From positions 1 to 43,732 of the forward strand of contig PHFX01000013.1 of the NCBI GenBank assembly GCA_007618135.1: a DNA stretch of 43,732 nt. Reading direction: 5' to 3'. Of this stretch, positions 1-43,732 are shown in pieces; positions within the stretch are counted from its first letter, which is position 1, and each line of letters begins with the position of its first letter. The position numbers and the translations under genes were made by a program. A model generated the notes under the pieces. The model saw only the letters and a list, made by a program, of their open reading frames with translations, had not been told where the DNA came from and ran no database searches. This DNA comes from Candidatus Brocadia sp. WS118 (lineage in GTDB: Bacteria; Planctomycetota; Brocadiia; Brocadiales; Brocadiaceae).

Positions 1-1785
1 AGGATAACCCGCCACATAAATGATCATGTCACCCGGCTTGGTAATCTTGCCTTCAGCATCTTTTTCTGGTGAAGTCATGCGTAAACACTCGTCAGGTGTT
101 AGTAAAGGACGCTGTGTTTCCTGCATGGTTCGCGTCACGTTGCCGTGCATCACCCCTACCCGCCTACCACTGGTCGTAATCTGCTCCTTGATGACCGTGG
201 TTTGTCCGGTCAGCTTGGATAAATGCTCGGCGGTTTCAATCCGGTTGGGTGGAAAGGCATTTTGAATATGACAATTGGACGTGATCGCCTCATCGTGGCC
301 GTATCCCGTCTCGCGGCTTTTAAGTTGGTTGATATCTTGGCAGATCAAATAGGCTTTAATACCGTAGCCAGCAATAAACGCCAAGGACTCCTGAAAGATT
401 TCCAGTTTACCCAGACTGGGAAATTCATCGAGCATCAACAAAAGCCGGTGCTTATAGTTCGCAACCGGCTGACCATCCTTAAAATCAAGCCTGTCTGCCA
501 GTGTCCGCACAATCATATTCATCATGATGCGCACCAGTGGCCGCAAACGAGTCTTATCGTTAGGCTGTGTCACAATGTATAAACTCACAGGGTTAGCGTT
601 GTGCATCAAATCACGAATTGCAAAATCCGAGCGGCTAATATTCTTTGCAACCAGTGGATCACGGTATAAGGATAGATATGATTTAGCTGTAGATAAAACT
701 GACCCTGCTTCCTCAGAGGGACGATCCAGCATATCTCGTGCGGAGGCGCCTACCACCGGATGGTTTGCTCCATTAACATGCGGATAGGTAGCCATTTCCA
801 TCCATAGTTCACCAATATCCCGTTCAGGATCGGATAGCATTGAATCAACAAGCGGCAATGTGGCCTCAGTCCCTTCAGCACCTTCATTTCCTGATTTATA
901 TAAAACATGCAAAATCACACCAACAAGAAGCGCCTGACTGGTTTTCTGCCAGTGGTCTCTTAGCCCCTTCCCATCTGGATCAACAATTAAAGTAGCGAGA
1001 TTTTGCACATCACCGACTTCAAGCCCATCATGCATCCTGATTTCATCCAACGGATTCCAACAAGCACTCCCTTTGGGTGAGGCAGGATCAAAGCGAATGA
1101 CTTTATTACCGGCATGAACCTTCCGCCAACCGGCTGTTACAGACCATAGTTCGCCTTTCAGATCAGTAATAACCGCACTATGCCCCCATGAAAGCAAGGT
1201 TGGAATAACCAAACCAACACCTTTACCCGACCGAGTCGGCGCATAACATAAAACATGTTCGAGGCCGTTATGTTTAAGGTAATGGGTTTTGCCTTTTTTA
1301 TCCTGCCAGGCACCTACATATACATAATCATTTTGTGGAATCTTTTTCGAGGTTAATCTTTTGAAGAAGGATTGTCTTAAAGGAAGCAGCCTTGCCGCTT
1401 GGATGTCTATTTCATCCGCCCAGCGCGCTGACCCATGTAAACTTGAGTTCGGACGCGATGAATTATCCGCAACCATTTTTACAATCAGTGTCAGAATCAG
1501 CCCCGCTCCTGCAAATAAAACACCCATACTTCCGGATAGCTCAATAATATCCGGATGCTGGCCATACCATTTATTAGCCCACTCAAAAATCGACCAAGGC
1601 GGGTATAACTGGTTAAAGTGAACACCAAGCTGCGGTTGATATTGGAATCTATAGGCAAAATATTGCGTTGCAACCTGAACCCCACCCAACATAAAGAAAA
1701 TCGCCATAATCTGAGTAAGCCTGGTTTTAACCAATCCTTCGTTCTTTATTATAGGATTTCCCGAATTTTGGTTTGAATGGTTCAT
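1..1785 (-). CDS. traG: TraG coupling protein (VirD4 family), C-terminus outside window
   Basis: This is the inner-membrane ATPase that couples the relaxase-DNA complex to the type IV secretion channel. The reading frame stays open from the ATG at 1785 to the window edge, giving about 595 residues; RP4 TraG has about 635. Hydrophobic segments lie near residues 23-35 and 80-98. A Walker A motif (APTRSGKG) is near residue 182 and a Walker B-like motif (LLMLDEFPSLGK) near 450, both typical of VirD4/TraG. The start overlaps the traI stop as ATGA (1782-1785), so the two genes are probably translationally coupled in a traJ-traI-traG operon. The gene is cut only by the window end. Confidence 0.95.
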   Translation of the reverse strand, partial: MNHSNQNSGNPIIKNEGLVKTRLTQIMAIFFMLGGVQVATQYFAYRFQYQPQLGVHFNQLYPPWSIFEWANKWYGQHPDIIELSGSMGVLFAGAGLILTLIVKMVADNSSRPNSSLHGSARWADEIDIQAARLLPLRQSFFKRLTSKKIPQNDYVYVGAWQDKKGKTHYLKHNGLEHVLCYAPTRSGKGVGLVIPTLLSWGHSAVITDLKGELWSVTAGWRKVHAGNKVIRFDPASPKGSACWNPLDEIRMHDGLEVGDVQNLATLIVDPDGKGLRDHWQKTSQALLVGVILHVLYKSGNEGAEGTEATLPLVDSMLSDPERDIGELWMEMATYPHVNGANHPVVGASARDMLDRPSEEAGSVLSTAKSYLSLYRDPLVAKNISRSDFAIRDLMHNANPVSLYIVTQPNDKTRLRPLVRIMMNMIVRTLADRLDFKDGQPVANYKHRLLLMLDEFPSLGKLEIFQESLAFIAGYGIKAYLICQDINQLKSRETGYGHDEAITSNCHIQNAFPPNRIETAEHLSKLTGQTTVIKEQITTSGRRVGVMHGNVTRTMQETQRPLLTPDECLRMTSPEKDAEGKITKPGDMIIYVAGYP

Positions 1786-3440
1786 TTTGATCGTCCTTTT
1801 CGAGGTGATTTGATACTGATTCTGGACACTTTCTGCTGCAATGGATTCTCTTGCTTATCTAAACCATTCGCATCGCGACCCTCTAATCCTTGACCCGTTC
1901 TGTTATTGATTAAATCTAATCGGCGTTGTTCTAATGCTTCATCATCAAATGTAACATCAAGATTTGTATCTACAGCGACTTGAACAACTTTTTCACGGAA
2001 ATCATCCGACCCATTGATAGTCAATTTCTTACCGTACTTAATCTTAGCCTCTTGTAATATTCCTGATATTTTATCTTTGGCCGCACCAGCCATAATGACC
2101 AACCGATTGCCGCCATCACGAATGGCGATTGATCCGATATTACAAATAATCGTGCCCGTTCTAGTAATCGTCTCTATAAAATCCTTATTCTTTAGAGAAT
2201 CGTCATTAGTCTGTGTACCAGAGACATTATTTGTCTGCGCGCTATAATCTTTTCTGGCTCGCAATATGTCCAGTGCTTCCTGATTTCCCTGCCGGGATTC
2301 CTTCACCAGCCAACTCAACCAGTCCATTCTTTTATGCCTTGCTTTTGAGGCTTGATATCCTTCCTTAAAATCTTTATTAATCGCGTCGATCCTTGTTTTC
2401 AATTCACTATAAACAGACGCAGCCATTATTTTTTTGGACAGCCTACCCGCAGTAACATTTTTGATCAGTAGTCGTTTTAACTTGGCTTTGGTTTTGACTG
2501 CTTCTATGGCCTGATTCTTTTTATCACGCAGTTTATTCCATTGGTTTTTTCCCTGTATTGCCGCCTCATTCTGCTCTTTTGTGTATTGCGCATATAGTTT
2601 TGATGTATCAATTTTGTTACGAAGTGGCCTGGGTTCATATTGCTTTGAATATTGTTTTTTTGTTGTTGTATCGTCATCAACCCCGACATAATCACCGAGC
2701 CTCTTAACCAAATTGGCCTTTGATAAGGCTCTGTCAATAGAACTGGCTTTAACACCAATCCCATTACCGGAAACAAATACAAAACCATTACCGCGCTCAC
2801 GCAATTCGAGGCCATGATCCTTTAATACTTGGTGTAATTCAGTCCAGCTTGTCGCAGCTTGAATCTGCGCCAGGCATTCTTGCTGCATCCAACCTATAAG
2901 ACTCTCCGATCCAGCCTTGAACTCAATATTGGACGCCCTACCCTGCGCACCGCGTTTGATTGTTTCGTGATTATCCGGTGTTAATCCGTACTCTTGCTCC
3001 AACTTTTCACAGAGCTCACCAATGACTTTATAGTCATAATGGGGGTTATGGATCGTAAGCCTTTCTGGATGAATTTTGTTGATCGCAATATGCATATGCA
3101 GATGATCAGTGTCATGATGCACCACACTGAGTCGTTGGTGTTCACCAAAGCCTAGGCCATCACAGAGTTGGTCCTCTATTTGCTGCAAAGTAGCTTCGGA
3201 TAGTTCATCATCACGAAAACTAACCACCAGGTGATAGGTTTTGTCAGAAGTCGCGCGTTGATTCATCTGCTGCGTATTAAGCACTTCTGCAACCACACAA
3301 TCCGGACGATCCGAGTAACAATTAACTGCTCGGATTAAGCCGATGCGCTCAGTCTTGTTTTGTGGGTCAACAATATAATTCACCAGTCCGGCAAAGTTGC
3401 TTTTCTTAACTGAATTGATTGGGATGTGTTTGGCTATCAT
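1782..3440 (-). CDS. traI: TraI relaxase (MOBP, RP4 type)
   Basis: This relaxase nicks oriT, stays bound to the 5' end and is exported with the strand. The N-terminus closely resembles RP4 TraI: the catalytic tyrosine is Tyr22 (in NYIVD), and the metal-binding histidine motif HHDTDHLHMHIAINKIHP lies near residues 107-124, preceded by the EHQRLS motif. The protein has 552 residues against about 730 in RP4. The N-terminal relaxase region is conserved, while the C-terminal half is shorter and rich in Lys/Arg/Asn. It lies 28 bp downstream of traJ and overlaps traG by 4 bp. The pairing with the nic site at 4057/4058 is inferred from family and position. Confidence 0.96.
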   Translation of the reverse strand: MIAKHIPINSVKKSNFAGLVNYIVDPQNKTERIGLIRAVNCYSDRPDCVVAEVLNTQQMNQRATSDKTYHLVVSFRDDELSEATLQQIEDQLCDGLGFGEHQRLSVVHHDTDHLHMHIAINKIHPERLTIHNPHYDYKVIGELCEKLEQEYGLTPDNHETIKRGAQGRASNIEFKAGSESLIGWMQQECLAQIQAATSWTELHQVLKDHGLELRERGNGFVFVSGNGIGVKASSIDRALSKANLVKRLGDYVGVDDDTTTKKQYSKQYEPRPLRNKIDTSKLYAQYTKEQNEAAIQGKNQWNKLRDKKNQAIEAVKTKAKLKRLLIKNVTAGRLSKKIMAASVYSELKTRIDAINKDFKEGYQASKARHKRMDWLSWLVKESRQGNQEALDILRARKDYSAQTNNVSGTQTNDDSLKNKDFIETITRTGTIICNIGSIAIRDGGNRLVIMAGAAKDKISGILQEAKIKYGKKLTINGSDDFREKVVQVAVDTNLDVTFDDEALEQRRLDLINNRTGQGLEGRDANGLDKQENPLQQKVSRISIKSPRKGRSK

Positions 3441-3468
3441 GATTATTTAATCGAGTTCTCTTAGGTTT

Positions 3469-3837
3469 TTATTTTTTTGAATTGATGATTTTCATCATGA
3501 TGCCCGTCATTTGTGTGCGGGTTTCTTCAATGTCTTTTAACAGACCATTAATTGTTTTCTTGTCAAAATGGGCTGCACGCCGATCATCGCTTAACCATAA
3601 TTTTAAAAGCCCCCCTAGCCTGCCTAGATCACCGTTTATTTTTGCCAGTTCATTTACTTTTTGGTTATCCATGATGCTGGTTGGCTCATAACCTAAGCCT
3701 AGTTTTTTTAAATATTCTGAAATACTCAGGCCGCATTTTTCGGCTTGCTCCCTGATGATTTTTCCTTCTTCCGGTTCAACTGGAACCCTGAGATGGAGTT
3801 TGTATTTTCTTTTATTCTTTGGGTTTGTCTCACTCAT
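3469..3837 (-). CDS. traJ: TraJ oriT-binding relaxosome protein
   Basis: This 122-residue protein matches RP4 TraJ in length (about 123) and in the signature INGDLGRLGGLLKLWL near residues 69-84. The N-terminal part (VPVEPEEGKIIREQAEKCGLSISEYL) looks like a ribbon-helix-helix DNA-binding region. In RP4, TraJ binds one arm of the inverted repeat beside nic and recruits TraI. A matching repeat lies at 4010-4049, upstream of this gene. It is the first gene of the traJ-traI-traG operon, reading away from oriT. Confidence 0.93.
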   Translation of the reverse strand: MSETNPKNKRKYKLHLRVPVEPEEGKIIREQAEKCGLSISEYLKKLGLGYEPTSIMDNQKVNELAKINGDLGRLGGLLKLWLSDDRRAAHFDKKTINGLLKDIEETRTQMTGIMMKIINSKK

Positions 3838-3962
3838 TGCTTTGGTTGGTTCTTCGTTTTCTCGATTGCTTTTGTGTTTCTTATTTCATTTATTGGGTGT
3901 TGCCTCTACTTCGGACTTTGAATTTGCTTTGCGTCTGCTTTTGCTTCTGCTTTTACCCTTGC

Positions 3963-4070
3963 CTCGCAGAGCAGGATTATCGTTGAGCACACCGTGCGAA
4001 TAAGAGCTTGTGATGTTGGATGACAAGTTTACTTGTTAGCTAACATCACATATCCTGCCCTATTTTGTAG
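3963..4070 (+). other. oriT: oriT, RP4/IncP-like origin of transfer (nic 4057/4058)
   Basis: The predicted nic core TATCCTG|CCC lies at 4051-4060 and matches the IncP consensus YATCCTG|Y. It sits 8 bp from an imperfect inverted repeat (4010-4049), the spacing known for the RP4 TraJ site. The left flank also resembles RP4 oriT base by base as I recall it (GCCTCGCAGAGCAGGATT, then CGTTGAGCAC, then GTGCGAATAAG). It lies between divergent traJ and traK, as in RP4. If the plus strand is nicked, traK-traL-traM enter the recipient first and traJ-traI-traG last. Confidence 0.92.
4010..4049. repeat. oriT inverted repeat, probable TraJ site
   Basis: The left arm is at 4010-4027 (GTGATGTTGGATGACAAG) and the right arm at 4032-4049, with a 4-bp TTTA spacer. 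The arms match at 14 of 18 positions and both end in GTGATGTT. The right arm, 8 bp from nic, contains the palindrome GTTAGCTAAC, so TraJ binding may overlap a repressor site. Confidence 0.85.
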
Positions 4071-4288
4071 TAATTGTCCTTGATTGAGTATAACATTATT
4101 GTTGTAACTTATTTAAGTGTAGTCTATTTTAACGAATTACGCGTATAGTATGTATGTTAGTAATTACTCTTAATTACTTCAGAGTTACTTCTTAATGCTC
4201 TTGATTGAATGGTAATGCTTGTGTGTTCATTCAATACAACTTATAGTCAATAATTATTACTAATACTGTACTGGGCTCTATAAGTGCT
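4071..4288 (+). promoter_or_regulatory. traK upstream region, candidate TraK binding and promoter zone
   Basis: This is an AT-rich non-coding stretch between nic and traK. It carries repeated AATTACT/AGTTACT motifs between about 4158 and 4192. In RP4 the equivalent position is intrinsically bent DNA bound by TraK, and the traK promoter lies here. I do not see one clearly best -35/-10 pair, so the assignment is positional. Confidence 0.5.
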
Positions 4289-4675
4289 ATGAAAAAGGAT
4301 ATTTCTGCGCGTCTTGCTGAAAAGTTAGCGCATAGTGATTCTCAACATGCAAAACGAAATCTTGCGATTTTCTTTGTTTTGCGCGATGAAATAAATTCAG
4401 CAATCAATACTGGGTGGTCGGTTAAGGATATCTGGCAGTTATTGCATGAAGAAAAAAAGATTTTAATTAGCTATCAAGTGTTCTTGAGGCTGGTTAAAAA
4501 ACACACCGAATACACGGCTTTTAAAAGAAAAGGAAGTGGTAAAAAAATAAGTAAAGAAAATGAACTAGAACCAAAAACTGAAGCAAAAGAAACACAGAAA
4601 TTAGCGAAGGATGCAGGTAAAGCGGAAGGTTTTGAATGGAATAATGAATCCAATTTAGATGATCTTGTTGGATGA
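4289..4675 (+). CDS. traK: TraK oriT-binding protein
   Basis: This 128-residue, lysine-rich basic protein has the layout of RP4 TraK. Its N-terminal folded part (residues 1-75) contains NLAIFFVLRDEINSAINTGWSVKDIW followed by a YQVFLRLVKKH segment. A charged linker follows, and the C-terminus GFEWNNESNLDDLVG resembles the RP4 TraK tail. TraK wraps oriT DNA and strengthens relaxosome formation. It starts the rightward traK-traL-traM transcript. The identification rests on position, length and these motifs. Confidence 0.85.
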   Translation: MKKDISARLAEKLAHSDSQHAKRNLAIFFVLRDEINSAINTGWSVKDIWQLLHEEKKILISYQVFLRLVKKHTEYTAFKRKGSGKKISKENELEPKTEAKETQKLAKDAGKAEGFEWNNESNLDDLVG

Positions 4676-4753
4676 CTATAAAATTGTTTTAGATTCATCC
4701 AATGATGTCAGAAGTATTATTTCTCCATAATTTAACTCAAAGGATTATTCATA

Positions 4754-5485
4754 ATGGCTAAAATACATATGGTATTGCAAGGCAAGGGAGGCGTTGGTAA
4801 ATCTTTCATCGCATCAATCATTGCACAACATTGTTACGCCAAGAAAAAAGATACGCTTTGTATTGATACCGATCCGGTGAATGCCACTTTCCTTGGGTTT
4901 AAGAAATTAAATGTTAAAAAACTGGATTTAATGGAAGGTGATGAAATTGATCCTCGTAAATTTGATAATTTGGTTGAATTAATCTCCAAAAGTAAATCAG
5001 ATGTAGTGATTGATAACGGCGCCAGCACCTTCGTGGCCTTATCCCATTATTTAATTAGTAACCACATACCTGCCCTGCTTAAAGAAATGGGACATGAGTT
5101 GATCGTGCATACCGTAATTACTGGCGGTCAGGCACTATCAGATACATTAAATGGGTTTGACTTAATGATTAAACAGTTCTCGAGTGATATTACTTTTGTC
5201 GTGTGGATTAACCCTTTCTGGGGAAAGATAGAATCCAATGGAAAGAGTTTCGAATCAATGAAAGTTTACTTGGATAACAAAAGTCGCGTATCAGCTATTA
5301 TCAAAATACCAGACTATAAGGCTGAAACTTTCGGTCGTGATTTAAGTGAAATGTTACAAGCTAAACTGACTTTTGATGATGCGATAGATAAACCAGAATT
5401 AACAATTATGATGCGCCAACGGCTTAAAATAGTTAAAAGCCAACTCTTTGAGCAATTAGAAGGGGCACAAGCCGTATTAGCATGA
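4754..5485 (+). CDS. traL: TraL, ParA-like ATPase of the IncP Tra1 region
   Basis: This 243-residue P-loop ATPase has a deviant Walker A motif (QGKGGVGKS) at residues 9-17, followed by LCIDTDPVNATFLGF, and it ends in MRQRLKIVKSQLFEQL. These motifs match RP4 TraL along the whole length. Its exact role in RP4 transfer is not settled and it is not essential there. The stop overlaps traM by 4 bp (ATGA). It should not be mistaken for the plasmid partition ATPase, which is encoded at 8375-9049. Confidence 0.92.
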   Translation: MAKIHMVLQGKGGVGKSFIASIIAQHCYAKKKDTLCIDTDPVNATFLGFKKLNVKKLDLMEGDEIDPRKFDNLVELISKSKSDVVIDNGASTFVALSHYLISNHIPALLKEMGHELIVHTVITGGQALSDTLNGFDLMIKQFSSDITFVVWINPFWGKIESNGKSFESMKVYLDNKSRVSAIIKIPDYKAETFGRDLSEMLQAKLTFDDAIDKPELTIMMRQRLKIVKSQLFEQLEGAQAVLA

Positions 5486-5931
5486 GTACGATCGATGAAA
5501 AGATTGATGAAGCCATTCAGGAGATTGCTTCCGTACATGGCATAGCCGTATCAAAAGATGATCCCATCATGATATTGCATACCATGAATGATCGCCTCAT
5601 TTCGGATAGCAAGGCTGCACAGCAGGAATTGTTGGATAATTTCCGAAGTGAACTTGAAGTGACTGTTTCTGAATTATCACTTCAAGCTAAAAACCATTCT
5701 GACCGAATTCTCAATACAACAATAACGACAAGCAAAAATGAAATTGCGCGAGTGATGGAAGAACAATCCCATATTATTATTGAGCGCTGGAAAGCTGATT
5801 TGCAAACTGAATTCAATGAAGCCTGCAAAACAATGACAACTTCAAGACAAACTGCAATATTGAATATTATTGCTTCATTTATTACTTTAATTTCTGCTGG
5901 AATTATTTTGACTATTTTTCTAACAAAATAA
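5482..5931 (+). CDS. traM: TraM, membrane-anchored Tra1 protein
   Basis: This 149-residue protein has a long helical, probably coiled-coil, central region (about residues 40-115). It ends in a single hydrophobic segment, ILNIIASFITLISAGIILTIF, near the C-terminus, so it is likely tail-anchored in the inner membrane. Position and layout match RP4 TraM, which lies after traL and is dispensable or auxiliary for transfer. It overlaps traL by 4 bp. No further genes of the family follow. Confidence 0.8.
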   Translation: MSTIDEKIDEAIQEIASVHGIAVSKDDPIMILHTMNDRLISDSKAAQQELLDNFRSELEVTVSELSLQAKNHSDRILNTTITTSKNEIARVMEEQSHIIIERWKADLQTEFNEACKTMTTSRQTAILNIIASFITLISAGIILTIFLTK

Positions 5932-5983
5932 AAGGTAACACCAGAAGAAGCTACTCTACCCTATCGCAAGCTGAAGAAATATC

Positions 5984-6463
5984 ATGAAGCATCATGACCG
6001 CAGCGCCGGTTACCAACTCCTGGAATCAGCCTCGCTGGTCGAATTCAGAATCGGCAAACCACTTATTCAAACCTGTACTGACGGGGAAAATATCTTCCTC
6101 CAGATTGATCTGATGTTGGGAGTCGCTGACGAGGAAGAATCCGCCGATATCGCTGAATGGGCGTCTTTTGGACTCATTTTCGCTCTGGCTGTTTTGTCTT
6201 TTGCAGATGCTCGACCACGGGGCTTATCAGATCAAGATTTGGTCGATGGCGACGAATTTACAGTAAGCGATTTGTTCGAGTGCCTACGCTTTGTCAGCGG
6301 AGAATTACGATTTTCATCCGATTACTTACGCGGACGTTGTATGAAGACAGACATCACCGTAAGAAAGGACGGCATGCTGACCTTGAGCACCAGAAATCGG
6401 GGACAAGCTGCATTGTTCTGGCTAGATCGATTACAAGGCAAAAAGAAGCTGGTACTCATATAA
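5984..6463 (+). CDS. hypothetical protein in the leading region
   Basis: I do not recognise this 159-residue protein. It begins MKHHDRSAGYQLLESASLVEF and has an acidic middle (ADEEESADIAEW). A hydrophobic stretch follows (WASFGLIFALAVLSFA, about residues 54-69). The C-terminal half is basic and could form beta strands (KTDITVRKDGMLTLSTRNRG). There is no signal peptide or catalytic motif I can name. It lies 52 bp after traM and before the toxin-antitoxin promoter, so it may be read from the traKLM transcript. It would enter recipients early if the nic orientation given for oriT is right. Confidence 0.6.
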   Translation: MKHHDRSAGYQLLESASLVEFRIGKPLIQTCTDGENIFLQIDLMLGVADEEESADIAEWASFGLIFALAVLSFADARPRGLSDQDLVDGDEFTVSDLFECLRFVSGELRFSSDYLRGRCMKTDITVRKDGMLTLSTRNRGQAALFWLDRLQGKKKLVLI

Positions 6464-6584
6464 AACGATTACTCATCCATGTCGATCACCATGCCTCACA
6501 TAATGACCAATTTGTTTTGACTATTTTTTCCTTGGAAATGCGCAAACCCCTTCAGACTAATTTCATATTGGAAGAGACTAGATT

Positions 6585-6630
6585 TTGACCTAATTGGCAC
6601 GATTCGATTATAATGAACGATTCGAACGAT
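6585..6630 (+). promoter_or_regulatory. promoter and operator of the toxin-antitoxin pair
   Basis: A -35 box TTGACC (6585-6590) and a -10 box TATAAT (6609-6614) are spaced 18 bp apart. The -10 box is flanked by two copies of ACGATTCGA (6599-6607 and 6617-6625), a layout suited to autorepression by the antitoxin. Transcription would start near 6620, which rules out an ATG at 6613 and supports the one at 6649. Confidence 0.7.
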
Positions 6631-6648
6631 ATTAATAAGGTCACAATA

Positions 6649-6909
6649 ATGGATGCACTTTCTGCCAATGAAGCAAAAACTCAATTTGGCGACATGCTGT
6701 TAAAAGCGCAGCGTGCCCCAATTCAAATTAACAAAAACGGGAAACCAGTTGCTGTAGTCATCTCGATGGATGAATACGAAAGCATTGAGGCGCTCAAGCT
6801 TCGATTTTTGCAATCGAGAGCCGTCCAAGCCCAAATGGATATCAAGGCGGGCAACATCGTTGATGGCGATTCTTTTTTTGGTACATTAGAAACTGATCAG
6901 TACGACTAA
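6649..6909 (+). CDS. antitoxin, Phd/YefM family
   Basis: This 86-residue antitoxin would neutralise the ParE-like toxin encoded next and repress the operon. The N-terminal fold shows the family pattern LSANEAKTQFGDMLLKAQ and then PVAVVISMDEYESIE (about residues 5-48). The C-terminal tail, from about residue 60, would bind the toxin. I chose the ATG at 6649, preceded by AAGG (6637-6640), because an upstream ATG at 6613 overlaps the -10 box. The stop overlaps the toxin start by one base (TAATG). Confidence 0.88.
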   Translation: MDALSANEAKTQFGDMLLKAQRAPIQINKNGKPVAVVISMDEYESIEALKLRFLQSRAVQAQMDIKAGNIVDGDSFFGTLETDQYD

Positions 6910-7217
6910 TGCCTGGTTTTCGTTTAACCCCAGATGCTCAGACCGACCTTATTGAAATACGCCGTTTTACGATCAGACAATGGAGCAAAGCGCAGTCGCA
7001 AAAATATTTATCAGAACTTCAGCAAACGATTCGATTGCTGGCTGAAACACCTTCTCTCGGTAAATCAAGGCCAGATGTTGGACCGAACGTATTAAGTTTT
7101 CCCTGCTCAAGTCATGTCATTTACTACGTTGTGTATGAGCAACAATTGGTTGTATTCGGCGTATTGCACAAACGCATGGTGCCATTTAACCACCTTACTG
7201 TGCGAGAGGCGTTTTAA
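6909..7217 (+). CDS. parE: toxin, ParE/RelE superfamily
   Basis: This 102-residue toxin opens with FRLTPDAQTDLIEIRRFTIRQWS, the typical ParE start. It continues with LLAETPSLGKSRPDVGPNVLSFPCSSHVIYYVV and ends VFGVLHKRMVPFNHL. ParE toxins poison DNA gyrase, while related RelE toxins cut mRNA; the N-terminal pattern and the missing RelE catalytic residues favour ParE. With the antitoxin it probably kills plasmid-free daughter cells. The gene is translationally coupled to the antitoxin. Confidence 0.87.
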   Translation: MPGFRLTPDAQTDLIEIRRFTIRQWSKAQSQKYLSELQQTIRLLAETPSLGKSRPDVGPNVLSFPCSSHVIYYVVYEQQLVVFGVLHKRMVPFNHLTVREAF

Positions 7218-7270
7218 TATGTAATAACTACCCCTATATTAATCAACAAATTCCTTTCTGCGACTGCGTT

Positions 7271-7615
7271 GTGCCGATTTCTCTACGTTTATTTTTCTAT
7301 AGGGCTTATACAACCCTCCTTACGCTAAAGATAATCGGGACAGTTTATTTGTTATCTACACTACAAAATAAAAATATCGGTCGATTTTTGACGGAATTAG
7401 CCAGGATCCTAGCCCTTTCTGTTGTTCGGGAACATGCTTTATTACTCGCTATCCAACGACCGGAATACAATATTTGCGGTCTTCGTCGTTCCGATCTGAA
7501 AAATTATCTTCTTTATGTTTCCGTCGGATAGCTCTCTCGATACCTCAAACGTGTCGCTAAAACCTACCGATACTATCTAACGCGTAATGGTCGAGCAGCT
7601 GTCGCAACCTGTTAA
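7271..7615 (+). pseudogene. decayed gene with in-frame stop, winged-helix-like C-terminus
   Basis: The open frame (GTG at 7271) runs to a TAG at 7529-7531. The same frame then continues LSRYLKRVAKTYRYYLTRNG to a TAA at 7613-7615. Together the segments GLRRSDLKNYL, SRYLKRV and KTYRYYLT look like the end of a winged-helix-type protein that has lost residues and gained a stop. I cannot name the family, and no intact copy is visible here. It is probably an inactive remnant between the toxin gene and the partition locus. Confidence 0.45.
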
Positions 7616-7738
7616 AAAATAACAGCATTTACCATTTTTTAAATCATTTACTTAATCCCCCAGGATTTTCTGGAGACATATTTTCTTGACATCATTTAAC
7701 TTGTAAGAGACTAAAACCCTAAATTATATTAATATTTA

Positions 7739-8374
7739 ACGTACTACTATACATACGTACATATATTTTAACGTAAACTATTAGAGAAAAATCCATTGTA
7801 CGTACAAACGTACGTGATATATTAAAGCAACTATACAAAAGTTTCATCTTGTATGTACGAATGTACGTTATTACGTCCTGACGTTATATTGACCTCATAA
7901 AAACATGATTCTTTTGCGTTCTCAATCAGGACATCTTATAAAGATTCTAGTATTAACGTACAACTATACATACGTATATATGTTAATACATCAATACGTA
8001 TTAACGTTAGACATTACGTGAAAATTCATTTAACGTACAAATGTTATGATATATTAACGTAACTATATAAAGGTATCACCGTATATGTACGATTGTACGA
8101 TTGTACGATTGTACGTTATTATGTATTGACGTTATCTGGGCCTCATAAAATATGGCTCATTTGCGTACTAGATCAGGATATCTTACAAAGATTCTAGTAT
8201 GAACGTACAAATATACATGCGTACACATGTTAATACATTAATACGTATTCACGTTAAATATTTTGTGAAAATTCAATTAACGTACATACGTTGTGATATA
8301 TTAACGTTATAATATAAATGTATTTTAATATTGGTACATTTGTGCGTTAATATACAACAACGTTTAAGGGCTTC
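7739..8374. repeat. three tandem copies of the parA upstream region (ACGTAC-rich, candidate centromere/operator)
   Basis: There are three imperfect direct copies: 7739-7954, 7955-8201 and 8202-8374. Each starts AACGTACNA, contains GATATATTAA and ends near a CTCATAAAA/CTTCATGAAA block. Copies 1 and 2 end in TCAGGA(C/T)ATCTTA and GATTCTAGTAT. In copy 3 this terminal block is the parA start codon region, so copies 1 and 2 look like old duplications of the parA promoter-start region. Motifs AACGTACA and TGTACGTT occur many times, with TGTACGAT three times in a row at 8095-8118. A role as partner-protein binding site (centromere and operator) is inferred from position. Confidence 0.8.
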
Positions 8375-9049
8375 ATGAAAATCATTACTATAGCCACGCA
8401 GAAAGGGGGGGCAGGAAAAACAACTCTTGCTACAAATTTAGCAGTTGCAAGTGCAATGGCTAATAAAATCACATTGTTAATTGATGCGGATGCCGGACAA
8501 AAAACAGCCCTTGAATGGTTTCAAAAACGAGAGGATCAGAATAATCCACTTGTTATGGAAGCATCAGATCAAAATATGCTTTTTAAATTACTAGAATTAG
8601 CAGAAGAAAAGGGGGTAGATAGAGTTTTTATTGATACTCAAGGCGCTGATACTCCTCTTGTGAATGATGCGATTTCACGTTCTGATTTTTGTCTTATACC
8701 TTGTGGTTCTGGTGGTTTTGATGTACCTGCTCAACGTACCACTGCATCTGTAATTAGACGATTAGGGAAAAATGGTGCTTTTATTATCACGAAAGCTCAA
8801 GCAAGAGGACAAGAAGCAAAAGAAACTCGAATTATATTATCGGGACTTGGTTTTGGTAGTCCTGAGCAACAAACTACGAATCTAAAGGTGTATAAGGACG
8901 CTGCAATATGTAGTCTTTCGGTTCTTGAGTATGATCCTAAAAGTAAGGCTGCAGAAGAAATAAAGGTTTTGTTTAAATGGCTAGAGAAAAAGATTGCTAT
9001 AAATCCTCTTTTAATAGATTTAGAAAAAGGAGTTTCTGAAAATGGTTAA
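8375..9049 (+). CDS. parA: ParA-type plasmid partition ATPase
   Basis: This 224-residue Walker-type ATPase has a deviant Walker A motif, KGGAGKTT, at residues 10-17. LLIDADAGQKTALEWF and FIDTQGAD (Walker B region) follow. It has no N-terminal DNA-binding extension, so it is of the small, type Ib kind. It would drive plasmid segregation together with the small protein encoded by the overlapping next gene. AAGGG lies just before the ATG. Codon use is more AT-rich than in the trb genes. The upstream triple repeat is the likely binding site of its partner. Confidence 0.9.
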   Translation: MKIITIATQKGGAGKTTLATNLAVASAMANKITLLIDADAGQKTALEWFQKREDQNNPLVMEASDQNMLFKLLELAEEKGVDRVFIDTQGADTPLVNDAISRSDFCLIPCGSGGFDVPAQRTTASVIRRLGKNGAFIITKAQARGQEAKETRIILSGLGFGSPEQQTTNLKVYKDAAICSLSVLEYDPKSKAAEEIKVLFKWLEKKIAINPLLIDLEKGVSENG

Positions 9050-9338
9050 TAAAAAAAGAATAAATGCTCTTGCTTCTCTCGCTGAAGATATGAACGTACA
9101 AACACATGTACGTACAAACGAAAAAAAAATAAGTAGCATTCCCAATGAAACAGGACCAAAAGTAAAAACAAAGAGTAGGGTGGTTAGTAATGTTCCTTGG
9201 TACCCAAAGAGCGAGATTCTAAAAAAGGAACTGAAATTATTAGCTATCCATGAAAATTCTAGTCTTACTGCATTAATTGACGAAGGTATTAAATTGGTTT
9301 TAGAAAAGCGAGGAAAGGATATAAATGATTATCTATAA
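9042..9338 (+). CDS. small partition partner, probable ribbon-helix-helix protein
   Basis: This 98-residue protein overlaps parA by 8 bp, with AAAAAGGAG before its ATG. The N-terminal half is basic and unstructured-looking. The C-terminal half (PWYPKSEILKKELKLLAIHENSSLTALIDEGIKLVLEKRG, about residues 53-92) has the pattern of a ribbon-helix-helix domain, like centromere-binding proteins of type Ib partition loci. It probably binds the ACGTAC motifs upstream of parA. Two such motifs also lie inside this gene at 9093-9119. Confidence 0.75.
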   Translation: MVNKKRINALASLAEDMNVQTHVRTNEKKISSIPNETGPKVKTKSRVVSNVPWYPKSEILKKELKLLAIHENSSLTALIDEGIKLVLEKRGKDINDYL

Positions 9339-9339
9339 C

Positions 9340-9369
9340 TTTTAACGTACAAGTATTTGTACGTTAAAA
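9340..9369. promoter_or_regulatory. perfect 13-bp palindrome after the partition genes
   Basis: The arms TTTTAACGTACAA (9340-9352) and its complement (9357-9369) flank a 4-base GTAT loop. It repeats the AACGTACA motif found upstream of parA, so it may be a further partner-protein site. It could also stop transcription, but no T-run follows on the plus strand. Confidence 0.7.
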
Positions 9370-9478
9370 CGTAATAATTAATCATTAGAGAAGAGTGCAA
9401 TAAAATTACTGTCGTAATGGATGATAAAAGGTACTTGTATACTTTTTCTTTGTAACATTTTTATCCTTAAATCATCGG

Positions 9479-9829
9479 TTATAATTTGATTTTTTGAATA
9501 AGTTTATTAGAAACTTCAGTTGTACTTGTTTTGTTGTTTTCGTACTTAATATTCATCATGTGGCCTGTTTCGGGGATTTGGTCGAAACAGCTTAAATCAT
9601 GCTTAATATATTGAGATCCATTCTTTTGATAAAGCACATTTTCTTTTTTGTCGATATGGATTACTTCTCCAATATTGTCTTTTGATTGGTCTGCATTAAC
9701 AGCGTTGTATAAGTTATATAGGCCAGGTTTGATGCCCTCAGCTTTGCTTACTTTCTCTGTTTTCCACTCGCCAGTAAAATCGTTTTGAACTAATTTTTGT
9801 CCGTTCATTACAAGTAAACGTTTCTTCAT
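9479..9829 (-). CDS. KfrB-like protein, copy 1
   Basis: This 116-residue protein begins MKKRLLVMNGQKLVQND, the start typical of the KfrB domain of IncP plasmids. It continues KPGLYNLYNAV, IDKKENVLYQKNG and HDLSCFDQIPETGHMMNIKYENN. It is a paralogue of the protein encoded at 24667-25011. KfrA, KfrB and KfrC of IncP plasmids affect plasmid organisation and stability, but the action of KfrB itself is poorly defined. It stands alone on the minus strand between the partition palindrome and the AT-rich part of the origin. Confidence 0.7.
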   Translation of the reverse strand: MKKRLLVMNGQKLVQNDFTGEWKTEKVSKAEGIKPGLYNLYNAVNADQSKDNIGEVIHIDKKENVLYQKNGSQYIKHDLSCFDQIPETGHMMNIKYENNKTSTTEVSNKLIQKIKL

Positions 9830-10218
9830 AGTTGCTAATATCTTTAATTATCAAACGCGATTAAGTCAATTACTCAAAGTTTTGTTTTCTGTTTTTTTCT
9901 TGGAGTTAATTTTTTTAGTTTGTTTTTTACAATAAATAGTATTTAGGTTCAAATGAAATGAAATTGATTTAAGTTTGATTTCAGGTTATTAAAATATAAG
10001 TTGATGCAATACCTTATGTATTATTGTTATATCGTCTTAGATGTGCCTTAAAGTAGTTGAATGAAGCTTTTATTTCTTTGATGTACCTTTTATTTTACTA
10101 TTGTTCTTGATGTGTATAATTTGGAAGTATTTTAAATATAATCTAGGTGGTTATAAAGACATATTACAATAAAGTTCAGAATGTTTTTATATGATTAAAA
10201 GAAGAAAAGAATAGAAAG
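9830..10218. other. AT-rich non-coding stretch next to the iterons
   Basis: I see no gene or RNA here. The stretch is strongly AT-rich with long T runs on the plus strand. Because it adjoins a DnaA box and the iteron array, it is a plausible DNA-unwinding region for replication, but only by position. Confidence 0.4.
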
Positions 10219-10227
10219 TTATCCACA
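10219..10227 (+). promoter_or_regulatory. DnaA box
   Basis: TTATCCACA is an exact match to the strong DnaA box consensus. It lies 53 bp before the first iteron, as is usual in iteron origins that need host DnaA. Confidence 0.8.
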
Positions 10228-10280
10228 GGTAGAATAGTATATATTATCAATTACTTGTGTGAAAAAAACTGGTTTAACTG

Positions 10281-10576
10281 CTGGTCAAACCTATATCCCA
10301 GCTTTAAACTGCTGGTTAAACCTATATCTTCTTAGTTTATCTGCTGGTTAAACCTATATCATCTTCCGGTTAAACCTATAACTTCTTAGCTTTTCCGCTG
10401 GTTAAACCTATAACTTCTTAGTTTAACTGCTGGTCATACCTATAACATATTTATTATCTGCTGGATAAACCTATAACTATTAGCTGGTCAAACCTATAAC
10501 ATTTGCTGGTTAAACCTATAACTTCTCAGCTTATCTGCTGGTTAAACCTATAACATTTGCTGGTTAAACCTACCAC
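10281..10576 (+). repeat. oriV: oriV iteron array, 11 direct repeats
   Basis: Eleven direct copies of a 17-bp iteron (consensus CTGGTTAAACCTATAAC) start at 10281, 10312, 10344, 10366, 10398, 10430, 10461, 10484, 10506, 10538 and 10560. Start-to-start distances are 22-23 bp or 31-32 bp, about two or three helical turns, so all copies face nearly the same side of the DNA. Variants are CTGGTC (copies 1, 6 and 8), CTGGAT (7) and CCGGTT (4), and copies 1-3 end in TATATC. Iterons bind the Rep initiator and also limit copy number by handcuffing. The array lies just past the 3' end of rep, and the last copy touches its stop codon. Confidence 0.93.
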
Positions 10577-11643
10577 TATGTTTTTTTGATAACTCGTATG
10601 CCTGATTTTTGCGCTATTGTTCTTATATCAGTTGTTCGTTTGTTAGAAGCTATTTGTTCTTTAATGAATTGTGGTGTTGCTTTAATTGTATATTTTATAT
10701 CTGTTATAGCTCGTCCAATTTTACGTTCGTTAATTTTACAGCTAAGAATCACGCCTTTTTCTTTTAATTCATTAAAGGCTGATAGAATTTTGCTTCGATT
10801 GTTTCCTTCTTTATTCTGTTGTAATAGTCCACTTGCCTGTTTTATATCTGAATACATACATGAATATTCTGTGATGTGGCTGGCTTGGGTAAAGCGGTTG
10901 ATTAGTCGTTTGTATAGCCATCGGGTTAGTTGCTCATCACAACTCATCAAGCGATCATAGTTAAATTGTCTATAATCAAGGTTGTTTATACTGTGGCTGA
11001 TGAAGAGAGGTAATCTTGCGATGTGATGTGTATCGGTAGAAGCGAGGTATTCCTCGCGACCAACGGTTACAAGATCTTGTAGAATGGCGCCGCTCCATAT
11101 TTCTTTTTTATTCTTATATAGGGCGATATTACATTTGTTCATGACCTCTATAGCTTGCTTGATTTCATCAATGCTTCTTGATCGTCCCTTTGTTTTAAGT
11201 GCTTTTTGTATCATTCCTAATGTGAATTTAATCCAACTTTCTGTTTTTTCAGGGTCATGAATAGCATATTGCTGATCACTAAATATCTTTTTTAGCGCCT
11301 CTTCTACAAGTTCTTCTGTGACGCCTGGAAAAAAAGCTTTGTATTTTCTATCTTTTTGTTTAATCAATGCCGGTTGAATCGAAACTGTGTATTCGTTTCC
11401 ATTTTCCGTATAGGCCCATTCGTACGGTTCTGCTAGCCCATCAATAGTACGCAGCTTTTCGACTTGTTTAGCTGTAAAGAAATACTTTGGTATTCGCTCC
11501 CAAAGCTCAATCGTGTTAGAAACCTGACTTTGATCATTGGTTACAAATTGAGAAAATAAATCAAGCTGTAAGCTTTTTATAGGATCTTTGGGTGGCTTTT
11601 TCATTTGTTTGATTGTGTTTATTAAAACTGGCACATTTTTCAT
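10576..11643 (-). CDS. replication initiator Rep, iteron-binding
   Basis: This 355-residue protein shows motifs of plasmid RepA/TrfA-like initiators: IELWERIPKYFF near residue 47, ADQQYAIHD-like DQQYAIHDPEKTESWIKFTLGMIQ, RSRSIDEIKQAIEVM and IARLPLFISHSINNLDYRQFNYDRLM. The C-terminal part looks like a winged-helix repeat (SDIKQASGLLQQNKEGNNRSKI, then ITDIKYTIK). It would bind the adjacent iterons. I chose the ATG at 11643 because GGGAG lies 10 bp before it; a TTG 9 bp upstream sits directly on that site. Its promoter is probably at 11721-11750. The exact incompatibility group cannot be fixed by eye. Confidence 0.88.
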   Translation of the reverse strand: MKNVPVLINTIKQMKKPPKDPIKSLQLDLFSQFVTNDQSQVSNTIELWERIPKYFFTAKQVEKLRTIDGLAEPYEWAYTENGNEYTVSIQPALIKQKDRKYKAFFPGVTEELVEEALKKIFSDQQYAIHDPEKTESWIKFTLGMIQKALKTKGRSRSIDEIKQAIEVMNKCNIALYKNKKEIWSGAILQDLVTVGREEYLASTDTHHIARLPLFISHSINNLDYRQFNYDRLMSCDEQLTRWLYKRLINRFTQASHITEYSCMYSDIKQASGLLQQNKEGNNRSKILSAFNELKEKGVILSCKINERKIGRAITDIKYTIKATPQFIKEQIASNKRTTDIRTIAQKSGIRVIKKT

Positions 11644-11720
11644 TAAAAGCAAACTCCCTTTATAAACCCTAAAAATGGATTAGAAGGTTTTTTTACTTAA
11701 ACCCTTCTTTGCCAAATTCC

Positions 11721-11750
11721 AGTATAAAGAATATTAGCTAAATAATACAA
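11721..11750 (-). promoter_or_regulatory. rep promoter with TTAGCTAA operator in the spacer
   Basis: On the minus strand, -35 TTGTAT (11745-11750) and -10 TATACT (11721-11726) are 18 bp apart. The palindrome TTAGCTAA (11734-11741) lies between them. Its core is that of the RP4 KorA operator GTTTAGCTAAAC, and RP4 controls its trfA promoter in a similar way. No korA gene is seen in the window, so TrbA or KorB are candidate binders. Confidence 0.55.
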
Positions 11751-11770
11751 CCATTATTTCGGTTGTTTTT
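11747..11770. terminator. small hairpin between korB and rep
   Basis: A 6-bp stem, ACAACC (11747-11752) with GGTTGT (11761-11766), is followed on the plus strand by TTTT. On the minus strand it would lie after korB but it overlaps the rep -35 box, so its role as a terminator is uncertain. Confidence 0.35.
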
Positions 11771-11786
11771 GTGCCTGTTTCTTAAA

Positions 11787-12695
11787 TTAATCACCTTTAA
11801 TTGTTTTTCCAAACGTAACGAGCTTGTTGAGTAAATAGGCTAATTGATTTTTTTCTTCTTTACTTAACAGCGTCAGTGTTTTATCCAGAACACTGTTTTT
11901 ATTATTTATAATTACATAAAACTCATCGATCAATTTTACCATTGTAGCCATTGGAGGAATGGATTTAGTCACCGGATTAGAATTCACGGATACAGCAGTT
12001 ACATCTTCATGAGTAATATCATTTGATTCTTGATAATGTGTATCTTTATTTTTTATAAATTCGCGGAAAAGTCTAATTGAACTGCGAGTTATCTCTTGAT
12101 CTGGATTATTTAACCATTTAGTTAATCTTGCTTGATCCTGCTTGTAAGCTCTTAAGAGATCGTTAATAACGATCACATCACGAATTTCACCCGAATTGAA
12201 TAATTTCGCGATTGGATCAGGTAAATTCAGTAAATTGAGATGTTGTGACACAAACGCTTCCGATTTTCCAATTTCGTTGGCAACTTCCACGCTCTTTAAC
12301 CCTTTGGATACCTGCCGACCGATAAAATCGGCTATTTCTCTTGGCGTTAAATTGTCTCGTTGCAGGTTCTCAATCAATTGATCTGATTGCGTATAATCTG
12401 AATCAATGAATGCAGGGATTGATTCTTTCCCGGCAAGAATAGAGGCACGAAAACGACGTGCCCCATGATTAATGATGAAATACCCATCCTTTTGTAAATT
12501 GGGATGCACAGAAATGGGTGTTTTTACTCCACGCAGACGAATAGTATCTGCAAGCTCCTGTAAGGTAACGGGGTCAAATTCATTACGAGGCTGATTAGGG
12601 TCTTCTTCAATTAAATCCAAGGCCAGTTCTAGTGAGGCTACTGTGCTGATTTTATCTTTTTGAGTTGTTTTTAATGTTCCAGCTGTTTTCTTCAT
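11787..12695 (-). CDS. korB: KorB/ParB-family DNA-binding protein
   Basis: This 302-residue protein (RP4 KorB has 358) has the ParB N-terminal pattern: LIEEDPNQPRNEF near residue 29, VKTPISVHP, and INHGARRFRASILAG near 74-88. ENLQRDNLTPREIADFIG then precedes a helix-turn-helix, SVEVANEIGKSEAFVSQHLNLLNLP (about 134-158). The acidic linker and C-terminal dimerisation region follow. In IncP plasmids KorB is both a global repressor and the centromere-binding protein. Here no IncC/ParA gene sits beside it. It diverges from trbA, with the control region at 12696-12934 between them. Confidence 0.88.
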   Translation of the reverse strand: MKKTAGTLKTTQKDKISTVASLELALDLIEEDPNQPRNEFDPVTLQELADTIRLRGVKTPISVHPNLQKDGYFIINHGARRFRASILAGKESIPAFIDSDYTQSDQLIENLQRDNLTPREIADFIGRQVSKGLKSVEVANEIGKSEAFVSQHLNLLNLPDPIAKLFNSGEIRDVIVINDLLRAYKQDQARLTKWLNNPDQEITRSSIRLFREFIKNKDTHYQESNDITHEDVTAVSVNSNPVTKSIPPMATMVKLIDEFYVIINNKNSVLDKTLTLLSKEEKNQLAYLLNKLVTFGKTIKGD

Positions 12696-12821
12696 GACTT
12701 TTGTAAGTAATTTATATTACGTAATTTTATTTATACATAACCAGTTCGGTAATTTAACATTCTTTATTATCAGTTTTTTTTGGTATACAGTGGCGGGCTC
12801 ATGGTGTAAGTTAATGTTTAT

Positions 12822-12840
12822 GTGCGACATATTGTCGCAC
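12822..12840. promoter_or_regulatory. perfect palindrome between korB and trbA, candidate operator
   Basis: GTGCGACATATTGTCGCAC has two 8-bp arms around TAT. It lies in the korB-trbA control region and is more GC-rich than its surroundings. TrbA or KorB binding is a reasonable guess, but I see no second copy in the window. Confidence 0.55.
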
Positions 12841-12934
12841 CTGGTCATATTTTTAAGTTTAAAGTTGTTCTCAAACAATGGGTTGACTTTACCAGATAAA
12901 GAAACAGACTACATTTATTAAATGGATCGATAAC

Positions 12935-13315
12935 TTGTACAATAAAATTCTTCTAACAAACATATTACGTCTAATCGAAGAACTGGGCATCAATAAAAAA
13001 GAACTGTCTGAAAGATCAGGTGTATCAACATCTTTTATGTCTGATCTTACGCATGATAAAGCCAATCCATCACTTAGAATCATGGAATCCATTGCCGATG
13101 CTTTGGAAACACCACTTCCAGCACTTCTGGAGCTGACAAATATTGATAAAGAAGTCGTGGATGAACTCATGAAAGGCAAGCCCCAATCAAGATTGCCAGA
13201 AGGGTATGTTCACGTGAGTGCGCTGCTTACTGATTTTCAGGCATATCAGGTATCCCTTTGGAATGAAGAGAATAAGAAGCAGGTATTAACCCGTAAAAAA
13301 AGAAAAGTAAAATAG
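12935..13315 (+). CDS. trbA: TrbA-like transcriptional regulator
   Basis: This 126-residue protein has an N-terminal Xre-type helix-turn-helix: LRLIEELGINKKELSERSGVSTSFMSDLTHDKANPSLRIMESIADAL, about residues 11-57. In RP4, TrbA has the same position directly before trbB and represses the transfer operons. The start appears to be a TTG at 12935, since no ATG precedes the helix-turn-helix in frame. A basic tail (RKKRKVK) ends it. It probably controls the trb operon and perhaps its own promoter. Confidence 0.82.
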   Translation: MYNKILLTNILRLIEELGINKKELSERSGVSTSFMSDLTHDKANPSLRIMESIADALETPLPALLELTNIDKEVVDELMKGKPQSRLPEGYVHVSALLTDFQAYQVSLWNEENKKQVLTRKKRKVK

Positions 13316-13343
13316 TAGTTGCATTAAATAGTATCTCGTTATA

Positions 13344-13363
13344 TTGTTAATTAAGCTTAACAA
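13344..13363. promoter_or_regulatory. inverted repeat before trbB, candidate operator
   Basis: TTGTTAA (13344-13350) and TTAACAA (13357-13363) flank TTAAGC, 17 bp before the trbB start. Repressor binding here could separate trbB expression from trbA. There is no T-run to suggest a terminator. Confidence 0.45.
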
Positions 13364-13380
13364 ATAAACGGGATATATCC

Positions 13381-14343
13381 ATGTCAGATTCTGAAGATAG
13401 TTGCGCGACGCTGAAAGACAGAGCCAAGCGGAAGCTGGATCGAGACATGGGTCCATTACTAATCAATGCGCTGAATGATCCCCAAACGGTTGAATTAATG
13501 GTCAACGCGGATGGTCGCGTCTGGCTTGAAAAACTGGGTAAGACAATGGCGTGTATCGGTGATCTGCGGCCAGCCCAGGCCGAAGCCATTATCAAAACAG
13601 TCGCCGGATACCACAGCAAAGAAGTCACCAAGCTAAAACCCATTATTGAAGGCGAGTTTCCACTCGATGGTTCTCGTTTCGCCGGACAACTTCCTCCCGT
13701 AGTGTCATCCCCAACATTCGCTATCCGCAAAAAAGCAGTTGCGATATTCACGCTAGAACAATACGTTGAGCAAAGAATGATGACGGTTAAGCAATGCCAG
13801 AAAATCAAATCTGCCGTTGCAGAACATCGCAACATTCTTGTTGTGGGTGGCACCGGCTCCGGTAAAACCACACTGGTTAATGCCATCATCAATGAAATGG
13901 TCAACCATGATCCGTCTGAGCGGATTTTCATCATTGAAGATACCGGGGAGATTCAATGTGCTGCAGAGAATTTTGTGCAATACCACACGTCATTAGATGT
14001 TTCGATGACCCAACTACTCAAAACTACGCTGCGCATGCGGCCAGATCGAATATTGGTAGGGGAGGTGAGGGGTGAGGAAGCACTGGATTTACTCGATGCC
14101 TGGAATACTGGCCATGAAGGTGGTGCGGCCACACTACACGCCAATGATGCACTTTCAGGACTAACCAGATTAAATTCATTAATTACACGTAACAAATCAG
14201 CACCTGCGGATATTGATGCACTAATCGGAGAAGTTGTGCATTTGGTCGTGCATATATTGCGCACCCCAACGGGTCGTCGTATTCAGGAAATTATAGAAGT
14301 AGATGGTCACAGGCGGGGTAGTTTCCGCATCAAAAAATTCTAA
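13381..14343 (+). CDS. trbB: TrbB, VirB11-family secretion ATPase
   Basis: This 320-residue hexameric ATPase powers pilus assembly and substrate transfer from the cytoplasmic side of the inner membrane. A Walker A motif ([12 protein letters not shown]) is near residues 154-165. It is followed by an Asp box ([10 protein letters not shown]), a Walker B/His-box region ([26 protein letters not shown]) and ATLHAN. The length equals RP4 TrbB (about 320). It is the first structural gene of the trb operon, 21 bp before trbC. Confidence 0.97.
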
Positions 14344-14363
14344 ATCAAAAAAAGAGGTATTCA

Positions 14364-14798
14364 ATGAAATATGCCATGGCACTGGAAGACTCGAAAGCTT
14401 CTGTTCTCAAAAACTCATTAATCGTATTAATTCCTTTTCTGCTGCTCGTTCCGGAGCTAGCGCTTGCATCAGTGGGTGGCGGCGGTGCATTACCGTATGA
14501 AACTTGGCTTGTGAGTTTGAGAAACTCAGTTACCGGCCCCGTAGCTTTTACGCTCTCTATTGTCGGCATTGTTGTTGCCGGTGGTATTTTGATCTTTGGT
14601 GGCGAACTAAACGCATTTTTCAGAACTTTGATTTTTATTGTTCTGGTCATGGCGCTATTGATCGGCGCACAAAACATCATGACCAATCTGTTTGGCGGTG
14701 CTGTCATTTCATCAAACGGCGAGGTATTACAACTCACGCCGGAATCGACTGACGAATTGATTACGCCAGAAAGTAACACAAGTGAGGGCAGGGGATAG
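14364..14798 (+). CDS. trbC: TrbC, cyclic prepilin (VirB2 family)
   Basis: This 144-residue pilin precursor has a leader ending LALA|S. The core [20 protein letters not shown], then [30 protein letters not shown], is nearly the same as RP4 TrbC. Two membrane segments lie at about residues 60-78 and 86-105. RP4 TrbC is trimmed and made circular by TraF; that protease gene is not in this window and would be expected to the left of traG. The C-terminal tail after about residue 118 is the part expected to be removed. It lies 2 bp before trbD. Confidence 0.95.
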
Positions 14799-14800
14799 CT

Positions 14801-15112
14801 ATGTCCTTGCGCTTAACGCAGATCAGGCAATCCGCGAATCGCCCCAATCTTTTTATGGGTGGTGATAGGGAGCTTGTCATGTTCTCCGGATTGTTGGCTT
14901 TTGCGTTGATATTCAGTGCATTTGAATTCAAGGCATTTGTATTTGGAACCACCTTATGGGTTTTTGCCTTATTTGCATTGCGCCTGATGGCAAAGAATGA
15001 CCCGCTGTTACGCAAGGTGTATTTGCGGCACCGTAAATACAGAACCTATTATCCGGCACGTAGTACGCCTTTCTACGAAAACACCAATACACAAGGGAAA
15101 CAATACCGATGA
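14801..15112 (+). CDS. trbD: TrbD, VirB3-family membrane protein
   Basis: This 103-residue protein has the motif ANRPNLFMGGDRELVMFSGLLAFALIF near its N-terminus. It carries two adjacent hydrophobic segments (about residues 27-60), as in VirB3/TrbD proteins. It is an inner-membrane part of the mating channel linked to TrbE. The start lies 2 bp after trbC, and the stop overlaps the trbE start (ATGA). Confidence 0.93.
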   Translation: MSLRLTQIRQSANRPNLFMGGDRELVMFSGLLAFALIFSAFEFKAFVFGTTLWVFALFALRLMAKNDPLLRKVYLRHRKYRTYYPARSTPFYENTNTQGKQYR

Positions 15113-17643
15113 TAGAGAGCGTAATTTTCTTTTTCTCCGGCAGCGGGATGGTGATGTTATTCATTTTGTTTATGCGGATTAACGTAGTCGGGAGCAAATC
15201 AAAATTAGTTAAGCACCGCTCTAAAGAACCCGGTTTTGTTGACCTGCTTATTTATGCGTCTGTAGTTGATGATGGTGTGATTGTCGGCAAAGATGGGTCG
15301 CTCATGGCGGCGTGGGCCTATCAGGGCGTAGACTCGAATAGCAGCACGGAAGCTGAACGCGACCAAGTATCCTTACAAATTAACCATGCTTTATCACGTA
15401 TGGGTTCCGGTTGGATGATCCATATTGATGCTGTTCGTAAACCCGCCCCCGGTTATTCCGCCAAAGATGATTCGCATTTCCCGGATCCTGTCTCAGCAGC
15501 CATTGATGAAGAGCGGCGTGAATTTTTTGAGCGTGTTGGCACGTTATACGAAAGTAATTATGTGATAACAGCCACCTATTTACCGCCGCTACTGGCGCAA
15601 CAAAAGTTTGTTGAACTGATGTTTGATGACGAGGGTGTGCCGGTTGATTCCAAAACCAGAACAATAGCTTTGCTTAACCATTTTAAGCGCGAATGCGCGA
15701 ATATTGAATCTCACCTATCCAGTGTTTTCAGAATGAAGCGGTTGAAGGGTAAAACGATAACCAAGGAAGATAATTCGTCTGTTAACTATGATGCTTTTCT
15801 ACGCTGGATACAATTTTGCATCAGTGGCCTTGATCATCCAGTGATTCTACCCAAAAATCCAATTTATCTGGATGCGCTATTAAGTGGTCAGGAGTTTTGG
15901 GGTGGGGTAGTACCTAAAATCGGACAGAATTTCATACAAGTCGTATCCATTGAGGGTTTTCCGCTTGCATCTTCGCCAGGGCTAATTAACTCGCTAGCTG
16001 ATTTGCCTTGTCTATACCGTTGGTCAACGCGCTTCATTTTCATGGATACACATGAGGCGGTCGGCCATTTGGAGAAGTTCAGTAAAAAATGGAAACAAAA
16101 GATTCGCAGCTTCTTTGACCAAGTATTTAATTCGCATAGCAGTAATGTTGATCAAAACGCCATAAATATGGTGAGTGACGCACAAGCTGCAATTGCTGAG
16201 ACAAATAGCGGCGAAGTGGCACAAGGTTACTATACCAGTGTGGTTGTGTTGATGAGTGAGAGCCGAGGGGATTTAGAGGCTTCCGCACGACAAGTGGCCA
16301 AAGCAATTAATCATTTGGGATTTGCCGCTCGAATTGAAACAATCAACACGATAGATGCGTACTTGGGCAGTTTGCCTGGACATGGTGTTGAGAATGTACG
16401 CCGCCCGCTATTAAACACAATGAATCTGGCTGATTTGATGCCGAGCAATACAGTATGGCCGGGAAAGAATGAAGCGCCTTGTCCGATGTATCCGCCCATG
16501 GCTCCGCCACTCATGCATTGTACTACCCAAGGGGCTACGCCGTTTCGGTTAAACCTGCATGTACGGGATTTGGGTCATACCTTCATGTTTGGCCCAACCG
16601 GCGCGGGTAAATCAACGCATTTGGCCCTCATAGCTGCGCAACTGCGGCGCTACGAGGGCATGTCCATCTATTGTTTTGATAAGGGCATGTCAATGTATCC
16701 GCTGACCAAGGCAGTTGGCGGAAAGCATTTTTCCGTTGCCGCAGATGATGACTCTCTGGCGTTTTGCCCCCTTCAATTTCTGGAAACAAAAGGTGATCGT
16801 GCTTGGGCGCTGGAATGGATTAGCACCATCATCGAACTGAACAACAGTACGATCACACCAGCGCAACGTAATGAAATCAGTAACGCCATCACCAACATGC
16901 ACAGAAGTGGTGCAAAAACCTTATCTGAGTTTGTGGTAACGATACAAGATGATTCCATCCGCGATGTACTGGCGCAGTACACGATTGATGGCATGATGGG
17001 TCATTTGCTGGATGCGGAAAATGACGGTTTGACCCTGTCGTCATTCACAACGTTCGAGATTGAGGAACTAATGAACTTGGGTCAGAAATATGCATTGCCA
17101 ACCCTTTTGTATCTGTTTAGACGCATTGAACGTGACTTACACGGCCAACCGGCGGCAATCATACTGGATGAAGCTTGGCTTATGTTGGGTCATGCTGCGT
17201 TTCGTGAAAAAATCCGTGAATGGCTAAAAGTCATGCGTAAAGCGAATTGTTTCGTGCTGATGGCAACGCAAAGCTTATCCGATGCAGCCAACAGCGGCAT
17301 TCTAGATGTGATTGTCGAATCCACCGCAACGAAGATATTCCTACCGAACGTACACGCGCGTGATCAGGATACTGCGGCGTTATATCGACGCATGGGACTG
17401 AATTCCCGCCAGATTGGAATCATTGCATCGGCGGTTGCTAAGCGCCAATATTATTATGTATCAGAAGATGGCAGAAGGCTCTACGACTTGGCATTAGGCA
17501 AACTAGCTTTAGCCTTTGTCGGCTCATCAGATAAAGAATCAATTGCCACAATCAAGCAGTTGGTCGCAAAACATGGCGACAAATGGGTCAAGGAATGGCT
17601 GGATATTAAAGGACTGAAATTAAATAATGAGGCCATGTCATGA
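15109..17643 (+). CDS. trbE: TrbE, VirB4-family ATPase
   Basis: This 844-residue ATPase energises channel assembly and transfer at the inner membrane. An N-terminal hydrophobic segment (residues 1-22) is followed by the CagE/TrbE domain (ASVVDDGVIVGKDGSLMAAW). A Walker A motif (MFGPTGAGKSTH) lies near residue 493 and a Walker B motif (AAIILDEAWLML) near 683, followed by MATQSLSDA. Length and motifs match RP4 TrbE (about 850). The stop overlaps trbF by 4 bp. Confidence 0.97.
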   Translation: MIESVIFFFSGSGMVMLFILFMRINVVGSKSKLVKHRSKEPGFVDLLIYASVVDDGVIVGKDGSLMAAWAYQGVDSNSSTEAERDQVSLQINHALSRMGSGWMIHIDAVRKPAPGYSAKDDSHFPDPVSAAIDEERREFFERVGTLYESNYVITATYLPPLLAQQKFVELMFDDEGVPVDSKTRTIALLNHFKRECANIESHLSSVFRMKRLKGKTITKEDNSSVNYDAFLRWIQFCISGLDHPVILPKNPIYLDALLSGQEFWGGVVPKIGQNFIQVVSIEGFPLASSPGLINSLADLPCLYRWSTRFIFMDTHEAVGHLEKFSKKWKQKIRSFFDQVFNSHSSNVDQNAINMVSDAQAAIAETNSGEVAQGYYTSVVVLMSESRGDLEASARQVAKAINHLGFAARIETINTIDAYLGSLPGHGVENVRRPLLNTMNLADLMPSNTVWPGKNEAPCPMYPPMAPPLMHCTTQGATPFRLNLHVRDLGHTFMFGPTGAGKSTHLALIAAQLRRYEGMSIYCFDKGMSMYPLTKAVGGKHFSVAADDDSLAFCPLQFLETKGDRAWALEWISTIIELNNSTITPAQRNEISNAITNMHRSGAKTLSEFVVTIQDDSIRDVLAQYTIDGMMGHLLDAENDGLTLSSFTTFEIEELMNLGQKYALPTLLYLFRRIERDLHGQPAAIILDEAWLMLGHAAFREKIREWLKVMRKANCFVLMATQSLSDAANSGILDVIVESTATKIFLPNVHARDQDTAALYRRMGLNSRQIGIIASAVAKRQYYYVSEDGRRLYDLALGKLALAFVGSSDKESIATIKQLVAKHGDKWVKEWLDIKGLKLNNEAMS

Positions 17644-18395
17644 AGTCAATACAAGCACTACTTAATCTTAATCCTAAAAATGCACGATTAGCTGATGAAT
17701 TCATAGAGGGTGGCCGCCGCGAAGGGGAAAATGAGAATCCTTATTTATCGGGGCGGCGCTCGTGGAATGATCACATGGAATCTGTGGCTGCATCGCGCAA
17801 TATGTGGCAGATACTGGCAATACTTTCACTGATGATCACACTAGCAGCCGTTGGGGGGATTATCCATATCGGCAGCCAGTCGAAGTTCATTCCCTACGTG
17901 GTACGAATTGATAACCTGGGGGAGGCGATAGCCGTGTCACGGGCAGACATGGCGGCACCGGCTGATCCTCGGGTTATTCACGCATCGGTCGCTTCGTTTA
18001 TTAATGATTTGCGGATGGTAACACCTGACATTGCCCTACAGCGCCGCGCAATTTTTCGGGCATACGCCATGCTCTCATCGGATGATCCGGCAACCGCCAA
18101 AACCAACGTTTGGCTAAACGGTACGGATACGAGCAGCCCATTCAAACGCGCCGCGAATGAGACAGTGAATATTGAGATTGTCTCGGTTATTCCGCAAAGC
18201 CCTGAAACCTGGCAGGTGATCTGGAAAGAATTAGTTTATGACCGTCAAGGGCATCCCAAAGAACCCCCCTTCATAATGCGCGCGCTTTTGACTATCTATA
18301 GCATTGATTCAACTGCAAATACAACTGAGGAACAAATTCGTAATAACCCGCTCGGCATTTATGTGCGGGATTATTCTTGGGCAAAGCAAATATAA
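17640..18395 (+). CDS. trbF: TrbF, VirB8-family channel protein
   Basis: This 251-residue bitopic inner-membrane protein has a cytoplasmic N-terminus (GRRSWNDHMESVAASRNMWQ), a membrane segment near residues 58-80, and a periplasmic VirB8-like domain. That domain begins YVVRIDNLGEAIAVSRADMA and ends NPLGIYVRDYSWAKQ. It serves as an assembly factor between TrbE and the periplasmic core. It overlaps trbE by 4 bp and is followed by trbG after 12 bp. Confidence 0.95.
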   Translation: MKSIQALLNLNPKNARLADEFIEGGRREGENENPYLSGRRSWNDHMESVAASRNMWQILAILSLMITLAAVGGIIHIGSQSKFIPYVVRIDNLGEAIAVSRADMAAPADPRVIHASVASFINDLRMVTPDIALQRRAIFRAYAMLSSDDPATAKTNVWLNGTDTSSPFKRAANETVNIEIVSVIPQSPETWQVIWKELVYDRQGHPKEPPFIMRALLTIYSIDSTANTTEEQIRNNPLGIYVRDYSWAKQI

Positions 18396-18407
18396 AAAGG
18401 AATGATA

Positions 18408-19319
18408 ATGAAATACGCTCGATATGCACTTATTACTCTCTATATTAGTTTGCTTCCTTCCGTTGTTTTAGCGGTAGGCAGTAATTTTCCTGATTCCTAT
18501 TTTGCAAAAGACAATCCTCAACTAACACCACAGGAAAGGGCTTCAATTGAAATAGCTAAGAAATGGCAACAATCCAGCGCCACGGGAATCAAGCCGGTCG
18601 CTGGACCCGATGGCACCATCCGGTTTTTGTTTGGTGCGCAACAACCCAGCATTGTCTGCGCGGTGTTGCAGGTTTGCGATATTCAATTACAACCCGGCGA
18701 ACAAGTGAATTCTATTCACTTGGGCGATCAAGTGCGTTGGCAAGTCGAACCGGCAATAACAGGCCGTGCCGCGCTCGAAGTACAACATTTGATTGTGAAA
18801 CCCCTCGATGTCGGGCTGGAAACCTCACTGGTTGTGACTACCGACCGGCGCACTTATCACATGCGGCTCAGATCCCATCGGCAGGAATTTATGCCGCGCG
18901 TCGCCTTTATTTATCCCGAAGATGCACAGGCAAAATGGGATGCCGTCAAAATGAGAGAAAACCACGCAATGGAGATTAAATCATCTCGAACAATACCCTC
19001 GACGGGAGAGTATTTAGGCGATCTGGATTTTTTGTATAGCGTGTCTGGATCCGCAGCCTGGAAGCCACTGCGCGTCTATAACGATGGCAAGAAAACAATT
19101 ATTCAGATGCCGACAACCTTTTCACAAAAAGAAGCGCCGGTTTTGATGGTGGTGCGTAAAGAAGGTGGCTTGTTCTCACAAGACACAGAGGTAATGGTTA
19201 ATTACCGCTTGCAGCATGACCGGTACATTGTGGATGCGGTTTTTGATAAAGCGTATCTGATTGCGGGTGTAGGCAGCGATCAAAGCCGGGTTACGATCAC
19301 CAAAACACAAGGAAATTAA
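18408..19319 (+). CDS. trbG: TrbG, VirB9-family core-complex protein
   Basis: This protein of about 303 residues is periplasmic or outer-membrane and forms the core channel with TrbH and TrbI. A signal peptide ends near VVLAVG. It is followed by VirB9-like beta segments (TIRFLFGAQQPSIVCAVLQVCDIQL, then SLVVTTDRRTYHMRL near 140-155) and the C-terminal domain (YNDGKKTIIQMPTTF, then DAVFDKAYLIAG). I chose the ATG at 18408 because AAAAAGG lies 7 bp upstream; an ATG at 18402 sits directly on that site. Confidence 0.95.
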   Translation: MKYARYALITLYISLLPSVVLAVGSNFPDSYFAKDNPQLTPQERASIEIAKKWQQSSATGIKPVAGPDGTIRFLFGAQQPSIVCAVLQVCDIQLQPGEQVNSIHLGDQVRWQVEPAITGRAALEVQHLIVKPLDVGLETSLVVTTDRRTYHMRLRSHRQEFMPRVAFIYPEDAQAKWDAVKMRENHAMEIKSSRTIPSTGEYLGDLDFLYSVSGSAAWKPLRVYNDGKKTIIQMPTTFSQKEAPVLMVVRKEGGLFSQDTEVMVNYRLQHDRYIVDAVFDKAYLIAGVGSDQSRVTITKTQGN

Positions 19320-19320
19320 T

Positions 19321-19758
19321 ATGTTCCGGTTATCAATGCTTGTTTTGATATTCATTCTGACTGGTTGTGCAACAACACAATTTGGCAATTTTGTGGCGCA
19401 TAACGATGAGGCTCACAACAAAAGTATAGCCAGTGATGTGACAGGGCAACTAATACAGCTTTATCCACCGGCCAGCACGCAATTTAATATGCAACATCCA
19501 ACGGTAGATTCATTTGGTGATGCTTTAGTAGATAATTTGCGAGCAGGCGGTTATGCCATCCATGAACATAAAAAATCAAACCTTAACAAGTCAACGGATA
19601 CACCTACATCGGATGGTATGACGCTTGGATATGTTTTTGACCAAATGGACGGCTTATACCGTCTCACAGTCTTTGTTGATCAGCATGTTCTAACTCGCGC
19701 GTATATTTTCAATGAGAGCACAATAAACCCGGCAGGTTACTGGGTTCGTAAGGAGTAA
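19321..19758 (+). CDS. trbH: TrbH, VirB7-like lipoprotein
   Basis: This 145-residue protein has a lipoprotein signal, MFRLSMLVLIFILTGCATT, with the lipobox cysteine at residue 16. The mature part shows LYPPASTQFNMQH and DALVDNLRAGGYAI, as in RP4 TrbH. It anchors the core complex in the outer membrane, replacing VirB7. Its start is 1 bp after the trbG stop, with AGGAAA upstream. Confidence 0.92.
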   Translation: MFRLSMLVLIFILTGCATTQFGNFVAHNDEAHNKSIASDVTGQLIQLYPPASTQFNMQHPTVDSFGDALVDNLRAGGYAIHEHKKSNLNKSTDTPTSDGMTLGYVFDQMDGLYRLTVFVDQHVLTRAYIFNESTINPAGYWVRKE

Positions 19759-19761
19759 GTT

Positions 19762-21129
19762 ATGAGTATGTCTGCTGACGCATCTCCTGAAACCATATCG
19801 TCACCTGGCGTGCGCCGGGTCAACAACCTTCCGATTTATATTGTTGTCGGAATCATGCTGGTTTTTTTATTAATCATGATGGTGGTGGCAATAAATCGCT
19901 CAGAACCACAAGACTCAAGCAATGCCGAAGAAAGCAAAAAAGCTGGATCAAGCAATATGCTGGCCGCGTTTATCACGGGCGAATACAAGGATGGCTTCAT
20001 TGAGCCGGAAAGACCGGCACCCACAGAACCTGCGCTAGACTTGCCGCCAGAAATCATGATTGCACGCCCCAGTAATCTTGATTTACCGCCATTACCACCA
20101 GTTAATAGTCTCGAAAGAGATCCCGCTTCAGAGCATATTCGTATGATGAAGTTGCAACTATTTGAGCAAGCGGTAAAAGCAAAAACCAATGTGGCTATGG
20201 AAGCACCAAGAAGTGCTGGTTCATCTTCACCTCCATCCGCCAACTATGCTCCTTCTGGCGTAACACCCAGCAGGAAAGAAGCATTGGCACGAATAGCAGC
20301 AGTCAGACAACAAGTCGATGCACAAGCAAAAGATGATCCTGCTGCTGCCTATCTTGCGCGATTACAACAAATCAAGGACAGTGGGCTTATCGGTGGTCGC
20401 GATGGTTTGGATGATTCAGCGCCAGAATTAATTGATCCGGATTCAAAAAGGATTGCTAACAATTATGCAAACTTTGATGCAACAGGGCAGGGGAGTCGTT
20501 GGAAACTGGACAGCAAGCCAGCAGCACCCGAAACACCGTATAGCCTACTTACTGGATTTGTAATACCGGCTGTGCTTATCTCCGGTATTAATTCAGAACT
20601 GCCCGGCCAAATCATGGCGCAAGTCAGTCAGGACATTTATGACACACCCGTAGGCCGTTGGCGCTTGATACCTCAAGGCGCTCGTCTGGTCGGGAGTTAT
20701 TCCAGTGATGTTGCCTATGGTCAATCGCGTGTATTGGTTGCATGGCAACGGATTATTTTTCCTGACGGCAAGACAATGGATATTGGTGCGATGCCGGGAG
20801 CTGATGGTATCGGTCAAGCGGGATTCAAAGATCAAGTCAATAATCATTATTTGCGAATATTCGGATCGGCATTATTGATGTCAGCCGTGATAGCAGGAGC
20901 CACGTACAGTCAGCGTGATGCTGGGGGAGGGGGCGTATTCGGGCGGCAAAATGCCGGTAGCATATTGAGTCAGTCGCTAGGCCAGCAACTGGGGCAAGCG
21001 ACCACGCGACTAATGATGAAAAATCTGAATATTGCGCCAACACTAGAGATACGCCCAGGTTTTAGATTCAATGTCATTGTTACCAAAGACATGGTCTTTT
21101 CTAAACCGTATCAATCATTTGATTATTAA
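19762..21129 (+). CDS. trbI: TrbI, VirB10-family core-complex protein
   Basis: This 455-residue protein spans inner membrane to outer membrane. A membrane segment lies at about residues 25-45 (IYIVVGIMLVFLLIMMVVAI). It is followed by a Pro-rich linker (APTEPALDLPPEIM, then LPPLPPVN) and the VirB10 C-terminal domain (YSLLTGFVIPAVLISGINSELPG, then TPVGRWRLIPQGARLVGSY, then ILEIRPG-like LEIRPGFRFNVIV). An AAGGAG site is 7 bp from the start. The length is close to RP4 TrbI (about 463). Confidence 0.96.
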   Translation: MSMSADASPETISSPGVRRVNNLPIYIVVGIMLVFLLIMMVVAINRSEPQDSSNAEESKKAGSSNMLAAFITGEYKDGFIEPERPAPTEPALDLPPEIMIARPSNLDLPPLPPVNSLERDPASEHIRMMKLQLFEQAVKAKTNVAMEAPRSAGSSSPPSANYAPSGVTPSRKEALARIAAVRQQVDAQAKDDPAAAYLARLQQIKDSGLIGGRDGLDDSAPELIDPDSKRIANNYANFDATGQGSRWKLDSKPAAPETPYSLLTGFVIPAVLISGINSELPGQIMAQVSQDIYDTPVGRWRLIPQGARLVGSYSSDVAYGQSRVLVAWQRIIFPDGKTMDIGAMPGADGIGQAGFKDQVNNHYLRIFGSALLMSAVIAGATYSQRDAGGGGVFGRQNAGSILSQSLGQQLGQATTRLMMKNLNIAPTLEIRPGFRFNVIVTKDMVFSKPYQSFDY

Positions 21130-21147
21130 CGAAAGGAGTGATCTAAC

Positions 21148-21945
21148 ATGATAAACAGTAAAAATCTAACCGCCCTGTGGATAGCAATCCTGCTCGTAAT
21201 CTGGAGTGCCGGTCATTCATCAAACATTAGAGCAGGGGGTATGGCTGTTATTGATATGGCGAATATTAAACAGACTTCGATTACCGCTTATGAGAATGTA
21301 GAGATGCGACTCAAACAGATTGATCAGTATCGGACGCAATTGCAGCAATATGAAAACATGCTCCGCAACACGGTAGCGCCAGCAGCTTATGTCTGGGCAA
21401 AAGCGGAATATACGATGAATCGATTAGTTCAAGCATCCAATACACTTAAATATTATCAAGACCAGGGCGGCGTAGAGAACTATTTAAACAGGTACAGGAA
21501 CGCCAGTTATTACAGTGGTTCTCCTTGTTTTAATTTGGGCGGTAACTGCACAGATACAGCCTGGGATTTGATAAAACAAGGGCAGAACACCAGCACAAAC
21601 GCACAAAAAAGCGCCAATGATGCGTCATTACGGGGCTTGGAAATACATCAAGATGGGGCGCCCCTCGATGCCGCGCATTTGCAATTGCTGCAATCACGGG
21701 CAGAAACAGCAGGAGGGCAGTTGGAGGCGATTCAGTACGCCAATCAACTGGCTGCTTACCAGTCAAACCAGCTTTTACAATTGCGAACCATGATGATTGC
21801 ACAATTTAACGCAGAGAATGCCAGAAATCAGGCGCTTGTAGACAGAGAAGCGATAAATCAAGCTGCACATCAGGCCGCAACCAAACGGCTTAGCCCGGTT
21901 AACTTTCCAGCGGCAAAGATCTGGAATGTCAGAGACGCATTTTAA
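21148..21945 (+). CDS. trbJ: TrbJ, VirB5-like pilus-associated protein
   Basis: This 265-residue exported protein has a signal peptide (LTALWIAILLVIWSAGHSS) and then GGMAVIDMANIKQTSITAYENV. Long helices follow (QIDQYRTQLQQYENMLRNTV), as in TrbJ/VirB5 proteins. Two cysteines (CFNLGGNC) could form a disulfide. The C-terminal half contains QLEAIQYANQLAAYQSNQLLQLR, the conserved TrbJ segment. VirB5-type proteins sit at the pilus tip or act in mating contact. AAAGGAG precedes the start. Confidence 0.94.
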   Translation: MINSKNLTALWIAILLVIWSAGHSSNIRAGGMAVIDMANIKQTSITAYENVEMRLKQIDQYRTQLQQYENMLRNTVAPAAYVWAKAEYTMNRLVQASNTLKYYQDQGGVENYLNRYRNASYYSGSPCFNLGGNCTDTAWDLIKQGQNTSTNAQKSANDASLRGLEIHQDGAPLDAAHLQLLQSRAETAGGQLEAIQYANQLAAYQSNQLLQLRTMMIAQFNAENARNQALVDREAINQAAHQAATKRLSPVNFPAAKIWNVRDAF

Positions 21946-21966
21946 CTTAAATCAAAGGACGCGATC

Positions 21967-22167
21967 ATGAAAACCAATCAAACAATCATTATTGCGATGA
22001 CTGCGGTATTACTTTTAACTTTGGCTGGATGTCAGGAACCCAAGGGATATTTGGAGCTTAAAGAGCCAATGAAGCCCGTGAGTGAAATGACTCCTGCTAT
22101 GAATTGGACTGTGAATGGCCCAGTTGATGCATCAGGTAATCCTATCGTACTTGAAAGAGTAGAGTAG
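21967..22167 (+). CDS. trbK: TrbK, probable entry-exclusion lipoprotein
   Basis: This 66-residue protein has a lipoprotein signal with lipobox LAGC (Cys22) and a short mature region (CQEPKGYLELKEPMKPVSEM). In RP4, trbK at the same site encodes the 69-residue lipoprotein that blocks entry of a second related plasmid. Sequence conservation among such proteins is low, so the call rests on location, size and lipobox. It lies between trbJ and trbL. Confidence 0.82.
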   Translation: MKTNQTIIIAMTAVLLLTLAGCQEPKGYLELKEPMKPVSEMTPAMNWTVNGPVDASGNPIVLERVE

Positions 22168-22202
22168 CAATTCAAAATCGAATTGATTAGAGGATCAAGC
22201 CT

Positions 22203-23345
22203 GTGAATAAATCAAATCTATGTCTTTTGTTTAGTGCCTTGGGTCTGATGCTGCTCTCAACTGCTGCATTTGCTGAGTTGGCTTATATTGATCCAGTAAC
22301 CAATCAAAGTATATTTGATCAGGTTGCGCAAAAGTTTTTAATTAAAGCCAAAGGCTGGCACGCCATTTTAGAGGGCGCAGCTATACGTTTGTTTTGGACG
22401 CTGGTGTTAATTTCCATGGTGTGGACGTTTGGCATGATGGTATTACGCAAAGCGGACATTGGTGATTTTTTTGCTGAATTCACCCGTTTCATCATATTCA
22501 CAGGTTTTTTCTTCTGGTTATTAACCAACGCTGTTTCAGGACAAAACATTGCCGGATCAATTATCGAATCCATGCAGATGTTGGGCAATAAGGCTTCGGG
22601 AGGGACTGGTACGGGTCACGGTAATATTATGAACATAGCCTTCCAGATATGGGAAAAATTCCTCCAGAATGCATCTGTCTGGAACCCCATTGACAGCCTT
22701 ATTGCCTTCGTCCTTTCACTCATTATTGTAATCATTCTGACGGTCGTCGCAGTCAACATGTTATTGCTGCTGATTTCGTCATGGGTGCTTCTGTATGCGG
22801 GCATTTTCTTTTTGGGTTTCGGCGGGGCGCGTTGGACAACTGATTTCGCGATCAACTATTACAAGACAGTATTAGGCATTGGTATTCAGCTGTTGGCCAT
22901 GACGTTGATTGTTGGGATTGGTGGCGATTTTCTGACCAATTATTATGGAAAAATGAGTAAAACCATCATGAACTTTGAAGAATTGGGAGTCATGTTAATT
23001 TTTGCTGTTGCCTTTTATTTCCTGGTTTCAAAGCTACCGCCCATGCTGGCTGGAATTATTACGGGTAGTAGTATTAATGCGGGAGGGGTCGGAAACTATA
23101 GCGGTGGTCAGGTAGTGGGTGCTGCAGCAGCCACGATGGCTGTTGCCAGTATGGGCGCGACTTATTTAGCGGAAGGCGCGCGTCAAATGGCTGCTGCTTC
23201 ATCAACTGCTGCCGATGCGGCAAAGTCTATCAATACATCCGGCGGAACACCATTTGCCACACCGAATCCGGATGGAAGCGCACAAACTGTATCCCATGAT
23301 CCGTGGGAGGTGCCTGATGATCATCTTACAAGGAAACCAAAGTGA
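22203..23345 (+). CDS. trbL: TrbL, VirB6-family inner-membrane channel protein
   Basis: This 380-residue polytopic protein starts at a GTG preceded by GAGGA. A signal-like segment ends near AFAELAYID. At least five hydrophobic segments follow between residues 55 and 275, for example LFWTLVLISMVWTFGMMVL, FVLSLIIVIILTVVAVNMLLLLISSWVLLYAGIFFLGFGG and MLIFAVAFYFLVSKLPPML. RWTTDF and the Gly/Ala-rich C-terminal region match TrbL. RP4 TrbL has over 500 residues, so this copy has a shorter C-terminal tail. Confidence 0.94.
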   Translation: MNKSNLCLLFSALGLMLLSTAAFAELAYIDPVTNQSIFDQVAQKFLIKAKGWHAILEGAAIRLFWTLVLISMVWTFGMMVLRKADIGDFFAEFTRFIIFTGFFFWLLTNAVSGQNIAGSIIESMQMLGNKASGGTGTGHGNIMNIAFQIWEKFLQNASVWNPIDSLIAFVLSLIIVIILTVVAVNMLLLLISSWVLLYAGIFFLGFGGARWTTDFAINYYKTVLGIGIQLLAMTLIVGIGGDFLTNYYGKMSKTIMNFEELGVMLIFAVAFYFLVSKLPPMLAGIITGSSINAGGVGNYSGGQVVGAAAATMAVASMGATYLAEGARQMAAASSTAADAAKSINTSGGTPFATPNPDGSAQTVSHDPWEVPDDHLTRKPK

Positions 23346-23371
23346 TGAATAAACTTAATGAGGAGGCTGTT

Positions 23372-24094
23372 ATGGTTAACAAATCAATTCTTTCTGCCAT
23401 CGTGCTTGTATTTATACTGGGTGGCTGTGCCAGTATGAGCGAATCACAGCAAAGCACAGCAAAAGGCACGGCAATGGGTACTGGCGCGGGTGCTGCGGTT
23501 GGTGCCATTATCGGTGCCATAGCAGGAGACCCGGCTCTTGGTGCAGGAATTGGTGCGGGTGTCGGCGCAGTGGGTGGCTATATCTGGTCTAATCGGATGG
23601 AAGAACAAAAAAAGAAAATGGAAGTGGCTACCGAAGGCACAAAAGTTTCTGTTACTCAAACAGCCGACAATCAATTAAAACTCAATGTTCCCAGTGATAT
23701 TTCTTTTGATACCGGGCAATCCACCATAAAACCTGAAATGCATCCAGTACTTGATAGCCTGGCCGCAGGACTTAAGAGTAATTCAAACTCCCAGGTGACC
23801 ATTATTGGTTATACCGATGATACCGGCAATGATTCCATTAATAACCCCTTATCGGTGAACCGTGCTGCCAGCTCACGTGCGTATCTGGTAAGTCAAGGTA
23901 TTGCATCCAATCGTATCAGTATTGATGGTCGGGGTGCATCAGAACCGGTAGCAGCCAACACTTCTCCTGAAAATAGGGCAAAAAATCGTCGTGTAGAGAT
24001 TTTCGTGAAAGAGCCGCAACCACAACAACAGCGACAACAAGAACTGCCGCAGCACCAAGATCAGCAACAATATATTCAACAACCGGCATATTAA
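23372..24094 (+). CDS. OmpA-family lipoprotein with glycine-zipper domain
   Basis: This 240-residue protein has a lipobox LGGC (Cys19). A glycine-zipper hairpin follows (GTAMGTGAGAAVGAIIGAIAG, repeated to about residue 70). An OmpA C-terminal peptidoglycan-binding domain (FDTGQSTIKPEMHPVLDSLA, then RAASSRAYLVSQGIASNRI and ASPENRAKNRRVEIFV-like motifs) spans about 110-215. The tail is Gln/Pro-rich. It is the YiaD type. I chose the ATG at 23372 after GAGGAGG; an earlier ATG at 23342 overlaps trbL. RP4 has trbM here, so this lipoprotein is an unusual member of the operon and may brace the channel against peptidoglycan. Confidence 0.9.
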   Translation: MVNKSILSAIVLVFILGGCASMSESQQSTAKGTAMGTGAGAAVGAIIGAIAGDPALGAGIGAGVGAVGGYIWSNRMEEQKKKMEVATEGTKVSVTQTADNQLKLNVPSDISFDTGQSTIKPEMHPVLDSLAAGLKSNSNSQVTIIGYTDDTGNDSINNPLSVNRAASSRAYLVSQGIASNRISIDGRGASEPVAANTSPENRAKNRRVEIFVKEPQPQQQRQQELPQHQDQQQYIQQPAY

Positions 24095-24100
24095 TCCATA

Positions 24101-24541
24101 ATGGATTTGCCACCCGATCAGCAAGAAAGAATCGTGTGCTCAATCACAGCGGCCATAAAGTATGAAATACCGGCCAATATACTTTTGGCCGTTGCGGAAA
24201 AAGAAGGGGGCAAAGCGGGGCAATGGGTGAGTAACCGCAATGGAACGCATGATGTGGGTTCCATGCAATTCAATACGGCCTACCTGGGCGATTTAGCCCG
24301 ATACGGGATCACCACCAATGATGTCGCACAACCCGGTTGCTATCCCTATGATCTGGCAGCTTGGCGAATACGTCTGCATATCAAACAAGATAAAGGCGAT
24401 TTGTGGACAAAAGCGGCCAATTATCATTCGCGTACTCCAAAAGTTAATGCAAAGTATCGGGCTGACTTGATGGCTAAAGCCGCTAAATGGGCGGATTGGC
24501 TGGAAAATCGTTTCATGACAGCGGACAACAAGAAAAAATAA
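24101..24541 (+). CDS. trbN: TrbN-like lytic transglycosylase
   Basis: This 146-residue protein has a lysozyme-like fold pattern, IPANILLAVAEKEGGKAGQWVSNRNGTHDVGSMQFNT, with the probable catalytic glutamate at residue 35. The closing part contains WTKAANYHSRTPKVNAKYRADLM. It would cut peptidoglycan locally to let the channel assemble, like RP4 TrbN (about 211 residues). No signal peptide is seen, and the start is 6 bp after the OmpA gene. It is the last gene of the trb transcript; trbM, trbO and trbP are not found. Confidence 0.88.
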   Translation: MDLPPDQQERIVCSITAAIKYEIPANILLAVAEKEGGKAGQWVSNRNGTHDVGSMQFNTAYLGDLARYGITTNDVAQPGCYPYDLAAWRIRLHIKQDKGDLWTKAANYHSRTPKVNAKYRADLMAKAAKWADWLENRFMTADNKKK

Positions 24542-24666
24542 GTTACTAACAAATTCCGTGGATAGAACTGTGAATAACCGGCCTATGTCACGCAACGATA
24601 ATGTTATTTAGCCGTGCCTAAATGACAGGCAAAATCCTATGAATCCTTTGTGGGAATAGACCAGGA

Positions 24667-25011
24667 ATGAAACAGAGAATGATCGTAATGAATGGGTTTC
24701 GAATTTTGCAAAGCCACAATGGCCAGGGATGGGAAACTGTGGGCACAATAAAGAAGGTTGAAAAGGGTATTGTGGCGGGTGTGTATAACATATTTTTGTC
24801 AAAAGAAGCTGAAGCAAACAATACCGTTTATGAAGGAATCATTCTTTATATAGATAAAGAAAAAGAAATTGTTTATCAAAAGGTAGATAAAGAATTTATC
24901 ACACACAAACTGAAACCATTTAAAACCAAACCAATCATTGGCAAGAATGTTTCTATTCGGTACGACAATAACCAATTAAATCTAACCTTAGAAGATTCCT
25001 TACAGGAGTAA
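24667..25011 (+). CDS. kfrB: KfrB-like protein, copy 2
   Basis: This 114-residue protein, [15 protein letters not shown], then [35 protein letters not shown], is of the KfrB family and a diverged paralogue of the protein encoded at 9479-9829. Both share MNG near residue 8, a Gly-x-Tyr-Asn turn, IDK(E/K) and VYQK. AGGA lies directly before the ATG. It is followed after 5 bp by a small gene and then by the TraC-like gene, so these three form a probable operon. Confidence 0.75.
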
Positions 25012-25016
25012 GTGAC

Positions 25017-25226
25017 ATGAATAAGACAAAAAATGGGTTAAATGGGATGTCGGTGGAAGACCTGAAGATCATGGACGAGATCATAGATGCGAAGCTTCAG
25101 GACGCTGAAATACCAGGCTTTCAAGCTGAATTTGATCCAATGGAAGCTGTAAGGATTGGGGCCTTTGAGGAAGATGCTTTGAGCGAACAAGATGCACTGG
25201 ATAGCGTGATAGATCAACAAGCATAG
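25017..25226 (+). CDS. small acidic protein of unknown function
   Basis: I do not recognise this 69-residue protein, [24 protein letters not shown] and on. It is acidic, has no membrane segment or cysteine, and may be helical at [25 protein letters not shown] lies 8 bp before the ATG. It lies between kfrB and the TraC-like gene with short gaps, so it is probably co-transcribed and translated. A role in DNA entry or plasmid maintenance is only a guess from the neighbours. Confidence 0.7.
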
Positions 25227-25239
25227 GGGTTAATGCGTG

Positions 25240-27522
25240 ATGGAAAAAATCAAAAAGACTTTTCATGAGCAAATAGCCGAAAATTTGATTGAGCAACTAA
25301 AGAAAGGTACCGCACCTTGGCAAAAGCCGTGGCAGCCAGGAGATCCACTTCTAACATTACCGAATAACCCAACAACGGGTAAAAACTACAAGGGCATTAA
25401 TGTGTTGCAATTGATGTGTCAGGGGCGCACTGATCCGCGCTGGCTGACGTACAAACAGGCAGTAAACTTTGGCGCACAGGTTCGTAAAGGTGAAAAAAGC
25501 ACACTGGTGCAACATTGGAAATTTGCGGATGAGCGCATCAAAAAAGATGACAACGGTAATCCTGTTCTGGATAGCGAGGGTAAGCAAATAAAAGAACAGG
25601 TAAAACTTGAACGTCCGAGAGTGTTTTATGCATCCGTATTCAATGCTGAACAGATTGATAACTTGCCCAAGCTTGAAATTAAAGCCCCCGATTGGGAGCC
25701 GCTGGATCGTGCCGAACAAATATTGCAACAATCCAATGCCATCATCCATCATGGTGAAAATGACCGCGCATTTTACCGGGCATCAACGGACAGCATTCAT
25801 TTGCCGCATAAGCACCAGTTTTCAGCACCGGAACACTATTACGCAACGGCACTACATGAACTGGGACATTGGAGTGGATCAGAGACACGTTTGAATCGTG
25901 ATCTCTCTCATCCATTTGGAAGTGAAGGCTATGCAAAAGAAGAATTGCGCGCTGAGATTGCCAGTATGTTGCTAGGGGGTGAATTGGGCATTGGTCATGA
26001 TCCAGAACAACATGCTGCTTATGTGGGTTCATGGATCAAGGTATTGGAAGAAGACCCGAAAGAGATTTTTAGAGCGGCGGCTGATGCTGAAAAAATCAAG
26101 GATTATGTACTATCATTCTCACAGCAACAGGAAATTGTTGATCAGGAGGAAATCACGATGGATCAGACCAGCCAGCAGAATAATGATGCAGACTCACGTA
26201 AATACCTATTTGTTCCTTATGCAGAAAAAGATCTGGCGAAAGCCGCCGGTGCTTGCTGGGATAACACGGCCAAAGCCTGGTATGTAGGGCCAGAAGCGGA
26301 TATTCGCACCTTGCAGCGTTGGCTGCCTGAGAATGTTTCCGGACAGCAGGATCCCGCTATGTCGCCTGAAGCTGAATTTGCCGACTTACTGCGCTCTCAC
26401 GGTTGCGTTGTTGACGACAATCATCCGCTAATGGATGGCAGCAAACACAGAGTCAAGGTTATCGGTGACAAGCCCGGTGAAAAATCCGGGTTTTATGTGG
26501 CACATCTGGATGGGCATCCTGCCGGATATTTCAAGAATAATCGGTCAGGGCTTGAGACACGCTGGAAGGCCAAAGGATATTCCTTAACTGACGAGCAAAA
26601 AACGGCGCTTGTGACAAAGGCCGCCATCAAGCAGCAAAGTAGAAAAGCCGAGCAACACCAGCAGCAATTGAAAGTTGCGGAAGCTATCAAGGAATTACTG
26701 GCAATCGCACCACTTGCAGATTCTGAACATCCTTACCTGTTGGATAAGAATGCACGGCCAGGTGATTTGAGAGTCGTACCTGAGAATGCAGATGCTTTGC
26801 CCGCTGATTCTATGATTAAAATTGGTAAAGACTGGAAGGAAGCCAAGGCATTACGTGAAGAAAGCCCAGGCAGCATCGTTTTAACAGCCGGTGATTTGTT
26901 GCTACCGGCAGAAGACATCAATGGGCAAACCTGGACAGTGCAAACGATACAACCGGGTGGTGCCAAGTTTTTTGTAACAGGTAGCAAAAAAGAAAGCAAT
27001 TTTCATGTGGTTGATAGTGAATATCGGGGATTGGCTGCACTCGACAATGTTAAGGCGATTGTGATCGCAGAAGGCTATGCAACTGCAGATACCTTATCGC
27101 AAGCCTTAAATTGTCCGGTTGTGGCTGCATTTGATTCTGGCAATTTGTCCAAAGTTGCTCAAGTTTTGCATGAAAAATACCCTCAGAAACCCATTGTAAT
27201 CGCAGGTGATGATGATTTCATACAAGAATCAGTTAATGGCATCAATCCAGGCCGGGAAAAAGCTATCGAAGCCGCAAAGCTGGTGAATGGTGGGTTAGTT
27301 TTTCCGACATTTGCACCCGATGAGCAAGTGTCACTGAAACTTAGTGATTTTAATGATCTGGCGAATAAGAGCACTCTGGGTATTGAAGCAGTCAAACGTC
27401 AGGTTGGAACGGTTGTTGAAAAAATATCTCAGCAGGTTAAACAGGACAGCTTATTGAAGTTACAAGTCCCTATTGAACCTAAGCAGCAGGAAATCAAGCA
27501 AAAACGGGCATTGATCAGGTAA
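25240..27522 (+). CDS. traC: TraC-like protein: ArdC domain, metallopeptidase and Toprim primase
   Basis: This protein of about 760 residues has several domains. First comes an ArdC-type ssDNA-binding domain (residues 1-130: GTAPWQKPWQPGD, NYKGINVLQLM, TYKQAVNFGAQVRKGEKST). A zinc metallopeptidase domain follows with HELGH near residue 206 and ELRAEIASMLLG. A DUF5710-like segment (YLFVPYAEKDLAKAAGACWDNTAKAWYVG) is near 320. Last is a Toprim domain (VIAEGYATADTLSQAL near 607; VIAGDDD near 652). ArdC domains counter host restriction, and TraC of RP4 is a primase exported with the strand. The ATG at 25240 is preferred over a GTG just before it. Confidence 0.9.
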   Translation: MEKIKKTFHEQIAENLIEQLKKGTAPWQKPWQPGDPLLTLPNNPTTGKNYKGINVLQLMCQGRTDPRWLTYKQAVNFGAQVRKGEKSTLVQHWKFADERIKKDDNGNPVLDSEGKQIKEQVKLERPRVFYASVFNAEQIDNLPKLEIKAPDWEPLDRAEQILQQSNAIIHHGENDRAFYRASTDSIHLPHKHQFSAPEHYYATALHELGHWSGSETRLNRDLSHPFGSEGYAKEELRAEIASMLLGGELGIGHDPEQHAAYVGSWIKVLEEDPKEIFRAAADAEKIKDYVLSFSQQQEIVDQEEITMDQTSQQNNDADSRKYLFVPYAEKDLAKAAGACWDNTAKAWYVGPEADIRTLQRWLPENVSGQQDPAMSPEAEFADLLRSHGCVVDDNHPLMDGSKHRVKVIGDKPGEKSGFYVAHLDGHPAGYFKNNRSGLETRWKAKGYSLTDEQKTALVTKAAIKQQSRKAEQHQQQLKVAEAIKELLAIAPLADSEHPYLLDKNARPGDLRVVPENADALPADSMIKIGKDWKEAKALREESPGSIVLTAGDLLLPAEDINGQTWTVQTIQPGGAKFFVTGSKKESNFHVVDSEYRGLAALDNVKAIVIAEGYATADTLSQALNCPVVAAFDSGNLSKVAQVLHEKYPQKPIVIAGDDDFIQESVNGINPGREKAIEAAKLVNGGLVFPTFAPDEQVSLKLSDFNDLANKSTLGIEAVKRQVGTVVEKISQQVKQDSLLKLQVPIEPKQQEIKQKRALIR

Positions 27523-27529
27523 TCCTATA

Positions 27530-28000
27530 ACGATCGAATCATCCCGGGACACTGGGAAGGCGATTTAATCTGCGGCACCCAAAAGTCGTATATCGCAACC
27601 TTAGTCGAACGAAGCTCCCGCTGGTTAAATTAACTGGAAACGATACTCATACTGTGGTTAGCGCTATCACCCAGAAAGTCTTTGAGCTGCCCCAGCAACT
27701 AAAAAAATCATTGACCTGGGATCGAGGGATGGAATTGGCGCAGCACAAACTGTTCACTATTGATACCGATATCAAAGTCTATTTCTGTGATCCTAAGTCA
27801 CCTTGGCAAAAAGGAACCAATGAGAATACTAATAAACTACTCCGTCAATATATGCCTAAAAAGATCGATCTATCCGTTTATTCACAGGAGCAACTCGACA
27901 TGATGGCAGAAGAGTTAAATGATCGGCCAAGAAAAACGTTGAATTTTTTATCGCCATCACAGAAAATTTCAGTAGTGTTGCAATGACCGGTTGAATCTCC
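27530..28000 (+). pseudogene. IS30-family transposase remnant, 5'-truncated and frameshifted
   Basis: The first part reads [20 protein letters not shown] and on to a stop at 27630. A second frame, from about 27632, reads [18 protein letters not shown] and on, with SLTWDRGMELAQH, VYFCDPKSPWQKGTNENTN and LNDRPRKTLNF, to the stop at 27984. These carry the DDE residues of IS30 (first Asp in HWEGDL, second in WDRGME, Glu in NENTN). The N-terminal DNA-binding part is missing and a frameshift separates the two pieces, so it is inactive. It ends where an IS3 piece begins. Confidence 0.85.
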
Positions 28001-28267
28001 AGTTGCTTTTTTTAGGATCTCACACTCCCGTTTCAGCCTTACGTTCTCAGCACGTAACCGGGATAGATCCATTTGTTCCGGTGTGACAGCCTTGGTACCT
28101 TTACCGTTAAGTTTGCCTGCCTCTGCCAACTTTACCCAGTTGCGCAGTGTTTGTTCTACCAATCCCAGTTCCTTCGCTACCAGAACAATCGACTTTCCCA
28201 TCCTCACTTGCTTGACCGCTTGCTCCTTGAACTCGGTCGTGTATTCCTGCTTCGGTATCTTCTTCAT
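28001..28267 (-). pseudogene. IS3-family OrfA remnant
   Basis: This is the start of an IS3-type OrfA: MKKIPKQEYTTEFKEQAVKQ, the helix-turn-helix SIVLVAKELGLVEQTLRNWV, and the leucine-zipper part LSRLRAENVRLKRECEILKKAT. After the last residues the frame runs into IS30 DNA (GDSTGHCN and on). OrfB is absent, so the element was cut by the IS30 piece or by a deletion, and it is inactive. Confidence 0.85.
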
Positions 28268-28594
28268 CGTCTTCCTCTCAGTAGTAACGTTAATTGTACG
28301 TCACCCTTGGAAGACTATTTTTCGGGGGAAGCTCATTTTTGCTTATTATTTCAAAGTGGAAACATATACAGTAAACAGCTCTGTAATAACTACAGGCTCT
28401 TGTGCGAAATTTATATGATCACTATCAACTATTGGTTTTATATGCTTAAATCATCCTTGCAATAATAATTGAGATTATTAGTTTTATTGTAAATTTTTAT
28501 TATTCTATTCTTAGAGGACTTGGGAAAGTTTAAATACTCTTATTTTTTATTGAAATTGCTATTAAATATTTCATCAATAATGAAGGAAAATGTT
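28268..28594. other. non-coding interval upstream of the secreted repeat protein
   Basis: I see no gene here. The left part may carry the terminal repeat of the broken IS3 element. The right part is AT-rich and would hold the promoter of the next gene, but I cannot point to one clear box pair. Confidence 0.35.
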
Positions 28595-29836
28595 ATGAAA
28601 AAATATTTTTGTACTTTTAATCGTGTAACGCCTCTCAATCACTCCTGTTTTATTTTCAATAGATCAATATCAGCTTTTAATTTTTTTAATTTCCTTTATT
28701 TTTACTGCTGCATTTTATTAATAACTGGGTTGTTGCTTACTGCACATTCTGTCCAAGCTGAAGTTAATTCAGGTGATATTTTAGTCCTGGATATAGCGGG
28801 CGGGTCAGATGGGCGCGGTGCATTATATGTAGTAAATCCAAAATCTGGTCAGCGTACTATACTCAGTGACTTTGGTAATACTGCACAAGGTGAGCTTGGA
28901 TTAATTGCTTCAAGCGTAGTGGTATTTAAATGTAATTCTGATAAGCATAATAATTTTAATTCTCAAAACAAACCACATTCTGAATGCGCAAAGGATGAGT
29001 TATTGCAGATTTTTGTATCGGATATTTTTGCAGGAGGGGAAGGTGGTGCTATATTTAAAATCGATTCTAGCACTGGCGATCGCACTTTAGTCAGCAACTT
29101 CGGTCAGGGCAATATTCGAGGGCCTTTATATCCTGGCCTAGCAGTGAATGAAAAAGGACAGATACTAACTAATATATTTAGATTAATTCCAGATAATGAT
29201 AATCTTAACCCTGCAATAGTTCGTATAAATCCTGAATCCGACATGCGAATTATACTTAGTGATTTCACTAACCTTGACCAGGGAACAGTTGTTCAAGATT
29301 GGCTTATTTCCGATTTAATTATAGAGCCATCTGGAGAAATCTTGACCGGTACATCCAATGTGAATGGTCTCGGTGCAGCGATTTATAGAGTTAATCCAAA
29401 AACTGGCAAACGCACGATTTTGAGTGATTTTACTAATGGCGCACAAGGACCTTCTTCCGATTTGTTATATAACCCCGGCGGCTTAGCGATTGAGAAATCA
29501 AGAAAAATTTTAGCTTTATCAAGTCCAGGACCAAATGGTGGTACAGGAAATTTTCTTTTACGAATAAATCCAAAAACAGGTCAGCGCGTTATTTTGAGTA
29601 ATTTCGATGATCCTAAACAAGGCCCTTTAGCGCAAAATATCGTGGGGGTAGCGATAGAGAAATCTGGCAAAATAATCGCTTCTGGTCAGTTATCAGAAGA
29701 TAATCATGTCCTTTTCCGAATAAATCCAAAGACAGGGGAGCGTGTTGTATTAAGTGATGATTTAAATTCAGATCAAGGTCCTAAATTTAATCTAATTCAA
29801 GACACAGCAATTGTTCCGTCAGTCGAAAGGCCATAA
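28595..29836 (+). CDS. secreted six-repeat protein, probable beta-propeller
   Basis: This 413-residue protein has a long signal region with a hydrophobic core (LLITGLLLTAHSVQA, cleavage near residue 55). It carries six repeats of about 50 residues with the pattern (R/K)(I/V)NPKTGxRxILS(D/N)F, starting near nucleotides 28831, 29056, 29221, 29390, 29566 and 29720. Each is followed by a loop ending xQGP. This suggests a six-bladed propeller, perhaps binding a ligand outside the cytoplasm. No enzyme motif is visible. The ATG at 28595 has AAGGA upstream. IS remnants lie on its left and the Tn3 element on its right, so it is accessory DNA. Confidence 0.75.
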   Translation: MKKYFCTFNRVTPLNHSCFIFNRSISAFNFFNFLYFYCCILLITGLLLTAHSVQAEVNSGDILVLDIAGGSDGRGALYVVNPKSGQRTILSDFGNTAQGELGLIASSVVVFKCNSDKHNNFNSQNKPHSECAKDELLQIFVSDIFAGGEGGAIFKIDSSTGDRTLVSNFGQGNIRGPLYPGLAVNEKGQILTNIFRLIPDNDNLNPAIVRINPESDMRIILSDFTNLDQGTVVQDWLISDLIIEPSGEILTGTSNVNGLGAAIYRVNPKTGKRTILSDFTNGAQGPSSDLLYNPGGLAIEKSRKILALSSPGPNGGTGNFLLRINPKTGQRVILSNFDDPKQGPLAQNIVGVAIEKSGKIIASGQLSEDNHVLFRINPKTGERVVLSDDLNSDQGPKFNLIQDTAIVPSVERP

Positions 29837-29865
29837 TGCTCTAGACTAGCAGAGATTAATAATAT

Positions 29866-29902
29866 CTGATGAGCTGCCATAGTTCCTTGGCAAGTTCATC
29901 AG
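29866..29902 (+). terminator. terminator after the secreted repeat gene
   Basis: An imperfect stem, CTGATGAGCTGCCA paired with TGGCAAGTTCATCAG, surrounds a loop of about 8 bases and is followed by GTTAATTTTTA. It starts 29 bp after the stop codon of the gene, which supports a Rho-independent terminator. Confidence 0.7.
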
Positions 29903-30340
29903 GTTAATTTTTACAGGGCCATTCAGATTCTTAAAATGCAGTTCAAAATTAATCTTTACGTCTGTGAACGAGCGAGGGTTTTGTTTGTTCCTTACCTATA
30001 TACTTTTTTGACCGGGGTATCGTAAGGATTCCTGCGTGAATGAGTAACATCCATGATTTCGTTACATCAGGAATAGGTTATTTATTTATAAATATTATTA
30101 ATCAACAGGTTGAAATAAATTTATCTATTGCCGATAATTCACATTATGTAAAATAGGATATATTCTCAATCATCAAAGGAAAAAATTTCATAAGATTATA
30201 TCCAGTAGAACTTCCCTCAACATTCCTTCCTATTTATTCACATTTCGCTGAATATCCTTATATCCGTTAAGTGATATAAACCTTTTAAATCAATATGGAA
30301 CACTATGCTGTTCAACTGATTTAGTTTCCAAAAGTTTGTA
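29903..30340. other. non-coding interval left of the Tn3-family element
   Basis: I find no coding region, tRNA or clear repeat in these roughly 440 bases. They are AT-rich, and the right part would hold the promoter of the small gene split by the transposon. Confidence 0.35.
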
Positions 30341-30372
30341 ATGATGTTGCCTTTAGGCAGAAAAAATGGAAG
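30341..30372 (+). pseudogene. possible 5' part of an HNH-like gene split by the Tn3-family element
   Basis: The short frame reads MMLPLGRKNGR and runs into the transposon end. Its partner frame (34266-34578) begins DENLVQAVWEKG on the far side. Small HNH-type proteins often start with a short basic stretch followed by VWEKG, so these could be the two halves of one gene. The reading frames can be joined, but the exact junction is unclear because no target duplication is seen. Confidence 0.4.
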
Positions 30373-30414
30373 ATGGGTAAATTCCAACAAAGGTACGTAA
30401 TGCGTCATTCGTTC

Positions 30415-30987
30415 TTAAGATTGCTTATTTTTCTCGTTAGAATCCTTCACATACGCATAAAGTGTTGGTTTCGAGATATTCATCATTTCGCAGATTGTTT
30501 TGATCGGTAGCTTCTTTTCTTGATACAGTTCAACCGTCAACTGGCGTTTAGTGGTATCTAGCGATTTAGGTCGACCGCCTTTGCGGCCCCTAGCACGAGC
30601 TGCTGCAAGCCCTGCACGCGTACGATCTTCGATCAGATTACGCTCAAACTCTGCTAAAGCACCAAAGATGTGAAAGATTAACTTTCCGCTACTTGATCGA
30701 GTATCGATTGATTCTTCAAGGCTCCGAAAGCTTACACCCCATTGCTCCAGACGATTAACCCATTCAATTAAATCTTTCAGAGAACGACCCAAACGATCTA
30801 ATCGCCAAACTACCAATGTATCACCTTTACGTAGTAATTCACTGAGCTGTGTCAGACCAGAGCGTTCAGTTTTAACTCCACTAACCTTATCTACAATTAT
30901 TTTCTCACACCCTGCCGCTTTGAGGGCATCTTCCTGTAAATCAGACTTTTGATCATCCGTCGATACTCGTGCATAACCGATCAGCAT
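30415..30987 (-). CDS. tnpR: TnpR, serine resolvase of the Tn3-family element
   Basis: This protein of about 190 residues opens MLIGYARVSTDDQKSDLQEDAL, with the catalytic serine in RVST. It has LVVWRLDRLGRSLKDLIEWV near 65, the conserved FHIFGALAEFERNLIEDRT, and a C-terminal helix-turn-helix (LPIKTICEMMNISKPTLYAYV). It resolves cointegrates at res. I prefer the ATG at 30987 to an upstream start, because it gives the usual N-terminus. Its end lies only 4 bp from the left terminal repeat. Confidence 0.95.
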   Translation of the reverse strand: MLIGYARVSTDDQKSDLQEDALKAAGCEKIIVDKVSGVKTERSGLTQLSELLRKGDTLVVWRLDRLGRSLKDLIEWVNRLEQWGVSFRSLEESIDTRSSSGKLIFHIFGALAEFERNLIEDRTRAGLAAARARGRKGGRPKSLDTTKRQLTVELYQEKKLPIKTICEMMNISKPTLYAYVKDSNEKNKQS

Positions 30988-31020
30988 GGCAAATAAGTAA
31001 AGAAACTCATTATATAGCAC

Positions 31021-31147
31021 ATTATTGTTTACCTTGATTTCTTTACCGGGTATATTACCTAAAATCCCGCTATTTAGGAAACAAATAATGATTTTTTGAG
31101 CAAGTAAAACAAACCACCGTTTTCTTTACCTCAGCAAGGAGGTCATC
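31021..31147. promoter_or_regulatory. res and promoter region of the Tn3-family element
   Basis: This is the non-coding gap between divergent tnpR and tnpA. In Tn3-family elements this gap holds res and both promoters. I did not delimit the three subsites. AAGGAGG (31136-31142) is the ribosome binding site of tnpA. Confidence 0.5.
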
Positions 31148-34100
31148 ATGCCGCGAATGCGTATTCTCAATACTGTTGAACGGTACGATTTTGATTTTCC
31201 ACCGACATTTAACTCCCTTCAACGTAAAAAGTACTTTTATTTCTCTGACACTCTTTATCACATGGTATCAGGCTTGCGATCGCCGGCACATCAGGTCGGA
31301 TTTCTGATTAGCTGCGGTTATTTTCTAGCGACTAAAAAATTTTTTGCAGCTAACGAGTTTAGAGCGGTTGATGTTGAATATGTTACCCAAAAACTGGGAT
31401 TGCCAGATGTATTGGTTAATTTGCATGAATACAATGATCGTACTCGTCAGAAACATCAACAGACCATACTCAAGTATTACGGTTATCAAGCTTTTAGCAG
31501 CCAAGCCAAAGCATTTTTAAACGAAGAAATTAATATTATGGTACGTTCTCAGTTAAAGCCTCGTTTGATCTTCTGGCGCTGCATTGATTTGCTGATACGG
31601 GAAAAGGTGCAGTTGCCGGGTTGTTTCACTTTGACTGATTTAATTACAGCAGTGATCAATCGACGTAAAGATCAATTAGTAAACATCATTCAACAACAAC
31701 TATCCTCAGAAGCTAAACAAGCATTGGAAGCCCTGTTTGAGCAAACCCCTGTATTCGGTGAACAACACCCAGGAGCAACTTCGGCTTATCGACTGACTCT
31801 GCTAAAAAAATTGTCGCAATCAGCACGTCCAGCAAAAATCAAAGAACGCGTTGTTGACTTGGTGTTGATTGGAGAATTGTATGGCCAGTTCCAATCGACC
31901 CTGCGAGCACTGGACTTAAACCGTGATGGAATCCGTTATTACGCCAATAGTGTGTTGAAATCAGAAATCTTTCAGATCACCCGACGGCGTGATGAAGACC
32001 GTTATTTGCATTTGTTGGCGTTTATTGCTCACCAGTATTATCGTCTGCAAGATAATCTAGTTGATGTGTTACTAAACAGCATTAAGAGCTATCAAAACGG
32101 CGCTCAGCGTGAGCATAAAGAACAGCGTTATGCACAACGGGTAGAGCGCAATCAGGTGGTAAATAAATTGCTGCGCTACATCAATAGCAATTGGCTGAGC
32201 TTAGTATCAGAGATTCAGACCGTCATACAGGATGAAGCGCTGACCGATGCGGAAAAAGTGAATCGGATCGAAGCATTATTACCCAAAGATCAACAAGACT
32301 TGATAAATCTACGGGATAAGTTGGTAACACAGTTAAATGAGGATGACTATTACCAAATTCTTGAAGCGCGTTCTCTGCGTTTGCAAAACCGTGTCAGTCC
32401 GATTCTCAAAGTGCTCACATTTCAGTGCGAACCGGCAGCGCAAGGATTGCTGGCAGCCTTGAATCACTTTAGAAACAATGACGGCCGCATTGATAAAACT
32501 GCACCGGTTTCATTTCTGACTGAGGAGGAATATACAGCAGTCACAACTGGTGAGCGCTTTCGCGTGTCGTTATACAAAGCATTTTTGTTTCTACATGTGC
32601 AAAATGGCATAAAATCCGGCACTGTAAATTTACATCATTCTTATAAATATCGTCCACTGGACGATTATTTGATCAGCAAGGGTCGCTGGCAACAAGAGAA
32701 ATACATTCTGCTGGAACGAGCGGGACTACTAGATTTTGTTGATTCTGAGCAAGTACTGAAGCAATTAGATGAAGCGCTATTGCAGCAATACCAAGTGACT
32801 AATCAGCATATCGCAACCGGTGACAATACTTTGGTCAGTTTCGATGCTAAGGGACGTTTTCAGTTAAAAACGCCACAAAAAGAATCACATGGTGCAGATG
32901 CAGAGCCGCTACGCAATTTTTTTCCTGAACGACAATATGTGTCATTACTGGAAGTAATGGCTACTGTCGATCGTTATAGTGGTTTTTTGAACGAATTCCA
33001 ACATTGGCAACAGCGCTATCACCATCAGCGTCCAAAAAAGCAGACTTTTTTTGCCGGTATCATCGGTCTGGGTTGCGAGATTGGCACACCGAAAATGGCC
33101 CGCATCTCACAGGCGATCAATGAATCGGAGCTGGAGCGCACAGTTAATTGGTTTTTCTCACTTGAGGGTACTCGTGCTGCCAATGATCGTGTTGTGGCAT
33201 TGATTGATCAGATGGGATTACCCAATTGTTATCGACGTACTCCCGATCAGCTGCATACGTCCAGTGATGGCCAGAAATTTGAGGTTTTAAATGATTCTTT
33301 GAATGCCAGCTATTCATTCAAGTATGCCGGAAAAGATCTAGCCAGCAGTGTCTATAGCTTTATTGATGAGCGTAATATCTTATGGTATTCCACCGTATTC
33401 AGTGCCGCTGAGCGGGAAAGTGCTTTTGTTATCGACGGTTTGATGCACAATGATGTCATTAAAAGTGATATTCATTCTACTGATACTCATGGTTACAGCG
33501 AGGTTATTTTTGGCGCAACACATTTGCTGGAATTTTCTTATGCTCCGAGAATCAAGAACCTGAAGAAACAGCAGCTGTATCTGTTTAAAAATCATCGGCA
33601 CATTGATCGTTCAAACTGGAAGATTCAACCATCAGGCTATATTGATACTGATCTGATTATCCGCCATTGGGATGATATTTTACGAATGATTACAACAATT
33701 AAACTCAAAGAAACTACTGCATCAGACATATTCAGACGACTAAATTCCTATTCCAAGCAACACACCTTGTACAAAGCACTCAAAGCATTTGGTCAGATCA
33801 TTAAATCGCTGTTCATCTTGCGATACATTGATGATGTAGCTCTACGCCAAGCCATTGAGAAACAGCTGAACAAGATCGAGCATTCTCACAAATTCACCCG
33901 TGCAGTATCGGTAGGCAATCCTCGAGAGCTGATTGAGACTGAGAAGCAAGAGCAAGAAGTCGCAGAAAGTTGCAAGCGGTTGATTAAAAACTGCATCATT
34001 TGCTGGAATTATCTGTACTTAATTCAGAAACTATCTGACACGAATGATCCTGCGTATAAAACCGCGCTGCAAGAGGCACTGGCAAACGGTTCTATTATTA

Positions 34101-34210
34101 CTTGGTTACATATTAATTTGCTGGGAGTATACGATTTCTCAGAGGAAAAACTGCAAGATACGGTAGGTATTCAAATGCCAAAACTAGCACTTGAAGCAGA
34201 GGTAAAGTAA
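31148..34210 (+). CDS. tnpA: TnpA, Tn3-family transposase
   Basis: This 1020-residue transposase is of full family length. An N-terminal DUF4158-type region (MPRMRILNTVERYDFDFPPTF) recognises the terminal repeats. The DDE domain shows FFAGIIGLGCEIGTPKMARIS near 640 and LHTSSDGQKFEVLNDSLNASYSFKY near 705. DTHGYSEVIFGATHLLEFSYAPRIKNLKKQQLY follows near 779. A strong AAGGAGG precedes the ATG. It catalyses replicative transposition that forms cointegrates, later resolved by TnpR. No frame damage is seen. Confidence 0.96.
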   Translation: MPRMRILNTVERYDFDFPPTFNSLQRKKYFYFSDTLYHMVSGLRSPAHQVGFLISCGYFLATKKFFAANEFRAVDVEYVTQKLGLPDVLVNLHEYNDRTRQKHQQTILKYYGYQAFSSQAKAFLNEEINIMVRSQLKPRLIFWRCIDLLIREKVQLPGCFTLTDLITAVINRRKDQLVNIIQQQLSSEAKQALEALFEQTPVFGEQHPGATSAYRLTLLKKLSQSARPAKIKERVVDLVLIGELYGQFQSTLRALDLNRDGIRYYANSVLKSEIFQITRRRDEDRYLHLLAFIAHQYYRLQDNLVDVLLNSIKSYQNGAQREHKEQRYAQRVERNQVVNKLLRYINSNWLSLVSEIQTVIQDEALTDAEKVNRIEALLPKDQQDLINLRDKLVTQLNEDDYYQILEARSLRLQNRVSPILKVLTFQCEPAAQGLLAALNHFRNNDGRIDKTAPVSFLTEEEYTAVTTGERFRVSLYKAFLFLHVQNGIKSGTVNLHHSYKYRPLDDYLISKGRWQQEKYILLERAGLLDFVDSEQVLKQLDEALLQQYQVTNQHIATGDNTLVSFDAKGRFQLKTPQKESHGADAEPLRNFFPERQYVSLLEVMATVDRYSGFLNEFQHWQQRYHHQRPKKQTFFAGIIGLGCEIGTPKMARISQAINESELERTVNWFFSLEGTRAANDRVVALIDQMGLPNCYRRTPDQLHTSSDGQKFEVLNDSLNASYSFKYAGKDLASSVYSFIDERNILWYSTVFSAAERESAFVIDGLMHNDVIKSDIHSTDTHGYSEVIFGATHLLEFSYAPRIKNLKKQQLYLFKNHRHIDRSNWKIQPSGYIDTDLIIRHWDDILRMITTIKLKETTASDIFRRLNSYSKQHTLYKALKAFGQIIKSLFILRYIDDVALRQAIEKQLNKIEHSHKFTRAVSVGNPRELIETEKQEQEVAESCKRLIKNCIICWNYLYLIQKLSDTNDPAYKTALQEALANGSIITWLHINLLGVYDFSEEKLQDTVGIQMPKLALEAEVK

Positions 34211-34265
34211 AAAAGGAGGCAAACAGTGAATGACGCATTACGTACCTTTGTTGGAATTTACCCAT

Positions 34266-34578
34266 TGATGAGAATCTGGTACAGGCAGTCTGGGAAAAAG
34301 GACGAGGGATGCTGGAGCAAGATACATCCGAGTGGCGCAAGGACCAATGTGGCGCGTGGATAAACCGGCAACAATATAATAATGTGAAGTCAGAATATGG
34401 TTGGAAGATCGTAAATGTTAAGCCAGGCAGTCCAGATTCCCTGGAAAACCTGCAGCCATTTCACTGGAATAATGATTTCGATATTGCAAACGATAAGCCA
34501 CACTGCAGGGTCACGGCGGACCGAACTGGATTGTTGCCCACTCAAGACATCGATATGCCGCACAATACCAGCGCTTGA
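34266..34578 (+). pseudogene. 3' part of a small HNH-like gene, with degenerate active site
   Basis: The frame reads DENLVQAVWEKGRGMLEQDT, WRKDQCGAWINRQQYNN, SEYGWKIVNVKPG, SLENLQPFHWNNDFDIAN and CRVTAD. This is the layout of small HNH-type nucleases (WEIDHI, then LSNLRPLQWxNN). Here the IDH motif is replaced by IVN, so the catalytic histidine appears lost. The 5' end is removed by the Tn3-family element. An ATG at 34309 could still give an 89-residue product, but activity as a nuclease is unlikely. Confidence 0.6.
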
Positions 34579-34581
34579 TCT

Positions 34582-34605
34582 ACCAGTATATGGCTGGTTT
34601 TATTG
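34582..34605 (+). terminator. small terminator after the HNH-like gene
   Basis: A 5-bp stem, ACCAG (34582-34586) with CTGGT (34594-34598), is followed by TTTATT. It starts 4 bp after the stop codon. The stem is short, so it is weak. Confidence 0.45.
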
Positions 34606-34617
34606 ATACGGAAGCTT

Positions 34618-34665
34618 GCAGGGTGCTAAATCGAAAAAAGAAATAATTTCTTCTACACACCCTGC
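34618..34665 (-). terminator. hairpin downstream of the urea-transporter cluster
   Basis: GCAGGGTG (34618-34625) pairs perfectly with CACCCTGC (34658-34665), with an inner GAAAAAAGAAAT/ATTTCTTC pairing. It lies 27 bp past the end of the minus-strand cluster and may stop its transcript or transcripts coming from the other side. There is no clear T-run. Confidence 0.5.
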
Positions 34666-34691
34666 TAACATAAGTTGGCAGCAAAAGGAGA

Positions 34692-35324
34692 TTAATCAAT
34701 TATTCGTCTAAAATTATAAAAAGAGACAGCTGCTGCGCAAAGCAGAAGTAAAGGCCAGAACTGAACGATGCCTTCGTACCATCGCGAACCTACGGTGATC
34801 GGAATTACTAATCTAAAATCCAGCTGATTCTCATCTACGCCAGAAAGATGAAGCACGTATTCTCCCGGTTCATCAACGTGAATCTCAAGAGAAATACTGC
34901 CTGAATGATAATTTTTTGCGGGAATTGAAAAAAGCGCTTTCCCCAATTTGCCATCAGCCTCCCTGAACAGGCTGAGTGCCACCGATCGCTCACGTACGGA
35001 AACAGGATACAGTAAGTCAATGGTGATACTGAGTATGCCTGGGCTGGGTACTTTTCCACATAAAATGGGAACAGACATTGCACTTAAGGCATCCTGCGGT
35101 ATTTCATAGTCTTTAGGAATAAAATAGGCAGAATAACCAATTAACAATGTATCAGACTCAATTGTGCAAGTACCACCACGAAACCCTTTTGGGTATGTTT
35201 CCGACATGTCGCCTTGAGAACTTACGTGGAACTGCATTCCAATCAGAATAATGACCATTAGCGTACTGATAGCAATCATAAGACGCCGGGTATGTATCGA
35301 TAAATTTTGCCAGATTGCAGTCAT
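34692..35324 (-). CDS. membrane-anchored protein of unknown function, downstream of the urea transporter gene
   Basis: I do not recognise this 210-residue protein. One hydrophobic segment lies near residues 14-30 (RLMIAISTLMVIILIGMQF) and another near 186-203 (GIVQFWPLLLLCAAAVSFYNFRR). About 150 residues between them are probably periplasmic. That region looks beta-rich (SISLEIHVDEPGEYVLHLSG, then QLDFRLVIPITVG) and has two cysteines (GGTCTI and PILCGK) that could form a disulfide. It lies 49 bp after the transporter gene on the same strand and is likely co-transcribed. A role with urea transport is only suggested by this. Confidence 0.7.
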   Translation of the reverse strand: MTAIWQNLSIHTRRLMIAISTLMVIILIGMQFHVSSQGDMSETYPKGFRGGTCTIESDTLLIGYSAYFIPKDYEIPQDALSAMSVPILCGKVPSPGILSITIDLLYPVSVRERSVALSLFREADGKLGKALFSIPAKNYHSGSISLEIHVDEPGEYVLHLSGVDENQLDFRLVIPITVGSRWYEGIVQFWPLLLLCAAAVSFYNFRRIID

Positions 35325-35373
35325 AAACTCCTCCTTGGAAATGTTTGCTGGGATCGAAAAGGGGATAATTTGC

Positions 35374-36333
35374 TTAACTCATTGCTGCCGAAAACCAGTA
35401 TCTGGATTTACTCGCAATAAACAGGACTACCCATAAGGTAAGAATAAAGGGAGATGCCAGAACAGGCAGGCCCATGGGTGTCAGTAGACTAGATAATACT
35501 GCCTGGCACAGCACGGCCAGAATACCGGCCAGGATCGCCAGCAAGGCGCTTTTGGCACTGGGCTCGAGAAAAACCCAGCCGATTGCAATCATGACCAGGG
35601 CCGGATTGAATCCATAGAGTCCCGCCTCGATAGCACTTGCATGGACGCCGAGTATTGCGGGTACGACAACCCCGATGAAAGCGCCGCCAATCACCATCAG
35701 CGCGCCGCGCAGGGAGGCGATGGCAATTCCGGTAAGAAGCATGCCGCCGGCAAGCGTATTGTCGGTAAAGATAACCTGGCCTATGCCTCTTGCCAGTGCA
35801 GTGAACCATGTTTCCAGAGGGAGGGTACCTATATCCATGACGGCTAACTGCATGCTTGCTGCGGGTAACGCTGGGCCAAGTGCGTAGCTGTCGAAGGCGT
35901 AGATCGTTACCAGAAATACCCAGCTGACCAGGACAAATGGTGAAGTTGCGGCTGGCATGTTAAAGAGCTGGAGCATTCTGGTCAGAACTGCCCACATGAG
36001 GCTCGACAGCATGGATGCCAATACAATATAGAGCCAGAGCTGGGGCGTATGTTCAAGAAATATTGAGAGGCAGGCGCCTGACAGCACACCGTTGAAGCCA
36101 TATAATCCTGCTTCGATATCGGCTTTGCAGAATCTGCAGGCATGAGCAGTCACAGTGCTGCTGATCAAGCCAACGGTTGCAGCCAGCCCTGTGATCGTTC
36201 CGCCTGCGTAGAATGCCGCCAGTACGATCAATCCTGTGACGGCGTTGTTACAGAAAACGACCTGTCCGGCACCCCTCAGCAAAATGCGTAGAGGTGTGGG
36301 TATCCTCTTGTCCAAATTTAATGACCAGTTCAA
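35374..36333 (-). CDS. urea transporter, UT family
   Basis: This 319-residue inner-membrane protein is made of two similar halves, as in the UT family. Each half has a GxGQVxFxxN start (LLRGAGQVVFCNNAVTG and LARGIGQVIFTDNTLAG), a LYGFN motif (AGLYGFNGVLSG and AGLYGFNPALVM) and a P-x-x-x-SPF motif (MPAATSPFVLVSW and LPVLASPFILTLW). About ten membrane segments are present. UT proteins form a urea channel, and in ammonia oxidisers they bring urea to urease. The tetR gene lies 15 bp upstream on the same strand, so both may share a transcript. Confidence 0.92.
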   Translation of the reverse strand: MNWSLNLDKRIPTPLRILLRGAGQVVFCNNAVTGLIVLAAFYAGGTITGLAATVGLISSTVTAHACRFCKADIEAGLYGFNGVLSGACLSIFLEHTPQLWLYIVLASMLSSLMWAVLTRMLQLFNMPAATSPFVLVSWVFLVTIYAFDSYALGPALPAASMQLAVMDIGTLPLETWFTALARGIGQVIFTDNTLAGGMLLTGIAIASLRGALMVIGGAFIGVVVPAILGVHASAIEAGLYGFNPALVMIAIGWVFLEPSAKSALLAILAGILAVLCQAVLSSLLTPMGLPVLASPFILTLWVVLFIASKSRYWFSAAMS

Positions 36334-36348
36334 GGTGGTGTTCCTCTT

Positions 36349-36987
36349 TTAAATTGAGTGCATCTTTGTTGCCTGATTGTTGGTGCAAGGGGCGCTGCGC
36401 AGGATGTCCTCTGCAGTCAGTCGTCCGATATGGGCGACTTCGCCATTGCCGGTCACCATCGCGGTTACGATGGTGCCATCGATCAGGAGGCTCAATTTCT
36501 TCGTGACCAATTCGGGATCCTGTATACCACTTTGCGCAACCATTGCTTGCAGCCTGGCATTGATTTTTTCGCCGTGCCGGTTGGCAATTTCCTGTATCCA
36601 ACTGTTACCCTTATCGTGCTCGGCGACCGCATTGATGAACACGCAGCCGTAAAAATCCTCGCTTTTGAACCAGTTCTGCATCAGATCAAACAAGGCCAGG
36701 ATACGCTCAACGGGAGAGCAATGCATTTGCGGCAAATCCCGATCGAACCAGCGAAACCAGATACTTGCTTCAGCCTCGAATACTGCCTTGAGCAAGTTTT
36801 CTTTCGAGCCGAAATGCAGATACAGCGTGCGGCGGGATACGCCTGATTCTTCGATAATTCTGGCGATGCCCGTGGCATGTATGCCTTCCTTGCAAAACAG
36901 GCGGCAGGCCGTCTGCAGCAATTTTCTTTTATTGGTTTCTTTCCGTGAATGATGTCTGGGTCGTGCCTGCGTTCCGGTGTCTAACAT
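36349..36987 (-). CDS. TetR-family transcriptional regulator
   Basis: This 212-residue regulator has an N-terminal helix-turn-helix (KLLQTACRLFCKEGIHATGIARIIEESGVSRRTLYLHFGSKENLLKAVFE, about residues 22-71), typical of TetR. A helical ligand-binding region follows. The gene is embedded in a run of minus-strand genes (osmC-like, monooxygenase, tetR, urea transporter), 15 bp before the transporter gene. It probably controls some or all of them in response to a small molecule, but the ligand cannot be named. Confidence 0.88.
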   Translation of the reverse strand: MLDTGTQARPRHHSRKETNKRKLLQTACRLFCKEGIHATGIARIIEESGVSRRTLYLHFGSKENLLKAVFEAEASIWFRWFDRDLPQMHCSPVERILALFDLMQNWFKSEDFYGCVFINAVAEHDKGNSWIQEIANRHGEKINARLQAMVAQSGIQDPELVTKKLSLLIDGTIVTAMVTGNGEVAHIGRLTAEDILRSAPCTNNQATKMHSI

Positions 36988-37049
36988 AGCAATGATCGAT
37001 TGGGTACTTCGCCTTCAGAGCGGCAGCGAAGCTTGATTGAAAATTTCCA

Positions 37050-38237
37050 TTATCGTCCCGCCGCCAATTGTTGTTTGATTTTTTTTGCGATTCTGCCAGC
37101 CTCGAGACGGATTTCCCGTAGCAGACCACTTAATGGGTTTACTTGCCCGATGAAGTAGAGGCGGGGGGCGTCCTTGAACTCCTGGTCGCCCGAAATAACC
37201 GATCTGTCATTCTCGTCGGTGATGCCTGGCACTTGAACCAGTTTGGAAATTCCGGTGCGAAAACCTGTGCCCGCGATGATGACATCGGGCTCCAGCGTCG
37301 TGAGTGAATGGGTGCTGCCGGGATCGGTTGTCAGCGTGCGCAGGACATGTACGGTTCGCCCGGTGATTTTCTGGATCGGACCAACGATTCTGATCCGGCC
37401 GGCCCGGACATCGTCCACGAAAGGACGATAGAGAATGGGTACGACATTGTTGATGGCGTATTGTTTGGAGAGTGGCAGGGTCGGATAGGGAAGACCATGC
37501 GCGCTCAGGTTGCCGATCATGCTGCGCTGCAGGAAGCTCAATATGCGATCCACGATAGTACCGGGCCAGTAGCGGGTCCATACGCCAATACCGATCAGTG
37601 GAATGCCATAAACGCTTTTAGGCAGGATATGCGGGGGCGTTCTGCCCGATACGGTGACATGACTGGCGTGTTCGGTCAGCCTGCTGGCAATTTCGGCGGC
37701 AGAATTGCCGGTGCCGATGACCAGCACATGCTTGCCGGAAAAATCTTGAGCGTTCTTGAATTTCGAGGAGTGAATGATCTCGCCGGGGAAAGTTTCCATG
37801 CCTTCCCATTTGGGTATGACTGGAATGCGGCACCCGCCAATGGCCATGACCACAGCGCGTGATTCAAAACGTTTGCCATCAATGCTGGTGATGATCCACA
37901 GGTCGCGGTCGGGATCGTAATTGACCTGTTTGATATCGATGTTTGTTTGTACTGTAAATCCTCCCCGCTCAGGGAAGGTCTCCAGCAGGCGCACCACTTC
38001 CTCGCGCGAAGGCCAGGAGCCGGCGGAGAGGGGAAATTTGCTGCCTGACAAGGCCGAGAAATAGCGGCCGGAATTCAGGCGTACGCCATCATAGTGATTG
38101 CGCCAGACATCCCCCACCGCAGCGGTGCGTTCCAGTACCAGCGGTTCCAGGCCCGCTCTGGCCAGCTCATAGGCGGCTGACAATCCTGCCGGGCCTGCGC
38201 CGACCACGGCTACATCGTGAATATCATTATTTTTCAT
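37050..38237 (-). CDS. flavin-dependent monooxygenase-like oxidoreductase
   Basis: This 395-residue enzyme has an FAD-binding GxGxxG motif (VVGAGPAGLSAAYEL, residues 11-25). The motif FPGEIIHSSKF, close to the flavin monooxygenase signature FxGxxxHxxxY/F, lies near 148. A second, NADPH-binding GxGxxG motif (VLVIGTGNSAAEIA) is near 170. The closing motif DVIIAGTGFRTGI is near 323. It resembles CzcO/YUCCA-like proteins, which oxidise N, S or carbonyl substrates with NADPH and O2; the substrate is unknown. It lies 62 bp before tetR and 85 bp after the OsmC-like gene, on the same strand. Confidence 0.88.
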   Translation of the reverse strand: MKNNDIHDVAVVGAGPAGLSAAYELARAGLEPLVLERTAAVGDVWRNHYDGVRLNSGRYFSALSGSKFPLSAGSWPSREEVVRLLETFPERGGFTVQTNIDIKQVNYDPDRDLWIITSIDGKRFESRAVVMAIGGCRIPVIPKWEGMETFPGEIIHSSKFKNAQDFSGKHVLVIGTGNSAAEIASRLTEHASHVTVSGRTPPHILPKSVYGIPLIGIGVWTRYWPGTIVDRILSFLQRSMIGNLSAHGLPYPTLPLSKQYAINNVVPILYRPFVDDVRAGRIRIVGPIQKITGRTVHVLRTLTTDPGSTHSLTTLEPDVIIAGTGFRTGISKLVQVPGITDENDRSVISGDQEFKDAPRLYFIGQVNPLSGLLREIRLEAGRIAKKIKQQLAAGR

Positions 38238-38322
38238 AGTTCACCTTGTTTGGTATGCAGTTATTCATGCTCAAAAATGCACGCGACTGGCTGCCATAAA
38301 TCCCGATGCGCGGATGAAGTAC

Positions 38323-38886
38323 TCAGGAAGCATGCGTTGCGGTTGCTTCAGCGTGGTGAACAATCTCGACATCGATCGGCACCGGTCGCATGATCGTGTC
38401 CGGGATGGGCGCGGTTGGAAATACTTTTTCCATTAGCGCGATGACCTTTTCTTCCGGGGCATCGGTCTGGATATCGACAACGATTTTGATATTTTCGTAA
38501 CCAGGCGTGCCTGCCTCCAGACCAAAGGCTGTCCGGAAATTGACTCGGCCCGAAACGTTCATGCGCAGGGATTCCACATGGATGCGGGCGGCTGATAAAG
38601 CGGCGATATAAGTATTGACCAGGCAAGCACCCACAGCTGCCAGCAGTAAATCTTCCGGTGTGGCGCCCATTTCTTCCCCGCCATAGCGTTTGGGTTCATC
38701 GGAAAGCACCACTTGGCCATCGGTGGTGTGCGTGGTGCTATGAAAGCCGCTGTCCCACTCAACTGTCGCCCGGTAGCCAGGGTTAGCGATATCGCCTTTG
38801 TCATCTGCTTTGATCGAATCGAGCGCTGCCCATATCCGTTTCAGGTCGAGTCCATTCACGATAATGTCGGTGGTTGAATTAATCAT
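38323..38886 (-). CDS. OsmC-family protein, single-cysteine variant
   Basis: This 187-residue protein shows the OsmC fold pattern: YRATVEWDSGFHSTTHTTDG, GATPEDLLLAAVGACLVNTYIAALSAARIHVESLRMNVSG, then PGYENIKIVVDI. OsmC/Ohr peroxidases use two cysteines. The first is present in VGACLVNTY, but the usual second one (HCPVSNTL region) is APIPDTIMRPVPI here, and no other cysteine exists in the protein. It therefore may not reduce peroxides in the usual way. It is the first gene of the minus-strand cluster. Confidence 0.85.
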   Translation of the reverse strand: MINSTTDIIVNGLDLKRIWAALDSIKADDKGDIANPGYRATVEWDSGFHSTTHTTDGQVVLSDEPKRYGGEEMGATPEDLLLAAVGACLVNTYIAALSAARIHVESLRMNVSGRVNFRTAFGLEAGTPGYENIKIVVDIQTDAPEEKVIALMEKVFPTAPIPDTIMRPVPIDVEIVHHAEATATHAS

Positions 38887-39166
38887 AGCTAAGTCTCCAT
38901 GATGAGCGCAGGTGGTGGAAATGAATTCCCCTTATCTGCCTGATAAAAATATTTTACTGATTGTCATTCTAGCACACTTATCGCAAAAAGTATACCGATC
39001 GTTCTCTTTTTAAATCCTCTTCTAAAACAGATGGATAGCCTAGAAAATTAGAAACCTGAGGCGCGCGAGGTGTGTTGATGAGCTATGAAGAAAGGCAGCA
39101 TGGTCGGTTGAGTTTTTCGGTGGTGTGATGATCAAAGAAGGCGCCAGTGCGAGACTGAACGAAACA
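38887..39166. other. non-coding interval upstream of the OsmC-like gene
   Basis: This would carry the promoter of the minus-strand cluster. I see no clear box pair, operator or gene in it. GGAGAC (complement of 38893-38898) is the ribosome binding site of the OsmC-like gene. Confidence 0.4.
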
Positions 39167-39262
39167 TCAGGTCGAGAATAAAGAAAAATAAAAGCGGTGA
39201 TTGGGATTCTTGCAAACAATAACCTCAATCGTTACTCTTATTTTTCTTGATTCGCGACCTGA
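39167..39262. repeat. REP-like inverted repeat
   Basis: Two 25-bp arms, 39167-39191 (TCAGGTCGAGAATAAAG and on) and 39238-39262, match at 23 of 25 positions when one is reversed, with 46 bp between. The outer end reads CGGGGTCAGGTCG. The GGGGTCAGGTC motif is common at REP-type palindromic elements mobilised by REP-associated tyrosine transposases. It holds no gene and is probably a small non-autonomous element. Confidence 0.7.
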
Positions 39263-39374
39263 CCCCGATATTGCGATACAAAAGCTCAAATCAATATGAA
39301 GCAGAGGCAGTAAAATGAGAAAAATTGCTTAATTGGTGTTCCTGGAATTTGTTGACTACGTCACCCACTACTCT

Positions 39375-40222
39375 TTAGAAGCTGTCTGGCAAAACGATTT
39401 CCATTAGAATCAAGGATTTTGATAACAAGCTAAGAGATGTCATACAAAACGGATATAAATAATGAGGAATGGAACTTGATAAAAAAGAGTTTGATCCTGT
39501 CAGCAAACGTGGCAATAGTCACAAACATAGCAAAAGAACCATTGTGAATGCCATTCTGTATGTTGTCAAAGGCGGTATCCAGTGGCGGCTGATGCCGAAC
39601 GATTTTCCTCCCTGGCAGACTGTTTACGATCATTTTAGCCGGTGGAACAAGCGTGGTGTCTGGGAGGAATGCCTGGATAAGTTGACGCTCTTTTCTCGTC
39701 AAAAAGCTGGACGCTGTGCCGTACCCAGTTATGGCATCATTGATGCACAAAGCGTGAAAACTCAGTACGCCAGCGAAGAACGAGGAATTGATGGTGGCAA
39801 AAAAGTTAAAGGTCACAAGCGGCATATCGTGGTAGACATTCTCGGTAATTTACTCCACGTCAAAGTTCATGCTGCCAATGTGAGCGATACCAAAAGCGCT
39901 TGTACAGTGCTGGAAGGTGTCATCGATAAATACCCTTCACTCAAAGCATTCTCAGGGGATGCCGGTTATCGAGGTACAGCAGTTGATTTCGTAGTTAATG
40001 GGCTAGGCCTGGCTTTGCACATTTCAGAGAAAATCGAAGGTAAATGGGCTGTTTTACCGAAGCGGTGGGTGGTCGAGCGCACGTTTTCCTGGCTTGGTAA
40101 CTTTCGCCGTTTATCCAAGGATTTCGAAATCTTGCCGGCTACTGCCGAAAACATGATTCGAATCGCCATGATGAAAATAACACTTGCAAAATGCGTCTAA
40201 TATTTTACCAGACAGCTTCTTA
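39375..40222 (+). mobile_element. IS5-family element, 842 bp, with TTA target duplication
   Basis: The element spans 39378-40219. Its ends are GAAGCTGTCTGGCAAAA and the near-perfect reverse (TTTTACCAGACAGCTTC), with one mismatch in 17. Both flanks carry TTA (39375-39377 and 40220-40222), the 3-bp TNA-type target duplication of the IS1031 group. It sits directly before the truncated sbcC reading frame. Confidence 0.92.
39437..40200 (+). CDS. IS5-family transposase, probably made by -1 frameshifting
   Basis: Frame 1 starts MSYKTDINNEEWNLIKK (39437) and meets the slippery heptamer A AAA AAG at 39481-39487. After a -1 shift the second frame reads EFDPVSKRGNSHKHSKRTIVN to the stop at 40200. The fused product of about 254 residues has normal IS5 length and contains YGIIDAQSVKT (first Asp), AFSGDAGYRG (second Asp) and RWVVERTFSWLGNFRRLSKDFE (Glu). 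Without the shift frame 1 stops at 39547. A second-frame ATG at 39469 could give a product lacking the N-terminus. Confidence 0.88.
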
Positions 40223-42294
40223 AAGTGCAAGAAAAACGTTCCGAGGCCCAAAAAACTCTGGAACTTGTTGACAGTTATCTCAAGGAGCATGCACAGGATG
40301 AATGGCTGATCAGCGGTCTGGCCGGTGTTGAAGAACAATTGGATGGCCTGCTTTCCAAGCAAAAAGAAATCGTTCAAGAAGAGGCCAATCAAGAAAAAGC
40401 CGTGACGACTCTGGAACGGGTGACAAAATCACTTGATGACTGCCAGAAGCAATGCCGCACTCGGAAGCAGGAGCTGGACGACGCATCAATAAGGCTTCAG
40501 CAAGGTAAAGATGCATTAAGCCAGTTGCTGGGGGATCGGCTGTTGCGTGAATACCGCACCGAGAAAGAAACTCTGCTTCGTGAAATGGCCTTCCTGACGA
40601 AAATAGCGGAGCTTGAAGACCACCGGGCCAAATTGGAAGATGGCAAACCCTGTCCACTCTGTGGTGCGACAGAGCACCCATTCGCGGAAGGCAATGTTCC
40701 CGTTCCCGATGAAACCGAACAGAAGATTAAAGCACTCACCAAACTGATCAGCAAGGCTGAGGATCAGGAAGCCGCTATCAAGAAACTTGAAGAAGCTGAG
40801 GTCACGGCCCGTAAGAATCTGACGGAGGGTGAAAAGCAGGAGACAGCAGCGGCTAATGACAAGAAGGCTGCCGAGAAATCCTTTGCCGAGGTGAAGGAAG
40901 GTCTGGAAAAACTCCGTGCTGATTTTACCGCACGCAGGCAGGCCGTCTCTGCCAAACTCCTGCTGCTTGGCATCACGGAAATCCCCGAGATGCAAGTTTC
41001 ATCACTGCTTGAGTCACTCAGAGCACGGCTGAATGCATGGCAGGCCCAGGTTAAGAAAAAAGCTGAAATCGAGAAACAGATTGCAGATCTCGACAGTGAG
41101 ATGAAGCGTCTAGATGCGGTCATTGAAACCCAAAGTACCACCCTGGCCGAAAAGCGGGAACGCCTAGAGACCTTGAAAAAGGATCACACCATCGGGAGTG
41201 ACGAGCGGAAAGCATTGTACGGTGATAAAAATCCCGACAATGAGGAGCTCCGCTTGAACAAGACCGTTTCTGATGCCGAAGATGCCGAAAAGAAAGCCAG
41301 AGATCGGCACAATGAACTGCACCAAAGATGGAACACCGCAAAGACCCATATTGAATCTTTGAAAAAGCGCATCGACCAGAGAGAACCAGAACTGAGAAAG
41401 TTGGAAATTGAATTTTCCACAGCGCTTGCGCCTGCGGGCTTTTCAGATGAGGTACAGTTTTTGGAGGCCAGACTGACCGCTGAGCAGAGGGATGAGCTGT
41501 CTACGAAAGCAAAGAAACTGGACGACAACCAAACAGATCTCAAGGCCAGACAAAAAGATAGAGAAACACGTTTGGCCACAGAAATTGCCAAAATGGTTAC
41601 CAACAAATCTCTTGAGGAGATGGAACCGCAATTCAAAAAGTACGAAGATTCTCTGAAAGATCTGCGGAATATCATTGCCGGTCTCAAGCACAAGCTGAGT
41701 GAAAATACAGCAGCCAAAGAGCGGATAAAAGCAAAGCAAACGGCTATTGAGGCCCAGAAAAAAGAGTGCCATCGATGGGAAAATCTGCACGAATTGATCG
41801 GCTCCGCAGACGGAAAGAAATACCGCAATTTTGCCCAAGGGCTGACTTTCGAAATGATGATTGGCCATGCCAACCGGCAACTGCAGAAAATGACCGACCG
41901 CTACTTGCTGGTCCGTGATGATGCACAGCCGCTGGAACTCAACGTGGTTGACAATTACCAAGCGGGTGAGATTCGGTCCACGAAGAACCTTTCCGGTGGT
42001 GAGAGCTTTATCGTCAGCCTATCGCTGGCACTGGGGTTGTCCCACATGGCCAGCAAGAATGTCCGTGTGGATTCACTATTTCTGGATGAAGGCTTCGGCA
42101 CGCTGGACGAGGAAGCCCTCGACACCGCTCTGGAAACCCTTGCGGGTCTGCAGCAGGACGGTAAGCTAATCGGTGTTATTTCGCACGTACCAGCCCTAAA
42201 GGAGCGGATTAGCACCCAGATCCAGGTAACGCCTCAAACTGGAGGCAGGAGCCAGATATCCGGTCCTGGATGTTGTCGTAACGGATCTGTCTAG
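40223..42294 (+). pseudogene. sbcC: sbcC, 5'-truncated
   Basis: The frame encodes about 690 C-terminal residues of the SbcC nuclease subunit, which works with SbcD on hairpins and breaks (E. coli SbcC has 1048). Visible are long coiled coils and the zinc-hook CPLC at 40651-40662. The C-terminal ATPase half shows LSGGESFIVSLSLALGLS near 41992 and LFLDEGFGTLDEEALDTAL near 42080, then VISHVPALKER. The N-terminal ATPase half with Walker A is missing. The frame upstream of the IS meets a TGA at 39353, so the 5' loss predates or accompanied the IS insertion. It is likely inactive. Confidence 0.9.
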
Positions 42295-42339
42295 CGGAGC
42301 TGAAATTTCAAGAAGATGATTAAGAATAAGGAGACATGA

Positions 42340-42420
42340 ATGAACAAAAAAATCAGCGGCGCAGAGTATCCTCTTTCGAAAATATTCAGCTCCGACTTTG
42401 ACAACACGTATCACATCTGA
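42340..42420 (+). pseudogene. 5' remnant of a DUF262 (GmrS-type) gene
   Basis: After a strong AAGGAG site the frame reads MNKKISGAEYPLSKIFSSDFD and then NTYHI and stop. The first 21 residues look like the start of DUF262 proteins, which continue with a (I/V)PxYQRPYxW motif in GmrSD-type restriction enzymes. That continuation is absent, so the gene was cut near 42402. It follows sbcC by 45 bp, as if both came from one DNA-repair or defence cluster. Confidence 0.6.
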
Positions 42421-42435
42421 AACTAATTGATTTTA

Positions 42436-42500
42436 TGGTGCTGTTGAGAGGAGTCGAACCTCTGACCTACTGATTACGAATCAGCGCATTACATTACTGT
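42436..42500 (-). pseudogene. 3' part of a tRNA-Thr(CGT) gene
   Basis: On the minus strand the anticodon arm GCTGA-TTCGTAA-TCAGT has the anticodon CGT. The T arm is AGAGG-TTCGACT-CCTCT and the end CAACAGC-A-CCA includes an encoded CCA (42436-42438). The 5' acceptor half, which should read close to GCTGTTG, is missing, and the D arm is only weakly recognisable. The gene is therefore a fragment. Such 3' fragments often mark where an integrative element once joined a tRNA gene. Confidence 0.8.
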
Positions 42501-42609
42501 AGTACCCGATTACCAGGACATGTGAATCATTTCTGAAAAAAGATAAGCAATTCTAGCCTATATCTTTTTATCGCGTGGCACTGGTGTAGCACCATGCTTT
42601 ATTTTATAT

Positions 42610-43570
42610 GCCTCTGAACTGTTTTCAGTAATTTCTGCCAAATGCTTTTAGATCAACGATATAGGGAGTTGAATCATGAGAGAACTGGAAACTAATTTGC
42701 TGGATTGGCAGAAACGGTATGGAACGGAAGAAGCTTGTGCGCAGGCGCTGACGCAGCAACGCTGGCCGGAAGGGTTCCGTTGCCCGCGCTGCGGGCATGA
42801 TCATGGTTATGTCATCAGCACACGCCACTCCTACGAGTGCTCCAAGTGTCATTACCAAACCTCGCTTACGGCGGGAACACTGTTTCACTCCACCAATCTG
42901 TCGCTGACTAAATGGTTCTGGGCGATTTACCTGTCTGCCTCGGACAAGGGTGGCATTTCTGCCGTACGTCTTTCTAAACAAATCCAGGTTTCCTGGGTTA
43001 CGGCTTGCCGGATATTGCGCAAGATTCGCATTGCTATGGGACACAGGGATAGCATCTATCGGCTGCACGATCTGATTGAGATTGACGATGCCTTGGTGGG
43101 TGGTCGCCGCAGTGGAAAGCGAGGTCGTGGTGCCGAAGGTAAAACCCCAATACTGGTGGCAATTGAGAACCGAAGCAAGTGTGCCGGATTTATCGCCATG
43201 CAACAGGTCTCTGCTGTTACTCATGAAACAGTAGCAAAGTTTGTTCAATGTCATCTCCCGCCCAGTCAGTTGGTGCGTAGCGATGCGCTGGCTTCCCTGG
43301 CGGAAATTGGCAAAACCCAGCATCATGCCGCACGGGTGTCGCCGCCTGATATGGCGGGCGAATGGCTGCCCTGGGTGCATATTGCCATCGGCAACCTCAA
43401 GGCATTTCTGTTGGGCACTTATCACGGTGTATCGTCCAGGTATCTGCAGGAGTATCTCAATGAGTTCTGCTACCGGTTCAACCGGCGTATGTGGGAGGCC
43501 GAATTGCCGCTACGCCTTCTCAATGCTTGCCTGACGCACACTCAGATCAAACTGAAAATAGTATAGAGGC
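42610..43570 (+). mobile_element. IS1595-family insertion sequence
   Basis: The terminal repeats GCCTCTGAACTGTTTTCAGT (42610-42629) and 43551-43570 (reversed) match at 17 of 20 positions. The repeats enclose one transposase gene, and the right one overlaps its stop codon. The family makes 8-bp target duplications, but I cannot see one here, since both flanks are AT-rich and differ. Confidence 0.8.
42676..43566 (+). CDS. IS1595-family transposase
   Basis: This 296-residue transposase has an N-terminal zinc ribbon (CPRCGHDHGY and then YECSKCHYQTSLTAGTLFHST, residues 36-72). A helix-turn-helix (GGISAVRLSKQIQVSWVTACRILRKIR) follows. The catalytic part shows IEIDDALVGGRRSGKRGRGAEGKTP, LVRSDALASL and WVHIAIGNLKAFLLGTYHGVS, the family's DDNK pattern. 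No frame damage is seen. It lies between the tRNA-Thr fragment and the window end. Confidence 0.93.
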   Translation: MRELETNLLDWQKRYGTEEACAQALTQQRWPEGFRCPRCGHDHGYVISTRHSYECSKCHYQTSLTAGTLFHSTNLSLTKWFWAIYLSASDKGGISAVRLSKQIQVSWVTACRILRKIRIAMGHRDSIYRLHDLIEIDDALVGGRRSGKRGRGAEGKTPILVAIENRSKCAGFIAMQQVSAVTHETVAKFVQCHLPPSQLVRSDALASLAEIGKTQHHAARVSPPDMAGEWLPWVHIAIGNLKAFLLGTYHGVSSRYLQEYLNEFCYRFNRRMWEAELPLRLLNACLTHTQIKLKIV

Positions 43571-43732
43571 ATAATAAATTATGCGATTCTATAAGTGATT
43601 TTCAATAATCAGTTGTGGCATCGCCTTTTTTATCTATATGTCAACATTCCCTCTAAAAATATAAGAATTTTCCTATATATCAATATTATATTTTCAGTAC
43701 TTTTTGTTTATTATGCCGTAATATTGCCTCAA
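43571..43732. other. window end, no feature seen
   Basis: These 162 AT-rich bases hold no gene, RNA or repeat that I can support. Confidence 0.4.

Follow-up and report, generated by a model that had tools for sequence, protein, structure and literature searches.

The DNA directly upstream of parA in the window (the whole stretch of 43,732 nucleotides analysed here) is built of three tandem copies of one module. The window belongs to a Nitrosomonas-related genome and, judging from its genes, is a conjugative plasmid backbone (Table 1); stretches near-identical to it occur in Nitrosomonas sp. Nm84 and in the MAG ACE_PRO54. A Phd/YefM antitoxin and ParE toxin pair is encoded at 6613-7217, upstream of the putative partition site, and in the related locus L024 a ParD-ParE pair adjoins that locus's own site, in reversed orientation. 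Between the toxin genes and the array, an 86-aa ORF (7271-7531) stops early in comparison with the 104-aa ORF at the equivalent place in the orthologous locus L022, for which no Pfam match was obtained. On the other side of the cassette, the minus strand at 11787-12695 codes for a KorB-like ParB, with no IncC-type ParA seen adjoining; the plasmid has two kinds of ParB-like protein.

The Walker motif of the ParA adjoining the array occupies residues 9-17, and matches to AAA_31/CbiA begin at the N-terminus. Against the NCBIfam equivalog model NF041546 (ParA_partition) the protein scored 134.8 bits over the full model, where the curated cut-off is 180, so that it is a relative of this family below the level of membership. 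The parB gene lies directly 3' of parA and overlaps it by 8 bp; its product matched PF20605 with 29.2 bits (cut-off 27.2). An AlphaFold model of ParB was of low confidence (pLDDT 63.6) and was left out of the argument. The features by which type Ib ParABS cassettes are recognised, i.e. a small ParA without the N-terminal HTH, a small ribbon-helix-helix (RHH) gene directly after parA, and upstream repeats overlapping the presumed promoter, are all present here. Type Ib centromeres are normally located upstream of the operon (PMC5016525), and the repeats on which the RHH protein assembles the partition complex are those through which it represses the operon, or lie next to them (PMC9499535, PMC5016525, PMC7308502).

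The region 7736-8374 consists of three tandem units of 217, 247 and about 175 bp. The local alignment score was 150 for units 1 and 2 (dinucleotide-shuffle maximum 34), 154 for units 2 and 3 (maximum 37) and 45 for units 1 and 3 (maximum 34). Self-similarity is therefore above background for every pair, and the sequence-only reading was right that the parA promoter-start region exists in three tandem copies. The array is common to three Nitrosomonas assemblies, being identical in L021 (Nm84) and 96.5-97.7% identical in L022, and is therefore no assembly accident; it was not found elsewhere in the genome. As the paralogous units are 69% (1/3), 78% (2/3) and 80% (1/2) identical whereas orthologous units share 97-98%, the triplication is old and predates the split of these plasmids. 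Informative sites among the three units split 24/22/9, a nearly balanced distribution that favours no branching order or conversion tract.

Table 1. Features of the partition cassette and its surroundings (positions in the window)
Feature	Position	Strand	Description
Conjugation genes			TraI/MobA-type relaxase, NikA-like protein, TraL, TraM, TrbB-like ATPase
Unit 1	7736-7952	+	217 bp; A1 7738-7777 (5 octads), 21-bp gap, B1 7799-7814 and 7816-7895 (12 octads, one 1-bp slip), decayed leader, spacer
Spacer after copy-1 leader	7897-7952	.	octad-free, not parA-derived
Unit 2	7953-8199	+	247 bp; A2 7955-8010 (7 octads), 21-bp gap, B2 8032-8143 (14 octads), leader whose start-codon position reads ATA, spacer
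TGTACGAT run	8086-8117	-	TGTACGAT x3.8 (8086-8115), equal to four consecutive octads AACGTACA ATCGTACA ATCGTACA ATCGTACA
Spacer after copy-2 leader	8145-8199	.	octad-free, not parA-derived
Unit 3	8200-8374	+	175 bp; A3 8202-8257 (7 octads), 21-bp gap, B3 8279-8366 (11 octads), stops 8 bp before parA start
TATAAT	8308-8313	+	possible -10 element, in unit 3 only (units 1 and 2 read AACTAT); L023/L024 likewise have TATAAT
parA	8375-9049	+	224 aa, Walker-type ATPase without N-terminal HTH extension
parB	9042-9338	+	98 aa, RHH C-terminus (PF20605), predicted to bind the centromere and to act as autorepressor
Octads in 5' coding part of parB	9093-9124	+	AACGTACA AACACATG TACGTACA AACGAAAA
Downstream site behind parB	9340-9375	.	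30-bp palindrome 9340-9369, octads in register 9344-9375

Within the units the smallest element is an 8-bp tandem repeat, the octad, composed of an informative tetramer, A[C/T][G/A]T, and a 4-bp AT-rich spacer; the information content at octad positions 2-5 is 0.68, 1.04, 1.35 and 0.74 bits, and at most 0.26 elsewhere. As words of the ACGTAC and TGTACG kind were in excess, the region was tested for periodicity. By autocorrelation over the array, lags 8, 16 and 24 were the top three among lags 1-40 (z 6.5, 5.5 and 4.9). The lag-8 signal persists in L022, in each unit taken separately (unit 1 being the weakest) and after removal of the exact TGTACGAT run, and no such signal was detected in the flanking DNA, in parA or in 9850-10250. 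In each unit exactly 21 bp part a block A of 5-7 octads from a block B of 11-14 octads, which gives about 56 octads within 630 bp (7738-8366). All 21 ACGT sites inside the six octad blocks share one register; at most six of them were used in placing the blocks, leaving 15 free, and although the sites are partly non-independent, the units being mutual copies, unit 3 alone and the sites of L024 each give the same result. The two 16-bp length differences between units correspond to two octads each, and so do the 16 bp by which block B2 differs in L022, where two of the TGTACGAT repeats are absent. The words ACGTACA/TGTACGT occur nine times in the array (shuffles: mean 1.05, maximum 5) and five more times in 9040-9400, out of 18 in the whole window and 260 in the 5.04-Mb genome. 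Thus ACGTAC motifs have indeed accumulated here, as had been claimed, and the TGTACGAT tandem is real, but the element that was multiplied is the octad and not ACGTAC as such.

We take unit 3, which adjoins parA, as the working promoter/leader. Its leader block (-30 to +6 around the parA ATG) is matched by that of copy 2 (P<0.001); copy 1 compared directly with copy 3 gave P=0.08 and is joined to it through a strong match to copy 2. In both outer copies the ATG has become ATA. The approximately 52 bp of spacer that follow the start-codon position match each other in units 1 and 2, and not the parA codons; a parA coding remnant, tried as a candidate in both spacers, aligned no better than shuffles (P 0.3-0.96). 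As there is no homology to parA codons past the start, the duplicated block stops at about the start codon. The proposal that copies 1 and 2 are decayed parA-start blocks hence holds for the leader and the start position, with copy 1 linked via copy 2, but not for any part of the coding sequence. Both spacers also contain ATCTTaTAAAGAT-like dyads. Regarding expression signals, no convincing -35 element was found for parA, and a promoter scan gave nothing above chance, i.e. no clear sigma-70 promoter, on the plus strand adjoining the gene. The octad array overlaps this putative parAB promoter.

Octads are also present within and behind parB (Table 1). At the equivalent place in parB of the related loci L023 and L024 there are four good octads, and such intragenic octads were seldom matched when synonymous codons were permuted (P=0.001, 0.009 and 0.017; for those of the window, P=0.001). 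L023 and L024, whose ParA proteins are 74-75% identical to that of the window, have one upstream block only, some 95 bp long and with TATAAT placed comparably to unit 3, and their octads stand in register at three places: in this block, in parB (four) and in a 44-bp palindrome behind parB (two). Since the single-copy relatives also have octads, the octads are older than the triplication of the unit. The single block of L024 compared with unit 3 gave P=0.056 by shuffle test, a suggestive value, so the direction from one copy to three rests mostly on parsimony. Close relatives were sought more widely: PLSDB, searched by DNA and with the RHH protein, gave short parA matches only or none, a single-sequence search of viral contigs gave none, and neither did other genomes of the phylum at E<=1e-30.

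A more distant relative, L025 (a Methylomonas MAG contig; ParA 63% and RHH protein 40% identical), carries octads of a different sequence, with GTAAT/GTATT words and without ACGTAC. Lags 16, 32, 24 and 8 rank first upstream of its parA, where GTAAT octads build up a 57-bp palindrome that is perfect over its two arms of 28 bp (L025:60-116). The residues before the first RHH helix read PWYPK in the proteins of the ACGT type and SFHLN in L025. Different octads alongside a diverged RHH protein are what would be expected if this protein reads the octads; the direction fits a joint change of box sequence and RHH residues, two groups being too few for a claim of covariation.

Several known systems resemble the locus in part. 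The TP228 parFGH cassette, like the one described here, has a small ParA, a small RHH partner (ParG) and a centromere, parH, upstream of the operon. The spacers of parH are 4 bp long, giving an 8-bp pitch there as well, and its tetramer is ACTC, in contrast to A[C/T][G/A]T in the window. Degenerate tetramer boxes parted by AT-rich spacers, the makeup of the window octads, are characteristic of parH too (PMC7308502), and TP228 has further repeats between the centromere and the genes (PMC5016525). The three tandem promoter-containing units and the sites inside and behind parB set the window apart from TP228. The ParF and ParG structures gave no sequence match at the thresholds used, and ParG was not matched at E up to 1 in a PDB profile search. 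MetJ provides another parallel, as its RHH dimers sit on tandem 8-bp met boxes with an ACGT core; MetJ is, however, a metabolic repressor with a few boxes, which do not form a partition site.

In the pSM19035 delta/omega/parS system, as here, the ParB is an RHH protein, the binding repeats overlap promoters and the sites are present in several copies. There are six parS sites of 7-10 repeats, and the promoter-overlapping repeats serve as both operator and parS (PMC9499535). However, these repeats are 7-bp heptads, whereas in the window lag 7 is below the shuffle mean (z -3.2) and lag 8 far above it, and in pSM19035 the copies are spread over the promoters of separate genes (copS, delta, omega), while those of the window are the promoter of one gene in tandem. 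In the parCAB system of the Myxococcus plasmid pMF1, repeats bound by ParB are likewise found upstream of the par operon as well as behind it (PMC3235114); its proteins and iterons are different, and we saw no tandem promoter triplication described for it. In R1 parC, direct repeats around the par promoter similarly act as the centromere (cited in PMC5016525), but the system is of type II (ParM/ParR) and the repeats flank one promoter.

Based on these observations, we suggest that 7736-8374 probably serves a plasmid partition cassette of type Ib as centromere and autoregulatory region, with a parH-like architecture in which the promoter/operator module has been triplicated. Dimers of the 98-aa ParB would occupy neighbouring octads throughout each block, with a single dimer on every A[C/T][G/A]T tetramer; they would repress the parAB promoter in unit 3, and the resulting partition complex would be moved over the nucleoid by ParA. 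An ancestral single module, consisting of block B and the leader as in L023/L024, might have gained block A and then been copied in tandem to yield three units. Having lost the start codon and TATAAT but kept the octads, units 1 and 2 would be binding arrays and act as centromere only, with unit 3 as both operator and centromere, and the octads in and behind parB would extend the complex over the whole cassette. As four contiguous repeats are enough for ParA activation in pSM19035 (PMC9499535), the number of octads here would exceed that minimum. Concerning an advantage of three units over one, we conjecture that the surplus octads may give higher occupancy or plasmid pairing. The unit spacings of 217 and 247 bp, which are not whole multiples of octads, count against this explanation.

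Alternatively, the three units might be neutral debris: a mutable, AT-rich stretch of repeats would have been duplicated in tandem at random and with no gain in function, only unit 3 being in use. The loss of the start codon and TATAAT from units 1 and 2 would agree with this, as would the differences of whole octads between close plasmids, which slippage would produce. Nevertheless, units 1 and 2 have kept all 14 ACGT sites of their blocks in register at a paralogous identity of 69-80%, the length of the 21-bp gap has been preserved, and the motif columns of units 2 and 3 are slightly more conserved than the others (0.89-0.92 versus 0.82-0.83, a small difference). We therefore regard neutral debris as unlikely.

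Quite unlikely, too, is that the array serves as an operator only, repressing parAB or neighbouring genes, while the true partition site lies elsewhere, e.g. behind parB or at the sites of the KorB-like protein. The octads do stop directly before the parA start, the small upstream block of L023/L024 could be a plain operator accompanied by a separate palindrome downstream, and the plasmid does encode a KorB-like ParB. On the other hand, some 56 octads far exceed the likely need of repression, and both the usual position of type Ib centromeres and the double role of the pSM19035 repeats, as described above, speak for a partition site before parA. That the repeats are replication iterons is highly improbable: they are direct repeats on a plasmid, a few kb from a replication gene, but a separate array of GGTTAAACCTATAAC (10272-10572) directly adjoins the rep-like gene (10576-11652, minus strand, 358 aa), and octads occur together with parA-RHH pairs in phage contigs and in distant plasmids. 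The 358-aa protein had no Pfam match above the cut-off and no NCBIfam match, and beside its GGTTAAACCTATAAC iterons it is probably an undescribed replication initiator.

The reading of the array as a triplicated centromere gains context from other cassettes. For a non-redundant set of 63 loci, taken from genomes and viral contigs (ParA mostly 27-35% identical), the best lag among 5-12 was determined in the 200 bp before parA; it was 8 in 36 of the 63, compared with 3/55 and 4/59 control regions. The same test, unchanged, on 19 plasmids chosen for diversity gave lag 8 as the best in 13 (control 2/18), for which the binomial probability at a chance of 1/8 is 2e-8, with the reservation that the chance is not quite the same for every lag and that the set includes related plasmids. 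The partner genes in the examined loci are mostly RHH-like (several weakly, one without a match) or so annotated. The box varies by lineage, e.g. TGCG in L052, GCAT in L045 and AGCG in L083. Strong 8-bp periodicity with differing boxes directly upstream of parA was seen in L031, L041, L043, L052, L081, L083, L115, L116, L121, L128 and others. The 8-bp periodicity appears to be common to small-ParA/RHH centromeres in general. This octad rule is a more general result than the triplication.

Among the loci tested, only the window plasmid and its two orthologues showed a tandem duplication of the size of the array; next in strength came short upstream repeats in L029 and L041. In the last 200 bp before parA, L041 has a 56-bp (seven-octad) tandem duplication in its octad array, which parallels, independently and on a small scale, the growth of a centromere by duplication. 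Searches of open papers gave none on the tandem duplication of a partition site. It had been supposed that the site grew by duplicating its own promoter, and that a centromere built in this way would be unusual. The three tandem promoter/leader modules and the one-block relatives agree with the former, the centromere role itself being deduced. As to the latter, type Ib partition sites as a rule overlap their own promoter (PMC9499535, PMC5016525), so that only the large-scale triplication is unusual: the promoter-overlapping RHH centromere is an already known type, of which the triplication is an unusual variant.

Taken together, it seems somewhat more probable than the opposite that small-ParA/RHH centromeres of plasmids and phages consist of lineage-specific boxes that recur in tandem every 8 bp immediately before parA, and that here the whole promoter-operator-centromere module was triplicated, the outer copies losing their expression signals and keeping the octad register. 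If so, centromeres could be found, and their boxes paired with the RHH protein, by sequence alone. A constant pitch with differing boxes would offer a route to locating type Ib centromeres and to studying the joint change of RHH proteins and boxes, which bears on plasmid incompatibility. The single-block relatives and their three-unit counterpart might constitute a natural experiment in bacterial centromere growth, with promoter function apparently retained only beside the gene; in this Nitrosomonas plasmid lineage, a centromere would have grown by copying its own promoter.

Follow-up and report, generated by a model that had tools for sequence, protein, structure and literature searches.

An OmpA-type lipoprotein gene inside the trb operon of plasmids from ammonia-oxidising bacteria: a possible optional cell-wall tether of the mating channel

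How the outer membrane and the wall of a donor cell hold conjugation channels is, to our knowledge, poorly known beyond a few model machines, and we know of no established role for either TrbM or Upf30.5. PromA plasmids (pMNCE066, pEN1, pSFA231) encode TraQ, a lipobox-bearing OmpA-family protein that lies in a conjugation block and adjoins TrbM (there named TraR). On pMNCE066 (L179:6662-7910) traQ stands directly before traR, whose product matches TrbM at 170.4 bits in Pfam, and the same traQ-traR order is given in a gene table of PMC4290620. Both pMNCE066 and pEN1 are typed MPF_T, and the pEN1 record (MN536506) annotates its TraQ copy as "Type IV secretion system putative outer membrane lipoprotein"; on pES657-44, the ORF after the OmpA gene is TrbM-like by eye and has no Pfam match. 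On R751, the genes for TrbL, TrbM, an SLT protein, a small ORF product and TraX are followed, in the same orientation, by that of the OmpA-family protein Upf30.5 (WP_010890142). Matches to Upf30.5 occur in 217 plasmid records, of which 205 are typed conjugative, TraQ-type proteins being counted in. Further afield, the Legionella Dot/Icm cap contains two OmpA folds near the outer membrane, Dis1 (Lpg0657) and DotK, in which no peptidoglycan was seen and several key binding residues are missing, and the authors, in the available text, think that these proteins do not bind peptidoglycan (PMC7511231, PMC8486379). The available portion of a nomenclature review of type IV secretion systems (PMC12857230) mentions neither OmpA nor TrbM nor TrbN, and OmpA likewise goes unmentioned in the available portion of a paper on a Neisseria plasmid (PMC2848598). 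Titles and opening lines of the literature on OmpA, YiaD, TraQ or Upf30.5 in conjugation and on Nitrosomonas trb plasmids (a scope with most subscription papers outside it) do not describe the gene that is our subject here.

The window, i.e., the whole stretch of 43,732 nucleotides that was analysed, is a contig filed under Candidatus Brocadia sp. WS118. It opens with a type IV coupling protein (TraG/VirD4) domain at 4..1425 on the reverse strand (PF02534, 458.8 bits, positions 1-435 of 468), followed on the same strand by a MOBP-type relaxase at 1782..3440 (PF03432, 127.6 bits, plus TraI_middle). On the forward strand, an HTH regulator occupies the trbA position (12935..13315; Pfam HTH_26/HTH_3), trbB-trbJ span 13381..21945 (TrbC, TrbD, TrbF, TrbG and TrbJ being named by position against annotated loci), and a small TrbK-like lipoprotein of 66 aa is encoded at 21967..22167. 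The latter is named by its position and lipobox, its Pfam LPAM_1 score of 14.5 bits lying below the cut-off of 20, and it is placed as, and by eye resembles, a 67-aa ORF of NZ_CP133084. Next come trbL (22203..23345; Pfam TrbL 120.7 bits), the lipoprotein gene, which belongs to the same operon, and trbN (24101..24541), an SLT-type lytic transglycosylase gene (Pfam SLT 26.5 bits; NCBIfam TrbN NF010463 299.7 bits against a cut-off of 246), all on the forward strand. Given trbB-trbL, the TrbK-like lipoprotein, the relaxase and the coupling-protein domain, we take the window for most of a self-transmissible element, one in which no overlap between the two contig ends was found. Downstream of trbN, also on the forward strand, lies a KfrB-domain gene (24667..25011; PF18790, 53 bits), and a KfrB match in the same place is seen in three related loci (L159, L162, L167). 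Further on (28520-29836), a 438-aa protein contains repeated "...RINPKTGQRVILS.F..." units and has a signal-like stretch near its start, and it has no Pfam match.

The lipoprotein gene (23372..24094, forward strand) is an ompA-type gene whose ORF of 240 aa was confirmed on the sequence. Its ATG at 23372 lies 5 bases past a ribosome-binding site, GAGGAGG (23360..23366, forward strand), that was read off the sequence, and an alternative longer frame starting at 23342 (250 aa) runs over the end of trbL. The gene is co-directional with both neighbors, with the trbL stop 26 nt upstream and the trbN start 6 nt downstream. Its product carries an N-terminal signal with the lipobox LGGC, in which Cys19 is followed by Ala at +2, a pattern that points to lipidation and to sorting to the outer membrane; behind it come a glycine zipper (~35-79), an OmpA domain (112-206) and a Gln-rich tail. 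Four Pfam families match above their gathering scores (OmpA 76.6 bits, Gly-zipper_Omp 46, YMGG 33.6 and Gly-zipper_OmpA 31.8), there is no match to Pfam TrbM (PF07424), and the NCBIfam model YiaD_Gzip_OmpA (NF053611) scores 228.1 bits over residues 9-212 against a cut-off of 175. The succession of lipobox, zipper and OmpA domain, with Gly18-Cys19 invariant in 22/22 aligned proteins, likewise assigns it to the YiaD family. The ORF, Pfam, NCBIfam and the neighboring genes thus bear out the initial annotation, which had proposed a glycine-zipper plus OmpA-domain lipoprotein between trbL and trbN.

That annotation also proposed anchoring to peptidoglycan, and the Pfam and NCBIfam matches and an intact Asp/Arg pair agree with an OmpA-type lipoprotein that has peptidoglycan-binding residues. 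Asp149 and Arg164 are invariant in all 22 aligned proteins, a mixed set of trb-linked and chromosome-like members. Their spacing of 15 equals that of D271 and R286 of Acinetobacter baumannii OmpA, residues reported in the available text of PMC6572160 to bind diaminopimelate; the equivalence is one of spacing and motif rather than of a residue-level alignment to A. baumannii OmpA. As both residues are equally invariant in chromosome-like YiaD, they speak for a tether as such but, taken alone, do not tie it to the mating channel. An OmpA-like fold is indicated by Pfam and by a structure model of the lipoprotein, in which the mean pLDDT is 64.3, residues 1-68 and 219-237 fall below 50, and block means within the OmpA part are mostly 70-93, so that confidence in the model is confined to that part and does not extend to the zipper. 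The modelled domain matches PA0833, YiaD, 3td5 (an OmpA domain with a DAP-containing peptide), the T6SS wall anchor 4b62 and chains of the Dot/Icm outer-membrane cap.

How regularly the gene accompanies trb operons was surveyed from two sides. A TrbL search of genome contigs found 188 relatives, and the analysis took in the top 80 (L011-L090), i.e., a close set of 45 loci (L011-L055), nearly all labelled Nitrosomonas, and a distant set of 35 (L056-L090). An OmpA homologue follows trbL in nine of the 45 close loci (L011, L012, L013, L014, L015, L017, L029, L030 and L036), where the contigs of L011 and L029 stop before trbN and that of L011 ends inside ompA. With trbN present and ompA absent in 33 of these 45 TrbL-selected loci (three more, L016, L046 and L047, are unjudgeable), the gene is not a feature of all P-type (trb) type IV secretion systems. 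None of the 35 distant loci, 16 of which have a trbN match in view, shows an OmpA match between trbL and trbN; in 11 of these 16, two of which were read in detail, a distant OmpA match lies downstream of trbN, placed as is Upf30.5 in pYKCG107. From the other side, one search with the OmpA protein in the Nitrosomonas ureae family matched 78 of 125 genomes at E <= 1e-40, mostly at 54-64% identity. Thirty-three stretches taken from the OmpA searches of this family (two of which, L122 and L133, duplicate contigs already counted) added nine trb loci that carry the gene (L121, L159, L161-L164 and L166-L168), a biased sample, as these were found through OmpA itself. The carriers thus amount to 19 loci with the window included; in all of them the gene follows trbL or trbL-trbM, with trbN in view behind it in 16, and without the window the figures are 18 and 15. 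Such a position is not due to chance, and the prospect that the gene would be absent in all relatives does not hold.

A wide spread on known plasmids was considered and rejected, as matches were confined to 806 of 72,556 PLSDB records, with identities under 60% throughout and less than 80% of the query covered in every case; the 50 of the 806 that were listed lie at 37-43% identity, in a collection from which records very near the window's genome are possibly missing. NZ_CP133084, the nearest trb plasmid among these matches, has trbL-trbN without ompA. Among the carriers, L167 and L168 are two trb operons with ompA in a single chromosome-sized contig of 3.7 Mb (genome G178), and in L168 trbE-trbI are split into several frames while the trbJ, trbL, trbM, ompA and trbN matches are still long. 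Genome G121 holds three similar trbM-ompA-trbN segments (L162, L163, L164), each of which matches the later part of trbL only.

Eleven of the 19 carriers (L017, L029, L036, L121, L161-L164 and L166-L168) have a short TrbM-like ORF in front of ompA, recognised by phmmer likeness to the L017 ORF and ~96-98 aa long where read. Four short ORFs were tested against Pfam TrbM (gathering score 21 bits), and all reach or exceed that score, i.e., L017 (28.6), L036 (21.0) and, from short-TrbM loci that have no ompA, L018 (27.7) and L031 (23.6). The initial annotation had set the lipoprotein where RP4 has trbM. This is right as to position, judged on the trbL-trbM-trbN order of R751, which we take to be an IncP relative of RP4, but the gene is no replacement of TrbM by origin, given that 11 of 19 carriers have both; it was rather added beside trbM, and the older order was likely trbL-trbM(short)-ompA-trbN. 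Eight loci, the window among them, have ompA without TrbM after trbL, and no TrbM was found among the ORFs of the window (best E about 1). Among the 45 close loci, trbL-trbN alone is the commonest state (28/45) and five have short trbM without ompA. Four of the latter five (L031, L032, L033, L035) hold a DUF433/DUF5615 pair in the interval, presumably PIN-like and resembling a toxin-antitoxin pair, and L036 has both this pair and ompA, so that in five Nitrosomonas loci the pair lies between short trbM (or ompA) and trbN (11422-12032 in L031). Within the trb operon, the trbM/ompA-trbN interval is a site that takes insertions.

The short TrbM (~96-99 aa) aligns to the first part only of the Pfam TrbM profile (L017:11171-11458, L018:9123-9410, L036:5970-6263, L186:32233-32529) and is found in Nitrosomonas-type trb loci and in the IncP-1 omicron plasmid pYKBG036, where it lies between trbL and the SLT gene (Pfam 27 bits). 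The available text of PMC9499019 lists pYKBG036 with an accessory "ompA"; we rejected this as the same case, as the OmpA-family gene there is not part of the trb operon but lies ~4 kb beyond trbN on the other strand, with a zipper match below the cut-off.

The descent of the protein was followed in a tree of 41 rows, consisting of 19 chromosome-like contexts, 20 others and two long-branched outgroup rows; chromosome-like here denotes a fetched flank with no trb gene and with neighboring ORFs presumably of housekeeping type. The 19 chromosome-like YiaD proteins split from the other 20 with 100/100 support, and 17 of these 20 are trb-linked. Recent capture of a chromosomal Nitrosomonas yiaD is thereby rejected, and an older capture from some YiaD source is likely. 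The remaining three (L132:8032-8736, L160:4839-5546 and L165:1039-1692) have no trb gene in their fetched flanks, yet their proteins group with the trb-linked lineage, so that either these copies left the operon or they gave rise to the operon version; either way, the protein can exist without the machine. In a TrbL tree of 53 rows (TrbL was trimmed to the first matched domain, so some rows may be shortened), a clade of 11 rows (96/92) has ten loci with ompA and one cut, a clade of nine (98/99) has five with and four without, and a 30-row group of weaker support (88/75) has 29 without and one cut. The four loci without ompA inside the nine-row clade indicate that the gene is easily lost or replaced. 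Where it is kept, pairwise OmpA distances, some rows of which are fragments, correlate with those of TrbJ (r 0.99, 11 loci), TrbN (0.86, 16 loci) and TrbL (0.80, 16 loci), with 0 of 5000 permutations in each case, and TrbL against TrbN gives 0.755 for comparison. Values of dN/dS are 0.04-0.37 over the 13 listed pairs, near those of the trb neighbors, and the lipoprotein gene is under purifying selection. Place and orientation are kept over divergence down to ~63% identity. Co-divergence with the Trb proteins and low dN/dS designate it as a maintained part of these operons, at times gained, lost or replaced.

The host of the contig deserves a separate word. Bacterial AmoA (PF02461) found no match in the assembly from which the window comes, the same search finding it in the genomes of Nitrosomonas ureae Nm13 and Nitrosomonas sp. 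Nm84, both of which have the lipoprotein gene; in two further assemblies, G098 (filed under Nitrosomonas) and G104 (filed under Bacteroidetes), it is missing as well, so this absence proves little. The TrbL of the window has no match in 97 genomes related to its assembly. Lack of AmoA, 97 related genomes without this TrbL and plasmid relatives in Nitrosomonas together suggest possible mis-binning or a new acquisition; the contig may be either, and the finding on the lipoprotein is unaffected.

We consider the chances about even that the lipoprotein serves the mating channel as a dedicated, optional tether between outer membrane and peptidoglycan, accessory to the trb (P-type, MPF_T) system. 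Its lipidated N-terminus and glycine zipper would be seated at the inner face of the outer membrane, and the C-terminal OmpA domain is predicted to hold the diaminopimelate stem peptide of peptidoglycan. As its gene accompanies that of the wall-cutting TrbN and has stayed with the operon, its most likely task is to steady the channel at the wall opening: it would fasten outer membrane and wall to each other around the place that TrbN opens, and this fastening could in turn steady the outer-membrane core complex TrbG/TrbH/TrbI in mating. Both peptidoglycan binding and contact with the Trb machine we infer from the retained residues and the company of the gene. Probably optional is the right qualification, as most relatives carry a like operon without the lipoprotein. 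The earlier idea of a possible extra part of this secretion system therefore survives in part: the fixed operon place, co-inheritance with trb and purifying selection speak for an accessory component, but it is neither constant (33 of 45 have trbN without ompA) nor wholly new in kind.

The main rival is that the gene is a passenger ("moron") in a position that tolerates insertions. Its product would then be an envelope lipoprotein of host type that benefits the cell carrying it, in envelope stability or under stress, and has no share in DNA transfer; we regard this as a serious though lesser possibility. It would account for the interval that also accepts the unrelated DUF433/DUF5615 pair in five loci, for the absence of ompA from most relatives, for the three relatives outside trb and for the many family genomes that hold another YiaD ~54-64% identical (context viewed for 19), and the OmpA-family gene of pYKBG036, with its weak zipper match, likewise sits outside a trb operon. 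A mere passenger fits less well with a place and orientation preserved down to ~63% identity, with a divergence that tracks TrbJ, TrbL and TrbN, and with the OmpA-family proteins found near TrbM/TrbN in other conjugative plasmids. Improbable to our mind is a recipient-side role in surface exclusion or mating aggregation, like that of F TraT, which is an outer-membrane lipoprotein. An outer-membrane-type lipoprotein with a glycine-zipper segment, encoded in a mating operon, could suit such a task, but the TrbK-like lipoprotein, the usual candidate for entry exclusion, is already at its usual place (21967), and the OmpA domain, which should face the periplasm, retains its wall-binding residues. 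That the lipoprotein assumed the periplasmic task of a lost TrbM in the window's subgroup, as the eight TrbM-less carriers and a TrbM-free window might hint, is very improbable, with both genes in 11 of 19 carriers, neither in 28 of 45 relatives and no sequence relation between the two proteins. Those 28 relatives suggest that neither TrbM nor ompA may be indispensable, whereas the available text of the Neisseria plasmid paper calls trbK the sole non-essential gene of the trb operon, which argues against treating TrbM as optional (PMC2848598).

Returning to the tether, we also entertain, as a tentative and distinctly less than even proposition, that MPF_T systems repeatedly recruit an OmpA-family protein near TrbM/TrbN as an outer membrane-wall module, with the OmpA protein as tether, TrbM as a small periplasmic helper and TrbN as wall-cutter, through separate recruitments of a host-type YiaD (Nitrosomonas plasmids), TraQ (PromA) and Upf30.5 (IncP-1). 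Were this so, TrbM and Upf30.5 would gain a testable job. A putative wall-tether gene that is present in some trb operons and missing in close relatives offers a natural experiment, and the finding directs attention to the OmpA-family genes of broad-host-range plasmids (TraQ, Upf30.5), whose deletion is feasible with ordinary laboratory systems.

Set against the known systems, the lipoprotein did not originate as a substitute for TrbM, nor is it a part of a categorically new kind. With the YiaD family (NF053611; E. coli YiaD, PDB 2k1s; P. aeruginosa PA0833, 6jfw) it shares the domain order and the OmpA-domain fold, and it differs in being encoded in a trb operon, in forming a lineage apart from the chromosome-like YiaD of the Nitrosomonas family and in its Gln-rich tail. 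The Asp/Arg pair is kept in both the YiaD of Nitrosomonas plasmids and TraQ, but no glycine zipper is detected in TraQ, the gene order is OmpA-TrbM instead of TrbM-OmpA-TrbN, and no trbL or trbN adjoins it in the stretch seen. Upf30.5 has lost the binding Asp, which is replaced by Ser, has neither lipobox Cys nor glycine zipper, and sits further downstream. Dis1 and DotK belong to a type IVB system, unlike the window protein, which retains Asp and Arg; a 249-aa OmpA-family chain of the Dot/Icm entries, which we take for Dis1, aligns with the window protein including the lipobox/zipper region (E 0.006). An OmpA-family protein near conjugation genes thus has precedent in PromA TraQ, in R751 and in Legionella Dot/Icm and is not new in kind; what this plasmid family of ammonia-oxidising bacteria adds is an outer-membrane protein inside the transfer cluster that probably holds the cell wall, an unusual variant of a half-known thing.
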